The translations under genes were made by a program, and so were the position numbers. Of a stretch of DNA of 64,000 bases, positions 1 to 64,000 are shown one piece after another (position 1 is the first letter of the stretch; each line of letters opens with the position of its first letter). Location: contig FWCC01000174.1 of assembly GCA_900169235.1 (NCBI GenBank), forward strand, positions 345,977 to 409,976, written 5' to 3'. The DNA comes from Zarea fungicola. Taxonomy: Eukaryota > Ascomycota > Sordariomycetes > Hypocreales > Cordycipitaceae. Below the pieces are notes generated by a model. That model had not been told where the DNA came from and did not search any database. It worked only from the letters and a program-made list of their open reading frames with translations.

Positions 1-3000
1 CCAAGTCTCAATAATTCTGCGAGCAGCAGTGGTCGAATGCGTGCCCAGTCAATAACGTCTCCGAAACTCTCCCCTGCACTGCGAAGCTCACGACCACGCC
101 AGCCTCTCGCCAACGCCTCCAACGTAGTTCCCAAAAAAAGAGAGCCTGGAACTGCGAAATCCTCTCGTTCGAGAGGCAAAGAGAGCGCGCCGAGACGGAG
201 GAAAATCTCCGCCGGGCCGATCGATTTCGAGCAGCGACGAGAACATATTCGCCTGGCGTACAGCAAATCCATTCGCGAGTCCCGAGCGCTGGAAGCAACA
301 CAGAAAACTACGTTACAATCTGGAGAAGCTGGGACAGCTGCAGCTCAACCAACGCTCAACGGCGAGCAAAGTACCGACATCCCTCCCGTACCGCAAATAC
401 CTCGTGATGCTATCGATCAGGTTTTTAACAGGGCGGATGAATCAAAATCGGAAACATTAACAACGACAGGTCCATTGGTCGTATCTGCAAAAGCTGCCAA
501 CTCTGCTGTGGAGGCCGGACAAGACTCGCCCACGCTTGGTATACCTGGGAGCTTTCCGCCGTCCAGCCCTCCGCTCAATACAGTTAACAATCGCGCTTCA
601 ATAGTATCCGTGGCATCGCAGACTACGGAGTTCGACGGTGAGGCGCAAACAGCGCCGCCTGTTCCTGCCCAACAATGGCAAGATACAGCCGCCGCTGTTG
701 TACAGTCTCCAACTCTCAACGAATCCTTAGCCGTTCACACGAAGGCCGAATACATGTATCCTTTCTCCCAAGATCGGGATGATATAAATCAGCCGACAGA
801 AGACCATACGCAACTCACGGTGCAGCACAATACCAAGCATTTGCCGCCCGCTTCACTTTCGGTTCAAGATTCATCTCCACTGATGAACGCACAATCGCAA
901 ACAAGACAGCACGGCCATGCCGCTGTGTTTCCAGTGTCAGAAATTGGTTACGAGTCTGATTGCCAGTCCGAAACAGATGATGGTCATGACATCCACAGGG
1001 CCATTTACCCACACTCCGAAGCTGCAACAACAGATGCTTGCACTGAAGACACAGATGATCGCGATAGGGACGATCGCGTATCAGAGTTCAGATATGACGA
1101 CCAGCTGGACTCAAAAAGGGCCTCAACCTGCGCATCCTCAGATGTCAGTGCATTTGATGACCTCCAGTATGCATCGGACCGGGGCTCGTACCCTGTCTCA
1201 AGCAACCTTGGCATCCCGTCTTCAAGATTTCGTCCAGATCGTGCGAGCCATCAGTCAGCATGGACCGATCTCTCCGTGGAGAGCTCAGGCCAACTTGACA
1301 CGGCTGCCTTTGATATTTTCGGAAGCAACCGCAATTCTGCCAGCCATTCCGGTCTCTTTGCCGCGACAATAAGCCCTCGCCAGGAGCTGTTCCCAGGAGC
1401 CGTACTCTCGCCAGTAGAAAAGCAACTACCACCTACGCCCGATAACCCGCAGCTGCCTGAAGTTGACACTGGAGAGGGTTTCTCTATACCGTACCTTTCG
1501 CCTGAGCCGAGAGACAGTTCACCAAAGCTGCCGTCGCCACCCGCCCATGAACCGCCACCCATTCCCAAGTCAGTATCTGGCTCCGCGATGCACTCAAGAA
1601 ACTCCAGTGTTGCATACGAACCTTCACAGTCTGCAAGTACCCTCATCAATTCCGAACGGAATAGTGATCTTTATATGAGGTACGCCCATACGCCTCGATC
1701 TGTTGATGCGACATCTTTTGATACTGCCGACAACGATTCCTCCAGCAAGGTCGCTGGTTCAACTGATAGCGATGGAAAATCGCTTCGCCAGAACGGTGAT
1801 GTGCCTTCAGAGAAGGAACGCCATCGACTTGTACAGCGACGCAATATTATTAAAGAACTCCTTGACACCGAGGCCGTTTTTGTGCGTGATATGAATATTG
1901 TTGAGGAGATATACAAGGGGACTGCCGAGGCCTGTCCACGCTTGGATGACCAGACGGTGAAGCTCATATTCCGTAACAGTCACGAAATTGTTGAGTTTCA
2001 TACGGCTTTCTTGGCTGAGATCAAGACCGCAGTCGCTCCTGTGTATGTTCCCAAAGTTGGACGGACTGTCAAGGCGCTACAGCCTCCTGGGAGTGTTGAG
2101 CCAGGGAGCAGCAAGTCATTGGAAATAAGTGATGGCAATGATCGAGAGACTTCCGTTGGGCCGGTTTTCCAACGCCATCTCGAACGTATGAAAACTGTTC
2201 ATGACGGTTTCCTCCGAAATAGCGATCAAGCCGCAAAGAGGCTCATTCAAATCCAGCAAGACTCTGCTGTGCAGGTTTGGCTCTCTGAATGCAATGAAGT
2301 TGCAAAGGACTTGACCGCAGCGTGGGATCTAGACTCACTTCTGATCAAACCCATGCAGAGAATTACAAAGTATCCCAACTTGATAGTTACACTCCTTCAT
2401 CAGACTCCACAGGACCACCCCGATCGGGAGCCGCTCCTAGCTGCAAAGGACACCTTGGAAACCGCCATTCTTGAAATCAATAAAGCAAAGAAAAACTTTG
2501 AACTTGTTGGTCAGATTGTGGGCAGAAAACACAAGGAATCGGATGTCAAGGCAGGCTTTGCTCGTGCATTTGGAAAGCGGGTAGACAAACTCCAGTCATC
2601 CAGCAGTAAGGTTCCAGACGATCCAATCTACACAAAGTTGAATGAGAAGTTTGGGGATGACTTTGTGCAACTACAAGTGGTACTTCGCGATGTCGAGTTC
2701 TACACTCGGCAGGTTTCGCAATATGTGCACGAATTTCTTCAATACCTCTCATCAATAGAGTTGGTCATGCGACTACAGCCCGGAAGTTTTCCTGAGATCG
2801 AGAGCAAATGGGTGCAGTTCAACATTTCCATGAGAGACCTCGAAAAAATTGCGTTGGAGGATCACATTGCGCAAGTTCGGAAACAAGTCATTGAGCCCTT
2901 TGAGCAGGTCATCAAAGCTTATGGGAATCCGTCTCTGGCCATGAAGAAAAGACAAAAACGGCGTTTGGATTATGAACGGGCGGATCAGCAGAGGCGAAGT

Positions 3001-4129
3001 GGCAAGTCATTAGACCCTAAGCTCAGAGAACTTGTGGATCAGTACGACGCCCTCAACGACGCCTTGAAAACAGAATTGCCAAAATTGTCCGTCTTGACAG
3101 AGAAAGTTGGCAAGATCTGTCTCAGTAACTTTGTCAATATCCAGGCAGACTGGTACAAAATGTGGACGGAGAAGATGAGAACCGTCCTTCTTGAATGTCC
3201 AGATATTCCTGATCTTGATGAAATCGTAGCCACTTTCCATCGCGACTATCCATATGCTGCGGATCAGCTTGCCGCCATTGGCATACTGAATCCTGATTCA
3301 AATTTCAGGTCGTCACATTCTGCCGAATACAAGACACGTTACTCTGAGACTGAACGTAGAGGACGTGGGTCTTCTGTCAATGATGAGCTCTCCCCGGCAT
3401 TGCCGACTCCGGACTTTACAAAACGCAGCAGTGCGGGCATGAATATGTCGCCAAGCACTAGCAGCTCTGCTAGTAATGTGGCGGTCGTGACAAACCCACA
3501 TCAATACTACTATCGAGACTACTATGCCGGTATCCAAACTCAGGGTACGAGCTCTGCATCTCCCAAATCTGCCGACTTGCCTGGCAGCTCACGGTCTGTT
3601 ACTGGCACAGGGCATACGTCCACACGTCCCAGCACTGGTAAGAGCTTCGATTCTGGCGTTTTACAACGGCAGAGCTCAGACATGGCCGCTGTGCAACGAT
3701 CAGACTCAAACGTGACATACACTTCAAGCCATACACCTAATGAGGGAGCTCGGTACTCCAACCTTTTCCATTCTGCGCTTCCATTACCAGACGGAACAGA
3801 AGACAGTCAACGATCCTCGCGAGCATCATCGCGGGAGAGGGGTCGAGGCTCAGATGGCTATAATATCTTGTGGCTTGCGGCTTCGTTGTTCGAGTTCAAT
3901 ATTGAAACTACAAAGCACGAAGCTGGTTACCCCTACCTAACATATCAAGCCGGCGAGGTTAGTTGTCTCCGAATCACCAAGTATTGATTCACTAATCCTT
4001 ATTAAATAATAGATATTTGACATCATCGCCGAAAAAGGTGAGCTCTGGCTCGCAAAGAACCAAGATGATCCGACAGAAATGGTTGGCTGGATTTGGTCTA
4101 AGCATTTTGCCAAGTTAGCCGACTCGTAA
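1..4129 (+). CDS. Rho/Cdc42 guanine nucleotide exchange factor (DH, BAR-like, SH3), possibly 5' partial
   Basis: Activates Rho-family GTPases by exchanging GDP for GTP at the cell cortex. From the Met at 37 the product is about 1345 aa: a long disordered Ser/Pro-rich N-terminus (1-590), a DH (Dbl homology) domain at about 600-825 beginning at RRNIIKELLDTEAVFVRDM and containing the IKPMQRITKYP-type signature, an alpha-helical BAR-like region at about 858-1068, a disordered linker, and an SH3 domain at about 1287-1345. The SH3 is split by a 55 bp phase-0 intron (3958-4012, GTTAGT to TAG); the last exon reads on to a stop at 4127-4129. The order resembles animal Tuba/DNMBP and fungal Gef1-type proteins. 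The frame is open from base 1 to the Met at 37, so the true start may lie outside the window. No PH domain is visible after the DH, as expected when a BAR region replaces it. Confidence 0.88.
3958..4012 (+). other. intron inside the SH3 domain of the RhoGEF gene
   Basis: GTTAGT donor after a GAG codon, an actaat branch-like site and a TAG acceptor. Without splicing the protein stops after nine extra codons and loses half of its SH3 domain. With splicing the frame continues through the GELW and GW..S.HF residues typical of the second half of an SH3 fold. Confidence 0.85.
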
Positions 4130-5416
4130 ACCAAGATGAAGTTCTGGATGATTTCTTTTTGTTTGATTTCTTTTAAATAACTTACGACTGGCGTTGCGCA
4201 GTGATATGAAGCAATACGAAGGAGGAAAACACTATAAGTGTCACGAAGGGTCACGGTTGACAGCACAATGTTCTGGCCCAGCACTTAGAGAAGGCGTAGT
4301 GAGGATCCAAGTTACACACAAAATGGCTTAAATCTTTTCGGGATGGAGAATGGATGAATATTGGCGTTTCAGCTCTTGTTTTGTGGTTTTTAAGCATTGC
4401 GAAGCAATTGTTTTCTTCATTCCCATCTTGCGACGGCCTTTCCTTTCTTTCTTTTTTCTTGGTTTTTCTGTTGTTGTTGTTTTACCTCTAGAAGAGGCCA
4501 TTTACCTTCTACAAAATCCCCCATCCTGGGCTTTGATCTCTCTCCCTTGCCACATTGCTCCTTTCTCCTGGATCGTTTCCACAGTTATGTGCAATGTGAT
4601 TTAAACTTGGCAGTCATGAGGTAACCCAGAGCCCTGCTGGCCAGTGCAAAATCCGATGCCATATCAATAAAAGACGATTGAGTCGGTGCTGTTAAAAGAA
4701 TAAAATAGGCCGCCAAATGACTGTTTAAAGCATTTTGTAGGCATAATTGCAGGGGGCAATGAGACCAAAGCTACTGCCAGCGCGGTACCCTTTGAAATCG
4801 CCACATGCTGCAAACGACAATAAGTAACTTTTGCTCCTGAAGCCCCAGACTAATGTGACAAACCAGGAGTATCTCCCCATCATGTCATGATATTCGTTCT
4901 CCGTCATCCAAGGTCGCTTAGTTTTGTTGTGCCGGACAAATAATTGATCGTAGCATTTTAGCCCTCGTTTTGCCTAAAAGCAAGTTTAGCTACAGTCGTT
5001 GTTGTGTCTCAAGGAAAAGTGGCGCACCAGCTAGCGGCTGAAAAGCCGACCAGATAGATGTCCTCTCGAGCTCCTGATTTCATCACAGACATCACATCCT
5101 AGCCGCCCCTTTTCCATTGTTTGCTCTTCCAGCGCCATCGCCATAGCATCTCTTGGCCATTTCACTGCAGCTGAAGAAGCTACCGCTTAGTAGCTTTCGC
5201 ACTATTAAGCTCCTAATAGAGAGGCACACGTCCAGGCAACAGAAGTCCCTCAGCTACCCATGTGAGACGCGCTGGGCAACATAGCTGTCATCAGCGATAG
5301 CAACCAATTCCTTCTTTTCTGTGGCCTTTTCACTTGGCTTATTTTTCTGGTTTTGAAACATCCCTCTAATTGACTTGTTTGCTCGCTTTTGTAATATACT
5401 CTACGACGAATAGAAC
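4130..5416. other. intergenic region
   Basis: 3' flank of the RhoGEF gene and promoter of the sugar transporter. An AATAAA-like motif lies near 4664. A pyrimidine-rich stretch precedes the start at 5417. A 60-codon minus-strand ORF (4907 to 4725) is present but has no recognisable family. No RNA gene seen. Confidence 0.6.
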
Positions 5417-7282
5417 ATGGCCACTTTCGCGGGAGAGTCCTCCATCAGGGGCTCAACTGAGACAATTCGCATGTTGCTGCTCACATTTTGCACCATTGGC
5501 ATCACGTAAGTACATGGCCAACTGTAACGATGAATAGACACTGGGCAAGATGACATCTGATAAACTTCGCAGCTTCACGTGGGGAGTCGAGATGACGTGT
5601 AAGTCGAGATCAGCCCACTCTTGGAGCCCACCCGTGGAGCTAACATTGTTTCAAACCGATGCCAGATTGCACTCCATATCTTTTGAGCCTCGGCCTCAGC
5701 AAAAGTAACACGTCCATGGTGTGGATTGCCGGGCCGCTATCTGGACTAATTGTGCAACCCATTATCGGCGTTGCGTCTGATGAAAACACATCGAAATGGG
5801 GCCGGAGGAGACCAATGATGGTTATCGGCGCAGTAATTGTCGCTATTGCTATGCTTGTCTTGGGATTCACAAAGGAAATTGTAAGCTACTTCATTGCGGA
5901 CCCAGAGACAGCTAAATTCCCGACGGTTTTTCTAGCGGTCTTGGCTATTTACGTGGTCGACTTTGCAATTAATGCAGGTGAGAAAGGAACCCATTCCTGC
6001 CATTGTTTCCCTTGCTTATCGTTTGCATAGTCATGTCATGCTCACGGAGCCTGATTGTTGACACGCTTCCGATTGAGAAACAGCAATCTGGGGCAGCTTG
6101 GGGTAAGCATATTCACCGGCTACTTGTCCTCCTTACTCTCATGCTAAGTTTACAATACGCGCAGCCAGTCGCATGTCCGCCATTGGCAATGTTGTTGGTT
6201 ACGCAGGCGGTGCCATCGACCTTGTCAGCATTCTCGGCACCACTTTTGGTGATACGCAGTTCAAGCTCCTGACGATAATTGCGGTATTCGCGATCCTTGG
6301 GGCAACGGGGATCACTTGCTGGGCCGTGACCGAAAAGGTGCTTCTTCCCAACGTCCGCAAGGACAAAGCCCAACCGCAGAGCCGCTTCCAGGTCGTTAGT
6401 AAAATCTACGCAACGATTCTGCACCTCCCTCCGCGCATCCGTGCCATCTGCTGGGCTGTATTTTGGTCATGGATTGGTTGGTTCCCCTTTCTGTTTTATA
6501 GCACCACCTGGGTGGGGGAGACGTACTTCCGCTACGACGCCGACGAGTCGGCCAAGTCGGGCGACACTCTTGGTGATATTGGCCGTATTGGCAGCCAAGC
6601 GTTTGTCCTGTCGTCGTTGATTACGCTGACTGCCTCCCTCGTGCTCCCGCTCATCGTGAAGTCGCCCGACGAGGAGTCGTACACGCAGCGGCCGCACCCG
6701 GTGCTCGCGTCGGTGCTAAAGTACTGCGGGAACTCGCGCCCCGATCTTCTAACCATGTGGATCTGTGGACATTCTCTATTCGCACTGGCGATGATATTTG
6801 CTCCGTTTGCGACGAGCTATCGCTTTGCGACAACGTTGGTGTGCCTATGTGCCGTGCCCTGGGCAATCTCGGGTTGGGCTCCAAGTGCCTTCCTCGGTGT
6901 GGAGGTCAATAAGCTGGCAAGTCAAGGCGGCTCTGCGTCGTCTTATCGCCGGGTACCCAATCAAGATATTGAATTGTCATTGCTGGGCAATGACGGTTCT
7001 GATACCCCTGAATCGTCCGCTGAGCTTTCCGGTGTTTACTTTGGCATCTTGAACGTGTACACTACACTGCCCCAGTTTGTCGGCACCTTCATCTCAATGA
7101 TTGTGTTTGCTATACTCGAGCCTGGCAAGAGTCGTGAGTTGGGCGCGGGCGATGACGATAACAAGACCACGACACCGACAACGACTACTGGGCCTAACGC
7201 TATATCCGTATGTCTATTTATTGGCGCATTAAGCACGCTCGTCTCTGTCTTTGTCACCAGAAAACTCAGAGACCTGGATTAA
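5417..7282 (+). CDS. GPH/MFS-family sucrose or alpha-glucoside:proton symporter
   Basis: Polytopic plasma-membrane sugar carrier, probably about 12 TM helices. I reconstruct five exons: 5417-5505, 5573-5598, 5666-5977, 6031-6102 and 6165-7282 (538 aa); all four introns are 53-67 bp with GT-AG ends and phases that join. The spliced N-terminus passes through TFTWGVEMTYCTPYLLSLG, matching the first helix of plant and fungal sucrose transporters (W-x2-E-x4-P-Y-x2-x-L-G). The loop GRRRP follows TM3 in SDENTSKWGRRRPMM. Repeated WxxxGWFPF...T.W.G and a variable central cytosolic loop also fit TC 2.A.2; S. pombe Sut1 is a named relative. Substrate cannot be read from sequence. The gene is convergent with pkr1, 185 bp away. 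Confidence 0.88.
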
Positions 7283-7467
7283 CTGCTATTTTTTTTCACT
7301 CTGTTAACGATGGGTAATGGGATTAAAAGTTTTCACACATCAGGATACACGTTTATGATGCTTTTGTATTCAATTATTTATACATTTCAAGTTAGCTGAG
7401 GCTGCAATATAAAACATAGCCAAGTTCTTTTCGCTGGAGCTGAACAGATGAAATCGTTGACTGGTCT
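7283..7467. terminator. shared 3' region between convergent genes
   Basis: 185 bp between the transporter stop and the pkr1 stop. It is AT-rich, with an oligo-T run at about 7290 and TTTATT/ATTTAT motifs around 7370-7382, so polyadenylation of both transcripts probably falls here and the 3' ends may overlap. Confidence 0.45.
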
Positions 7468-8052
7468 TTATTTAGCCTTGTCATTTTCGTTCTCGGATAC
7501 CTTTTCCCATTCGTCCTCCGTGCTGACACTCGACTGCGATATGAAACCCGACGAGTCCAACGTGGACACTCCACGGTGCTTAAGCTCTCCTTTCTTCTCC
7601 ACGACCTCAATATCCTTCGACGGTACGGCCACACCTGCACCACCCTTGCTGGCTTTCTTCGCCTTCTTTGCCCGCTTCTTCGTCTTGCCCTCCACTTCCG
7701 TATCGTCACTACCGTCCTCTACAGCCTTGAGTGGTGCACTGTGGTCAGCGCGCTTCTGCTCGTGCGCGCCGACAGCCGATGACGCCGCAGCCGCCTGATC
7801 GCCTTCGTTGCCAGAGGGGATGTCGCCGCGAGCCTTGGCGGCCGCCAGCTCGGCCGCAAACCAGTTGATGGACCACCAAAGGCCGGCTGAGATCACGGAG
7901 AGGAAGACAAAGTGGATGCTGTAAGTGGCCACCAAGAGCGCGAAGAGGGTAATCTGCAGCGCAGCAAAGCTAATGTTGGCCGCGCGCAGGAGGACAGGTG
8001 TAGGTCCGGGAACAAAGATAGACTCCCACAATTCGATGAAGAAGGAAGACAT
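7468..8052 (-). CDS. pkr1: V-ATPase assembly factor Pkr1
   Basis: ER membrane protein needed to assemble the Vo sector of the vacuolar proton pump. The 194 aa product starts MSSFFIELWESIFVPGPTP, matching the Pkr1 opening (F-x-LWES-F-PG-x-S/T-P), followed by two closely spaced membrane helices (about residues 25-45 and 47-67) and the WxINWF..EL segment. Yeast Pkr1 is about 120 aa. The extra length here is a hydrophilic tail with Ala-rich and Lys-rich parts (KTKKRAKKAKKASKGG near residue 130) and an acidic end. Intronless. Runs toward the sugar transporter. Confidence 0.9.
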   Translation of the reverse strand: MSSFFIELWESIFVPGPTPVLLRAANISFAALQITLFALLVATYSIHFVFLSVISAGLWWSINWFAAELAAAKARGDIPSGNEGDQAAAASSAVGAHEQKRADHSAPLKAVEDGSDDTEVEGKTKKRAKKAKKASKGGAGVAVPSKDIEVVEKKGELKHRGVSTLDSSGFISQSSVSTEDEWEKVSENENDKAK

Positions 8053-11000
8053 GGTCTTAACTTTTGGGGGGTATTTTAAAAATGAAAAAAATCTTGGTGT
8101 AGCAGCTGGTAGTGAAAAATGCTGAGATGCCGTTTGATGATGCGCAGCAAACTGGAGACACTTCTCCAGAATATAGATAGTTTGTTATTGAAGGCTCTGG
8201 CTGTCGCGCCGTTGTTGTTTTTTTTTTTTTTGGCGTCCTAGATGTGATTCTCTATATGCGGAAATTACAATACGTCGCTGCTGCCTGCTCTCAGATGTGA
8301 GGACACTGTGTTTTCACTTGACGCGTCGAATATTGGGCCCACGGCACAGTTGTCAGCGCAGCTGTAATTTCTCGTTCGGCAGTGATTTGTGATTTTGAGA
8401 CGTTATTTCTCGTTTTTTCATGACACTGCTTTAGTTTGTAGAGGTTTAAGTGTCAAATTATGGTCCTCTCCCCCAGCGCGATATTTCGCCCCTCGCGATC
8501 TAAGGACCCGTGATGCCTTCACATTGTGATTATGTAATATGTTGATCTTCTATAGGGTAGGTATATCATGTTGGCTTTCTTGCTGGATAACGATATCTTG
8601 TCTTTCGCCGCATTGCTCTTGTTACTTATAGGTTGTTAAATAACCTTCAAGTTTATAAATTAGACTTGAAATCGTCACTGAATTATTCTGGGAAGGCGGA
8701 TGAAGTAGTGAAAAGATTGAGTGTAGCCGGGATGTGCGGATGTCAGCGACCGGGGACTTTACGCAGCGCTTACACACCACCATGGTTCAGGGATTCTAGT
8801 TTTCACGGCCAATACCCAAGTAGGTAAGTTCGCTTGACGGAGGACTGCTTATGAGACTATAGATTCCACTTTGGCCGTAAAGCTAAAATTTTGCAGGTCA
8901 AATCAGTAAATTCCGTATTCTGAGATAAACAATACCCGCTATGCATTCCTCCTGTCCAGAAACGTTCTCAGGATCGCAGAGTAAATGCTTATCTAACACC
9001 TACCAAGGTTCAAGAAAACCTGAGACGTGCTATCTAACTACTTTGTAGCAAACACCAGGGATTAAAGTGCAGCCTCCTAACCTAACAGTATCACCCTTCG
9101 GCAGTTCTGGCGGTCATTTGTGTCCACGCCCGAAGCTCCGTTGGTGTAAGTAGCTTCTCATAGAAGACAGTAAATATCTATGAGGATAGACTTTTGTTAT
9201 CATTCGAATCTAGACAATACTATGCCAATCTATTCGTGCAAACCCCCCTCCCCTAAGCAGTAACTAGCGCCCATGGTCCTCCATTTTGCTTAGCAGCTGT
9301 GGCCGGTCGAACAAAAGCAGGCTTTTCGGTCAGCAAAATTGCTTTTCCGTGAAGCATGCACCTACTGACGGATTATGGAGTAGTGGGACCTTGTTTGCTT
9401 GTCTGGCGCCAAGGAGGAGACGCTCTGACTGAGCAAGGCCTGCTTCGTCAACGCAGCAGTATGGAGACGTCGAAGCCACAGTCATCTGTATCGCATTGGT
9501 AAATGTCAACCGTGCCGTGTAGCCCCTGAAGACCATGGTTTCAGTCTGAATTTAATCGTAATACACCAGATGATATGAATATCTCTTTTGAATACGTTTT
9601 TTTTCTTTGAACCGAAGCTGTAGTGCTTGCCTAATGACAGACGGTGTGGTTGCGAGCCGATGCCATCATCGGCAGCGATGCCTCAGCCGAACGTAACAAA
9701 GCGCCAGATACATCATTAGGAAGCCTGCTTCCACAAGCTTATATTGGCACTTGGACATTTTGTCTCCAGGACTCGCTGAGCAATGAAATGGGTGTGTATG
9801 CATGCGTAGCCTCGGAATGCCCACCAGCCACCCAAAGAAGTAAAGTACGAAAAAAAACCCAATGCAACAGGAAGAAGTTTTCACATAATCGAAAATGCTT
9901 TTAAAATAGACGTAGATGCCTCATTAAAAGCCATAGCATAGAACCAGTAGCATTTTCGGCGGCGTTGGAGCTTACCCTTTGCGGGTAGAGTGCCGACAGA
10001 GCCTAATCGGGGTGAGCTGGTGCTCAAAAACCAGGAACTTGTCAGATTCCGGTGCCAGACGAGAAGAGCTCTGTTGAATTCAAATAGTACATAATGTGTC
10101 TTACTAAGTCTATTGTTACACCGTGGTGTCTAGCTCAGGATTTACTCTCTCAAAACTCAACGAAAGAGAAAGCTGGCCGTCGTGGAGTTGCTGACATGCC
10201 AGCCCTCGACGAAGAGAATGAAGCTCACCGCAAAAGTAGAGAGAATTCCTGTTTAGCACTATTTCACCATTCCGCTCAAAACCTGCTACAGACTCACCGT
10301 ACCATGCTTTTTGATGCTCCATTCACGACTGGAAGTCGAACTCAGGCCAGTCCGGGCCGCCTGACGAAGTGGTCGAATGCCCGCGTACTCTGTATCCTAT
10401 GACGGATACAACGAACCACAAACTTCGATCAGCGGTATTACAATTTAGTGTCTACATGCACAATGCATGTGAGGGCTATTTGAGCGGTGCAGCCTTTAGC
10501 TTGTACAAACTTTACAAGAATGGCCAGCGCAGGTTTTAGGCTGGTGGCTCGGCGAGTTTACCGTTTGGGACACTTAAGTGCCTGAACGATCCATGTAGCA
10601 TGAGAAGGGCTGCAAGTCAAGGTTCAAACCGGTTGAGAGACGACCGCTGTCATTGAGCGACAGGTTGATCTTACTGCATTGATCCTGTCTGTACTCTGCA
10701 GATAGGTCCTCGTTCATCAAACTTTAACCAGCTAGCTTCGATTGGCCAGGACTGCTAGTTATGCCAGACCAATCTACCAAGTACGCAAGCGATTATGGAG
10801 GTGTGTGTACCAAAACAGTGCTGACACCGTCGCAATTTGCGATATCACTAGGCTACGATGTGTGTATGTACAAGGCTCAGAATCCACTATACTTCGTGAC
10901 ACCTAGTTTATTAGTATATTGATTATATAACGTAAAAGGAGAATAGTGCTCAAAATATCCTCTTACAGCCGATGAACTCACCTGGTAAGTAATTCGAAGC

Positions 11001-14000
11001 TGCTTTTCTTTTAAGATACAAATTGGAGTTTTTTACTACAAATGACAGCACAATATTTCGGTAAACCGTATGGAGAAGTGACACACCATCTCGGAATAAA
11101 GGCTGGGGCTTCGCGCGCAATTGCGACATCGTGGATAGACACTAGCGGGGAAGCGAGCCGGGCGAGGCTCCTCTCAATCGAGGAACGATAGCTTATGATG
11201 TTATGGACCTCGTCGTATACATGGCATGTATAGCATGCGTATAACTAATACCTGAAATGTTGTTATGTTGTATGTATAGTACAGAGTACACATAACATGT
11301 GTCATCGTTAAAGGGTGCCCATTTTGAAAGACAACTTCGCCCAAAAGCGACCGACCCCATCTCGTCACCCCGGTCACTGTCCCACGACGGCCCTGGCTCG
11401 ACCCAATCACCTGCTGGGGTTAAGACGAAAATAGCTTGCTTCTGGTGGACCACATTCTAGAGGAATTGGACAGGTCTGAATTCAGCCCTGGTACATGATG
11501 TACATACTTCATACACATGTAAGTAGGGCTGCCAGATTTGGGGTGAGGTGTCGAAGTATTTTTACTTGTTCGTATTACGGGTTGGTTACATCCGCCTCAT
11601 ACTGTCCAGCTCCCCGACCAAGGCTTATTTTCTCAACGTATTGGCGATTTTTGAGTTAGACAGGGGGCGGATGGGGTCGACGGGTTCCTGTTTCGCGGAG
11701 ACAAACACCACATTTCCATTTAATTTATGGAGGTGGGACCGGAGGTAATAACTTCCACCTGCAGCCAAAGCGCCGTGCATACAAAGCAACCAAACAGGAC
11801 AAAAGGAAACCTATTAGCCACCAACTTCCACGCAGGCAAGTGGGCAGCAGAAGCGTCACTTTTGTCTGGTGGTGTGGCCCAAAACTAGCACCAAGCTCGT
11901 TCATTCAGTCGAAGTTCCCGTGGCGGCTTACGCGCAACAGGGGGGAGAGCGGGCCAACATCGAGGCTGGCTGGGAGCAAAGGTTTGTTGCTCCAATGTTT
12001 GCCTTGGGCAAGCATGTTTGCTTGTATGCCCGCCGCTGAGACAATCTGGGCCCTCTGCCAGCTGTTGCTATTTTCTCACTTGAGGAATCATGCAGGCATG
12101 GATATGACACTTATGATTTCCTATTGCAAAGGTCATGCAGCGGCGGACGGTCGAGTATGGAAAGCAACGGAGTAAGCTGTGTAAAGGGGACTACAAGCAT
12201 AGTAGGCTAGTTTGTATGAACCGGCAAATCGGGCGAGGCATCGGCCGAAAAAAACTTTGCATAGCGTATCCTGTGAATGTAATCAGTATTTCCCGTAGTG
12301 ACCCCGAACTGGACCTTGTTAGAGCCGTCGGATTCATGCAGGAAAGCAACGCTGTTAATGAAAAGAATCCCCCAGTTTATTCTCAACAGGGACAATACGG
12401 AACCCGCTTCCGCTTCATTTCAACCGCAGTGTTGGCTTTTTTTTTTAACAGCTGTATTTTCGATCAGAAGATTTTACTGGTACAGCGAGCTTTAGCGATT
12501 GGATCACCAATCCCCTTTTCAGCCGTCTCGGCTCCGTGGCCTGGCGCACTGTTCATGTGTCTTCGGACTTACAATTTTGACTTTGGGCCTAGGGAGCGGG
12601 GGGGCCGAGGCCATTTTTCTGCAGCTTGCTAAAAGACTTCATTTGATACTAACTAACTTGAGTAAGTTATGGCTGGAAGGCCAAAATAACGTGGTCCAGG
12701 AACTCACCCTGAAAGCCACACCAAAAAAGTAGGGCACTAGTTGCGCCACGAGTCCATGGAGGCAACTCACGACACATCCCTCTTGTCAACAACGACATCA
12801 TTCAGTGGCTCCGGGGGTGGCTTTTCCTTCTGTCCGTTTAAAATCCAACCCGTACTGGATGACTGTTGTGGACACCATCTCCACACAAGGGGCAAGCCTG
12901 CTTCCCACCTACCCGTGCCTATGCTGCATTTGGCTTATTGTCATCGTTGGCTAAGGCTTTGGTCTTCAGCTGGCTTGATGGATGGCAAACGACTATGGTA
13001 CCTTTGTCAAGCAGGGGCCATTTCCTGCACAACACGGTAACGCCAGCTGCTTGCTTCGTACTATTACGTGTCGTTGGTTTCGGCCGCATGGCTGCTTTGC
13101 CCCGTTCCTGTCCATCGTCTATCTTGTCAGGCCTGTGGATGATAAGCCAATCTGACCAGAGGCATTGCTACTTAGTAGACTTGACCATCTTCAGCTAGCC
13201 TTGCTCCTTGAACCATTTACCCCAATCGTACAGAGTCCGTATATGAAGGTTGGTACTTCAAGGCCCCCAGTTTTGACTACCACGCCCCCCCATCTCGACT
13301 CGCACCCTACCCTCAGGGACCATGGCACCGTTCTTTGGTCTGCCCCCCACCCCGTACATAAATTTGTAGACTCTCGTTGTTGGATGGGCTCCATGTTGCC
13401 TTACCAGCCCTGGCATTACTGGTTACAAGAATCTTACTACTTGCCCTGTTTCACGGTTGTTGCTCGATGTACTGGTGAACTTGACTGCATTAATCCTATC
13501 CAAGCTGGGACGATCGTATCCGAGCCAAGTCCATTAAACTCCATATAAGCCACCTAGGCCTCGCCGACTGCCGGTTCCTGACATCACGCTGTTGTTCCCT
13601 TGCTGTAGAGGGTTTCGGTCAAGTCATTTACCCATCTTCAGAGAAACACGAAAAGATCTTCAAGAGTTCCTCGGCTTTGCTTGCTATACACACCGTTACA
13701 GTACAATGTGACCTCTGTTTCGTCACTGCAAACCTCAATCACTTCAATCACTTCAATCACTTCAATCATCTATTAAATCTTGCTGCCAAACGACTACTGC
13801 AGATACTTTGCCCAGTGAAAACCACGCACATTTGCAATTGTTGCTGCTCGCCACCCCGCGGAGTCTTCCAATTCTGTAACCAAGCCGACAAGCAGCTCAG
13901 CAGCGCCATTTACTCAGCACAAACTGTATCCTTTCTCCCATTAGTTGCTTCAGTTTTATTCACGAGAAAAAAAAAACCGCAACAGAGCAATTTCCTGCTA

Positions 14001-14127
14001 TTTAATCAGGAAATCCTAGGCTTCAGGATGAGGTGAGTTGGGGCTCTCAGACCAGACGCCCACCACCCCAGTCGTGTGGTGCTAATCAGGCTGCAGCGCC
14101 ATAGCCTTATCCTTGGATCCCAATTTA
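8053..14127. other. 6 kb gene-poor intergenic region
   Basis: No ORF here has the composition, splice context or family features of a gene. It holds the pkr1 promoter (including an 8217-8232 poly-T tract) and presumably the long upstream region and 5' leader of the C2H2 gene at 14128. The part from about 12700 to 13990 is pyrimidine-rich and includes a 9-bp tandem repeat at 13736-13768. No tRNA-like A/B box pair, transposase or inverted-repeat termini were found by eye. Confidence 0.6.
13736..13768 (+). repeat. short tandem repeat, unit CACTTCAAT
   Basis: Three full copies plus partial flanking copies of the 9-bp unit, in the probable 5' leader of the zinc-finger gene, about 360 bp before its start. 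If translated it gives an NHF repeat within a short upstream ORF, which I do not treat as a gene. Confidence 0.85.
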
Positions 14128-15229
14128 ATGATTGGAAGCAGACGTGGCTTGTCTTGGCAAGGTAAGTAGCCTAGAAAGGGCGTTTTACGGTGCCAATGTA
14201 TTGCTATTGTTAGTGGCTCCTTTGCTAACGGTTCGTTGACTCCTCCACAGATCCCCCAAGAGACCATCACCACCTCCACTACCAACACTTCGAAGAACCC
14301 ATACTTGGCGACAATTTTAGCATTATCGGACAAATAGGTGACGGTGAGACTATGTCATCAATTAGCGCAAAGTCTTCGGCTTCCAGTCCAGCACACTCCT
14401 TGACTCCAGACCAGCAGGAGGTGAAGCGACAGCAGGATCGCGTTCGTAGAGATTCGCGCCTCTCTTCGCGAATGAGGCGATACAGTAGCGCCTCATTCGC
14501 CGATTCAACTACTTTGAGTCCAGTCGACACCATAGGAGACCTTGGCCTTGCAGTCTATAACCCGACCACTTCCACGACGGCGCCCATGATGGCTGAGTCG
14601 CCCCAACATGTGTCAACATCCTCATACATGCATTCATATAGCCCGACACCTTCGGAGTATTCCCACGGATATTCTCTCTCCTACCAACAGCCACTGTATG
14701 TTAAAGAACCAGTTTCTGAAGTATGGAGTGTACTTTACTGACTGGTTGAGATAGTCCGCAATCTTACAACACGACACTGGATTATGCAAGCGGATATATC
14801 GGTAGCAGCGAATTTGGGTTGGCGAATTCAACATCACCTCTAGCCGCATCAGAACTACTAACATTTCATTTTAGTGCCAGGCAAGGCCAAAAACCGAGTT
14901 CAGGGTCTCATAGCCAAGAAAGCAGCCTATTGTATAAGGTGCCAAAGAGTCCCAAGGCTCCTTCCCAAGACCCAGCTTCACAAGGAATCCCATCAAGCCG
15001 GCCAAAGCCTCGATGCTGGGAGCATGGATGCAATGGCCGACAGTTCTCGACGTTTAGTAATTTGCTACGTCACCAACGTGAAAAGTCTGGTCAGGCTGCC
15101 AAGGCATCTTGCCCGAATTGCGGCGCAGAGTTTACCAGGACGACTGCACGAAACGGCCATATGCTTCACGACAAGTGCAAACGACGTACCACTGACATGA
15201 CAGCAGCCACCCTGCAAAGCCCGTTGTAG
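14128..15229 (+). CDS. C2H2-type zinc-finger protein (probable transcription regulator)
   Basis: Three exons, 14128-14161, 14251-14695 and 14755-15229, give a 317 aa protein; all joins are in frame. Intron 1 (89 bp) has GTAAGT and a CTAAC branch site; intron 2 (59 bp) has GTATGT and CTGAC. The start MIGSRRGLSWQ was chosen because it is the nearest Met that joins in frame to the coding-like exon beginning DPPRDHHHLHY. The N-terminal 240 residues are Ser/Pro/Tyr-rich and disordered. Finger 1 (about 246-266) has C-x4-C and a single clear His, so it is degenerate. Finger 2 (about 278-300) is CPNC...H-x2-H-x2-C. The fingers end a few residues before a short basic tail. Nuclear DNA binding is inferred; no specific regulator is recognised. 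Confidence 0.75.
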
Positions 15230-16844
15230 ACAACGAGAAGAAAAAGAAAAAGAAAAAAGCACACTTTACATAGCTGAAAACACGTACATATATCAACCTG
15301 GAGGTGGGGAGACTGGGGATATTCTGTGAGCCGCTTCGAAGTTCTGGAGGTTCTCTTATCTGTATTATATCCCCATATATTTAAATGATGCGGAGCAGGA
15401 GTTTTATTTCTTGTCATTTATTTTTATTTTTCATAGTTCCTTATTTCAAAATTCGCCATTGTCTTTGGCCATTGCGGATGAAAGGGGGGGCGAGGATCAA
15501 TGCCTGCCCGGAAACCCGAAGCGACTTTACTCCTGTGGAACTCGAGGCAGCATTCGGATGGGAATTCGGTGAGTATATATTTTTAAACGACATGTAGAAT
15601 GCTGTCGTTCTCTGATATATACATCAATACCTGAATTCGCTCCTACTACTTGAACACAACAACCCCTGCGACTTGACTGCACCACTGGTCTCGTTAGTAT
15701 TCGCTCTGCACGCGCCTATGCAAGTTACCGTACGTCAGGCCATCAAATAAATCTTTGGATGCATTAATAGGGCATAATTAAAATATAATCTGATGGGATT
15801 TGTAACAGATGGATCTTTGATCTGGAGTCACATCTTCTAAACCCCAACAAACGCCGATGTTGCTGCTCTTAGCCTGAAAAAGTATCTGCCTATCGAGCGA
15901 AGATATACGAATTCAGTGACATACATTGCTTGATGGTGATTTGCTGAAATTATTCGAAAATAATGCTGTGAAAGCTTGGGCTTGGGCCGGTGTGGAGACA
16001 GAGATTCTGGCAATGATGGTAAAATATGAGACAGCAGGTCATGTCTTGGACCTGCCACACTGGGGTCACCAACTAATATCGTACATCGGTGTATATTAAG
16101 CAAATTATAAGCAAATTTTATCCCTGATTAAAGAAATGATAAAAAATCTAAGGAGATGCCCGGCACGTAAGTAGCGCCTTGGCGGCATACCCTCGCGATA
16201 CCATATTATTAGCTGCATGGTCAGACAAGTGATTGTATTTATGCAATAGCTCTTGTCTTGCAACTAGTAAATATAAAAACCAAACTACTGAAATCTTCTA
16301 GATTTCGTACAATGTTGAGGTGAATTGCAAAAAATAGGTCGAATGCCGAGCCCGTAATTTCCAGACGAAGAGCAGCAGAACGCTGCATGGAAAAAAAGAA
16401 AATCGCTCACTATTTTACTATTACAGGGAGCCAACTGCGCCGGGCATTTAAATCCTTGCTAGCAGGCAATCTGTGAAGTTGACAGTGGCGCTCCAAGCCC
16501 CGATTCGCCATGCTAACTCGGCATCGCCGCCGTTCATTCACCAGGGGTACTTTGTACTTCTCGTGCCAAGGTTCTTGAGGTATCATACTGCTCGTCCTGC
16601 CAATGCTGCTTGCAAACTTTGGAGAAAGAATCCAGCGAGTTTGAAAGTGACACCACTGAGTGTTATTGTATCCTGCCCACTGTTCCAGATCGGATATCCG
16701 GGGAACGTGCGTTCGATTTTCGACTCATGCAAAACGACACACTTCTACGCCATTTTTATCCTTTCCTTTCAGTTACCTTTGAAAACATACTTCTTTCGAG
16801 CATCTTTGTACAGGCCCCCTCCGACTTTACTTTTAGGTGACTTT

Positions 16845-16943
16845 ATGAACTTCATCTTCGGCAGACGAGCTGGGGCTTCCAGCCACAACGTCCCGCATGG
16901 CAAAATTAGCGATGACCACTCAGACTCCATGCTTGATGAGTAA
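16845..16943 (+). CDS. possible 32-codon ORF or first exon, unrecognised
   Basis: Starts MNFIFGRRAGASSHNV and ends DSMLDE. The preceding 100 bp is pyrimidine-rich, as in fungal 5' leaders. A GTAAAC donor overlaps the stop, so this could be the first exon of a small spliced gene, but I could not find a second exon that stays open. May be noise or a relic. Confidence 0.2.
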   Translation: MNFIFGRRAGASSHNVPHGKISDDHSDSMLDE

Positions 16944-17520
16944 ACATAGATGCGTGAATATATTCTTCACATGTTCGCTCTCCTTGCTGACCGAGGCGGC
17001 TGACCAATATGTACGCTTCTGTGCCTGGATTTTGAGACTAGGAGCGGTATGATGCAACTCCGTGCACTTCGGGTTGGCCGAATGCGGCGTCAACCTACAG
17101 TAGCGGGAAGAAGATGTAAGGACAGTTCGTGCCTCCGACAACCTTATTTTTCCGACCTAAACTCGTATATTGACCCATTTCCACCTATAAACAACCTTTG
17201 CTCGCTGGGACCTTCCCATCTTGGCGGCGAGGCTTACGGGCACTAGGCGCAATTGGGCAGGGTTTACAGGGTCTGGAACTACAAATCTGGGGCGCCTGAA
17301 TAGCTGCAACTCTTCAGATAGAATCCCCGTGTCAGATTCTGTAGCATTGAATGGTGATGGCTTTCGGGGATATCCAATGGGGCCGGGTCCCGGCCAAACC
17401 ATTGGCGTTATCATCCGCCTGAGACGTAGCTGTTGTTACGGTGAGATTTTAGCTATGTGATCTTGGCAATAGTCCAGCGTTACATTGAGATGTGATTTCC
17501 TTTGGCGGACCCCAGAGCTC

Positions 17521-17527
17521 TATAAAG
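17521..17527 (+). promoter_or_regulatory. TATA box of the secreted-protein gene
   Basis: TATAAAG inside CTCTATAAAGAGC, 124 bp before the ATG at 17651. It is the clearest TATA element I noticed in the window and suits a strongly regulated gene for a small secreted protein. Confidence 0.6.
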
Positions 17528-17650
17528 AGCGGCAGTGTTGCCTTGAAGAAGTGGAAGGTGTTTCCTGTTCAGAGCAAAAAAGAGCCTTTCCAAACACATT
17601 CAACCCATCTTATACCATTATTCTTCTTATTTGAAAAATCTACACGCACC

Positions 17651-18100
17651 ATGCAGCTCTCTCTCTCTGTCATTGTCGCCACCCTAGCCTTGAGCGTTTC
17701 TGCTGTCCCTACTGAGAGCTTGGAGAGCCGTGCCATTACCTCTGGCACCAATGATGGCTCCATTTTCCAGTTCGGCGACGCTGCGCGGTGCCGCAAGATC
17801 TTCTTCAACTCGGGTGCCTGCGGAATAAGCACCTACTTCAAAGGCAAGGTGCCTGACAACATGCCTCTTGTGGCTATTCCTTCCAGAGTCTTTGACAAGT
17901 TTGGCGAAGCTCAGGACAACAAGCTATGTGCCAAGACCATCACCATGACGTACAAGGGTGTTACACGCAAGGCCATTGTGGCAGATGAAAACACTAGCAG
18001 CGAGCAGTCGATTGATATGTGCCTGGATGACTGGAAGGCTTTTGGTGGCAAGGATGGTGATGGTACCTTGCGCCGTGGCATCAAGTGGACTATTGGATAA
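17651..18100 (+). CDS. small secreted double-psi beta-barrel (RlpA/expansin-like) protein
   Basis: 149 aa, intronless. An N-terminal signal peptide (MQLSLSVIVATLALSVSAVP, cleavage probably near residue 18-20) is followed by a short propeptide-like ESLESR. The mature region fits the DPBB fold: GDAARCRK..., an ACGISTYF segment, VAIPSRVFDKFGE (equivalent to the usual VAVS-x-x-x-F), LCAKTITMTYKG, IVADEN, SIDMCLDDWKAF and a final IKWTI strand. Such proteins are extracellular: cell-wall-loosening, inhibitor or effector-like. There are four cysteines in the mature part. The usual CPGC-type pair after the VVD motif is replaced by ENTSSE. The start at 17651 is preferred over an upstream in-frame Met at 17492 because it gives a clean signal peptide and lies after the TATA box. 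Enzymatic activity is doubtful. Confidence 0.8.
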   Translation: MQLSLSVIVATLALSVSAVPTESLESRAITSGTNDGSIFQFGDAARCRKIFFNSGACGISTYFKGKVPDNMPLVAIPSRVFDKFGEAQDNKLCAKTITMTYKGVTRKAIVADENTSSEQSIDMCLDDWKAFGGKDGDGTLRRGIKWTIG

Positions 18101-18754
18101 GAAGATGAGAACCGCCGAGTGTTTGAGGTATTAGGTGTACATATGGATGTGGAAACGAGGAACTCGCTTCAACAGAGGAAATGAATATAGCTGTACATAG
18201 AATTGGCAATGTATATAGTCGGTAAACATGTAGATAGCAAAGAATGCGTTACAACTTGTGCCAAATACGCACAGTATTAGCAGAATCCTGCCAAAGAGAC
18301 CGTAAATTCCGCCATGCACATTGATGCCAGTCGTCACAACTACCTACTGACCAAGAACAGGCCATTCCGAGTAATTCATATTACAGCATACACTCTCACG
18401 GCGGAGGCTTCTCAGAGCAGCAGATATCTGATGATCCATATTATCGCACAACGCCAAATTTATAGATTCCAAAAAGTTGTTTTCTGTATTTTCTCTCTTT
18501 TTAAATGAAATTAAAAATTGCAACTTGTTATCTGGCTGCTGTTGTGGTACGTATGTCTGTATGTCGCATTGTCTATCGTTACAGCAGTCACAGTGGTGTT
18601 TAGCGGCTACGCTTGGTGGCTGAAAGTGGCAATTCTGTACCATCCTACTCAAGACCTCCCCAGCACGTGCGTTCGCGACAAGAACCGATCTTGGTTACAA
18701 AAACAACTTTCGTATGGCGAGGTGCTACTCTCCTTCGGCCAGCACAACCGCACA
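18101..18754. other. intergenic region and apc2 5' leader
   Basis: 654 bp holding the 3' end of the secreted-protein gene and the apc2 promoter. An open frame continuous with apc2 runs back to 18518 and would encode a hydrophobic helix; I consider it leader and not protein. Confidence 0.55.
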
Positions 18755-21334
18755 ATGGCAGCATTGACGGTGCGTGCGCGACGACAAAAAGTTTTTAAGG
18801 CTGTCTTTCAAACAGATTTATCGCAGCCTACGCCACTCCTATCGTCTTCAGAGCCTGGCCAGCCCTTTGGAGGTCCATCTCCAGTGGCAGTGAACGCGTC
18901 CGTACGCGGCAGGCGATCGCTCGCCAACGATGGAGGCGTCTCAGACCAAGTGAGATGGGATAGGGCCTGGCATACCGTCACATCACGGATTCAGCTTCCT
19001 TCATCAGTCGCTATCGAGGACTCTTTTGGAACACTACCGCCACAATCACAAGATGGCGATGCCACGTTTTATGAGGCGCTGCCACTGGTCCTAGACCCTG
19101 GTGCACATGTACCACGCGCAACTCACACTGAAGACATTTTACTATGGCATGCACGGCAGGTTCGGCAGCACTTTGTACATCATGTACTGCCACTGCTTGC
19201 TGCATGCGCGGGGCTTACCGACACATCGCAGGTTGTCGCGAGCACTATCAATACGCTGGCGGCCGCGCACCGACAGTACCTAAACGGCCTGCTACTCATT
19301 GTGCGAGGCATACCAGACGAATCTGCAGCAGAGGTGGCGACCAGCACATTTAGACGGGATCTCCATGCTGTCATTGGCAACTCTTGGACCCAGGGTCTCA
19401 TCAACGCCCTGAACCCAGCCCTTCGCCGACTTCTGCGTACCATCCTCAGCACTGGCCGACGCTTCAATGGCAGGCATACTGTCGAAGAGTCAAATGCAGT
19501 GGCATCCCGAGACGAACTCTTGAGTCTTCTTGAATCACTGCAAAAGGTTGGGCTGGCAGGCGACAAGTTTCAAGTTCTCTTTGCGGAACTGATGGACCAT
19601 TGCATGCACGAATTTATTCAAACCGCATACGCTGGAGTGTGGGACGCACCAGAAGCCCAAGACACCAACTCGGGCTCTCTTATGCCTGGATGTGTGGCTC
19701 ATCTGTGCGACTGGGTAGAAAATCAATATGGTCGATTGGCGGTTGAAGTCTTTAGTCGTCTTGGAGGTCAAGTTAAATGGGCTGACGTTGAACAGTGGCG
19801 CGACATTGCGATAGGTCGCCTGGCAAAGGTACGAATAAATGAGCTCTTTGACATAGTGCTGCATTGGCCCGAGACCAAGGGCGGCCTTGATGACTTGGGG
19901 TATTCGGTGACCACCCCACAGCGCCGCCTTGAGCTGACGGACACATTCTCTGCCGCCTTGCAACACAGACTACTGCATCCTGGCCGATCTACGCTTGAGA
20001 TATTGCAGACATACATTTCAATGATTCGAACTTTCCACGCGCTTGATCATTCGAAAGTGCTTCTCGATCGAGTCGTACACGCCCTGCAACTCTATCTTTG
20101 CCAAAGGGACGATGCAATTCGAATCGTGGTCACCGGACTGCTCGCAAACCCCAAAGGCGATGACGCATTGGAGGCAAAGACAAAGCTTGTCGAACTTGCC
20201 GTCGTTATTAACGAAGCATCGCAACAGCAAAGAACGGCTGTGGATCAGGAGGACCTTGATTGGGACGACATGAATTGGGTTCCAGATCCAGTCGATGCCG
20301 GAGTCAATTATAAGCGCCCGAAAAACGAAGATGTCGTCGGAACTCTAATAGGCGCCCTCGGCTCCCACGACATTTTCATAAAAGAATTCCAGCTCATCAT
20401 TGCAGAGCGCCTCTTGTCGAAGCAGCCTGGCTTCCAGCAAGAAATAAAGGTGTTGGGTCTACTGAAGAAGAGGTTCGGCGAGAGTGCTTTGCAAAATTGC
20501 GATGTCATGGTCAAAGACATACAAGATTCCAGGAGAGTAGACGCTGTATTGCGACGTAGTATCCAGAGTCCGCAACAACCAGACGCTCCGGCGCTCTCTT
20601 ACCACTCCAAGATTCTGTCACGGCTCTTCTGGCCTAGTTTGGCAAAAGAAACGTTCAAGGTACCGCCACCGGTTGCAGAGATCCAAGCACAATACGAAGC
20701 CGGCTTCGAAAAGCTCAAGTCGTCACGGAAGCTGGGCTGGTTAGACAACCTGGGCTCCGCCAAAGTTAGCTTAGAACTTCAGGATCGCACCATTGAGATT
20801 GAGTGCAAGACCTATGAGGCGGCTGTCATCTACGAATTCCAAGACGATGGAGAAGTGGGCAACAGCGGGACGCAGCAACGTACGTTTGAGCAGATATGGC
20901 AGAGTTTAATGATTGATGAAGATGCCCTGGAGCTTGCCCTGAGATTCTGGGTATCAAAAAAGGTACTGAAGGACATTGGGAATCAAACCTATGTAGTTAT
21001 CGAGCGTCTAGGGGCAGAAGACAGTGGCGAAGCGGGCGATGATGTATCAGTTAACGAAGTTGGCGATGCAACTGGCAGCATGTCACCAAAAAAGGCCAAG
21101 GCAATGGATCCCAAGGAGATAGAACGTCGTACGGTTTACTGGCAGTTCATTTTGGGTATGCTGACAAACTCGGCACCGGCGATGCCACTGGGCCAAATTG
21201 CAATGATGATGAAAATGCTCATTGCGGATGGGTGCAGCTGGAGCAACGACGAGTTACAAGAGTTTCTGGGTGAGAAGATTGCGGCTGGAGAACTGGAACT
21301 GACCGGTGGCAAATATCGGTTACTCAAGAAGTGA
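18755..21334 (+). CDS. apc2: anaphase-promoting complex subunit 2 (cullin)
   Basis: Cullin scaffold of the APC/C ubiquitin ligase, pairing with the RING subunit Apc11 to drive cyclin and securin turnover. From MAALTVRARRQKVFK at 18755 it is 859 aa, near the usual 750-850. The N-terminal half is alpha-helical cullin repeats. The cullin homology region (about 560-780) contains YHSKILSRLFWP, LGWLDNLGSAKVSLEL and FEQIWQSLMID..ALE.ALRFWVSKKVL. The C-terminal Apc2 winged-helix (about 789-859) begins RRTVYWQFILGML and ends GKYRLLKK. Intronless. The earlier in-frame Met at 18518 would add a membrane-helix-like stretch not expected for a nuclear/cytosolic cullin, so the later start is chosen. A less conserved acidic insert (EDSGEAGDDVSVNE) separates the last two domains. 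Confidence 0.9.
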   Translation: MAALTVRARRQKVFKAVFQTDLSQPTPLLSSSEPGQPFGGPSPVAVNASVRGRRSLANDGGVSDQVRWDRAWHTVTSRIQLPSSVAIEDSFGTLPPQSQDGDATFYEALPLVLDPGAHVPRATHTEDILLWHARQVRQHFVHHVLPLLAACAGLTDTSQVVASTINTLAAAHRQYLNGLLLIVRGIPDESAAEVATSTFRRDLHAVIGNSWTQGLINALNPALRRLLRTILSTGRRFNGRHTVEESNAVASRDELLSLLESLQKVGLAGDKFQVLFAELMDHCMHEFIQTAYAGVWDAPEAQDTNSGSLMPGCVAHLCDWVENQYGRLAVEVFSRLGGQVKWADVEQWRDIAIGRLAKVRINELFDIVLHWPETKGGLDDLGYSVTTPQRRLELTDTFSAALQHRLLHPGRSTLEILQTYISMIRTFHALDHSKVLLDRVVHALQLYLCQRDDAIRIVVTGLLANPKGDDALEAKTKLVELAVVINEASQQQRTAVDQEDLDWDDMNWVPDPVDAGVNYKRPKNEDVVGTLIGALGSHDIFIKEFQLIIAERLLSKQPGFQQEIKVLGLLKKRFGESALQNCDVMVKDIQDSRRVDAVLRRSIQSPQQPDAPALSYHSKILSRLFWPSLAKETFKVPPPVAEIQAQYEAGFEKLKSSRKLGWLDNLGSAKVSLELQDRTIEIECKTYEAAVIYEFQDDGEVGNSGTQQRTFEQIWQSLMIDEDALELALRFWVSKKVLKDIGNQTYVVIERLGAEDSGEAGDDVSVNEVGDATGSMSPKKAKAMDPKEIERRTVYWQFILGMLTNSAPAMPLGQIAMMMKMLIADGCSWSNDELQEFLGEKIAAGELELTGGKYRLLKK

Positions 21335-21820
21335 ACGATGGCATAATCAATTCGCGACGGCATTCGAGTTACCTGGAATGTCTCGGTTTTTTTTTGGGCT
21401 CGTTTCGATTGACGGAGAGACCCTGCCGCACAATGTTTATGGCTGTGCAACCCGCCGATGGTGATGCGCTGGGCGACACCACTCCCAAAAACTATGGCAT
21501 ATTTGGCTAGGAATCCCCAACGACAAAGTTCGGCAGACAGGTACCACCAAAAGCCTGGGTGAGTGCACAAAGGGGTCTCGAGAGTCTAAGGCGTTACCTT
21601 CTGTAGGTGGCTTTACTGGTTGTATATTGTCCTCCCTCCATGAAAGAGCTCATGGATGCTAGTTCAGGGGTGTTGACTATTTAAAGCGGCGAACAAGGCT
21701 CTTTTATTTGGAGGGTTTGCAAGAATTCATACCAGTAGAAAAGGTGAGGTGGTTGGCTGCCCACTGAAGGACGCTACGGCACGGCCGCGGCCCATGGCAC
21801 CAAGCGTACATAGAGCTTTT

Positions 21821-21856
21821 ATTACTACTGCTACTACTACTACTACTATTATTATC
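21821..21856 (+). repeat. trinucleotide microsatellite (ACT)n/(ATT)n
   Basis: Runs of ACT units passing into ATT units, about 12 triplets in total with one interruption. Intergenic, downstream of apc2. Confidence 0.85.
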
Positions 21857-24800
21857 ATCGCCAATGTGCATGGAGATGCCGTGTTTAGCGCAAGGCACGC
21901 TGTGAAACTCGGGCAATCACTTGTGGCCTCGAGGTTGTTTTTGTGCTACGACTCATTTTGCTAATTACGTTTCATCGTGGATAGTCTGCTTGAAGGTGTG
22001 ATTGTCGTCGAGAATAATGAATTATGGCAATAAAATAATTGGCCCAGCTTCTCTTGAAACTGTCGGAACTGATATACAGATGCCCTTCCATGCACTGGGC
22101 CGTCGAAGCAGGCAGGCAGTCGTCACTTATTGGACCGCATGCTAGTAGCCTCTTTATATGTAACTAGTATTATCAGGTAAAGTTATTCGCGCATCATTAC
22201 ACTTTATTCACGATGCTGGAATATGCCGTCTTCTTAGTTTTTAATTGATGGCTGTAGTCATGTTCGTCATTCCTCCCTCGCGGTATTTATGCAATGATTA
22301 TGCATCACTGTTGGTGATGCAGTGTTTTGATTGCTTATCCCATCCCCATTGTCATGCAGCGTGAATAAGCGGCATCGGCACTAAATCTCATAGCGTTAAG
22401 CTAATTACGAAATGCGGTAGTTTCCAGTATATTCAATCATCGGTTAGTAGCGCAACCTAGTAGTTTTAAGCTCGGGTGTAATGTGTGAAGTACAATGCCG
22501 ATGAGGCAGCAGCATCAAAGTCGAAGGCAGATGCCGTGGATATTGGTATATTTTTTAAGCTCTCCATCGGAGAATAAACACATGTTTCGATCTTGCTTCT
22601 ACTCTTTGCTGTTTTTTCGGAGGACGGCAAACGGAGAGGGCTGCAAGAATCTGTCGTCTTGGCCTCGGGACTGCTTGTCTTGGCCACGGCGAAGCTTTGC
22701 GCGCTCTACCAGGATATCGGCATTTAGTTTGGCTATACATCTTCCCAGAATCAATTATGCAGCCATGCGGGCGAATAGGAAATCGACTCCGACAAACTGA
22801 CATGTTGGTCTGAGTTGGTAATCACGCCCTGCGCGAGTCAGGGCAAGGTGACACCAGTTCCACGACGATTGGGATGGGTCACAGCCTGCCAATTGCTGCT
22901 TTGACTCTTACCACATTAATAACATTGGCCCTTTCTATGGTTGGTGCGGTTGCTCAGATAATGACTTTTTTCCTAATCTGGCGGCCGCCGCGCGGCTGAG
23001 CAGTTTTGATCAGTCACAGATATGCCAAAAGAAAGGCGACATGTCATTGTCATGTCACCATCATCTCGTTTTTTGTTGTTCCAGACCCCAGCGGCTTGAA
23101 GCGGCCGAGTCTTCACTCTTCAGGGGCGTGGCTCTTTTTGTAATACAGATTATCAACAAAGTGTTTCTCGCCACCGCGCGTTTTTGCCCCAGTTTAGCAT
23201 TTGCCATTGTTGGTAACTTGGTGCGGAGTAACTACCAATGCGTCAATACGAGTAGAGGAAAGACGAGCGTTTTTCTACACAATGTATCTGACACGAGACG
23301 GCATGCTGCTGCTGCACGACCCATTCTTCCTGCCCCAGCCATATCGCCGAAGAGTGGGATTTTGCATGAGTATATGAAATAATTTTTCTTTGAGAGGCGT
23401 GGCCTCTTGTTTTCTTGCGACTTTTTATTTATTCCATATTTACCGTTGGTAGGAGGTGGCGGTCCTCGATGGTGAAAAAATGCGGCTGGCTGAACTACAG
23501 GTGGTCATGGGTCTTTGGGCAAACTGCATACTTGGGGTACGAAGGCGAAGGGGGAAAAAGGAAACAAAAGCTCGGCGGTTGTCGAAATGGTTCCCACAAA
23601 CGGAATATGGTAAAAATCGTTTTGCCTGGCTCGGAACTCTGGTTCTGTCTTTTTTCTGGACTTTTAAGTTTAGAGTATGCATTCGTACCCCTCACCTTGC
23701 ACATCAGGTTAAACTATCTAGCGAAAAGATTAAGGAGAGAGGAAGCATATTCTTGGACTTGAATGTCGTATAAATATCCGAGTTTTTGGATGAGTGTCGA
23801 TGCCGGGGTTAAACATGATCTGATTGGAAATACATCAGCTGGAAAAATGGACAGCCGTCGTCCAATGTCAGAATGTCTGTCTTGGCAATACTTTTCCTGT
23901 TCAGTTATTACCCCTCACCATGCTTTTGTGCCGCAGTGCGAAGCCCGAATGTTCAACCAAGAAAAAAAGGTGCCGTAAAACCCGCTGGCAAAAGCCCAAG
24001 CTTAGCTTTTCTTCGTGGAAGTCGTTGCGGCGTATTTCCCTCCGTTGTCCGATTCCGACGGACTCTTACGTTGTCGTTTAGTTCTTAACTACAAGCATTA
24101 TTATGGACACGTATGACAGCACAGATATTGTCTGCGCATCATTGATAAAGGCTTGATTCCCCCCTTCGTCCATCTAACAGCGAGCTCAGGCTTCGCTCCT
24201 GCCCCTGCGTTGTCCATCGATGAAAACGCCCTATTAGCTTGGTTCTGGCGCTTGCATGCCAGTGCGATCCCTGTCACCGATAAAACAAGGTTCCGAGTGA
24301 GTACCAAATCACGCCGTCGCACAACAACATGTTACGTTTGCGGTCGGGGACGAGTCTCCAAAGTAAATCTATAATGGCAGTCGACAGTACTGTTTCCTTT
24401 GTGCCTTCGTTTATTGCTCTTTTTGCAGTGACATTGCAACGAGATTAAACTAGCGGATCAACGATGAATGTCTGGACACTCCATATCCCTGTATTCCTCG
24501 GCGGAGAGCTTCATTCCGGGCCGGTGCATCGGGTTTCCCCCTCTTTTTGCTTTTTGAGAGACACATTATCAGAGAGGTGTAACAAGGAATAGCCAATCGT
24601 TTGTACGGAGTACTGGGCCGCCCATCAAAGTTTACGCCCCTCCTCTCTAGCCCTCCTCTCGGTTCGGAAAAAGCCTGGATTTTCAATTAAATGGCTTGAT
24701 ACCAAAATAGACGGCCTACCTGTTGGTACGGGACAATACTGACGCCAGTGTGGTGGCGCGACCAAAGTGTGGCCCGGGTCTCAAGCCTACCAAGTAGTCA

Positions 24801-26070
24801 GCTGCAGGGTGGTGTCTGTACTAGTAGTAGTTAGAGATAGTTAGAGGCAGTTCTTCGTTCTTCCCTCGTTTCCCTCGTCAGGTGGTCTATTCACACGCCT
24901 GAGCGGGCTGCTATGACATCCTGTATCCCCGCATGTGGAAAGCCGCCAGGAAAACATGGTGATTGGTGAATGCGAGCGACGCACACCCCTCATCTCATCA
25001 CACTCTAACCCTCACAGGCCTTGCCCCCTCTACTCAGTAGTTGAATGTCTGCTCCCAAATTTTGAAGGTTGAGCATCTTGTGCAAAGAAGAGCGAAAAGA
25101 ACATATATGTGCTGGCCATCTGCAATTTGCTCTACAGAACGATGCTCACATAACGTAGAAGCTAAACTTACACTCACGGCTCTTTACCACCTTGGAGCCA
25201 ATTTTCGGATACAGCTTCGGTTCTCAAGTTTCGTTACTATTGACATTTTACCTAGCACGTATTATAAGTGTAACCTAACGGATTTTTATTTTATTTTTAT
25301 TTATATTTTTTTTAAAAAAAAATCCCGTGGTTACTGCTCCGTATTGACTAATAATCATACCTGACCCTAGGGCCGCAGAAACCGGTGCGTCCCTGAGCCC
25401 GCCTTGTCTCATCCTACATGCCCATAGTTAGAGGTTAGTAGCTAGCTACATTGGTGGTTACCTGACATGAGCCTGACTTAATTAATTAGTTAGTCAACTT
25501 ATTTAGCACATTGCCTCAAATAAGGTAGGCGAGCTGCTCCCACACCTGGGCCGGCCGCTCACTAATATTGATTAGCAGCCATGCATTTCGCTAGTTATTC
25601 ACTCCTAGGTTTGCTTGAGCTTGCAGTTTTGTCGGTAAAGTTCTGTATGTAACAGCAAGTTTGCGTTTCCCCTCTTGTTAGCAATCGCCATCACCGCCTA
25701 CCTCAGTGTGAAGGAGACACCGCTCCATCGCTTTGTCGCATGCCAAACAAGGTTTTCTTGATTCCTCACGAGTACCCTTGAGTGTCCCCCCGGTACCACG
25801 TCACGGTCTTACATGTGCTTTTATTGTGCAAGCCATTGACACGCACTAACACCCAGTCAATTTCATCCACCATGCCGCTTGACAGAATCAACTGCACACA
25901 GAGCAGCATCGTTAGGCAAAGAGGTCCCCATTCTAATAAATATACAACCGTACGCGCTCATCATGCACCCATACGCCCGTACATATCACATACGTAGATG
26001 CATGCATGCATATCCACCTGCCTGCCCGCTCCCTGCTTGGTTGGCCTCTCGTTCGTTCCCTTTTGCTCGC

Positions 26071-26106
26071 TGCCCGCCGTCTGCCCGCCGCCCGCTGCCC
26101 GCCGCC
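26071..26106 (+). repeat. GC-rich imperfect tandem repeat, unit about TGCCCGCCG
   Basis: Three to four imperfect copies of a 9-11 bp unit. A second short CCG/GTC-rich run follows at about 26455-26477. Both lie upstream of the RING gene leader. Confidence 0.7.
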
Positions 26107-27697
26107 TCTTACTTGACAAAGCCTTGCCTAAACGATCCTGGGAGAGAGCGTATTATTCATTCCATGCCGCACGCACCCGCCGTGGTCGTAGTTCCACGTT
26201 AGTTGGAGCCCGGCCAGCAAAGTTGTTGTTAGCTAACATAGCTTTACGCACCTTTTAGCCCTTCTTTCCTGTCCTTCTCCGTCCTTCTCGCTCTCTCTTT
26301 CTTCACCGGGGCGGGACGGAGCAAGAAACAATTACTGCTGGCTGCCCGGCTCGACATCTGAGTGGAAAAGGAAAAACCTGCCTCACTTGCCACCAGCCGC
26401 CCGCCTTCTTTGATAAATACACATCTACCTACTTATTAGTCTGTCGTCGTCCAACGCCGCCGTCGCCGCCGCCGCCGTTTTTCTTGCCCGCCTGATCCAG
26501 CTTCCGAGCCCCTCCTTCCATCGGTTAGGTTGTCTGGGCCTCTTTTTTTTATTATTTCTGGTCCCCCAACTGGTTATTGCCTATTCCTTGTACCTTGTCG
26601 CAGGGTGGCCCTCTGTTGTATTTTACTAACATTTGTCCGTTTCCTTTTGCCGGCATTCCCTTGGCCCATGTTAGGCCTGGAACTGGCATGACTCTGTCAC
26701 TGGGCACGCCTTGATTTCCACACTTGCGTCTCGTCACAGTGCCGCACCCTACCTTTGCATCTTCCTTTTTTTTCCTCCTTCGGCAAGTCTCTTCATCTTC
26801 TCCCATACTCGTGAAGCTTTAAATCGTTCGGCCGTCACTGCCCCGTACTGCCCTCACTCCGTCTCGAGCCTGCTCTCAAGCCAGCCTGCGTACTCTTAGC
26901 AACCCGCCGCCCGCTTCCCCCGTGCTTCGGCCGGGCACTGGTTGTACTTGCCCGTGGCCCAACTTGGTTGCTCATTCCTCTGTCCGCCCGGGCGGTTGCT
27001 TCTTGTCGCCGCCCTCGGCCGCGGCCTGCCAGCTCCTCTTCGACGTTTACGACTCCAAAGCATTCTTCACAAAGCTCATCATCTTCTTCTCGTACCATCC
27101 AAGCTCCTCCTGGTCCTCATTCTTCTCGCTTGCCCCGCACGCCCGTGTGCCGCCGCCGACTCTCAGCCATCTTCTCCACGAGTACTATCCCAGGGAAAAA
27201 GCCACGAACCTGCAGCTATATTATTCCCAACTTTATTTGTATTGCTTTTTTTTTCAGCTATTATCCAGCAGCCAACTCTTTTCTGTTTTATCGGACCCTA
27301 TTACGTTTTAGACGTCCATCTCAGCCGGATTTATTCTTCAAAAAGCCCGCCTTGTATCTGTGAAGAATCGCCGGTCGTGCTCCTACACCAACCTTGACCG
27401 TCCTCTTACACTCGACCACCTCGAAGCTATTCCTATAAACGACCGCGTCGTCGGGGCATCCATACGACGGACCAAGTCCCACGTTTTCTTAAACAGCAGG
27501 TTTTTCTCGCACATTTCTATCTCAGTATTGTTCTGGAGCAAAATACAGCAATTACCAACCGACGTCGTCTCTGCCGGCCGCGCCACATTTAGTCTGTTTG
27601 CCGTCCTTCTGCGTCCACCAAAGTGAGGGAACTGCAATACATTACAGTATCTCGGAGAGGAAATCCTATCGATCTGTTGGCATTGTAATTATGAGTC

Positions 27698-29847
27698 ATG
27701 GACCCAATGGAGTTTATGTTCCATGACACCTCTGGGCCGCCAACCCACGCTAACAATATGCCGCCATCTTCAGCACCTTGGCTGGCTCCCTCACCAGCCT
27801 TCCTGCCACAGTGGTCCTACTCGGCACCCGCGTATCCCCATTACGACGCAAACAACACTGCGTATGCCTCTTCATATGCTCCACTGCCTTCTACTGCACA
27901 CTACATGTCCTCTGGTGTCTCCGGTGCTGCGCGTCAGCCTACAGGCCTAGGACCGAATGGCATGCCGACGAGCTCTTGGCCGCCCAGCTCCGTTCAGCAA
28001 CCTACTGTTAACAATTTGCCAGTCGGTCCATTTGGAACGATGGCCACTGCTAATGTTAATGCACAGAATATTCGCTTTGCTGCTGCCGGCAGAGCAAACA
28101 GGCCGTCAAGCACTCAGACACCTTCAGCGTTTGTGCAGACAGCTGGTACCACACACGTACACGCACTGCCTCGAGCCGTGAATCCACAGTCAAACGCTGC
28201 CTCACATGTACAGCTCAATCCTGAATCTTTGGCTTTTCTTCCTACTGCAGCTTCATCTCGCCCTTTGTCTACCATACAAGCGAATCAAGAAACACTGCGG
28301 GGTCACCAAACTCGCAATAGAGTCTCCCAGATCGCCCAACACGGGCACTCTTCCCCTGGTAAGTCACGGTATCTATATGTTTTCTGTTGTCCACCGAAGA
28401 AAAAGGTTAAATTTATCTTCATGTGGGACTGCTTGGATGCTGCCGTCGTAAATAAACTCTATTTTCATTTTGGCGAGCAGTCCAGCCACTGCGTCCTCGA
28501 TTTTTTAACACATCACATTTTCTGACGCCTAAATTCCTTCCAGCCCCGACCCAGAATATTGCCAGCGAAAGATTTAGTCAAATTTCTACATTTTCTGAGC
28601 GCCGACGTCTGGAGCATTTTAGAGGTCGAAGGCAGATTGGTGCCAGATTCACCGCCTCGGAGCCATACAGCGACGGCTCAAACCCTCGCCGGTCGGCAGC
28701 AGTATTTCACCCCGGCCACCGTCGTCAAGCGAGCATGAATCAAGCAGGTTCCATGGATGATGCTGAATCTAGAAGCATGCAGCTACTTCGCGGCTCAATC
28801 AACAGCAAGTCTGTAGCTTCCAAGGCAGCGCTACAAAGTCTACAGGCTGTCAAGTTGCAGGATTTGGCCGAAAGCGAGAGATGTAGGTCGACCTCGAAGA
28901 TTTGCAACGCCCTAATGCTAATTGTCAAAGCTTGCGTTATTTGCTACAATGAGTACGAAACGAGGTCCCCCGAGGGCATCTGCGAAATGCCGGTTCGGCT
29001 TCCCAAATGCAAACATGTATTCGGTAATCATTGCATTCGAAAGTGGTTTCAAGACTCGGACAGCTGCCCGTACTGCCGTGACAAACTGCACTCTGAGCCG
29101 AAACATTATCCATCATCGACCCGATCCTTTATGGACATGATGAGATTACGAGGCTGGGCTGTCGGTTCAGAGTAAGCCCTGCACCCTGTATTCGTTTTGC
29201 AAGATTACAGCTAATGACGCAATGCCACCAGGATGGCGGATGATTTTTATAGGAGAATTATGAATGGAGATGATGTGGAAACAATATTGAGTGCTTCTCG
29301 CAACACGTCGGAACGACGACCTCCACCTGATAGCGACAACGAAGAGCCACCACGCCGGATACGACAGCGCCGGTCTAGTTCATCGAGCACTGAGCAAGTC
29401 CCGTCGCCGCAAATGCGAAATGTGGCAGGCTTACACCGGGGTGCTCCAAGACGTGAAACGACACGCAGCTCACCTAACCAGACATCCCCTCCACATACGA
29501 TGGCTCTGACAAGCCCGTGGATCTTTACAGGTTCTGCTTCACCCCAGCCGCAAAGCAGCACGCACCATAATATGACCTCTATGTATCAGTCACCCACACA
29601 TGCTGTAACGAGCCCTGCTGTACAACAGTTTTCTTCAGTCATGCCGAACAACGTGCGAGGGCGGCGTTTCATGAATGCACGAGCTATGGCAGGTACCTCG
29701 AATGGAGAAGGTTCGAGCGCAGCTGTCATACCAAATCCTCTACTCAACAGCGCACAAGTATCCATCGGCCTTCAACGGGCAATGAATGACGCTACCGTAG
29801 AAGGCATCCTAGGAGAATCATACGAACCCGACCAGGTATCTCCCTAA
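27698..29847 (+). CDS. RING-H2 finger protein (probable E3 ubiquitin ligase)
   Basis: Three exons, 27698-28358, 28544-29171 and 29232-29847, join in frame to give 634 aa. Intron 1 is 185 bp (GTAAGT, CAG); intron 2 is 60 bp (GTAAGC, CTAATGAC branch, CAG). The N-terminal 220 residues are Pro/Ser/Thr/Tyr-rich and disordered. The central part has a basic helix (FSERRRLEHFRGRRQ). A C3H2C3 RING lies at about 351-398: C-x2-C, then KCKH, GNHCIRKWF and CPYC. The C-terminal third is Ser/Pro-rich. RING-H2 domains recruit E2 enzymes; the substrate is unknown. The start MDPMEFM is the first Met after the long leader. No orthologue name recognised. Confidence 0.85.
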
Positions 29848-31788
29848 GGTACAGTCTACAGGCCGCAGGGATACATGTGGAGCTACTCGCCAGCTTGAAC
29901 ACATCATGGACGGCCCCTTGGCACAGACACCGACCAAGGTCTTATGTTTTATACCATTTCTCGTACGTTTTTGGAGAGTTTTTCTTTCTTGCTTTTGGGG
30001 CTGCCAATTTGGTAGTCATTCAGCGCCATATATATTGGACATAATGGTGGCGTTGGCGTCTTCTACTGCCCCTTTTGGTGGATAGCCTGCATCTTTTGAT
30101 TTATTGTTATTGAGTTGGTTTTGGTGCATACTTCGTTTATAAAGACATATTTAGAACAAAGCGTAGCCTGAGGAAACAAGAGCGCATATTGGCAGCTGTC
30201 TTTTTGTGCCACTTTATATGACGGCAGTATTCCGTTTCTTAACCATTCAGAGCTGTTGTGAAAACAGAATAGTAACCGAAATGCCAGTACTATTTATCGG
30301 TGATTTTGACAAAGCAAAGCTGGGAGGGGGGATCACTCAATTTTTTTTTTCAACTCGAACTCGAGATTGCTCAATCGTTGTAGGCTCTGAATTGATTTCG
30401 GGAACAGGGTAGCAGCGCGTGCGCCACAACTAAAACTGTCTGTAGCAAATCACTAGGCGGAATGTGAGGGCTAATGTCGATGTAGAATAACGACGTGGAG
30501 GCGCTGAAAGACGAGTAGAATAAATACGTTTTAATCACTTTATCGTAATAGCACAAAAGTATAAACCTCCTTCCTCTTTTTCCAATGGTTCTGTTGGATC
30601 ACTCTTGCGAAAGGTGCTTGTCTGTGTTTATTTATTTTAGGTGTTTGTGAGTACCCAGCTCAGCAGGCTGTCGTTGACGAGGCAGCCAATACCAGGGACC
30701 CACTTTTGGCTGTGGCTTTAATGCGCACAGAAGTACGGAGTACTCTCTACAGGTACGGAGTCTGTGTGCAGAGTACAAGGTAAGCACATGTGCCACATCC
30801 AAGTTGCCGCTGAGTAGGCTGGAGCTGGAGCTCACTAGCGTAGTCTGTCATCTAGTGGTGCCACGACTGCTGTGGCGCCCAGCTCCAACGGTTCTAGCGT
30901 TGGTGCTGCTATAAACCAAGTGCTTGTGTTTGCAAAGCGACCAAGAAGTGAAGTCTTCGTCAGTTTGAGCTACACATCGCTGCCACGCCACATTTTAACA
31001 TGCAAGTTTTCCCTAGAGAGCATATGAAACTTTATTGAGAGGAAGCGGGACTTGAAGATTGGAAACTGCTAATAACCATGTGGCGGTCTATAAATGCTGC
31101 GGAATGACTGCAGACCCACTGCTCCATTCATTGTGCCCATTGTTAGAAGTAATTTCAGGTACCTGAGCAGTTAGGCTTTCCCAACTGTCAACTTAGCAGC
31201 ATTAGTAGATACCGAGGTAGGGATGAGCTTGTTACCGTCGCCGACGCCAAGTGCTCTGATACTTTTCCAAAGGACTCCGTGGACGAAATGGTAGCATAAA
31301 TCGCCTGCGTAGTAAATCCATCACTATTAAAGCAGCGTCGGCACCAAAATTACCTGCACCGCTCTAGTGTCCTCATCCCCAGCCACCACCTTTCAGCGGA
31401 CCGGCTCGGGTCGATGGGTCGTCCCCCACCACAGCTGTACCTCTGCCCAGTTTTCTAATACGTTAGTGCAGCAGGCAAGTTAGTACCTAATTAGAACCTG
31501 ATGCTGGCCGCTGTGCATCGATTTCAGCGGTCTTTTGGGTCCCATTGCCAGCCCTTGGCAGCTTATTATAGACAATTATAGGTAGCTTGTAAATCTGCTC
31601 TGTGCCGGGGCCTCTTGAAATCAAAACATTCAACTTCATTTTCCATCCGCAATTCCCCCCTCAAAAACCCGACCTCCTAAAGAACATACCCTAGTTTTTC
31701 TGCTGTCTTTCCCTATCCATTCCTTATTATACCCTCACCTGGAATAGAGAAAATCTTGATACAGCATACATACATACTTTTCCACAGC
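29848..31788. other. intergenic region
   Basis: 1.9 kb between the RING gene and the Leashin gene. Holds RING 3' sequence, a TACGGAGTA motif at 30734-30742 with a partial second copy at 30754, a small perfect-arm hairpin at 30885-30903 (CCAACG...CGTTGG), and the Leashin promoter and leader. The leader ends TTTTCCACAG just before the ATG, so a 5'-UTR intron ending there is possible. Confidence 0.55.
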
Positions 31789-34700
31789 ATGCCGCGAGAC
31801 TCTCGTCGCGAGAGTCGCGAGGACTCTGATAAGCGCAAACCTGACGACAACCGAGAGAGACACCGGGATCGCGAACGAGACCGTCGCCACCAAGACCGAG
31901 TAGGAGACGACACCGACAGACGAAGAGAGACCGATAACCGCCACAGATCCGTCGATTTCGCCACGATGCCTAACCCGACATCATTTACAAACATGCCGTC
32001 CATGGCACCTTCGTCCTCGCCTCCACGTCAACCCTCCAACACCGAAGGCAAAGGCAAGCAGAGGAGACGAGCTCCGTCCAGCTCCAGCTCCTCCAGCTCC
32101 ACCGCCTCGTCTCTTCTTGACATTTCTCGACATTATCCGCAGAATCGCTACGGTGGCTTTTTCGGTACTTTTTTCAAAGCGCCCTCAGAACGGATCCGTC
32201 GTGCTTCTGCCAGACACACTGCCGCCCGCCCGTCGAAGCGTCGCACATCCTTTTACTTTGGCGGGAACTCATCTTCATCCTCTGTAAATTCCGACCTCGC
32301 CTACGGAAATGGATACATTCCCAAGCAGCGTCATCGTCGCCGCAGCAGTGGCGGCAGTAGCAGCTTTCGAAATAGCCGTCCGACACGAACAAGAGACGGC
32401 GATGTGTTAAATACAGGCGCAGCTGGGCAGCAGCGCAGGCCTGATGGCCCGACTCGTGGCAAGACAGATGAAGAGATTTTGGAAATCGGCCGCCAGCTCT
32501 CTGAATTGGCGCGGAAGCAAAACAAGCATGATCTCAAGGCTGCTGGCTACGTCAAGCCCACGGCGCTGGCCGCCACCTCCGCTGCTCTCGGCAAATTTCG
32601 CAAAAGTCGCCAGGAGGCTCGCTCCCGTGGGGTCGGCAGCTCCAAGATGCATGGAGATGCCTCGTCAAGTGACGAATCCGACTGGGAAGATGCTTCGGAC
32701 GACGAAAGCGACGGCGCAGACTCGGTCCTGGCCTATGGATCTTCTGTCGCTGCCTCTGCCATGCACCAACGTCGACCAACCGTGTCTGGCAGCTCCGACC
32801 ACGGTGTCGGGCCATACGCGAGTGGTGCTCTCGTAGGTGGTGGCAGCGCGGCGGCGGCTGCGGCCTTGGCCGATCCCGACAGGAGAGGCTCCATTGTCGA
32901 CCCTCGACTCTTTGGACCCGTCAACTCCTTGCGCGGCATGATCAACACGCCCTGCGGCTTCGGCGAGGACCCGCGTGGGCCTTCGAACAACTATCAGCCT
33001 CCTCCCACCGATACCCGAAGATATGGTACTGCTGCCACGGATTCCGCGCCTGATAACCGCCCCATGCGGGAAGTGTACCCTGTGCCTACGTCTGATCCGA
33101 GGAGATTTGATGCCGATACTTCTTCAAGACAGGAGCTGCCCCGTCGCTCCCGCCCATCTACCGTGCCGCTCGAGCAACCCATCCCAAAGCTCCCCGTTTC
33201 GTCCAAGGTCTACGAGGCGGAGAGACTGGAGGACTCGACCCACCGCGAGTCGCGCCATAGCAAAGACCGCGACAGCCATGGTATTAGCAACGGTGCCGCT
33301 GCTAGCTTTGCAGCTGCCGCTATTGGGGCCGCTGGTGCGGCTGCTTTGGCATCTGACCGCAAAGACAAGAAGGAGAAGAGGTCAGAACGTGAACATGACC
33401 GCGAAAGAGAAAGGGAGCGAGAGCGAGAGCGAGAGCGTGACAGAGACCGCGAAAGAGAAAGGGAGCGTGACAGAGAACGTGAAAGAGAAAGGGAGCGAGA
33501 CAGGGAACGTGACAGGGACCGGGACCGACGTGACCGTGATACCAAACGCCGCGAGAGAGACTCTGAAAAGGATAAAGAGAGCAAAAAGTCGCAGCGTGAC
33601 TCATATTCTTCCTCAAAATATGACGATAAGGACCACAAACGCCACTCGAGGTATGATGAACCCGAGGACACCCCACGCAAGCGCCGCGAAACAGAGTCCG
33701 ACTACTATGCGGATCCTCCGTCATCCTCTCGCAAGGATCGCAGTAAACGGGATGTCACTTTCGACGACCACGGCGAATCTTCACGCTCTTCAAGGCGTGA
33801 GAGCAAATCTTTTAGCCGTGACGACCACAAGGATGATATGCGCAAATCCGTCGACAAGTACGCCGCAGGCTATGATCAGCCTAGTACGAGCATCAAGGGA
33901 AACCCCCTTCCCTACCAAGTGGCTGATGGGGCCTTTTCCGCCGCAGACTTGTCTGCTCCTCAAGTACCGCCCGGGCGTCCACTGACACCGAACATTGTCA
34001 CGGTCGACCGGGAGCCAAATTTTGACGACGACGATACTCCATATTTGCCACTGCATCCTTCTGAATCGAGATTGAGCCGGAAAGACTCCTTTGAGCTGGA
34101 GGAGAGGGCACACAGTTCTCAGGAATACAACCGAAGTCGCCATCGAGGCACTCACGACTATGAAGAAGGCGAGCACGAAGCTCGCAGCATCTATGACCAG
34201 GCCAAGCACGCTACTATTCCGGTCGCCGCGGCTGCTGTTGCTTCTGCCATTGCAGTGGAAGCGGAACGTTCCCGCGAGCGTCGCCGTGACCGCTATGATG
34301 AGGACGGCTCCCGAGACCGAGACTCCTGGAAGAGAGATGCCGTCCAAGAAGAAGCCGACAAGTACTACAGAGAATCCGTCATTGCCCGAAAGATTGAGGA
34401 AGAGCAGATGCGTAGCCAAACGCCAGAGAAATCAGTCGTCAGCAGGTGGGATGGGGACGATGCCAATGAGGATCAGAATGTCACAATCACGACTCCACCA
34501 GAGATGGTTGAGCAAGCCAAGACTCTTGGTCCTTATGACGCGCCAAATGCAGACGTTCGAATTGACAACCAGCTCTTCCCTATGGATACTATGAAGTTTG
34601 ACAAGAAGAGCGGCAAGCGCAAAGAGACTCCCAAGTCACGCGACCCGGACTGTGAACGAGACCGTCCGGTTCTGAACCTTGTTTTCCCTACTCCCGTTCC

Positions 34701-37700
34701 TAGTCGGGAGCCCACGCCCAATGTCGAGAAGCAGAAGACCAAGGACCAGACCGAGACGCGCCAGACGCAACCCGAAACTTCTGCCTCGGATGTTGTGATT
34801 GGACCCAAAGGCAACATTGTCAAAGCCGAGTCTGCCAAATCCGTTACTTGGGGTGAAAACTCTACCAAGAGTTTTGAGGTAGAGAGTGCCGAGTCCAAGA
34901 GCGATGCAGAGAGAGAGGTGGCTGTTGAGAAGGAGGATAAGCCTAGAGCTCGCCTCAGCAAGGCTAGCCAATGGGGTATCGTGGCTGCCGCGATTGCCGG
35001 CAGCAGCAAGGAGCCTTCAGGCGAACCCGACTCTACTTCTACGGCTTCCAAGCGCAAATCCGACAAAGACTACGACCCAAAGGAATCGGTCACTCGCGAT
35101 ATTGGCGCCACAGATACTCAGCAAATCTACAATGTCGAGATCCCTGACCATCCTCCTGTTCCTGGACCCAAGCCGACGAGCCCAACCAGAGACGACTTAC
35201 CCGGATCCTACGCAGATGATGTCGAATTTGCTGCAACTCTTGCTGCCGGGCTCAAGGATTCTGGCTTTGACTCTAACATTGTTGTCGATGACCCTACCTA
35301 CCGACGCCGTGATTCACCTCCAGGCACGAGAGAGGCAAATGGCGACGAATGGAACCACAAATCCATGTCTGATATAGTTATGGACATTGCTGGCAAGAAG
35401 GACACTACCCGTTCAGTGGTGTCTGAGCCCGCTGGTAATGGCAAGGTTGACGATGAGTGGGACATACCCAAGAAGCTGAGCAAGAAGGACAAAAAGAAGC
35501 TCGATAAGCTTAAGAGACAGTCTTTAGATCTCTCCGAAACCCCAGTCCCCACCGATACTACTACTCCTGAGGATCCAGAGTCTTCACCCCCCACATTTGA
35601 AGACGCCGTTGAAGACTTACCAAAGCTGTCCAAGAAGGAGCAGAAGCGACGAGAGAAACAGGCCATGGCCCTGGCCCTTCTTGAAGGGGAGAGTCGTGAC
35701 GATGCGCAGCGGGAGCCTGAGCCGACGATCGATCGCTCGCTGCCTGCTGAAGAGGCCATTGATGTGTTGGAAGAACCCTCCTCTGGCAAGAAAAAGAAGA
35801 AGAGTCGCAAGAGCCAAGACGCTAGCCCCGACGATATTGTCACTGTTCCCGCCGACGCTTTTGACGATCTGCAGTCTCTAAGAAAATCCGAGAAGGACGA
35901 CGTTGCCTCGGTCGATGACTGGGATACACCCTCAAAATCCAAGCGCAAGTCAAAGTCGGACCGTGATGATGTTCCGCGCTCTTTCACCGAGTCGGAGGTC
36001 TCGACGTCAAGCAAGAAGAGTAGCAAGTCTAAGCGACGTAGTGGTACTGAAGGGGACTTTGACGGCAATGGCAGCGACACGAGTAAGAAGAGCAGCAAGT
36101 CAAAACGTCACAGCATCGTTGAGGGCGATGACGGATACGGCAGTGACGCGAGCAAGAGGAGCAGCAAGTCGAAACGCCGCAGCGGCGCCGAAGCTGATTT
36201 TGATGAACACGGCAGCAGTGATAGCCCTACCCGCAGACGAAGCGTGTTTGACGACCGCGACGTCTCGTCTGTTGTCTCGGAAGCTCGCGGCGATAATCGT
36301 CGGCGTGAACGCGAAAAGGAAAAGGATCGAGATAGAGATCGGGATGGTCGCAGCAGCAGTAAGCGATCGTCACGCAACTACGATGACGATGACGACGCTC
36401 GCTCTGTGATGTCCGTCGCCTCAGCACCTGGTGGCACAAGAAAGAGCAAGGATTCGAGCAAGCGTTCTAGCGGCCTGTTTGCAAGCATATTTAAAAGCAA
36501 CAAGGAGGATGAGAAAAAAGACAAGGACAAGGGTTCTTTTTTAGATAATGCCGGCACCCTTGGCGCGGGTGTCGGCTTGGCGGGCGCTGCGGCTATTGTT
36601 GCTGCTGGCGTTTCACGTTCCAATGCCAATGACAACTCCTTCGAGGCCCATGAAGATGCCCCTCGGACCCTAGTCGACTCTTACGACTATGATACCTTTG
36701 ATCCCGAGATTGCTCCTCGTGCCATCAAACCGGCCATTGACCCTCAATATGGCGATCTTCTTCCCCTACCGCCAAGCGAGCCAGGCAGCCCACGATCTGA
36801 GCCGGAAAACTACCCCTCTTTGCCGGATAGTCGACCTGACACACCCCCTGAGGAGCATAGTATGAGGCGGGACCAGATGAACCACCGACGCCGACGAAGC
36901 ACCCAGGAGACGCCAGCAAAGTCACCAAGTAACACCGCCATCCCCATTTCACTTCGTCTTGGACGCCCTCCTGTCAGCCCCAGTACTACGTTTAAGTCTT
37001 CTCCGACCGGCTCTCCGGCACCAAGTTCTCATGGACAAGATTCCATGAGCAAAAGAGCCTTGCGCGGCACGTCTTGGGATAGTAGTAGAGAGATAAAGCC
37101 ACTCTACTTGCTCGAGCACTCGCGCCAGGGTTCCACCGACATGGCGATTAGCCAAGAAGACCTTCCCGAACTGCCGCCATCTCGCGAAGAATCTGTTTCT
37201 GAATTCCTCTTTGCGGATGAAAATGTTGCTGATGTCGACCTTGCCTCCGCCGGCCTCCATATTGATACCCATAATTTGCCACCGATCTCATCTTTTGACT
37301 ATCACACTGGTTCTCAGGAAACCACGCCCAAAGCGGAGATTCGGCCTCAGTTCCCCTCGACCGGCGACCATGTCTATGAGCAGGATAATCCCGATGCTGT
37401 GGATTCCATGTCCAAAGACCGCAGCTCCTATCTGCTCCACTCGACACCCTCATCCACCAAGACAGTCACTACGCTGGATGGCGAATCGTTGCAAGGTGAA
37501 AACAGCTCGACGCCCAGCAAGCAGCAGCTCAGATCCAGTGATGTCCTGCCCGAGATTGTCGAAGATTTGACGTCTGCGGATGAACGATTTGAAGATGCCC
37601 TGGATGTGCTATCGGTTGGCTCTCGCCGCTGGTCGGAGGACTCGACGGCTATGCAGGACGCTCGGGAACACCACATTGAGCCTCTCGTGAAAGAAGAAGC

Positions 37701-40700
37701 ATCGGAGCCGAAACTTGCTGAGACTGAGGAATCAGGGATAGACGAATGGTCTGGACTCAGCGCCAAGCAAAAAAAGAAACTCAAGAAGGCGAAGAAGAGT
37801 CAGTCGTTAGAGACGAGTGAGCCGGCCGTAGTTGACAATCCTCAGGGCGTAGCCGAGCCTACCCTTGCGGATACTGAAGTTGTTCCTGCTGAGACTGAAG
37901 GTGCTCGTGCCGCACCCGAGGCTACATCTCCTGATGCTGATGCTATATCTACCGAGACTGAAGTTATCACTGCCGAGACTGAACTCATTCCGGCCGAGAC
38001 TGAAGCCACTCTTGTGGTTGAGGAGCCTTCTACTGTATCTAATGCCCCACCCATTACGGAGGACCTCGAGAAGATACCCACTCAGGGCGACGCGCTGGAC
38101 TTGCCAATCAAGTCAAAGAAGAGCAAAAAGAACAAGAAGAAGTCGCAATCTTGGGAAGATGATGGTGTTGATGCTGCCCCAGTTGTCGCAGGTGCTGCTG
38201 CACTTGCTACTGCTACTGCCGCCATTGCAGCTGATGCGTCAATTGATAAGAAATCTCAAGAAGACAACCCCGACATCGTGCTCTCACCCGTCGCTGATGC
38301 CAATGATGTCGCTGATACCAAGGATGTCGCTGAGACCAAGGACGTCTCTGCTCAGATAGAGCCTGCTCCTGTTGAAGAAGTTGAGCCCGTGGAGTTGCCT
38401 ACGAAAAAGTCCAAGAAGAAAAATAAGAAGAAGGGACTCCAGCCCGAATCTGAGGCTGAAACCAAGCCGCTGCCTGTTTTGGAGCCTGCTGCTGATCTGA
38501 CCTCCACTACACAGGACAGCCCAACTCCAGCTGAAGAGCCTAGAACTGATATTGCTTTGTCTGGAGAAGGAGAGGCAGCTCCCGCTGAAGAACCCGCGGC
38601 CGCCAATACTTCAGTTGAGCCTGTTTCTGAACTGCAGCCTGAGGAGCCTGAAAAGAAGGACACAGATGAAGGGTCGACGACGCCTGCCACTTCGAAGAAG
38701 GACAAGAAGAAGAAGAAGAAGAAATCCCTTCTACCTGACGAAGCTATTCTTGAGCCAGAGCTCCAGGCTGAACAAGCGGTGGAGATTGCTCCGGAGCAAA
38801 CCCCAACCGAGCAAGAACAGAAAGTTCCGGCAGAAAAATCAGGAGACGCGCCTGATGCAGTTCTTCCAGAGCCACAACCCGAAAAGGCTGAGGATATTAT
38901 TCCGGATGGCACAACAACTTCTAAGAAAGACAAGAAGAAGAAGAAGAAGAAGTCTCTTCTGCTTGACGAAGTTGCAGCTGAGCCAGAGTCCTTGGTAGAG
39001 ACCACTCAAGAGCCAGCTACAGCCGAGCAGGATAATGAAATACCTGTAAGGGAATCAGAGGCTAATCCTGTTGCGGATGTTGAAAGCACATCCCAGGCAC
39101 AACCTGATGTTCTCTTGGAGGGTGTGGCAGCCAACCCCGCTGAAGAAGATGAGAAGAAGAAAAAAGAATCTCATCTTGGCAATGCCGCGGGACCTGAGCA
39201 TCCTGATCCCCTTGTTGAGGATCAAACTGTCGTGGGGACTGATACCGAGAAAGCTCCCCTTCTCGCTGAGAAAGAATTGCCAGTGGAGGAATCTCCTGAA
39301 CAGCCAGTCGTTCCTGCAGAGCCACAACCGGTAGAAGCTGCCCGCAGCACTGGAGACGATGATGCTGTAGGGGCGAAGGACAAGAAGGAAAAGAAAAAGG
39401 ACAAGCGTAAATCCGTGCAGTGGGAGCCTGAACCTGAGGTGATTACTATGGCATCCGACACGCAACCACCTTCAACAAGCCCTGAACAGCCCGAGTCTGA
39501 TGATTCTCAGAAACCTGCTGTCGTTGCATCGCTCGAGAGTCAAACCACTGAGCTAATTTCTACGCAAGACACTGTATTCGACGACGGCCAACGAGATCTC
39601 ACTAGTGCCGATACTACTCAGACAGGTAGCCAGCCTGTAGCGAATGATTCTTGGGATGAGCCTTGGGACGAGCCTACTGCCTCAAAGGGAAAAGACGGCA
39701 AAAACCAGAATGTCTGGGACTTGATTGAAAACTCAGCCCAAGACGATAAAGAGACTGGTTTCCCTAAGGATCTCGATCTTGGCGATGCCGCTGCTCCTGC
39801 CGCTTCCAAGAACGAAAAAGCAGATGCAGAATCTGAGGACGAATGGAGCAGACTGATTTCAGGCAACATCCACGAGAAGCAGTCCCAAGGCGATGTCCTC
39901 GTTGCTACCCACTTAACGGAGGAGCCCGAGGCAATTACAGACACTCCAGAGAAGTCAATAGAAGTGGATGGACTCGAAAAAGAGAAGGAAGTGCTTCCCC
40001 TTGCCGGACCTCTCGCAAGCGAGGCACCAATAGCAACTGGAAAGAAAGGTAAGAAGGGTAAGAAAGGCAAAAAATCGACTTCTTTCTCCTTGGACGAACA
40101 TGATTCGCAGCCAGGAACTACAGTTGCTTCAGAGATCCCGGCCGAACCTGCTGCTGAACCTACTGTTGATCCCGTTGATGAGGCTGCTGCTGAGCCTGGT
40201 GCTGAGCCTGTCGCTGAGCCTGTCGCTGAGCCTGCCACCAGTCCTGCCGTCGAGGCTGAGGCCATCTCTCCAGCTGTTAATGTCGCTGAGGGTGATCTTC
40301 CCCGTGCTTTGAGTGAGAGCAAATCTGGCGAAGCTACTCCAGAATTAATTGTTACGGATACCCCTGCTGAGGCTACTGCTGACAACGATTCCTTCTCCAC
40401 GACCAATATGTCCAAGAAAGAGAGGAAGAAAAAGAAGAAGAAGCAGGCAGCTTTGGAGGAAACTCTTGCCGAGCCGCTTGAGGCAGCTCTCACAAATGAA
40501 CAAGAGACTGAAATCGAGGCACCTGGAACACCAGCGAACAATAATGCAAATGTCGCCGAAGATCCGACTTTGCACCAAACTGATGTATCCGAACCGACAG
40601 TAGAGCCTGCTCCCGAGCCCGAAAAAACCTCTCCTGAGCAGAACGAGGCTAACGCGGATGGTGACTGGGCCGGTGTCGTGACAAAGTCTTCTAAAAAGGA

Positions 40701-43700
40701 TAAGAAAAAAAAAAAGAAGCAGGCTTCAATGGATGAATCTAAGATTGAAACACCTCAAACTGGCGAACCCGAACCCACGCTACAGGATGAGTTTGGTTTC
40801 AAAGCCGTTGAACCTGTAGCTGGCCCTGCTTTGGAAGAGAAGCCAGTTGACGAGGGGAAGCCAGTTGACGAGGGGAAGCCAGTTGACGAGGGGAAGCCAG
40901 TTGACGAGGGGAAGCCAGTGGAGGAGAAGCCAGTGGAGGAGAAGCCAGTGGAGGAAGAGACGGTTGTTGCGAAGGAGAAAACTGTTGTGGAGGAGACCAT
41001 TGTTGAGCAAGACCCAGCTGCTGAGACGAAACCAGATGATGAAGTGGAGGTGTTATCTGCAAAGCTTTCCAAGAAGGATAAGAAGAAGAAAAAGAAGCAG
41101 GCAGCTTTGGAAGCAGCTGGAGCGTCAGCAACTACAAAGCCTCCCGACTCCCCGCCGCAAGAAGAAACTGAGACTCTTGATCCTGTGGTGCTGGCAAATC
41201 CACAGATCGACTACGCAGCGCAGCAGCATGGGGCAATGGACGATGACTTGGCCCGAGACAAGAAAAAAGAGAGTACTTCTGCGCATGTCCATGCTCCTGT
41301 AGAAGACAAGCCCCCCGCCACAGATGAGGCAAAACCACCAGCCGAGGAGGCTCCTCAGGAGGTTTCTGTCCCTCAGCCTTTAGTCAACAATGCGACCATT
41401 CAGCCTGAAATTGTCGAAAAAGGAGCTGTGCCGTCCGTTGAACTTGTTCCGAAGATGACGGCCGAGGCACCCACTGATTCGCAACCTGCTCCAAATGCTG
41501 ATCCAAATGCTGAAAGCGAGTTGGGAAGCGCCACCGTGAAGCTTTCGAAAAAGGACAAGAAGAAAAAGAAGAAGTCCATGAGCGAAGCTCTTCAGGTGGA
41601 AGAGCCTGAGGTCAAACAGCCCGTGGTTGAATCTGTCGCTGAGCAGCCTCTGGAGCCAATCGCGGTACCTGCAGCGGTTGAACAGGGCCAAGCTGTTTCC
41701 GAGTCCCCTGCCGAGAAAGCCATGGAAAATATCCCCGAGAGCGAAGAGATGGACACCTTTACTGTAAAATCTTCCAAAAAAGACAAGAAGAAGAAAAAGA
41801 AGTCCATGAGCGAGGCTGCCGCGGCGGAAGAGCCTGCAGCAGAAGAATTGGCGGCTGCATTTCCTACCGAACAATCTGTCAGTGATCAGACTCCGAGCGA
41901 CCAGACTTCTGTAGAACAGCTCGGCATTTCCTCGGCGGCTGAAGAATCCAAGCCCATTCTCGAGCCCTCACTGGAGACGCCTGTTCAGGACAACGCAGAC
42001 AAGGACTTACTGGACAGCTCTACTACCAAATCCTCGAAAAAAGATAAGAAAAAGAAGAAGAAGTCTATGAGCGAACCTACTCTACTTCTTGAAGATACGC
42101 CTGCTGAGTCTCTAGTCGAGCAGCCCACGGTAATAGTGGAAGCTGCTAGCATAGAAGCTGCTAGCATAGAAGCGACAGACAGTGCTGTCGAACCGGTGGA
42201 ATCAATTGGTCTGCCCGACGCCAACAAATCCTCTGCTGATTCGCTAGTCAAACAGGCAGTTAAGGAGCCCGAACCCGAGGATGACTCAAGTGGTTTCGCT
42301 AAGAAGTCTTCCAAGAAAGACAAGAAGAAGAAGTCTGAAAGTGAAACCGCGATGCCTCAGAAGGATACGCCTGCCTTGCTTTCAGTTGAGCAACTTGTTG
42401 AAACCTCCGAGCCTGCGAAAGACAAGACCGACCAGTCTGCTTCTGAGCCAGTAGGGGAACCGCTGTCCAAAGAAGCGGTACCTGAGGATCTATCCAGTGG
42501 TCTCTCAACGAAAATGTCAAAGAAAGACAAGAAAAAGAAAAAGAAAACCACTAGCGAAATCTTCTCGACACCCCCTGAAACTGCCATCGAGCCCCTGGAT
42601 GAGTACCCTGCCGAAGTAGTTGCTGAACCCGTCGGGGTCGTTAGCTCCACCGAAACACAATCTGAGCTCGCGATGGAGTCTGTCACCAAATCTGCTATCG
42701 AGTCTTCTGCTGAGCCTGTTCCAACTCCTGAACCTGCATCTGATGCGGCTGAGGCCCAAGTTGACGGGAGTAACGTTGCTGTGAAGTCTTCTAAAAAAGA
42801 TAAGAAAGCTAAAAAGAAGTCCATCAGTGACGCTATGGAATCGGCCTTGGAGGCTCCTAAACAGCCAATAGACGAGGTACCTTCTCAAGCCGCAGATTCT
42901 GTAGCGGTTCAGACGCAGCAAGCTGCTCCAGATACCTCTGAAGAGCCGCTCGTTGAAGAAGCCAAGGCGGAGGACGAGTGGAGTAGCTCTACAACAAAGC
43001 TTTCCAAAAAAGAAAAGAAAAAGAAGCAGAAATCCACGAATGAAGCAGTTGATTCAGCCCTCGAGACAACCACTGAGGCAACAGATGAGCTGCCTACCGA
43101 AACGTCGGCTGAAACAGCTGCAATTGTCGACAATGTCGAGACCTTGGGAGAGGCACCGGATTCTACCGAGAGCCAAGAAATTAGGACAGCCCAGCCAGAG
43201 GATGAACCGGTTGGGGGCTTATCCAAGAAAGACAAGAAGAGGCTCAAGAAGAAGGCCCTCGGCGCTGCTACTATCGGAGCTGCTGTTGCTGCTACTGAAA
43301 TCTCGAGCACACTGAGAGATGACAGCCGGGAAGCTACAGCCGAGCCGGCACCAGCGCATGACGTTCAGGAAACGGAACCAGAGTTTGCTGCCGCTGCGGA
43401 TTCAGCTCAGCTCGGGGAGGATGACCAAGTAACAAAGCCGATGTCGAAAAAAGAAAGAAAAGCGGCCAAGAAACTCGGTCTCCTAACGCCTGACGATGGT
43501 GAAGCTGTACAACCACAAGCTCCGGTGGGTACCACTGCTAAAGATGCTGATGCAGAAACATCCCTTATTGAGTCAAAAGCCGAACCAGCAAGCCTCTCAT
43601 GGGCCGATGAGATGGACAACACTGATTTGCACACGTCGACAGAGGATACACCAGCAGAGGAACAAGCCAAGGCCCCCGAAGACGCCGGCTTTGATGGCCC

Positions 43701-46700
43701 GATCTCAAAGAAGAAATCCAAGAAAGACAAGAAGCGCAAATCTGGCTTAGATTTCACTCCGCCTCCAGAATCAGTTGTTGATGCTGGCAAAGTAGAAACT
43801 GCAGATCCCCCTGTCCCTGCCGCTGAATCCGTTAGTACAGATGCTCTAGTGGAGGCTCCAATTGTGCAAGGAGCGGCCGACAAAGAACCGCAGGATGATG
43901 ACTGGGCTATTCCAGTGAAGAAAGGAAAGAAGGGCAAGAAGAGCAAGCGGCAAAGCACTGTAGACTTGGACCCAGAGCTTGACTCTGCAAATCAACCAAC
44001 CGAGATTGCCACAGAAGTTCTGATTCAACCTGAAGCTGCTTCTCAGGAGGATGCAGATGCAGAGCAACCCCAACCCGTGGCTGCTCCAGGCTCTACTCCC
44101 GAAGCAGGTCCAGCGGAGACTGAAGTTGACGACATACTAGCCATTGCCTCTAATAAGAAGGACAAGAACAGCAAAAAAGACAATTTCATCTCTTCAGCTG
44201 AGGCCGAGACTTTTGCAGAAAACTCCACTCCTGAGCCTGTTGAGGAAACACTTCCAGTGTCCGCAACTGGAGCAGATGCTGCAGCCCCAGTTGAAGCAGC
44301 GGATGATGAATTTGCCCTGCCTACGAAGAAGAAGGGCAAGAAGGGCAAGAAAGGTAAATCTTTATCACCAGCCGACTTGGAGGAAACAGAGAGCAAAGCC
44401 GTTCCCGAGTCTTCAACAGACAGCGGCGTGGCAGCTACAGAGATCAAGCCGGAACCAGCAGCAGACGAAGAACAGACGATACCAGTTAAGAAAGGGAAGG
44501 GAAAGAAGGCCAAGAAGATGTCACTTTCAGCCTGGGAAGACTCAACTGGGGAACCATTAACTACTGAATCACCGATGGAGGTTCAGGAGACCACGCCAGC
44601 TGAGCTTGCAATTTCTGATACTCCTGCGCTTGTGGAAGAGCCTATGGCCATGTCCGACACCGAAGTACGACGTGAGGATACCTGGTCTGTACCGACCAAA
44701 AAGAAATCCAAAAAGGACAAGAAGGCCAAGTCAACCCAGGAAAGTGCACCCGAAATCAATGCTACTACGAAGCCGGAGAAGGATATTTGGGACAACGACG
44801 AATTTTTCACGACAAAAAACTCTGAACGAGATGATGCGATTACGACTGGTGACGAGAAGCAAGAGCGGCGTTTTGATGAAGCGGTTAGTGTTGGTGAAGT
44901 CGTGAGAGACGTTTTACCCGAAGTTGAAATGACAAGGTCTGTTGACGATAAGCCCAGCAGCTCTGATAAGATTATACCGACGCCAGAACGCTCCAACTCG
45001 ACTGGTAGTGGCAAACAAAAACCAAGCCGCGACTCAATGGAGGCAGCGGGGGCGGCAGTAGCACTTACCGGCGGTGTAGCGGCACTGGCTCAAATGTACG
45101 GAGGTAAAAAGAAGAAGGGGAAGAAGTCGAAGATTGTGGACAAGAGAACACCGCAAGAGGATGACATGTTTGATGATCCTGCAGTGTGGGAAGGGCCGGA
45201 CAGGAAGAGCATTATAGATGAGCCGGGGAACGAGAGGGTAGAGGATGAGGAAGTGGACGACTTTTGGGGCCCAGGCCGACCGGAACCTGGCCCCAGTGTA
45301 GCACCGCGGACACCTGCCAGCGGCAGCTTCACCGAGTCTGGAGATGAGTGGAAGGAAACTGCGAGGCAAGGGGTGCCTGTAAATGACGAGTTTACCGAGA
45401 GTCCCATTTTGGGACATGGAGAATCTTTACTCCCCTCAATAGGTGATGGGCTGCTCCGACGTGACTCCAAGCTGGAGGAGCCAGCTGGAGGCTTATTCGA
45501 AGAAGTACCTCGCGATGATTCGACAAGACCATTTTATTCCGAAGCAAGTGAACTACGATCTTCAACACCTACACGAGGACTGCCTGCGGTTCAAGAGCTG
45601 CCAGAGGCTGAAATTGAGGAGGCGGCGGGAGGCTTCTGGCCCGCTGAGGGTGCTAATCGTGACAGTGGATTCATTCCAGACTCGCCTCAGCGGCGCCGAA
45701 GCCCCAAGTTTATGGACGAGAAACAACGAGATAGTGGTGTGGATAGCGGGGACTGGCGAGAGACAACGCACTTGCAGACACCAGAGATGGGCACCCGGGG
45801 TGTCGAACGACGGACAGGGCCATCACCTTTGAATACGCCAGTGCTGCATGAGCGAGCTCGAGACGACATCACAACGCCAGTTGCTGATCCTGAGAAGCGA
45901 TTACGTCGCTCCAAAAAAGACTACGGGGAGGTTGCGGCAGTGGCAGCTGGTGCATCTGCGCTTACTGCTGGAGCACGTCAAGACAAGGGCAAGGGACAAG
46001 ATACTGACAGGCGAGCAGTCTCAGATTCCCAGGCTGTCGTCACTGGAACCGGACCGACGTTGGGATCGGGACATGCAGAGGGCAGGGCGGCCCGAAGATC
46101 CGTTTCCAATACTAGTTTGTCCCGCCAACGGACGCCTGAGCCATTAAAATTGCGGCCTGATAATCCAGGCAGCATATCAGGTATCCGGTCTTCAGCCACA
46201 CCTACGCCACCATTGCGGCGGGTCGACAAGCGCATGAGCGGAGACCTTAGAGCTCTTCGTCAACAAAACAACTCTACACCAGTTGCCAATGAGGCTCGTG
46301 TCCGTACAAAGGACATGGCCGATGTATATGTGAGTATCTCTTGATACGCATGACTCCTTCCTTTTCCATATGCAAGATGGGGCGTCTCGATAGTTTCGCT
46401 CTTTTTGTGTCGGTACTTTCGTCTTGTCTATCGCATGGTCGAGTCCCCAGCCACCCAAATAGGCATCACCACCCCAACTTGCGACGGCAATGTTTTACCG
46501 CAGGTACTGACATTTCAATCATAGGATGGATACGGCGAAGGTCGCCTCGGCTCGCCGCGGTCGCCGACAAGACCACATAGCATGCGCCGCCGCCAGAGCA
46601 TGCAAGTTCTCGAACTCGAGTCTCGAGTAGAACAGCTCCTCGCAGAGAACCGCCTGCTGACAGATGCCCGAAACCATGCCGAACAAAACCTCAACCGAAG

Positions 46701-47979
46701 CGCCACATCTGTTTTGTCTGAGCGCGATGCCGAGATCGATAAGCTGAAACAGTCTCTGCAGTTTCTACAGAATGAAGTCAACCGCCTAGCCGAGGTCAAT
46801 GATGGCCTAACAAGCGCCAATGCCGAGCTTGCAAACAAAGACACTAGCCACTATGCTGGCAGCCGTGGCCTCAACGGACCAGATGGCACGCCGTTACAAA
46901 CGTTGGAAGAGAAAGATGCCGAGATTGCCAGTCTGCGCGAGCAGCTTGAAGCTACCAAAGAACAAGTGCGTGAGATGCAACGTCAGATTCTCGCTTCCAA
47001 GGCCAGCGATGCCGAATTCCTTAACATCAGGGACGAAGACTACTTCGATAACCGCTGTCAGCAGCTCTGCTCCCACGTGCAGCAATGGGTTTTACGCTTC
47101 TCCAAGTTTTCTGATATGCGCGCCTGTCGTCTGACAAGTGAGATTAATGATGAAAAGACCATTGACCGCCTCGATAATGCCGTCCTAGACGGCTCCGATG
47201 TCGACATTTATCTCAATGACAGAGTGAGGCGACGAGACATTTTCATGTCCATGACCATGAGTATGATTTGGGAGTTTGTCTTTACCCGATACCTATTCGG
47301 CATGGACCGCGAGCAACGCCAAAAGCTCAAGTCTCTTGAGAAGCTGCTGACCGATGTCGGCCCCCAGAATGCTGTGCGCCAATGGCGTGCTGTGACTCTG
47401 ACGCTTCTTGCTAAACGGAGTAGCTTCCAAGAGCAGCGCGAACTTGACACTGAGGCTGTTGTTCAGGCAATCTTCCAGACTCTTTGCAAGATTTTGCCGC
47501 CACCCAGCAATCTGGAGATCCAAATCCAGTCACAACTGCGTCGCGTTATGAGAGAGGCCGTCGACCTATCCATCGAGATGCGTACGCAACGTGCAGAATA
47601 TATGATGCTGCCACCTCTGCAGCCCGAATATGATGCAGACGGCGAGCTCGCAGCTACAGTTCAATTCAATTCGTCCATGATGAATGAGCGTACACCGCAA
47701 AGCAGCATGACTAATGAGGAGATCGAGGCAGAAAACTCCATTGTCCGTGTTGTCCTTTTCCCTCTTGTTGTCAAGAAGGGTGATGATTTAGGCGTCGGCG
47801 ACGACGAGATTGTTGTGTGCCCCGCGCAGGTGCTTATTGCCCGTGAACACAATAGGCGACACATTACACCTTCAAGCGAAGTTGGCGGTGCATCTCTCGG
47901 TGCTCCAAGTCGCCTCAGTGTGGTGACCGATGCCATGGTCGGCCAACCAGATGCCCACTACTACGAGGGCGGCATTTAG
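31789..47979 (+). CDS. lah: Leashin, giant Woronin-body tethering protein (often labelled 'involucrin repeat protein')
   Basis: Tethers Woronin bodies to the cortex or septal pore, so wounded hyphae can be plugged. Exon 1 is 31789-46329 and exon 2 is 46525-47979, joined in phase 0 (DVY to DGYGEGR) across a 195 bp intron: about 5331 aa, close to the 5.7 kb-codon A. oryzae protein. Residues 1-500 are Arg/Ser-rich. An RE/RD-rich tract lies at 534-590. From about 1229 to 4450 come some thirty lysine modules of type SKKDKKKKKK separated by acidic Ala/Pro/Glu/Val-rich spacers. The last exon has a coiled coil (about 4870-5010) and the highly conserved globular end (LCSHVQQWVLRFSKF, RVRRRDIFMSM, FTRYLFGMDR). 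MPRDSRRESRE at 31789 is preferred over the Met at 31756. Neurospora splits this locus into lah-1 and lah-2; here both conserved ends are in one frame-continuous gene. Confidence 0.9.
33397..33534 (+). repeat. coding imperfect 30-bp tandem repeat (Arg/Glu/Asp)
   Basis: Units start at 33397, 33445, 33475 and 33505. The core reads GACCGCGAAAGAGAAAGGGA, and the first unit is lengthened by extra GAGCGA hexamers. Encodes the DRERERERE tract of Leashin (about residues 537-582), a highly charged single-helix-like or disordered stretch. Confidence 0.85.
36010..36225 (+). repeat. coding tandem repeat, about 72-bp unit, three copies
   Basis: Units start at 36010, 36082 and 36151 (72, 69 and about 75 bp). 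Each encodes S-K-K/R-SSKSKRRS/HS followed by an acidic Gly/Asp stretch ending GSD. In Leashin at about residues 1408-1479. Confidence 0.8.
40837..40955 (+). repeat. coding minisatellite: 18-bp then 15-bp units
   Basis: About four near-identical copies of an 18-bp unit encoding KPVDEG are followed by three copies of a 15-bp unit encoding KPVEE. All units are multiples of three, so copy-number change keeps the frame. The near-identity at DNA level points to recent expansion. Confidence 0.9.
46330..46524 (+). other. intron joining the two Leashin exons
   Basis: GTGAGT donor and ATAG acceptor, 195 bp, phase 0. Unspliced, the protein would end five codons later and lose the conserved 484-residue C-terminus. 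Exon 2 has no stop between 46525 and 47976. Confidence 0.85.
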
Positions 47980-48685
47980 ACGGTCATGTCGATAATTCTT
48001 TCACACGCAGCTTGTCTTCGAGTATTGTTATAATTTCTTGTGGTTCAAAATTTGGGTTCCTTGTATACGGTAAATTGGGTAAAAGGGGAAAGGGTTTGCT
48101 TTTTACGGCATGGGATATATGCTTGCAAACATGAAGAACGATTTCGATTCTTTGCATATACGGAAAACATATACGGAAAACACATACACAACGCACGACG
48201 AAAAGGACTGGCAACGAGTTTGCCAATATTTGTCATCTGTCTGCATTTGCGCGCTACTCTTGTTATTTTGCCAGCCTTGTTTCAGAATGCTTCCTGGATG
48301 CAAAGCGATGTCTTCGATTTTTTTTATTGTTTATTTTATTTTATCTTTCTTATATTTATTGGTCCTCGGTTGTTCAGAAAGAAGAGCTTTGGACGGAAAG
48401 TTTCTTCTTTTCCTGTTCAACGGAGGGAACGTCGTGTGTATTACGATCTCGGTTATTTATCTGTTTATTTACGCATTTATTATGAATTCTTTTTGAGTAG
48501 TAAATTTATACAGCTCTTTTTGCTTATATACAATGGCTATTGACTTCCTTGGTCCTGTACTAATTAAGCACAGCTACCACACTGCTATGTTGCTACAATG
48601 TTGGGTATCGTGAAAAATGTATAGTTCTCCCTCCTCCCAATCGCCATCTGCCTGCGACTTGAGTATGTTGCAGGGACAAGCGCTC
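47980..48685. other. 3' region between convergent genes
   Basis: 706 bp between the Leashin stop and the stop of the minus-strand gene. AT-rich, with TTTATTTTATTTTATC-type tracts around 48325-48360. Short ORFs here have no coding features. Both polyadenylation sites are expected in it. Confidence 0.5.
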
Positions 48686-50779
48686 CTATTGTATCTCATT
48701 GTCCTTATGAAAACGATTGAATGATCCCGTTGATGATGAGACTTGACCGTGACCATCAAATTCGTCCACCACCTCTCGCAACTGCGAAAACTCGAAAGGC
48801 GTTTGTTTGATTTTGGGTTCTTGGCGGCTCAAAGGCCCGCCTGTCGATGCCGCTGGCCTCGACGTGCTTTGTTCAACCAGATGACGCCAGCCATCAACTT
48901 CCTTCTTCATCTTGCGCGCTTCCTGGGGGCTGCAATTGTCGTGGACCAATCTTACCGCCCACTTCAGTAGCCTGTCGCGGCCCCACAAGCCCTCTTCGAG
49001 GTCCAACGTCACGGCGGTAATGGCGTTTCGAATAACGATTGGTGAAACAGTCCCCAATTGTGCTTTCTGATAGGCTGCCGCTCGTTGGATGCGTCGCATT
49101 TTCTGGCTCTTGCTAAGCTCAGGACTGCCGACATACAAGCAGCTCAGTAAGTCTATGAGCTCCATCTTCACCTCTCGGTTACCGCCCCGGGCTTTTATCG
49201 CGCGCCAAAGATACGACTCGGCTTTGGGATATGCCATGAACATGTCAAAATGCTGCTCCCAGGTGGCCGAACGCCAAGGGCCGAGTAATTTGTCGCCCTG
49301 GCTAGCTTCGCCTATGGCCATATGAAGCGCTAGAAAAACGTCTAGCTTGGCGGAAGAATCGGCAATCACTCGGAGGAGTTCCGGGCGGGGAGTTTCCGCG
49401 TGGGCCGTGATGAGACCCTCAATCAAATGCCAGGTCTCCCCAATATCAGCAAGGCAAGCAGAAAGTGAGGCAATCGCACGCTGCGGCTGTTCCGCCGAAA
49501 CGAGTGTATCGGCCAAGGCCGTCCATCTTGACGAGAGAGAGTCATTGAATTTGCGCCAAGCAACATCTCTGTAAACCTCTTTTGATAGGTATCCATTGCT
49601 GCGCAAACGGGCAACCGCAAGTTGCCATATTCGATAACCACTAGAGTCCATCTGGCATCTGGAGTGATTCTTATATATGGTGGTGAAAACTGTGTCGGAC
49701 ATGCAGGCATCGTAGGCCTGCGTTAGGAGCCATGCGAACGACACCTTCGTTCTCGTTTCTGCATCAAACCGAGAGTTTTGCAAATATTTATTTACGCTCG
49801 CAGATAATGCGAGTCGTTGACCGGCGTTCAAATGGCTGATCGCAGTACCAACCTTGGCACAACACCAAGCCCACTCTGGATTGAGGTTGTCGATTCGTGC
49901 TTGGGCGTTGATGAAACTTCTTGTATAGTTGAAAATTTTCTTGTTTGAGAGTTTTGCCCTGGCAGATTGTGGCATAACAGCGACTAACTTCTGGAAACAA
50001 GTTACGTCGTGAAAGCGACCATTTATAGTGGTGACAAACTCAAACATTGCTATCCAGGTCTCATCTGCTATAACCCCAGGAATGCTCAGCTCAGTCGCCT
50101 CTAAAGCATCGGCAACGGATGATCGAATCATTGCATGTAGTTTGTTGCCAATCTGCATGTTGGTAATAGCCTGGCAGGAAGCATCGTCGAACGGTTTCAA
50201 AGCCTTCAACATGTCTTCGAGAGAAACTCGGCCAGCCAGTATCCCGTCCTGGACAGTAGTGCAAAAGGACTGGCAGATTTCTTTCGCAGACTCAGCATCT
50301 GTGGCAGAAAGTGAAGCGATGCTGATCCGCAGGTCATTTATTGTCGTTGAAACGCTTGGATAGTCGTTCACGTTTGATGGTGGTATAATGTATGGCTTGT
50401 CGGCATCTGACTTTTCTAGCCACGCAAGGAGTTTGCCCCATAGACTCGGTATCGTCAGCTGAAAAGACCTTGCTCGGCGCTCATCTATAGTCGTAGGTCC
50501 TTGCCATTGCCAGGTTGTCGCGTTGGACAGAATCTCGAAATGCCAGGATGGTACAGGACGTGGCGCGGGATACATCGCACCAGTTAAATTGCGTTTTCCA
50601 AGTCGACGTCTGCTCTCTAATGGGCCTCTATGCGACATGAGATGCCGATATTGATTCACGGTGCGCCGCGGAAAGCGCTCAATCGCGGTGCCAAACGTGA
50701 TACTGGTTATCAACGTCCGGCGGCGGCCCGGAGCCTGATAGACCGCACGCCGGCACGGCGCATGGCATTGTGCGACCAT
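48686..50779 (-). CDS. unrecognised 697 aa protein, probably mitochondrial, alpha-helical
   Basis: Intronless. The first 65 residues are rich in Arg, with one acidic residue before position 45 (MVAQCHAPCRRAVYQAPGRR..., RRTVNQYRHLMSHRG), as in a mitochondrial presequence. The rest is alpha-helical with loosely repeating 30-40 residue helical pairs (for example SYRIWQLAVARLRSNGYLS and QPQRAIASLSACLADIGETW), resembling TPR/PPR-like solenoids, but no motif is strong enough to assign. The C-terminal 60 residues are disordered. It looks like a full gene: long frame, plausible start, normal composition. It is divergent from the EF-1 beta gene, 370 bp apart. A role in mitochondrial gene expression would be a guess. 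Confidence 0.75.
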   Translation of the reverse strand: MVAQCHAPCRRAVYQAPGRRRTLITSITFGTAIERFPRRTVNQYRHLMSHRGPLESRRRLGKRNLTGAMYPAPRPVPSWHFEILSNATTWQWQGPTTIDERRARSFQLTIPSLWGKLLAWLEKSDADKPYIIPPSNVNDYPSVSTTINDLRISIASLSATDAESAKEICQSFCTTVQDGILAGRVSLEDMLKALKPFDDASCQAITNMQIGNKLHAMIRSSVADALEATELSIPGVIADETWIAMFEFVTTINGRFHDVTCFQKLVAVMPQSARAKLSNKKIFNYTRSFINAQARIDNLNPEWAWCCAKVGTAISHLNAGQRLALSASVNKYLQNSRFDAETRTKVSFAWLLTQAYDACMSDTVFTTIYKNHSRCQMDSSGYRIWQLAVARLRSNGYLSKEVYRDVAWRKFNDSLSSRWTALADTLVSAEQPQRAIASLSACLADIGETWHLIEGLITAHAETPRPELLRVIADSSAKLDVFLALHMAIGEASQGDKLLGPWRSATWEQHFDMFMAYPKAESYLWRAIKARGGNREVKMELIDLLSCLYVGSPELSKSQKMRRIQRAAAYQKAQLGTVSPIVIRNAITAVTLDLEEGLWGRDRLLKWAVRLVHDNCSPQEARKMKKEVDGWRHLVEQSTSRPAASTGGPLSRQEPKIKQTPFEFSQLREVVDEFDGHGQVSSSTGSFNRFHKDNEIQ

Positions 50780-51149
50780 GTGGTATCGTTTCCGTCCAAT
50801 TTTAGTCCATTGGCATTTGTAATAGATTCGCAGCGATCAATTTGTCGTTGCAGAGGAGGTGTCCAACATTGTCGTCTCGAAGCTTCATCAGAGAACGGCC
50901 CGTGCTAAGCTTGAACTCGTAGTGGGCCAGGCTTCGGCGCCATGGCACGGGCCGATATTTATCCAGACCAACCCAAATAGCTGCACCCTGCACGCTCCAC
51001 GTTGAGCCACAAGTGGCCCCTCGCAGTAAATTGGTAAAAAAAATCCTCAACCCCACCTACTACATCGACCAGACAACCACCCCCTCCTATTTCTTCTCCT
51101 TCAACACTCTCGACAATTTTCGCTTCATCTTCTTCTCTTCACAGTCAAA
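50780..51149. promoter_or_regulatory. divergent promoter region of the 697 aa gene and EF-1 beta
   Basis: 370 bp serve both genes. The EF-1 beta side ends in a C/T-rich leader (about 51045-51145, with ACCCCACCTAC and CACCCCCTCC), the usual look of strongly expressed translation-factor promoters in fungi. No TATA box is evident. Confidence 0.55.
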
Positions 51150-52192
51150 ATGGGTTTCGCTGATCTCCTCACCGATGCTGGAGCTGCCAGTATGTTCCCT
51201 TCAAATTTTGCCGGTTAACAGTCGACATAGTCACTGACCCAGATTGCCAGTGCTCAACAGCTGGGTCTCTACCCGCTCCTACATCGTAGGGTAAGTTTTC
51301 TCCCAGCGGCTCTCTAGCCTTTCCGCGCATCGTTCTTCGTTCCCTTGTTTTACTGCATTACATGATGAGAAAAATTGGTCCGTGTTTCAGAGGCGGACTC
51401 AAGACCCGCCAACAGACGAAACAACAAGCAGCAATGCACCTCTGACTAAATGCTCGACCCAAATCTTTCTTTGCACTCGCAAGCCAAACGTTTTGTACAA
51501 AGCGTACTGACCAGGTACATATAGCCACGGCCCCTCGCAGGCTGATGTCGCCGTCTACAAGGCCATCAGCTCCGCGCCTGTCGCCGACAAGTACCCCCAC
51601 GCCGCCAGATGGTACAAGCACATCACCTCGTATGAGAGCGAGTTTGCCACTCTCCCTGGTGATCCTTCCAAGGCCTACTCCACCTACGGCCCTGAGTCTG
51701 GTGACCTCGCCATCAACCCTGCTAAGGGTGCTGCTGCTGAGGAGGACGACGATGATGTCGACCTGTTCGGCTCTGACGACGAGGAGGAGGATGCCGAGGC
51801 TGTCCGCATCCGTGAGGAGCGTCTTGCTGCTTACAAAGAGAAGAAGGCTGCCAAGCCCCAGACCATTGCCAAGTCTGTCGTCACCATGGACGTGAAGCCC
51901 TGGGGTAAGAGGGACCTCCCTAAATCTGCGGACTTGTACAAACGCTAACAACTTTTTTGTAGATGATGAGACCGACATGGTTGCTCTCGAGGCTGCCGTT
52001 CGTGGCATTGAGAAGGATGGTCTGCTCTGGGGTGCTTCCAAGCTTGTCCCTGTTGGTTTCGGTATCAAGAAGCTTCAGATCAACCTTGTCGTCGAGGACT
52101 TGAAGGTCTCCCTGGATGAGCTCCAGGAGCAGATCGCCGATTTCGAGGACTACGTCCAGTCCAGCGACATTGCTGCTATGCAGAAGCTGTAA
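51150..52192 (+). CDS. EFB1: translation elongation factor 1-beta (eEF1B alpha)
   Basis: Nucleotide exchange factor that reloads eEF1A with GTP during elongation. Exons 51150-51189, 51251-51290, 51525-51904 and 51963-52192 give 229 aa. The N-terminus [13 protein letters not shown] then [14 protein letters not shown] is a GST-C-like domain; an acidic linker ([18 protein letters not shown]) follows; the exchange domain (about 140-229) contains [35 protein letters not shown] and a C-terminal end near DIAAMQKL. Intron 2 (234 bp) has two nearby acceptors: CCAG at 51514 puts a stop in frame, whereas ATAG at 51524 stays open, so the latter is used here. The first exons are only 40 bp each. Length and order match the family. 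Confidence 0.92.
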
Positions 52193-52722
52193 GCTGTTAA
52201 CTAGTTGTCCGGAGAAACAAAGTAATGAGGCATGATGGGTGGGATGGTTTGGGATATGATGACTCCGATGAATTGATGCCTAATGAATTGGGCTATGGAC
52301 GCGGAGTCCGGCTTTGATGAAAAATATAAATAAAAAGTCATTACATTTGCCATAGACTGCACAAATATATAAAAAACAAAGTAAACGGCCAGATTAAGTC
52401 GCCAATACCAATGTCGGTAACTCATGTCTACTTGTTGTTTTCTACTTCACATTGTCGTCTCTGGCTTAGGTGGCTGCTTCACCTAAATCTTGGCGATTTT
52501 GTAAATGGATACTTGGTGTAGCGATAAATTTTGGCCGGAAAAGTCGAAGCAGTTCATGGCGGGGTTAATTAGGAGCTGCTGGGCTTTGGCGGGGTAGCAA
52601 AGGGATGATTGGTGGCAGACGCGTGCCGTGCCTTCAAGCGCGTCCACCGCCACACCAAGGTCTCAGCTTCTTCTCGCAGCCATTCCTCATTTCCACCAAT
52701 TTTTTATGTTATCTACGCCGCA
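52193..52722. other. intergenic region
   Basis: 530 bp holding the EF-1 beta 3' UTR (AATATAAATAAAAAG near 52322 is a plausible poly(A) signal) and the psf1 promoter. Nothing else recognised. Confidence 0.5.
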
Positions 52723-53532
52723 ATGTATGGTGATCTCGGAGTGAAGCTGGTAAGTTTCTGCACTGAACCCTTGCATGTTTCTTTTCCCCAATTTCCAAAC
52801 CTCTATAAGCTGACACTCCGTAATTCAGGCCCAGCATGCGAAACGGACACAGAACCTGGCACACCTGCCGCCATACCAGACTGAGATTGTACGAGCTGTG
52901 ACGCGCGAGGTTCGGGATCTAGAAAAAGACGTGGCGAACCTTTTGGAGCCATTCCAAGGCTCCTTTGATCCGGCGGCGGATCAGGCAGTTGCTTGCACTC
53001 TGCTTGTGAACCACCTTTCGATGCGCCGTAACAAGCGCTGCCTGTTGGCCTATCACCGCACGCGCACAGATAAGCTGGAAGAGCTCGTGTGGAATGGCTC
53101 TGATATTGCAGACCTCTCGGGGCAGCAGCTTCGGGAAGTAGGCGCGGGCACCGGCGCGATGCCGCCAGGTGGGGGAGATGGGTCAACAAGCAGTCTAAGT
53201 CCTCAGGAAGAAGACTATGTACGGCAATACGGTGACCTGCTGGCGGCCTACAAGGGTCAATGGACAGATATAGATCTTACAGGGAGCTTACAACCGCCGC
53301 GAGATCTGTTTATAGACGTCCGTGTCCTCAAGGATGCGGGCGAGATTCAGACAGAGTATGGGTATGTGAGCCGGAGATTCTCTCTACAAGATTGCTCAAT
53401 AGCGCAAATTTCTACGAAGCTAATGATAAATCACCTAGTGCTATAAATTTGACGAAAAACAGTCAGTTTTATGTTCGCCAAGGCGACGTAGAACGGTTGA
53501 TAGCGCAGGGCTATTTACAAAAACTCGATTAA
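52723..53532 (+). CDS. psf1: GINS complex subunit Psf1
   Basis: Subunit of the GINS tetramer of the replicative CMG helicase. Exons 52723-52749, 52829-53361 and 53439-53532 give 217 aa, the normal size. The first exon has only nine codons (MYGDLGVKL); exon 2 starts AQHAKRTQNLAHLPPYQ and contains the A-domain helices and the conserved RRNKRCLLAYHR..R. The acidic/Gly-rich linker precedes SLSPQEEDYVRQYG. The last exon supplies the conserved B-domain strand ending FYVRQGDVERLIAQGYL. Introns have GTAAGT/CAG (79 bp) and GTATGT/TAG (77 bp) ends. Without the last splice the protein would lose this domain. Confidence 0.92.
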
Positions 53533-55173
53533 AGGGAAGCACTTCAATACTATACCAAAGGATCTTGTATATGTATGGGCAGCTATACCGAAAGAGCCGA
53601 CCAGTAGCTGTCACCTGGAAAGGTAGTCAGTGACCTTTGTCACGAGGAAGAGCGCAGGACAAATATGCGGCGCAGCATCGCACAACGAACGCATATTTCT
53701 TGCAACATATCGATGCAGCAAACTGCGTTCAGTATCATACGTGGGGGCCTATTCATGATCCAGGCGCAGACAAAAGAGCCGGCGCCTACGCTTTATTCGA
53801 AAGATATGCGGGCAATCGTATCCCATGGCGCCGTATAGTGCCAACTTCTGCCTGGGCGCAATAGGTAGCAGCATGGAGGATGCATACTTACCGTCCAATG
53901 CAGCTTTGACAACTTGCTGCATTCCACAAAATAGTCCTTTATACTTATTTTTATTCCAACTTGGAGTTCGGCGCTAGTGGAGCAAGATATGGGTTTAATA
54001 TTATCTGGAAGCATGGATAGTCTTTCAAATGCAGCCGCTTTCTGTTTTTACGATGTTTGTGACTCGGTCTTGTAGTTGTGGACATGGAGTTATAAACGTG
54101 TGAATTACAGTATGCAGGCCGAGCACAAAGCTTTATAATTAGGTACCTTAAGTAGTAGGTGTAGAGGGAACGCATACAACGAGTACCTAGGTGGTATTAT
54201 CTACCTAGGTATCTGTATCCTGAAATCGCCTCTCGGAAAGTATTTCCCAGTGGATTAACCGAGTATTGAAATCCTCATTCACTACATGGAATACGTACAT
54301 GGAAGAAATTTCAGTGGTGTTCTCAAAAGCAATAGAGGGAATATGCAGTACTTGTGCTTGTAAATGGAGAACAATAGCCAGTGGGGATGTCTTGGAAGTA
54401 TGGTCTACAAGTAAATAATAATGCAGGCACTTGTCTATTGCCTTGCATTAGTCGGCCACAGTGGAGTCATTCTTGAATCATCAGAATCACGACACTAATC
54501 ACTTGGCGCACAACTTGGTTGTCAGCAGCCTCGAACCGGCCAGCCAGAACTCCACTGCTAATTTAGTGGCTGCAGCGACTCTGCACAGGGCAGCCACACT
54601 GCTGGTGTTGGCTGCATAATAGCCCTGCGTGTGAGACATCGTCACTTTTTTTTCTTTTCCCCAGCTGCAGTAAGCCACCAAAGGATTCTAAGGCAAGCAA
54701 GAAAATCCATGTTTGGTATTGGCCATAACTGAAAAATCCCTTCGGAACAATCTTCGTGATTCCTATCTCATCTGTTGCCACTAGCCTCTGCGCATCTCTT
54801 ATCTCTCCAACATCGACAGCAGCTCCCCGCCCAGTTCAGCGCTAACAAGCTCCACACATAATTGGAGAGTCGTTATTACAGCCAAGGCATGAAACCGAGT
54901 TGGGTGGGCAAGGAAATCTCCCGTTTGCATATGCAGATACGAGATAAACACTGCTCGATTCTTACCACCACCTATTGTGAAACAACTCCTGGCCATTGAG
55001 AATGAGGATTTCTTCGACAGTTTAGCTCTTCCTCTCCTGCCACTCTCCTCTCCGGTGCTTGAGAGAGATCCTAGCGACCTCGCTGCATGCGATCAAAGTC
55101 GTTGGCGTGCCAATCCATCGAACTCTGTCTCCCTCTCAATTGATCTGCGCCAGCACGGCACCAAGCTCTCACC
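53533..55173. other. intergenic region
   Basis: 1.6 kb. Contains two ACCTAGGT palindromes 18 bp apart (54185-54192 and 54203-54210) and the promoter and leader of the SulP gene. No coding-like frame. Confidence 0.55.
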
Positions 55174-58100
55174 ATGTCCAACTCTGGCCTGGGCTTCTCG
55201 ACATGGAGAAAGAGGGCGCCGAGCATCTCCTCACAACAGCCGGATTTGGCTCGCAGCATCACAAACGAATCGCAGCATAGCTCATCTCTGCCAATTGGGT
55301 CGCCGAATCACCCCGAACTCTCATCCTCTGTTGCGTCCAGCGTTGCATTTCGCGAGCCAATCCGATCTTTCATTCATGGCACAGTTCGTGACCAGCTAGG
55401 TATGTCAATCCCAGTGCCTTCTCAGACCAGCGCTTTCCTCTTCGCCAAGGATGCTTTGAGGCCCATCGCGCGTCCGATTTTACTGACGCGGCCTAGCTCC
55501 AATCGATAGTATCCAGAATGCTCGCACGGTTCGTGAAGATACAGCCGAGTTGGCAAACTATTTTCTCTCCGATGGCTCTTCCCAGCGCAGCCGAGCCTTT
55601 ATTCAACGTTCGAGGTCCTCGATACACGATCTCTTTCCTGCCGACGACAGCGCCGATGTTGATGCCGTAGGGGAAATTCGAATGGGATCTCCAGTGATAG
55701 AGGAAGTCTCAGAGCCTACCTCTCCTGATGAGGGCGACGCTAAGCTTCAGGGCAATGAGGGCCTTCCCGGGCCATCTGTACTTGCAAATCTTCTAAAGCG
55801 CTCGTCGCCTCCTGAGTCGGCGGCGGACGTGGCGGCAACCATCGATCACCGCGCTCAGCCTGCGATTTCACAAGTGCCACACGTAGCCAAGACTACTGAT
55901 GCTGTTGGCAGCTCCAAAGTTCCAGACTCATCTCACACTACGGATGACGCCGCAACTGAATGCACTCCTCTACTAGCCACAGCTTCATCCGAGTCTAGCT
56001 ACGAGGCCGAGGCCAGCCTGGAAGGGCAGGGCCGCACAGTGAAACATAGTTGGATCGGCACAATTCGACAGAAGAGTCATACTTTTGAAGCCATCTTTGT
56101 TCATGGAATCAAGATTGCAGCTAGTCCCAAGAAATGGAATGGCAAAGTACTGGCGCAAAATTTCTTCTTCGATCCACTTTCCTGTCTACCTGCCGTTGCC
56201 GTTGGGTTGCTTCTCAACATCCTGGATGCTTTGTCATATGGTAATTGGCTCTTTTCTCCCGCAGTGGCAGCCAAGCTAACAATTATCAGGCATGATTCTC
56301 TTCCCTCTGGGAACCCCTCTGTTCTCTCACCTCGGGTCTGCCGGTATCTCCATCTACTACGTGAGCACCGTCATCTCTCAGCTGGTATTCTCAACGGGCA
56401 GTATCTTCAAGGGGGCTGTGGGATCGGAATTGGTATGACACTTGTCTTCTCTTAAAAAAAAAGTTTGCTAATTTCTTGCAGATTGAAGTCGTGCCGTTCT
56501 TTCACAACATGGCCCAGAAGATTCTGGACGTTGTAGGTGAAGATAATCCTGATGCCGTTATCGCGACAACAATTGTGGCGTATTCTCTTAGCTCCATGGT
56601 TACTGGTCTGGTCTTTTATCTCATGGGTAAATTCAAATTTGGTTTCATGGTTGGCTTTATTCCACGTCATATTTTGATTGGTTGTATTGGAGGCGTTGGC
56701 TATTTCCTTATTGCGACTGGATTTGAGGTGTCCGCTCGGCTCGATGGAAACCTCAAGTATGACCTCGACACTTTCAAACAACTTACCCAGCCCGAAACAA
56801 TACTGCTGTGGATCTTCCCCCTCGTCCTCGCCATTATTTTATTCTATGGTCAAACGAAAGGTGCTTCGAAATATTTTCTGCCACTCTTTATTCTGGCGAT
56901 TCCTCTCGTCTTTTACTTTTTTGTTACCATCATCGATGCCCTCGAGGCAGATGAGCTGCGTGACCGAGGCTGGATTTTCCAAGGGCCACCTGCAGGCGAG
57001 CCTTGGTGGTATTTTTACACGCTGTACAGTAAGTTCGAATGGCCCTCCATGCACAGTGAAACCAGACTGACAATATCAGAATTTAATCTTGTTCGCTGGG
57101 ATGCGGTTGTTCAAGTTATACCTGCAATGCTTGCCCTGACTTTCTTTGGCATTCTTCATGTACCCATCAACGTGCCTGCACTGGCATTGAACACAGGAGA
57201 AGACAACGCAGACCTGGACAGAGAGCTAAAGTTACACGGCTACTCCAACTTCATTTCCGGTTGCATGGGCAGCATTCAAAACTACTTGGTTTACGCCAAT
57301 ACTGTATTTGTGATTCGCTCCGGCGGCAATCGTCGTCTTGCGGGTTATATGCTCGCAGCGTTGACTTTTGCTGTCATGCTTATCGGACCCAGTATGATTG
57401 GTTATATCCCAGTCATGATGGTTGGCACTCTCATTTTTGACCTTGGATTCGAGCTGCTGCTGGAAGCTGTGTGGCTACCACGGAAGAAGCTGAAACTTGC
57501 AGAGTATCTCACAGTCATTGTCATTGTTTTGGTGATGGGTATTTACGACTTTGTCGTGGGCATTGGCGTCGGTATTCTTCTCGCATTTGCGTCCCTGGTT
57601 ATTCAAACGTCGCGAGTATCTGCTATTCGGGCCACTTTTGATGGAGATGTTGTTTCCTCTACAGTCCGACGCAACCCTTCTCAGCACCACTATCTGCAAC
57701 AAGTGGGCCAGCAGACATATATTATCAAGTTGACTGGATATCTCTTCTTCGGTACTATTGTGAGCGTTGAAGAGAAGATCAGAGGTCTCCTTGACGATGC
57801 GGCCTTTGAACAGCGACCGATTAAGTTCTTGATCTTAGATTTGTGGCATGTGAGTGATCTCGACTATTCTGCTGGCGAAGCATTCAACACCATCAGCCGA
57901 ATTTTGGATAAAAGAGGGGTTTTCCTTGTTCTTAGCGGAGTGGATGCCTCAAGTCAGCTCGGTAACAATCTTCGTGCCGTTGGTCTTGGTAGTGGTAAGA
58001 TTGAGGTCTTTATGCTCCCCGACTTGAACTCGGCACTCGAGTTCTGCGAGAATGAGTTTCTGAAGACCTTATATGCGAGCCAGGAGGCAATAAACTCGAA

Positions 58101-58713
58101 TGAACGCTTGCCCACAGCGAGTCTCGACGTCCCACGTGGATCGACGTCGCAGCTCTCATCGTTTGATCCGCCATTCAACTCGCCTCGCCAGAATCACCTC
58201 ATGCAGGCGGCGCACCATGCGCTCAATACCACCGAGACACAGCGGCCGTTGAAGTGGCAGAGCTTTAACGAGCCTCTGCGCATCATGCTTCAAATCTTCC
58301 AGGGCCTCAGCGACAAGAATGAAGATTTTTGGTTTCCCGCCACAGGTTTTTTCAAGCGCAAGGAGTACGCAGCCGGAACCACACTTTTCCGTCGTGGTGA
58401 ATCTGCCACAGGATTTTATCTCTTAGAGAAGGGCATATTGCGCGCCGAGTACGACCTGCCGCAGGGCTTCTTGTGCGAGAACATGGTGGCGGGCACAACC
58501 TGCGGCGAACTGCCGTTCTTCTCGGAAACATGCCGCACTGCCACGGTAGCCGTTGAGCGCGACTGCGTTGTTTGGTTAATGGATCGCTCCGCGTGGGATC
58601 AGCTACAGAAGGACACGCCCGATATTGCAGGGGAGCTTTTGCGCATCTCATTAAAGCTAACAAGCGAGCGCATGAGCTCTATTACATCGTACATGTTGAC
58701 ATCAGCTGGATAA
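55174..58713 (+). CDS. SulP-family transporter with STAS and cyclic-nucleotide-binding-like domains (Vsb1-like)
   Basis: Exons 55174-55399, 55497-56240, 56290-56432, 56482-57028 and 57080-58713 give about 1097 aa. A disordered cytosolic N-terminus (1-290) precedes the SulP membrane domain (about 293-730; [32 protein letters not shown]), a STAS domain (about 765-880; [20 protein letters not shown]) and a cNMP-type beta-barrel (about 965-1085; [28 protein letters not shown]). This SulP-STAS-cNMP order is that of yeast YGR125W/Vsb1, a vacuolar membrane protein needed for storage of basic amino acids, and is unlike plasma-membrane sulfate permeases. Start [11 protein letters not shown] has a CACCATG context. 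Intron 4 (51 bp, divisible by three) is read-through compatible; I splice it because its signals are canonical and the joined sequence YTLYKFNLVRW fits the family. Confidence 0.87.
57029..57079 (+). other. 51-bp frame-preserving intron in the SulP gene
   Basis: GTAAGT donor, ACTGAC branch-like site and CAG acceptor. Seventeen codons long with no stop in frame as read through ([17 protein letters not shown] approximately), so retention would insert a loop without truncation. It lies in an extramembrane loop of the SulP domain. Confidence 0.65.
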
Positions 58714-59859
58714 GGAAGCAGCAGGACAGATTGAGAATGGCCGGAAAGGATTTTGAGTGAGTTGGGAAGGGAGTTGGAACGGACAGGACGGCTCCAGGAA
58801 GGCTTTAGGACGGGTCAAATTGATATAGGCGGTCATTTTTGCATTCTACAGCAAAGCATATTTGCCAGCATATGGCGCAGAATCATACATAGAGCATTGG
58901 AATGTTCACCAGTTTGGATTCAAATTTACATCTATGGTTGTGCCCGTCTTGTAATTTACCCCTGTTCTTGTAAGGATCCTAACACTACGAAGGAGCGTCG
59001 AGGCAGCCCTGGAAGAAGAGTGTGGTGATTTGTCTCGGCTGTCAGACCGGCGCATGCGCCTTTATTTTAAAACACAGAGATATCAAAGATGACGTAGGAG
59101 GGTGGTGCGGTTTACGGGAACGGCAACCGCACTTTGAATGTCTTGAAGTGGTTGCGGTTTGGGTTGACGACGCCGAATCGAACAAGGCGGTTGACTGTGA
59201 CGGGGAACATGCTCGTGCATAAACTGTTTTGCCCTTTACAGCGCCGTATGAGAAGCCAATATACTTAAGTCGTAAAACATGTTGATTATGCCTTGGGAGT
59301 GTTACCTACCATCAGAGCGCATCTACTCATCAGCGGCCTCGTCACATTTGTGTCGAAGATGAAAATAAAGGCTAAGGCTGCTCTTTTGTACGGCTGTCCA
59401 AGTAATATCCTTACTAATGACGCAGAAGAAATTGGATTGAGATTTCATTATTCTTTGGTATTGTATTATGATTTTATTTGCTTCTTGTGGCTGATGCTTC
59501 ATCTATCTGTAGCCTTGGAGGCATTGCAGGTGTATTATTAGTGTGTTCTGGCTGATATGCAGGGTAATCTTCCAGTGTTGCTTTCAAATTTTTGGGTGGC
59601 CGACATCACCCTGACACACCAGGCTGAATCAATCGATTTAATTCTTTGCATGTTCCAGATACGCGGCTGGTTTACTCGAGTTACTTCCCTTCGTAAAAGC
59701 TGTGCGGGCAAAGGGCGTCATTGACGAAAACGGTAGGTTGCCACCGAACTTGCTGATTTTGCATGGTACCAAGTCCACTCCGAAACTACAACTTAACTAA
59801 GACTATGCAAAATTCCAAAAGGAAACGGGGAAAAGAGCGTTAAATACACAGCTAGCACA
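58714..59859. other. intergenic region
   Basis: 1.1 kb. Holds the SulP 3' flank and the STK19 promoter. A TTTATTTTAAAAC stretch is present near 59051. No gene recognised. Confidence 0.55.
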
Positions 59860-61044
59860 ATGCCACAGAGTTTACGGTCAATATTGGGCTCAGGGAACCG
59901 AATCAGAAAGCCCATGCGGCCAGCTGGTCCCCGCCAAACGACAGCATCAGCATCCTCTACCACAACACAGCCATCATCATCACCACGCAAGAAGTCACAG
60001 CCCTCCCAGCCACGGAGGAAAAAGGAGGACAGCAACGATGGCGAGCTCTTCCAAGAAAAACTGGAAGATGGAGGCATAGCCCGCCTGCTCGCCGAGGAGC
60101 TCACCCTCCGCGACGTCATCCAAGCGATGCGCTTCATCCGAAGCCACATGTTCTCGCCCGTCCCCGAAACGGGCTTCAAGTCCACGCGGCGCACCGAGCT
60201 CCTCCACTACCGCGGGACCATGCCGCCGCTCGTCACCGCCGGCCATCTGCACGCCATCCTCACCGTCTCCCCGACCCGCGTGGAGCGCGAGGTCGCCGAG
60301 CTTCTCGGTAAAGGCGTCCTCCGCAGAGTCCGCGTGGAGCGGCGCGGCGGCGGCGGCGAGGCCCTCATCGAGACGCCGCTACTCGTCGCCATGCTGCAAA
60401 ACAGCAGCAGGACCGTGCAGGAGTCTACGCGCACCGCCTATGCGGCGTTTCTCCAGGCCAACCCCACAGCGCAGCAGCTCGGCCGAGGCGGCGGTGGTGA
60501 TGCGCTCACGGAGGCGCAGACGGACGAGCTTGTGCGCGCCGGGTTCTTGACGAGCGCCGGGACGCGGGCGACCCCGGGCACGACGCTGCAGGTGCGGCCC
60601 GAGGATCAGGCGACGCTCATGTCGATTCAGCGCGTGTCGCAGTTTGCGTCGGGCACGCTGTCGGCCGTCGGCGGGCAGAATGCGGTTCACATGGCCGGCG
60701 GGAGCGGCATCGGTGGCGGCCAAGAGGCATACCCGCCGCTGTCGTCGTCATCATCGTCGTCTGGTGACTACCGCATCGCCGTGCCGGGCCACGGCCGCCA
60801 TCTGAAGCTCGCCGAGGGCGCCATGGACTGGCTGCGCGAGGCGCTGGGCAAAACGAAATGGGGCGAGGGTCCGGAGGACTGGCTGCGGGAGCGCTTCGAA
60901 GGCGGTGGGCTGTATGGCCCGCGGTGGAAGGAGTTTCACGGCGTCGAGTGGACGTGGGTGCTGGGCGAGGCAGTCGGGCTGGGTGTCGTGGAGGTGTTCC
61001 AGACAGGGGCAGTCGGGCGAGGCGTACGAGCACTGGGTCGTTGA
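59860..61044 (+). CDS. stk19: STK19-family winged-helix protein
   Basis: 394 aa, intronless. A basic, Ser/Pro-rich N-terminus (1-60) is followed by the family's tandem winged-helix architecture: LTLRDVIQAMRFIRSHMF, the PETGFKSTRRTELLHYR segment, MPPLVTAGHLHAIL with SPTRVEREVAELLGKGVLRRV, a variable Gly/Ala-rich middle, and the conserved end PGHGRHLKLAEGA, ...WKEFHGVEWTWVLGEAVGLGVVEVFQTGAVGRGVRAL. Despite the historical name 'serine-threonine kinase 19', no kinase motifs are present. The human protein is a DNA-binding factor acting in transcription-coupled repair; the fungal role is inferred. The coding sequence is markedly GC-richer than its flanks. Confidence 0.8.
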   Translation: MPQSLRSILGSGNRIRKPMRPAGPRQTTASASSTTTQPSSSPRKKSQPSQPRRKKEDSNDGELFQEKLEDGGIARLLAEELTLRDVIQAMRFIRSHMFSPVPETGFKSTRRTELLHYRGTMPPLVTAGHLHAILTVSPTRVEREVAELLGKGVLRRVRVERRGGGGEALIETPLLVAMLQNSSRTVQESTRTAYAAFLQANPTAQQLGRGGGGDALTEAQTDELVRAGFLTSAGTRATPGTTLQVRPEDQATLMSIQRVSQFASGTLSAVGGQNAVHMAGGSGIGGGQEAYPPLSSSSSSSGDYRIAVPGHGRHLKLAEGAMDWLREALGKTKWGEGPEDWLRERFEGGGLYGPRWKEFHGVEWTWVLGEAVGLGVVEVFQTGAVGRGVRALGR

Positions 61045-61556
61045 TTTGAAATAGTGAAAAGAGACATGGGGATTCTAGCTTTGGTAATTCTTGGTGGATG
61101 AGAGTTTCGTGTGTCTATAATACCGCTTTCATTATACGCCACATTGTCAGTACGGCGTATGAACTTTAGTACTCAAACGTACAAAGTCGAGATGGCAAAT
61201 GTATTAATAAATTGTCTAATAAACTTGATTACCACTTGCGCCTGTCTTTGTTGCTCTGATGGGCGTTGTGAGATTGTGCGAGCTTGCTCATATTCAAGAT
61301 TGGCCAGGATGCAGGTTATGGACGCCAGACGATTGAATCGGTCTCGTGGATGAGGGTACAGCGAATACAACACGTTCTAAAGTACAGAAAAAGAAAGAGT
61401 CTGCGTAAAACTATTTTGTCTCCGCTGGTAAGTACGTTATGCTAGTACACTACATGAGGCATCCCCGCCGTTCCACGTTTGCTCGATGCCCGGATAGATA
61501 CTACTGAAAAACCAGACTAAAGCCAAGATGGCCTGACGCTGTTCTCTACCTTCGAC

Positions 61557-61583
61557 TGTATATTGTATATTGTATATTGTATT
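61557..61583 (+). repeat. 7-bp microsatellite, unit TGTATAT
   Basis: Three full copies and one partial copy, intergenic. Confidence 0.85.
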
Positions 61584-62140
61584 TCGTATTACCAATCATG
61601 TTCGTCATTTGCATTGATGGTAATTGGCAGATGTCGTAGATACAAACGAGTCAAAGTGGCAATACCCGTTTGCGAGTGAGAAAAGCCGTGGTCTCAGGCT
61701 TAAATGCCGAGGAGAACTGGCACAGTGAGTAATGACTTCAATTTATACCGTTCTTTCCATATTCGTAGTCAAGCGAGGTACACGTAAAGGAAGAGATGTA
61801 AGCCTTTGCGGGTATTTGAGAGGAGACCGCTAAGCAGCACAAAGTGATCTCCATTCACGAAATAATAGCGTCTCTCTGTTATCATATATGCATGGATATA
61901 TAGTATTAGGAGAGGAGAATAGCAAAATAGACTTAGCAAGGTCGACGTTGGTCAACGCTGGTGAGGCGACGATATTGGAAGCTCATAATGTTGTGCCTGC
62001 ATTAGCGTGGGCCGCACATTCAGTATTGCCCGGGGTTGTTATTTTGCTACTGCGTTTTCTAAACAATGTCACATGTGTTGGCAAATTTGTAGTAGTGTTG
62101 CAACGTTGAATGCTGGTAGCGACCATTTTGGTTGAGGCAG

Positions 62141-62642
62141 CTCATTAGCGGCTTCCGTGAATCAAGGCCTCGACCTCAAGCCTCGGGCAGGTCTGCAAAG
62201 CACAAGCCCTCGGTTAGTTGCGCACGGATCAATGCTCTCGATTTGGTGCATAGCAGTAGTTGCTACTATATTAGTCAGTTGAGGGTAAATGCCATTCAGT
62301 TTGTTTCCACATATTCGCCCTTGCAGGTGCCAGCCGGGTTTAAGCTTTATGCAGAGCGCCCCATTGACGACTGTCCTTTGGAAGCGTACACTGGTGTTTG
62401 TAGATAGGGTTGCATAACTACATCAGGAGAATACAGAGCAAGATTATTAGAGTACTTTTCTCTAACATGGCCTTACGTGCTACAGATCGGGAGTGAACAA
62501 ACCTTCTCCTCAGTGGAGCGCTGGTCCTGGATCCAGTGATAGACGGCTAACACCAAATGGGCTGAAGGAGCAGCTTGGACGCCGACGGCAGAAGCCGGTG
62601 CTGGCGGTGCAGCCAGATGCGCTTATTGGTGCGTTGAGTTGA
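62141..62642 (+). pseudogene. possible spliced gene fragment or relic, unrecognised
   Basis: Three pieces look like exons. 62141-62212 follows a GGCAG acceptor and ends at GTTAGT (LISGFRESRPRPQ...). 62327-62393 follows TTGCAG and ends at GTGTTT (VPAGFKLYAERPIDDCPLEA). 62494-62642 or 62486-62642 ends in a stop (NKPSPQWSAGPGSSDRRLTP..., LGRRRQKPVLAVQPDAL). The first two join in phase 0. The third joins in frame only if a weak GAG acceptor at 62493 is used; the better CAG at 62485 gives a quick stop. No start exon found. It may be a decayed gene, the 3' part of one, or chance. Confidence 0.25.
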
Positions 62643-64000
62643 GTGAATTGTTATTACTGGCACAACTGGTGGCGTCGTGAACTGTAATTTCTGCGGTCTC
62701 TCCGTTGCCCTGCTATCAAGAAATTAATAACTAATGTCAGCAATAAGGAGAACCGATGGGTCGTGCTCTAGCAATCAAGAGGCGTAGCCAGTATTCCGTG
62801 CTGCAACTTCTCCGTAAAATTGCACCTAGCAAGTCATGGCCAGCAACAGAGTGTCTTGTCGGTCAAATGGGACTGTGAACCATGTACGGAGTACCTACTC
62901 CATCCGGATCATACTAACAGGCAATTAGCTTGCCAGGACTGAGTATGATATTGTACAGTCTAGCACGCGCTGCCATCAAGTTCGTTGTGGAGTTTGCGGT
63001 GGGTGATCTGGGTTCCCAAGGGTACCTGCATGGGAAGGTTGATTGGCGAGTCCATCTTGGAGCTAAAAAACCGCGCTATGTACAAGAAGTAGTGGGAGCA
63101 CACTCCATGCCAAACGTGAGTGGATGGGGCATTCTGGCTCGGCTTTCTCTGCTCACCATCGCAGATAGCCGTCTTCTTGAGCCGGGCCGGTTCAAGTTGC
63201 ACTGGCAGGGGTACGTCTGCGAGCATGTCTACGAAGTATAAGGATCCTAGATAATATTAATTACAGAGTGATACATATACTGGACAGCACGATAATTAAC
63301 TCACCGATTAGTACGGAGTATTTCTCAGCTGCAGCGTATCTGGGTATCCTGAAGACATGGCTTCGAATGACATGGATCAGAGGATGAAGGGTCAGGAATT
63401 TCGAGGATCTTTTCTATAAGCTTCATGTTGAGACACAAGTCGAGGACCCTCTCGTCTCGAGTTTGAGTTGGACAGCATCATTGGTTGGACGAGGCTGTGA
63501 CGTGTCTCATCGTTTCGGCCGTACTCTACTGTGCTGGTATAGCGAGGATGGGCTGCCAAGCTGCCGCTTGAACTGGGGTTGGTGGGTGCAGTGGTCACTT
63601 CATGCGTCGCAGAATTGTAAAGCACTGTGAGCAGATGGGATGCAACGAGCAAAGACCCTAGGGAGAACTATATAGTAGCAATACTAATTGATGGTTGAAT
63701 GGATTGGATTGCATAATGGGAGTCTGGATAATACTTTCTCCCCAGGGTAATTTAGTTGGAGCTTGTAGAGAGACTGTGGCGGCACATTTGGCTCTATTCG
63801 TAGAGCCTGCGTCCGGGACGTAGGTAGTATTTTGTGGTTACCAGTCAACCCAGTATTGTGCCTGCAGTGTGTGCCTGTGGTGGGGAAACATGAGCCCGAT
63901 CAGTGGCTGTACCAGTGAGAGCCTGTAAAAAAAGGTGTGCAGAGACAGTACCACCTGTTCAGGAACAGAACTCCTTCCCCCCATGTGGGTGACAAAAAAA

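Follow-up and report, generated by a model that had tools for sequence, protein, structure and literature searches.

The leashin locus and its gene model

On the forward strand of the window, i.e. the whole stretch of 64,000 nucleotides that was analyzed, an open frame extends from 31681 to 46344, with its first ATG at 31789. It gives rise to the following gene model:

31789..46329, + strand: exon 1 of the leashin gene, 14,541 nt or 4,847 codons (remainder 0), phase 0 at its 3' end
46330..46524, + strand: last intron, 195 nt, phase 0, GT..AG, donor GTGAGT at 46330
46525..47979, + strand: exon 2, 484 codons and a stop, coding a coiled coil, then a globular domain, then a low-confidence tail

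The predicted joined protein counts 5,331 residues (580 kDa, pI 4.9). Since exon 1 holds 0 in-frame stops, where 50 base shuffles gave a mean of 204 and a minimum of 154, its open frame is not due to chance. The other frames contain 90 and 398 stops (forward) and 106, 79 and 174 stops (reverse), and the GC content by codon position follows a coding-like pattern, uneven from block to block. The intron carries three in-frame stops, one of them at the fifth codon, as well as a branch-like CTGAC at 46506-46510 and an ATAG acceptor. At the splice joint the predicted protein reads DMADVY followed by DGYGEGR, and protein P0003 of Cordyceps militaris continues across this joint uninterrupted (DMADVYDGFGEGR). 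The joint pattern was present in 38 of the 82 proteins of a first homology search and in 27 of the 117 new ones of a third (both described below), counts that are lower bounds as the pattern is strict.

The first-pass annotation had described a 14.5 kb stop-free exon joined in phase to a 484-codon last exon, and the coordinates, the frame and the phase-0 intron all hold. That both conserved ends lie in one continuous gene is likewise supported, by the lack of stops, the phase-0 joint and its uninterrupted counterpart in P0003. At the level of sequence, the leashin is present as one open gene model with its two conserved ends in one frame, separated by a long linker of low complexity.

Several neighboring features were observed in the window. 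The + strand encodes subunit 2 of the anaphase-promoting complex, with cullin and APC2 domains (18515-21331), a sulfate permease with a STAS and a C-terminal cyclic-nucleotide-binding domain (56365-58710) and an STK19-family protein (59797-61041). An open frame of 716 codons on the - strand (48689-50836) faces the leashin gene from downstream and has only a sub-threshold TPR match in Pfam. The region 26001-28000 displays a strong strand asymmetry (GC skew -0.263, AT skew -0.244) and overlaps a 276-aa open frame without Pfam match.

Identity of the gene and its fused state

A first search, using residues 100-480 as the query, yielded 82 proteins at E <= 0.001, the best matches being those of C. 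militaris (71% identity) and Beauveria bassiana (66-70%). The proteins of these relatives are 5,129 aa and 5,123 aa long, respectively, and the N-terminal matches are often annotated as 'involucrin repeat protein' or hypothetical protein. The C-terminal domain was also present in 48 of the 82, including proteins of Cordyceps, Beauveria, Metarhizium and Fusarium, and absent in 34, some of which are visibly partial models. The last exon alone matched 972 proteins at E <= 0.001 among 7,996 candidates scored, and the identity to A. nidulans P0312 (ANIA_10735) amounted to 52%. In its own genome (a 43.1-Mb assembly of 456 contigs) exon 2 produced one match, so that the C-terminal end is single copy. 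We also came across P0085, a protein of 459 aa from a 23-kb contig, which is identical to exon 2 from the second ATG-like start onward and resembles an intron-less gene-finder call.

The hallmarks of leashin can be recognized in the predicted protein. Both ends are conserved and the middle is poorly conserved, which is how Ng et al. describe the protein (PMC2690989). The middle is acidic and repeat-bearing, with a net charge of -256 for exon 1, nearly all linker blocks negative, and tandem repeats. In addition, the gene co-occurs with HEX, the core of the Woronin body, which is encoded at G000:C299:72385-72861 with 80% identity to Neurospora HEX-1. On the same contig, around 35 kb from HEX (L010), there is an Mpv17/PMP22-family match (L007, G000:C299:37426-37596). 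WSC belongs to this family (PMC7318627); none was identified as WSC among the 7 Mpv17-type matches in the genome.

The leashin name was assigned on basis of the C-terminal exon matches, the architecture and published A. fumigatus details, and the identification made in the first-pass annotation is supported by the conserved ends, the divergent middle, the C-terminal matches and the co-occurring HEX. Judged from these sequence data, the gene is very probably a leashin of the Lah type, single and fused, and its host is close to Cordyceps and Beauveria. According to excerpts of Ng et al. (2009), leashin homologues were present in every Pezizomycotina genome sequenced by then, and a single gene was proposed as ancestral (PMC2690989). 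One fused gene is the ordinary, expected state in Cordycipitaceae, because this arrangement has been published as the ancestral one and close relatives are annotated with it. The gene itself is thus not news but one more fused leashin, and the side results on the linker module and the topology of the anchor matter more.

The leashin of Neurospora is split; its locus contains a promoter for lah-2, and a product of 450 kDa is described (excerpts of PMC2690989). Two transcription units could exist here as well, if a promoter within the exon drove a C-terminal product resembling LAH-2, serving hyphal tip and septum, alongside the full-length RNA or in its place. This would fit the many in-frame ATG codons in the 3' part of exon 1, and both of the Sordariaceae proteins encountered (4,475 and 4,342 aa) comprise just the C-terminal part. 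Nevertheless, we consider it improbable, as exon 1 shows neither an internal stop nor a missing piece nor a block that looks intergenic, and close relatives are annotated as one protein. Moreover, the end of Neurospora lah-1 depends on one additional intron and a novel stop (excerpts of PMC2690989), and no such structure showed up here in the in-frame stop count and the block-wise alignment. Less probable still is that retention of the last intron yields a second product of the same gene, a free Woronin body binder like LAH-1 that is devoid of the pore anchor. The stop at the fifth intron codon would permit such a product, and 7 of the 82 public models run on into this intron and stop there, but most introns would give a stop if retained and the 7 models look like missed introns.

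Split and fused models in other fungi

A third search was performed with a C-terminal query and a length window of about 1,460-4,650 aa, which favors partial models. Of the 145 proteins that passed E 0.001, the best 120 were listed, 117 of which were new and three already contained in the first search. A recognizable N-terminal region was found in 4 of these 117 C-terminal proteins and was absent in 113, as judged with an N-terminal profile that was built from the first-search proteins and may miss distant N-termini. The one-ended models (34/82 and 113/117) count against the fused reading; we take many of them to be partial models, but some species could be truly split. A tally of split versus fused genes from the public models was rejected, many of these models being partial.

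Some individual cases can be specified. Separate N- and C-terminal proteins are annotated in Purpureocillium takamizusanense (P0021 and P0207, with the consecutive tags JDV02_007070 and JDV02_007071), Hirsutella rhossiliensis (P0020 and P0211) and Thelonectria olida (P0056 and P0208), and these represent either annotation splits or further true splits. In P. lavendulum and H. minnesotensis the leashin is annotated as one protein. The model P0318 of Elsinoe ampelina (3,017 aa) has the leashin C-terminal domain at residues 6-512 together with unrelated Pfam domains, and is probably a fused gene model. Finally, Lah has been called 'elusive' in Metarhizium robertsii (excerpts of Tang et al.), yet both conserved ends were present in the entries of M. 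brunneum, M. acridum, M. album and M. anisopliae (P0007, P0008, P0010 and P0011) and in close relatives; M. robertsii itself was absent among the names listed in the first search.

Conservation along the protein and the lysine modules of the linker

The part encoded by exon 1 can be subdivided as follows:

31789..37788, + strand: conserved N-terminal zone, about residues 1-2000, 57-82% identity to C. militaris per 200-residue block
37639..44988, + strand: fast-evolving linker, about residues 1951-4400, with 23 of the 26 lysine clusters
40837..40960, + strand: PEVK-like tandem array, an 18-nt unit coding PVDEGK-type repeats

In 200-residue blocks, the identity to C. militaris drops to 32-51% over residues 2001-4400, with a coverage down to 0.51, and amounts to 71-73% over residues 4401-4800 and 85-93% beyond 4800. 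Although identity and coverage are lower in the linker, no intergenic-like stretch stands out between the two ends in the alignment to Cordyceps and Beauveria.

Lysine clusters, defined as at least 6 K in 12 residues, occur 26 times in exon 1 (0.5 in shuffles), with a median spacing of 96 residues. In 10 of the 26 a Trp or Phe is located 8 to 3 residues ahead of the cluster, compared to a control mean of 1.5 and a maximum of 6 in 500 draws. The same count exceeded every control draw in each of eight other protein groups, including Phaeoacremonium (24 of 28, control maximum 9), two Leotiomycetes (58 of 64, maximum 16), four Dothideomycetes (30 of 85, maximum 12) and a group of nine others (33 of 93, maximum 18) made up of proteins that were poor in clusters or had not been used elsewhere. 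Since tandem duplication copies clusters, those of one protein do not count as independent in this test. The pattern of Trp/Phe and lysine cluster recurs in four classes. Most groups also show an acidic patch ahead of the cluster, strongest around positions -10 to -6, and Ser/Thr was found at 18 of the 26 clusters here, a count without control.

To describe the distribution we used 45 rows, this exon included, which were chosen for having a name. Clusters were frequent in Metarhizium, Purpureocillium, Lomentospora, Parascedosporium and most rows of Leotiomycetes, Dothideomycetes and Eurotiomycetes. They were few in two Trichoderma proteins (4 each), Ophiocordyceps (3) and the powdery mildew proteins P0252 and P0286 (2), and none were found in Ceratocystis, the Elsinoe models and two Sordariaceae C-terminal proteins. 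Partial models of Rhypophila (Sordariales, outside Sordariaceae) had 5 and 1. An unpicked count over all 150 proteins of at least 2,500 aa from two long-protein searches gave a median of 2.9 clusters per 1,000 residues, with 31 proteins below 1 and 4 with none. A strict coupling between the loss of lysine clusters and the split of leashin was rejected, considering that Ceratocystis and Elsinoe also have 0, several others are low and Rhypophila keeps some.

In print, the primary sequence of the middle is said to lack conservation; this has to be qualified, as a short motif within it is conserved. No account of the lysine module was found in the passages of the leashin literature that were surveyed; it may already be described in the study of the middle region in A. 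oryzae by Han et al. (2014). As to its role, electrostatic compaction or membrane contact is a guess. Trichoderma and some others keep a fused gene with few clusters, which argues against the module being involved in septal tethering itself. With the module, the elastic tether has a conserved unit that can be counted, and whose removal can be put to the test.

The C-terminal domain and the topology of the anchor

Within exon 2 two features are of importance:

46987..47844, + strand: C-terminal globular domain, predicted septal pore anchor, exon 2 residues 155-440
47239..47295, + strand: helical segment IFMSMTMSMIWEFVFTRYL, the equivalent of the published transmembrane segment, exon 2 residues 239-257

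AlphaFold2 modeled the whole of exon 2 with a pLDDT of 72.9 and a pTM of 0.57 (block means of 83-97 for residues 171-360), and residues 155-440 alone as one domain with a pLDDT of 90.4 and a pTM of 0.89. PDB matches to the C-terminal domain did not rise above background. The segment published as transmembrane in A. fumigatus corresponds to a helix within the predicted domain, at residues 233-253 of exon 2, and is presumably buried there.

Several observations challenge the one-pass topology that was published for A. fumigatus, in which the C-terminal domain crosses the membrane once and its tail lies outside the cell. The best 19-residue hydropathy of the segment is 1.04 here, which is below the highest window of exon 2. 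Two charged residues of the supposed membrane segment are nearly invariant: of 56 sequences, 55 have Glu250 and one has Asp there, and all 56 have Arg255. The predicted fold packs both flanks of the segment into the one domain, and a membrane crossing would cut this domain in two. On the other hand, relatives reach a somewhat higher hydropathy in this segment (up to 1.48), and excerpts of the A. fumigatus study (PMC5345055) report that deletion of the segment or a VV-to-EE change abolishes targeting and that a piece made of the segment and short flanks localizes around the nucleus and sediments with the pellet. The mutants would disturb a soluble fold as well. The same study found that a 288-aa piece with 49 residues ahead of the segment was still targeted, which counts against a docking domain because the first helix of the domain would be missing. 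Taken together, we regard the one-pass anchor as the less favored possibility, though one that keeps a substantial share of the probability. The membrane topology currently accepted for the pore anchor is thereby called into question.

Tethering mode and a tentative model

In excerpts of Ng et al. (PMC2690989) the split is linked to the cortical tethering seen in Neurospora and Sordaria, most other Pezizomycotina tether at the septal pore, and a LAH-1/2 fusion reproduces the ancestral pattern with partial function. Because the split is tied to the cortical pattern and septal tethering to most other Pezizomycotina, tethering of Woronin bodies at the septal pore is, by analogy, a fair inference and the best one for this species.

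By extension from the relatives that have been studied, the N-terminal zone would hold the Woronin body (in Neurospora through WSC), the C-terminal domain would dock at the rim of the septal pore, and the disordered, charged linker would be the leash that joins both ends. To this scheme we add that the linker may be punctuated by repeated acidic/aromatic/lysine modules and that the C-terminal domain may fold as a unit and dock on a receptor rather than anchor itself by a single pass through the membrane. Drawn into one figure, the leash would be an array of conserved short modules (acidic patch, Trp/Phe, lysine cluster and often Ser/Thr), these would act as charge-switchable stickers that fold the leash back or pin it to a membrane, module loss would have accompanied the split in Sordariaceae, and the pore anchor would be a soluble domain, perhaps of an unsolved fold, docking on a receptor. 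We put this joint reading forward as speculative, and consider it rather unlikely as a whole.

Comparison with known systems

The closest counterparts are Lah of Aspergillus and most Pezizomycotina and P0003 of C. militaris, which have the same ends in one protein, the joint at the last intron, a charged and divergent middle and a coiled coil before the C-terminal domain; the differences are at the sequence level only. With 5,331 aa the predicted protein is shorter than the 5,936-7,480 aa given for homologues outside Neurospora (excerpts of PMC2690989) and similar to the proteins of Cordyceps and Beauveria. Neurospora has two genes, LAH-1 and LAH-2, whereas there is one here. The sequence comparison covered the LAH-2-like Sordariaceae proteins P0257 and P0260, which share the C-terminal domain type (57% identity) and are without recognizable N-terminal region and without lysine cluster. 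Titin PEVK is likewise rich in P, E, V and K and presumably a disordered spring, a likeness to which the PVDEGK tandem array contributes and for which no homology is claimed. To our knowledge, the description of titin PEVK lacks an aromatic-plus-lysine module. The comparison between leashin and titin PEVK as such is already in print (excerpts of PMC2690989 and PMC5745230).
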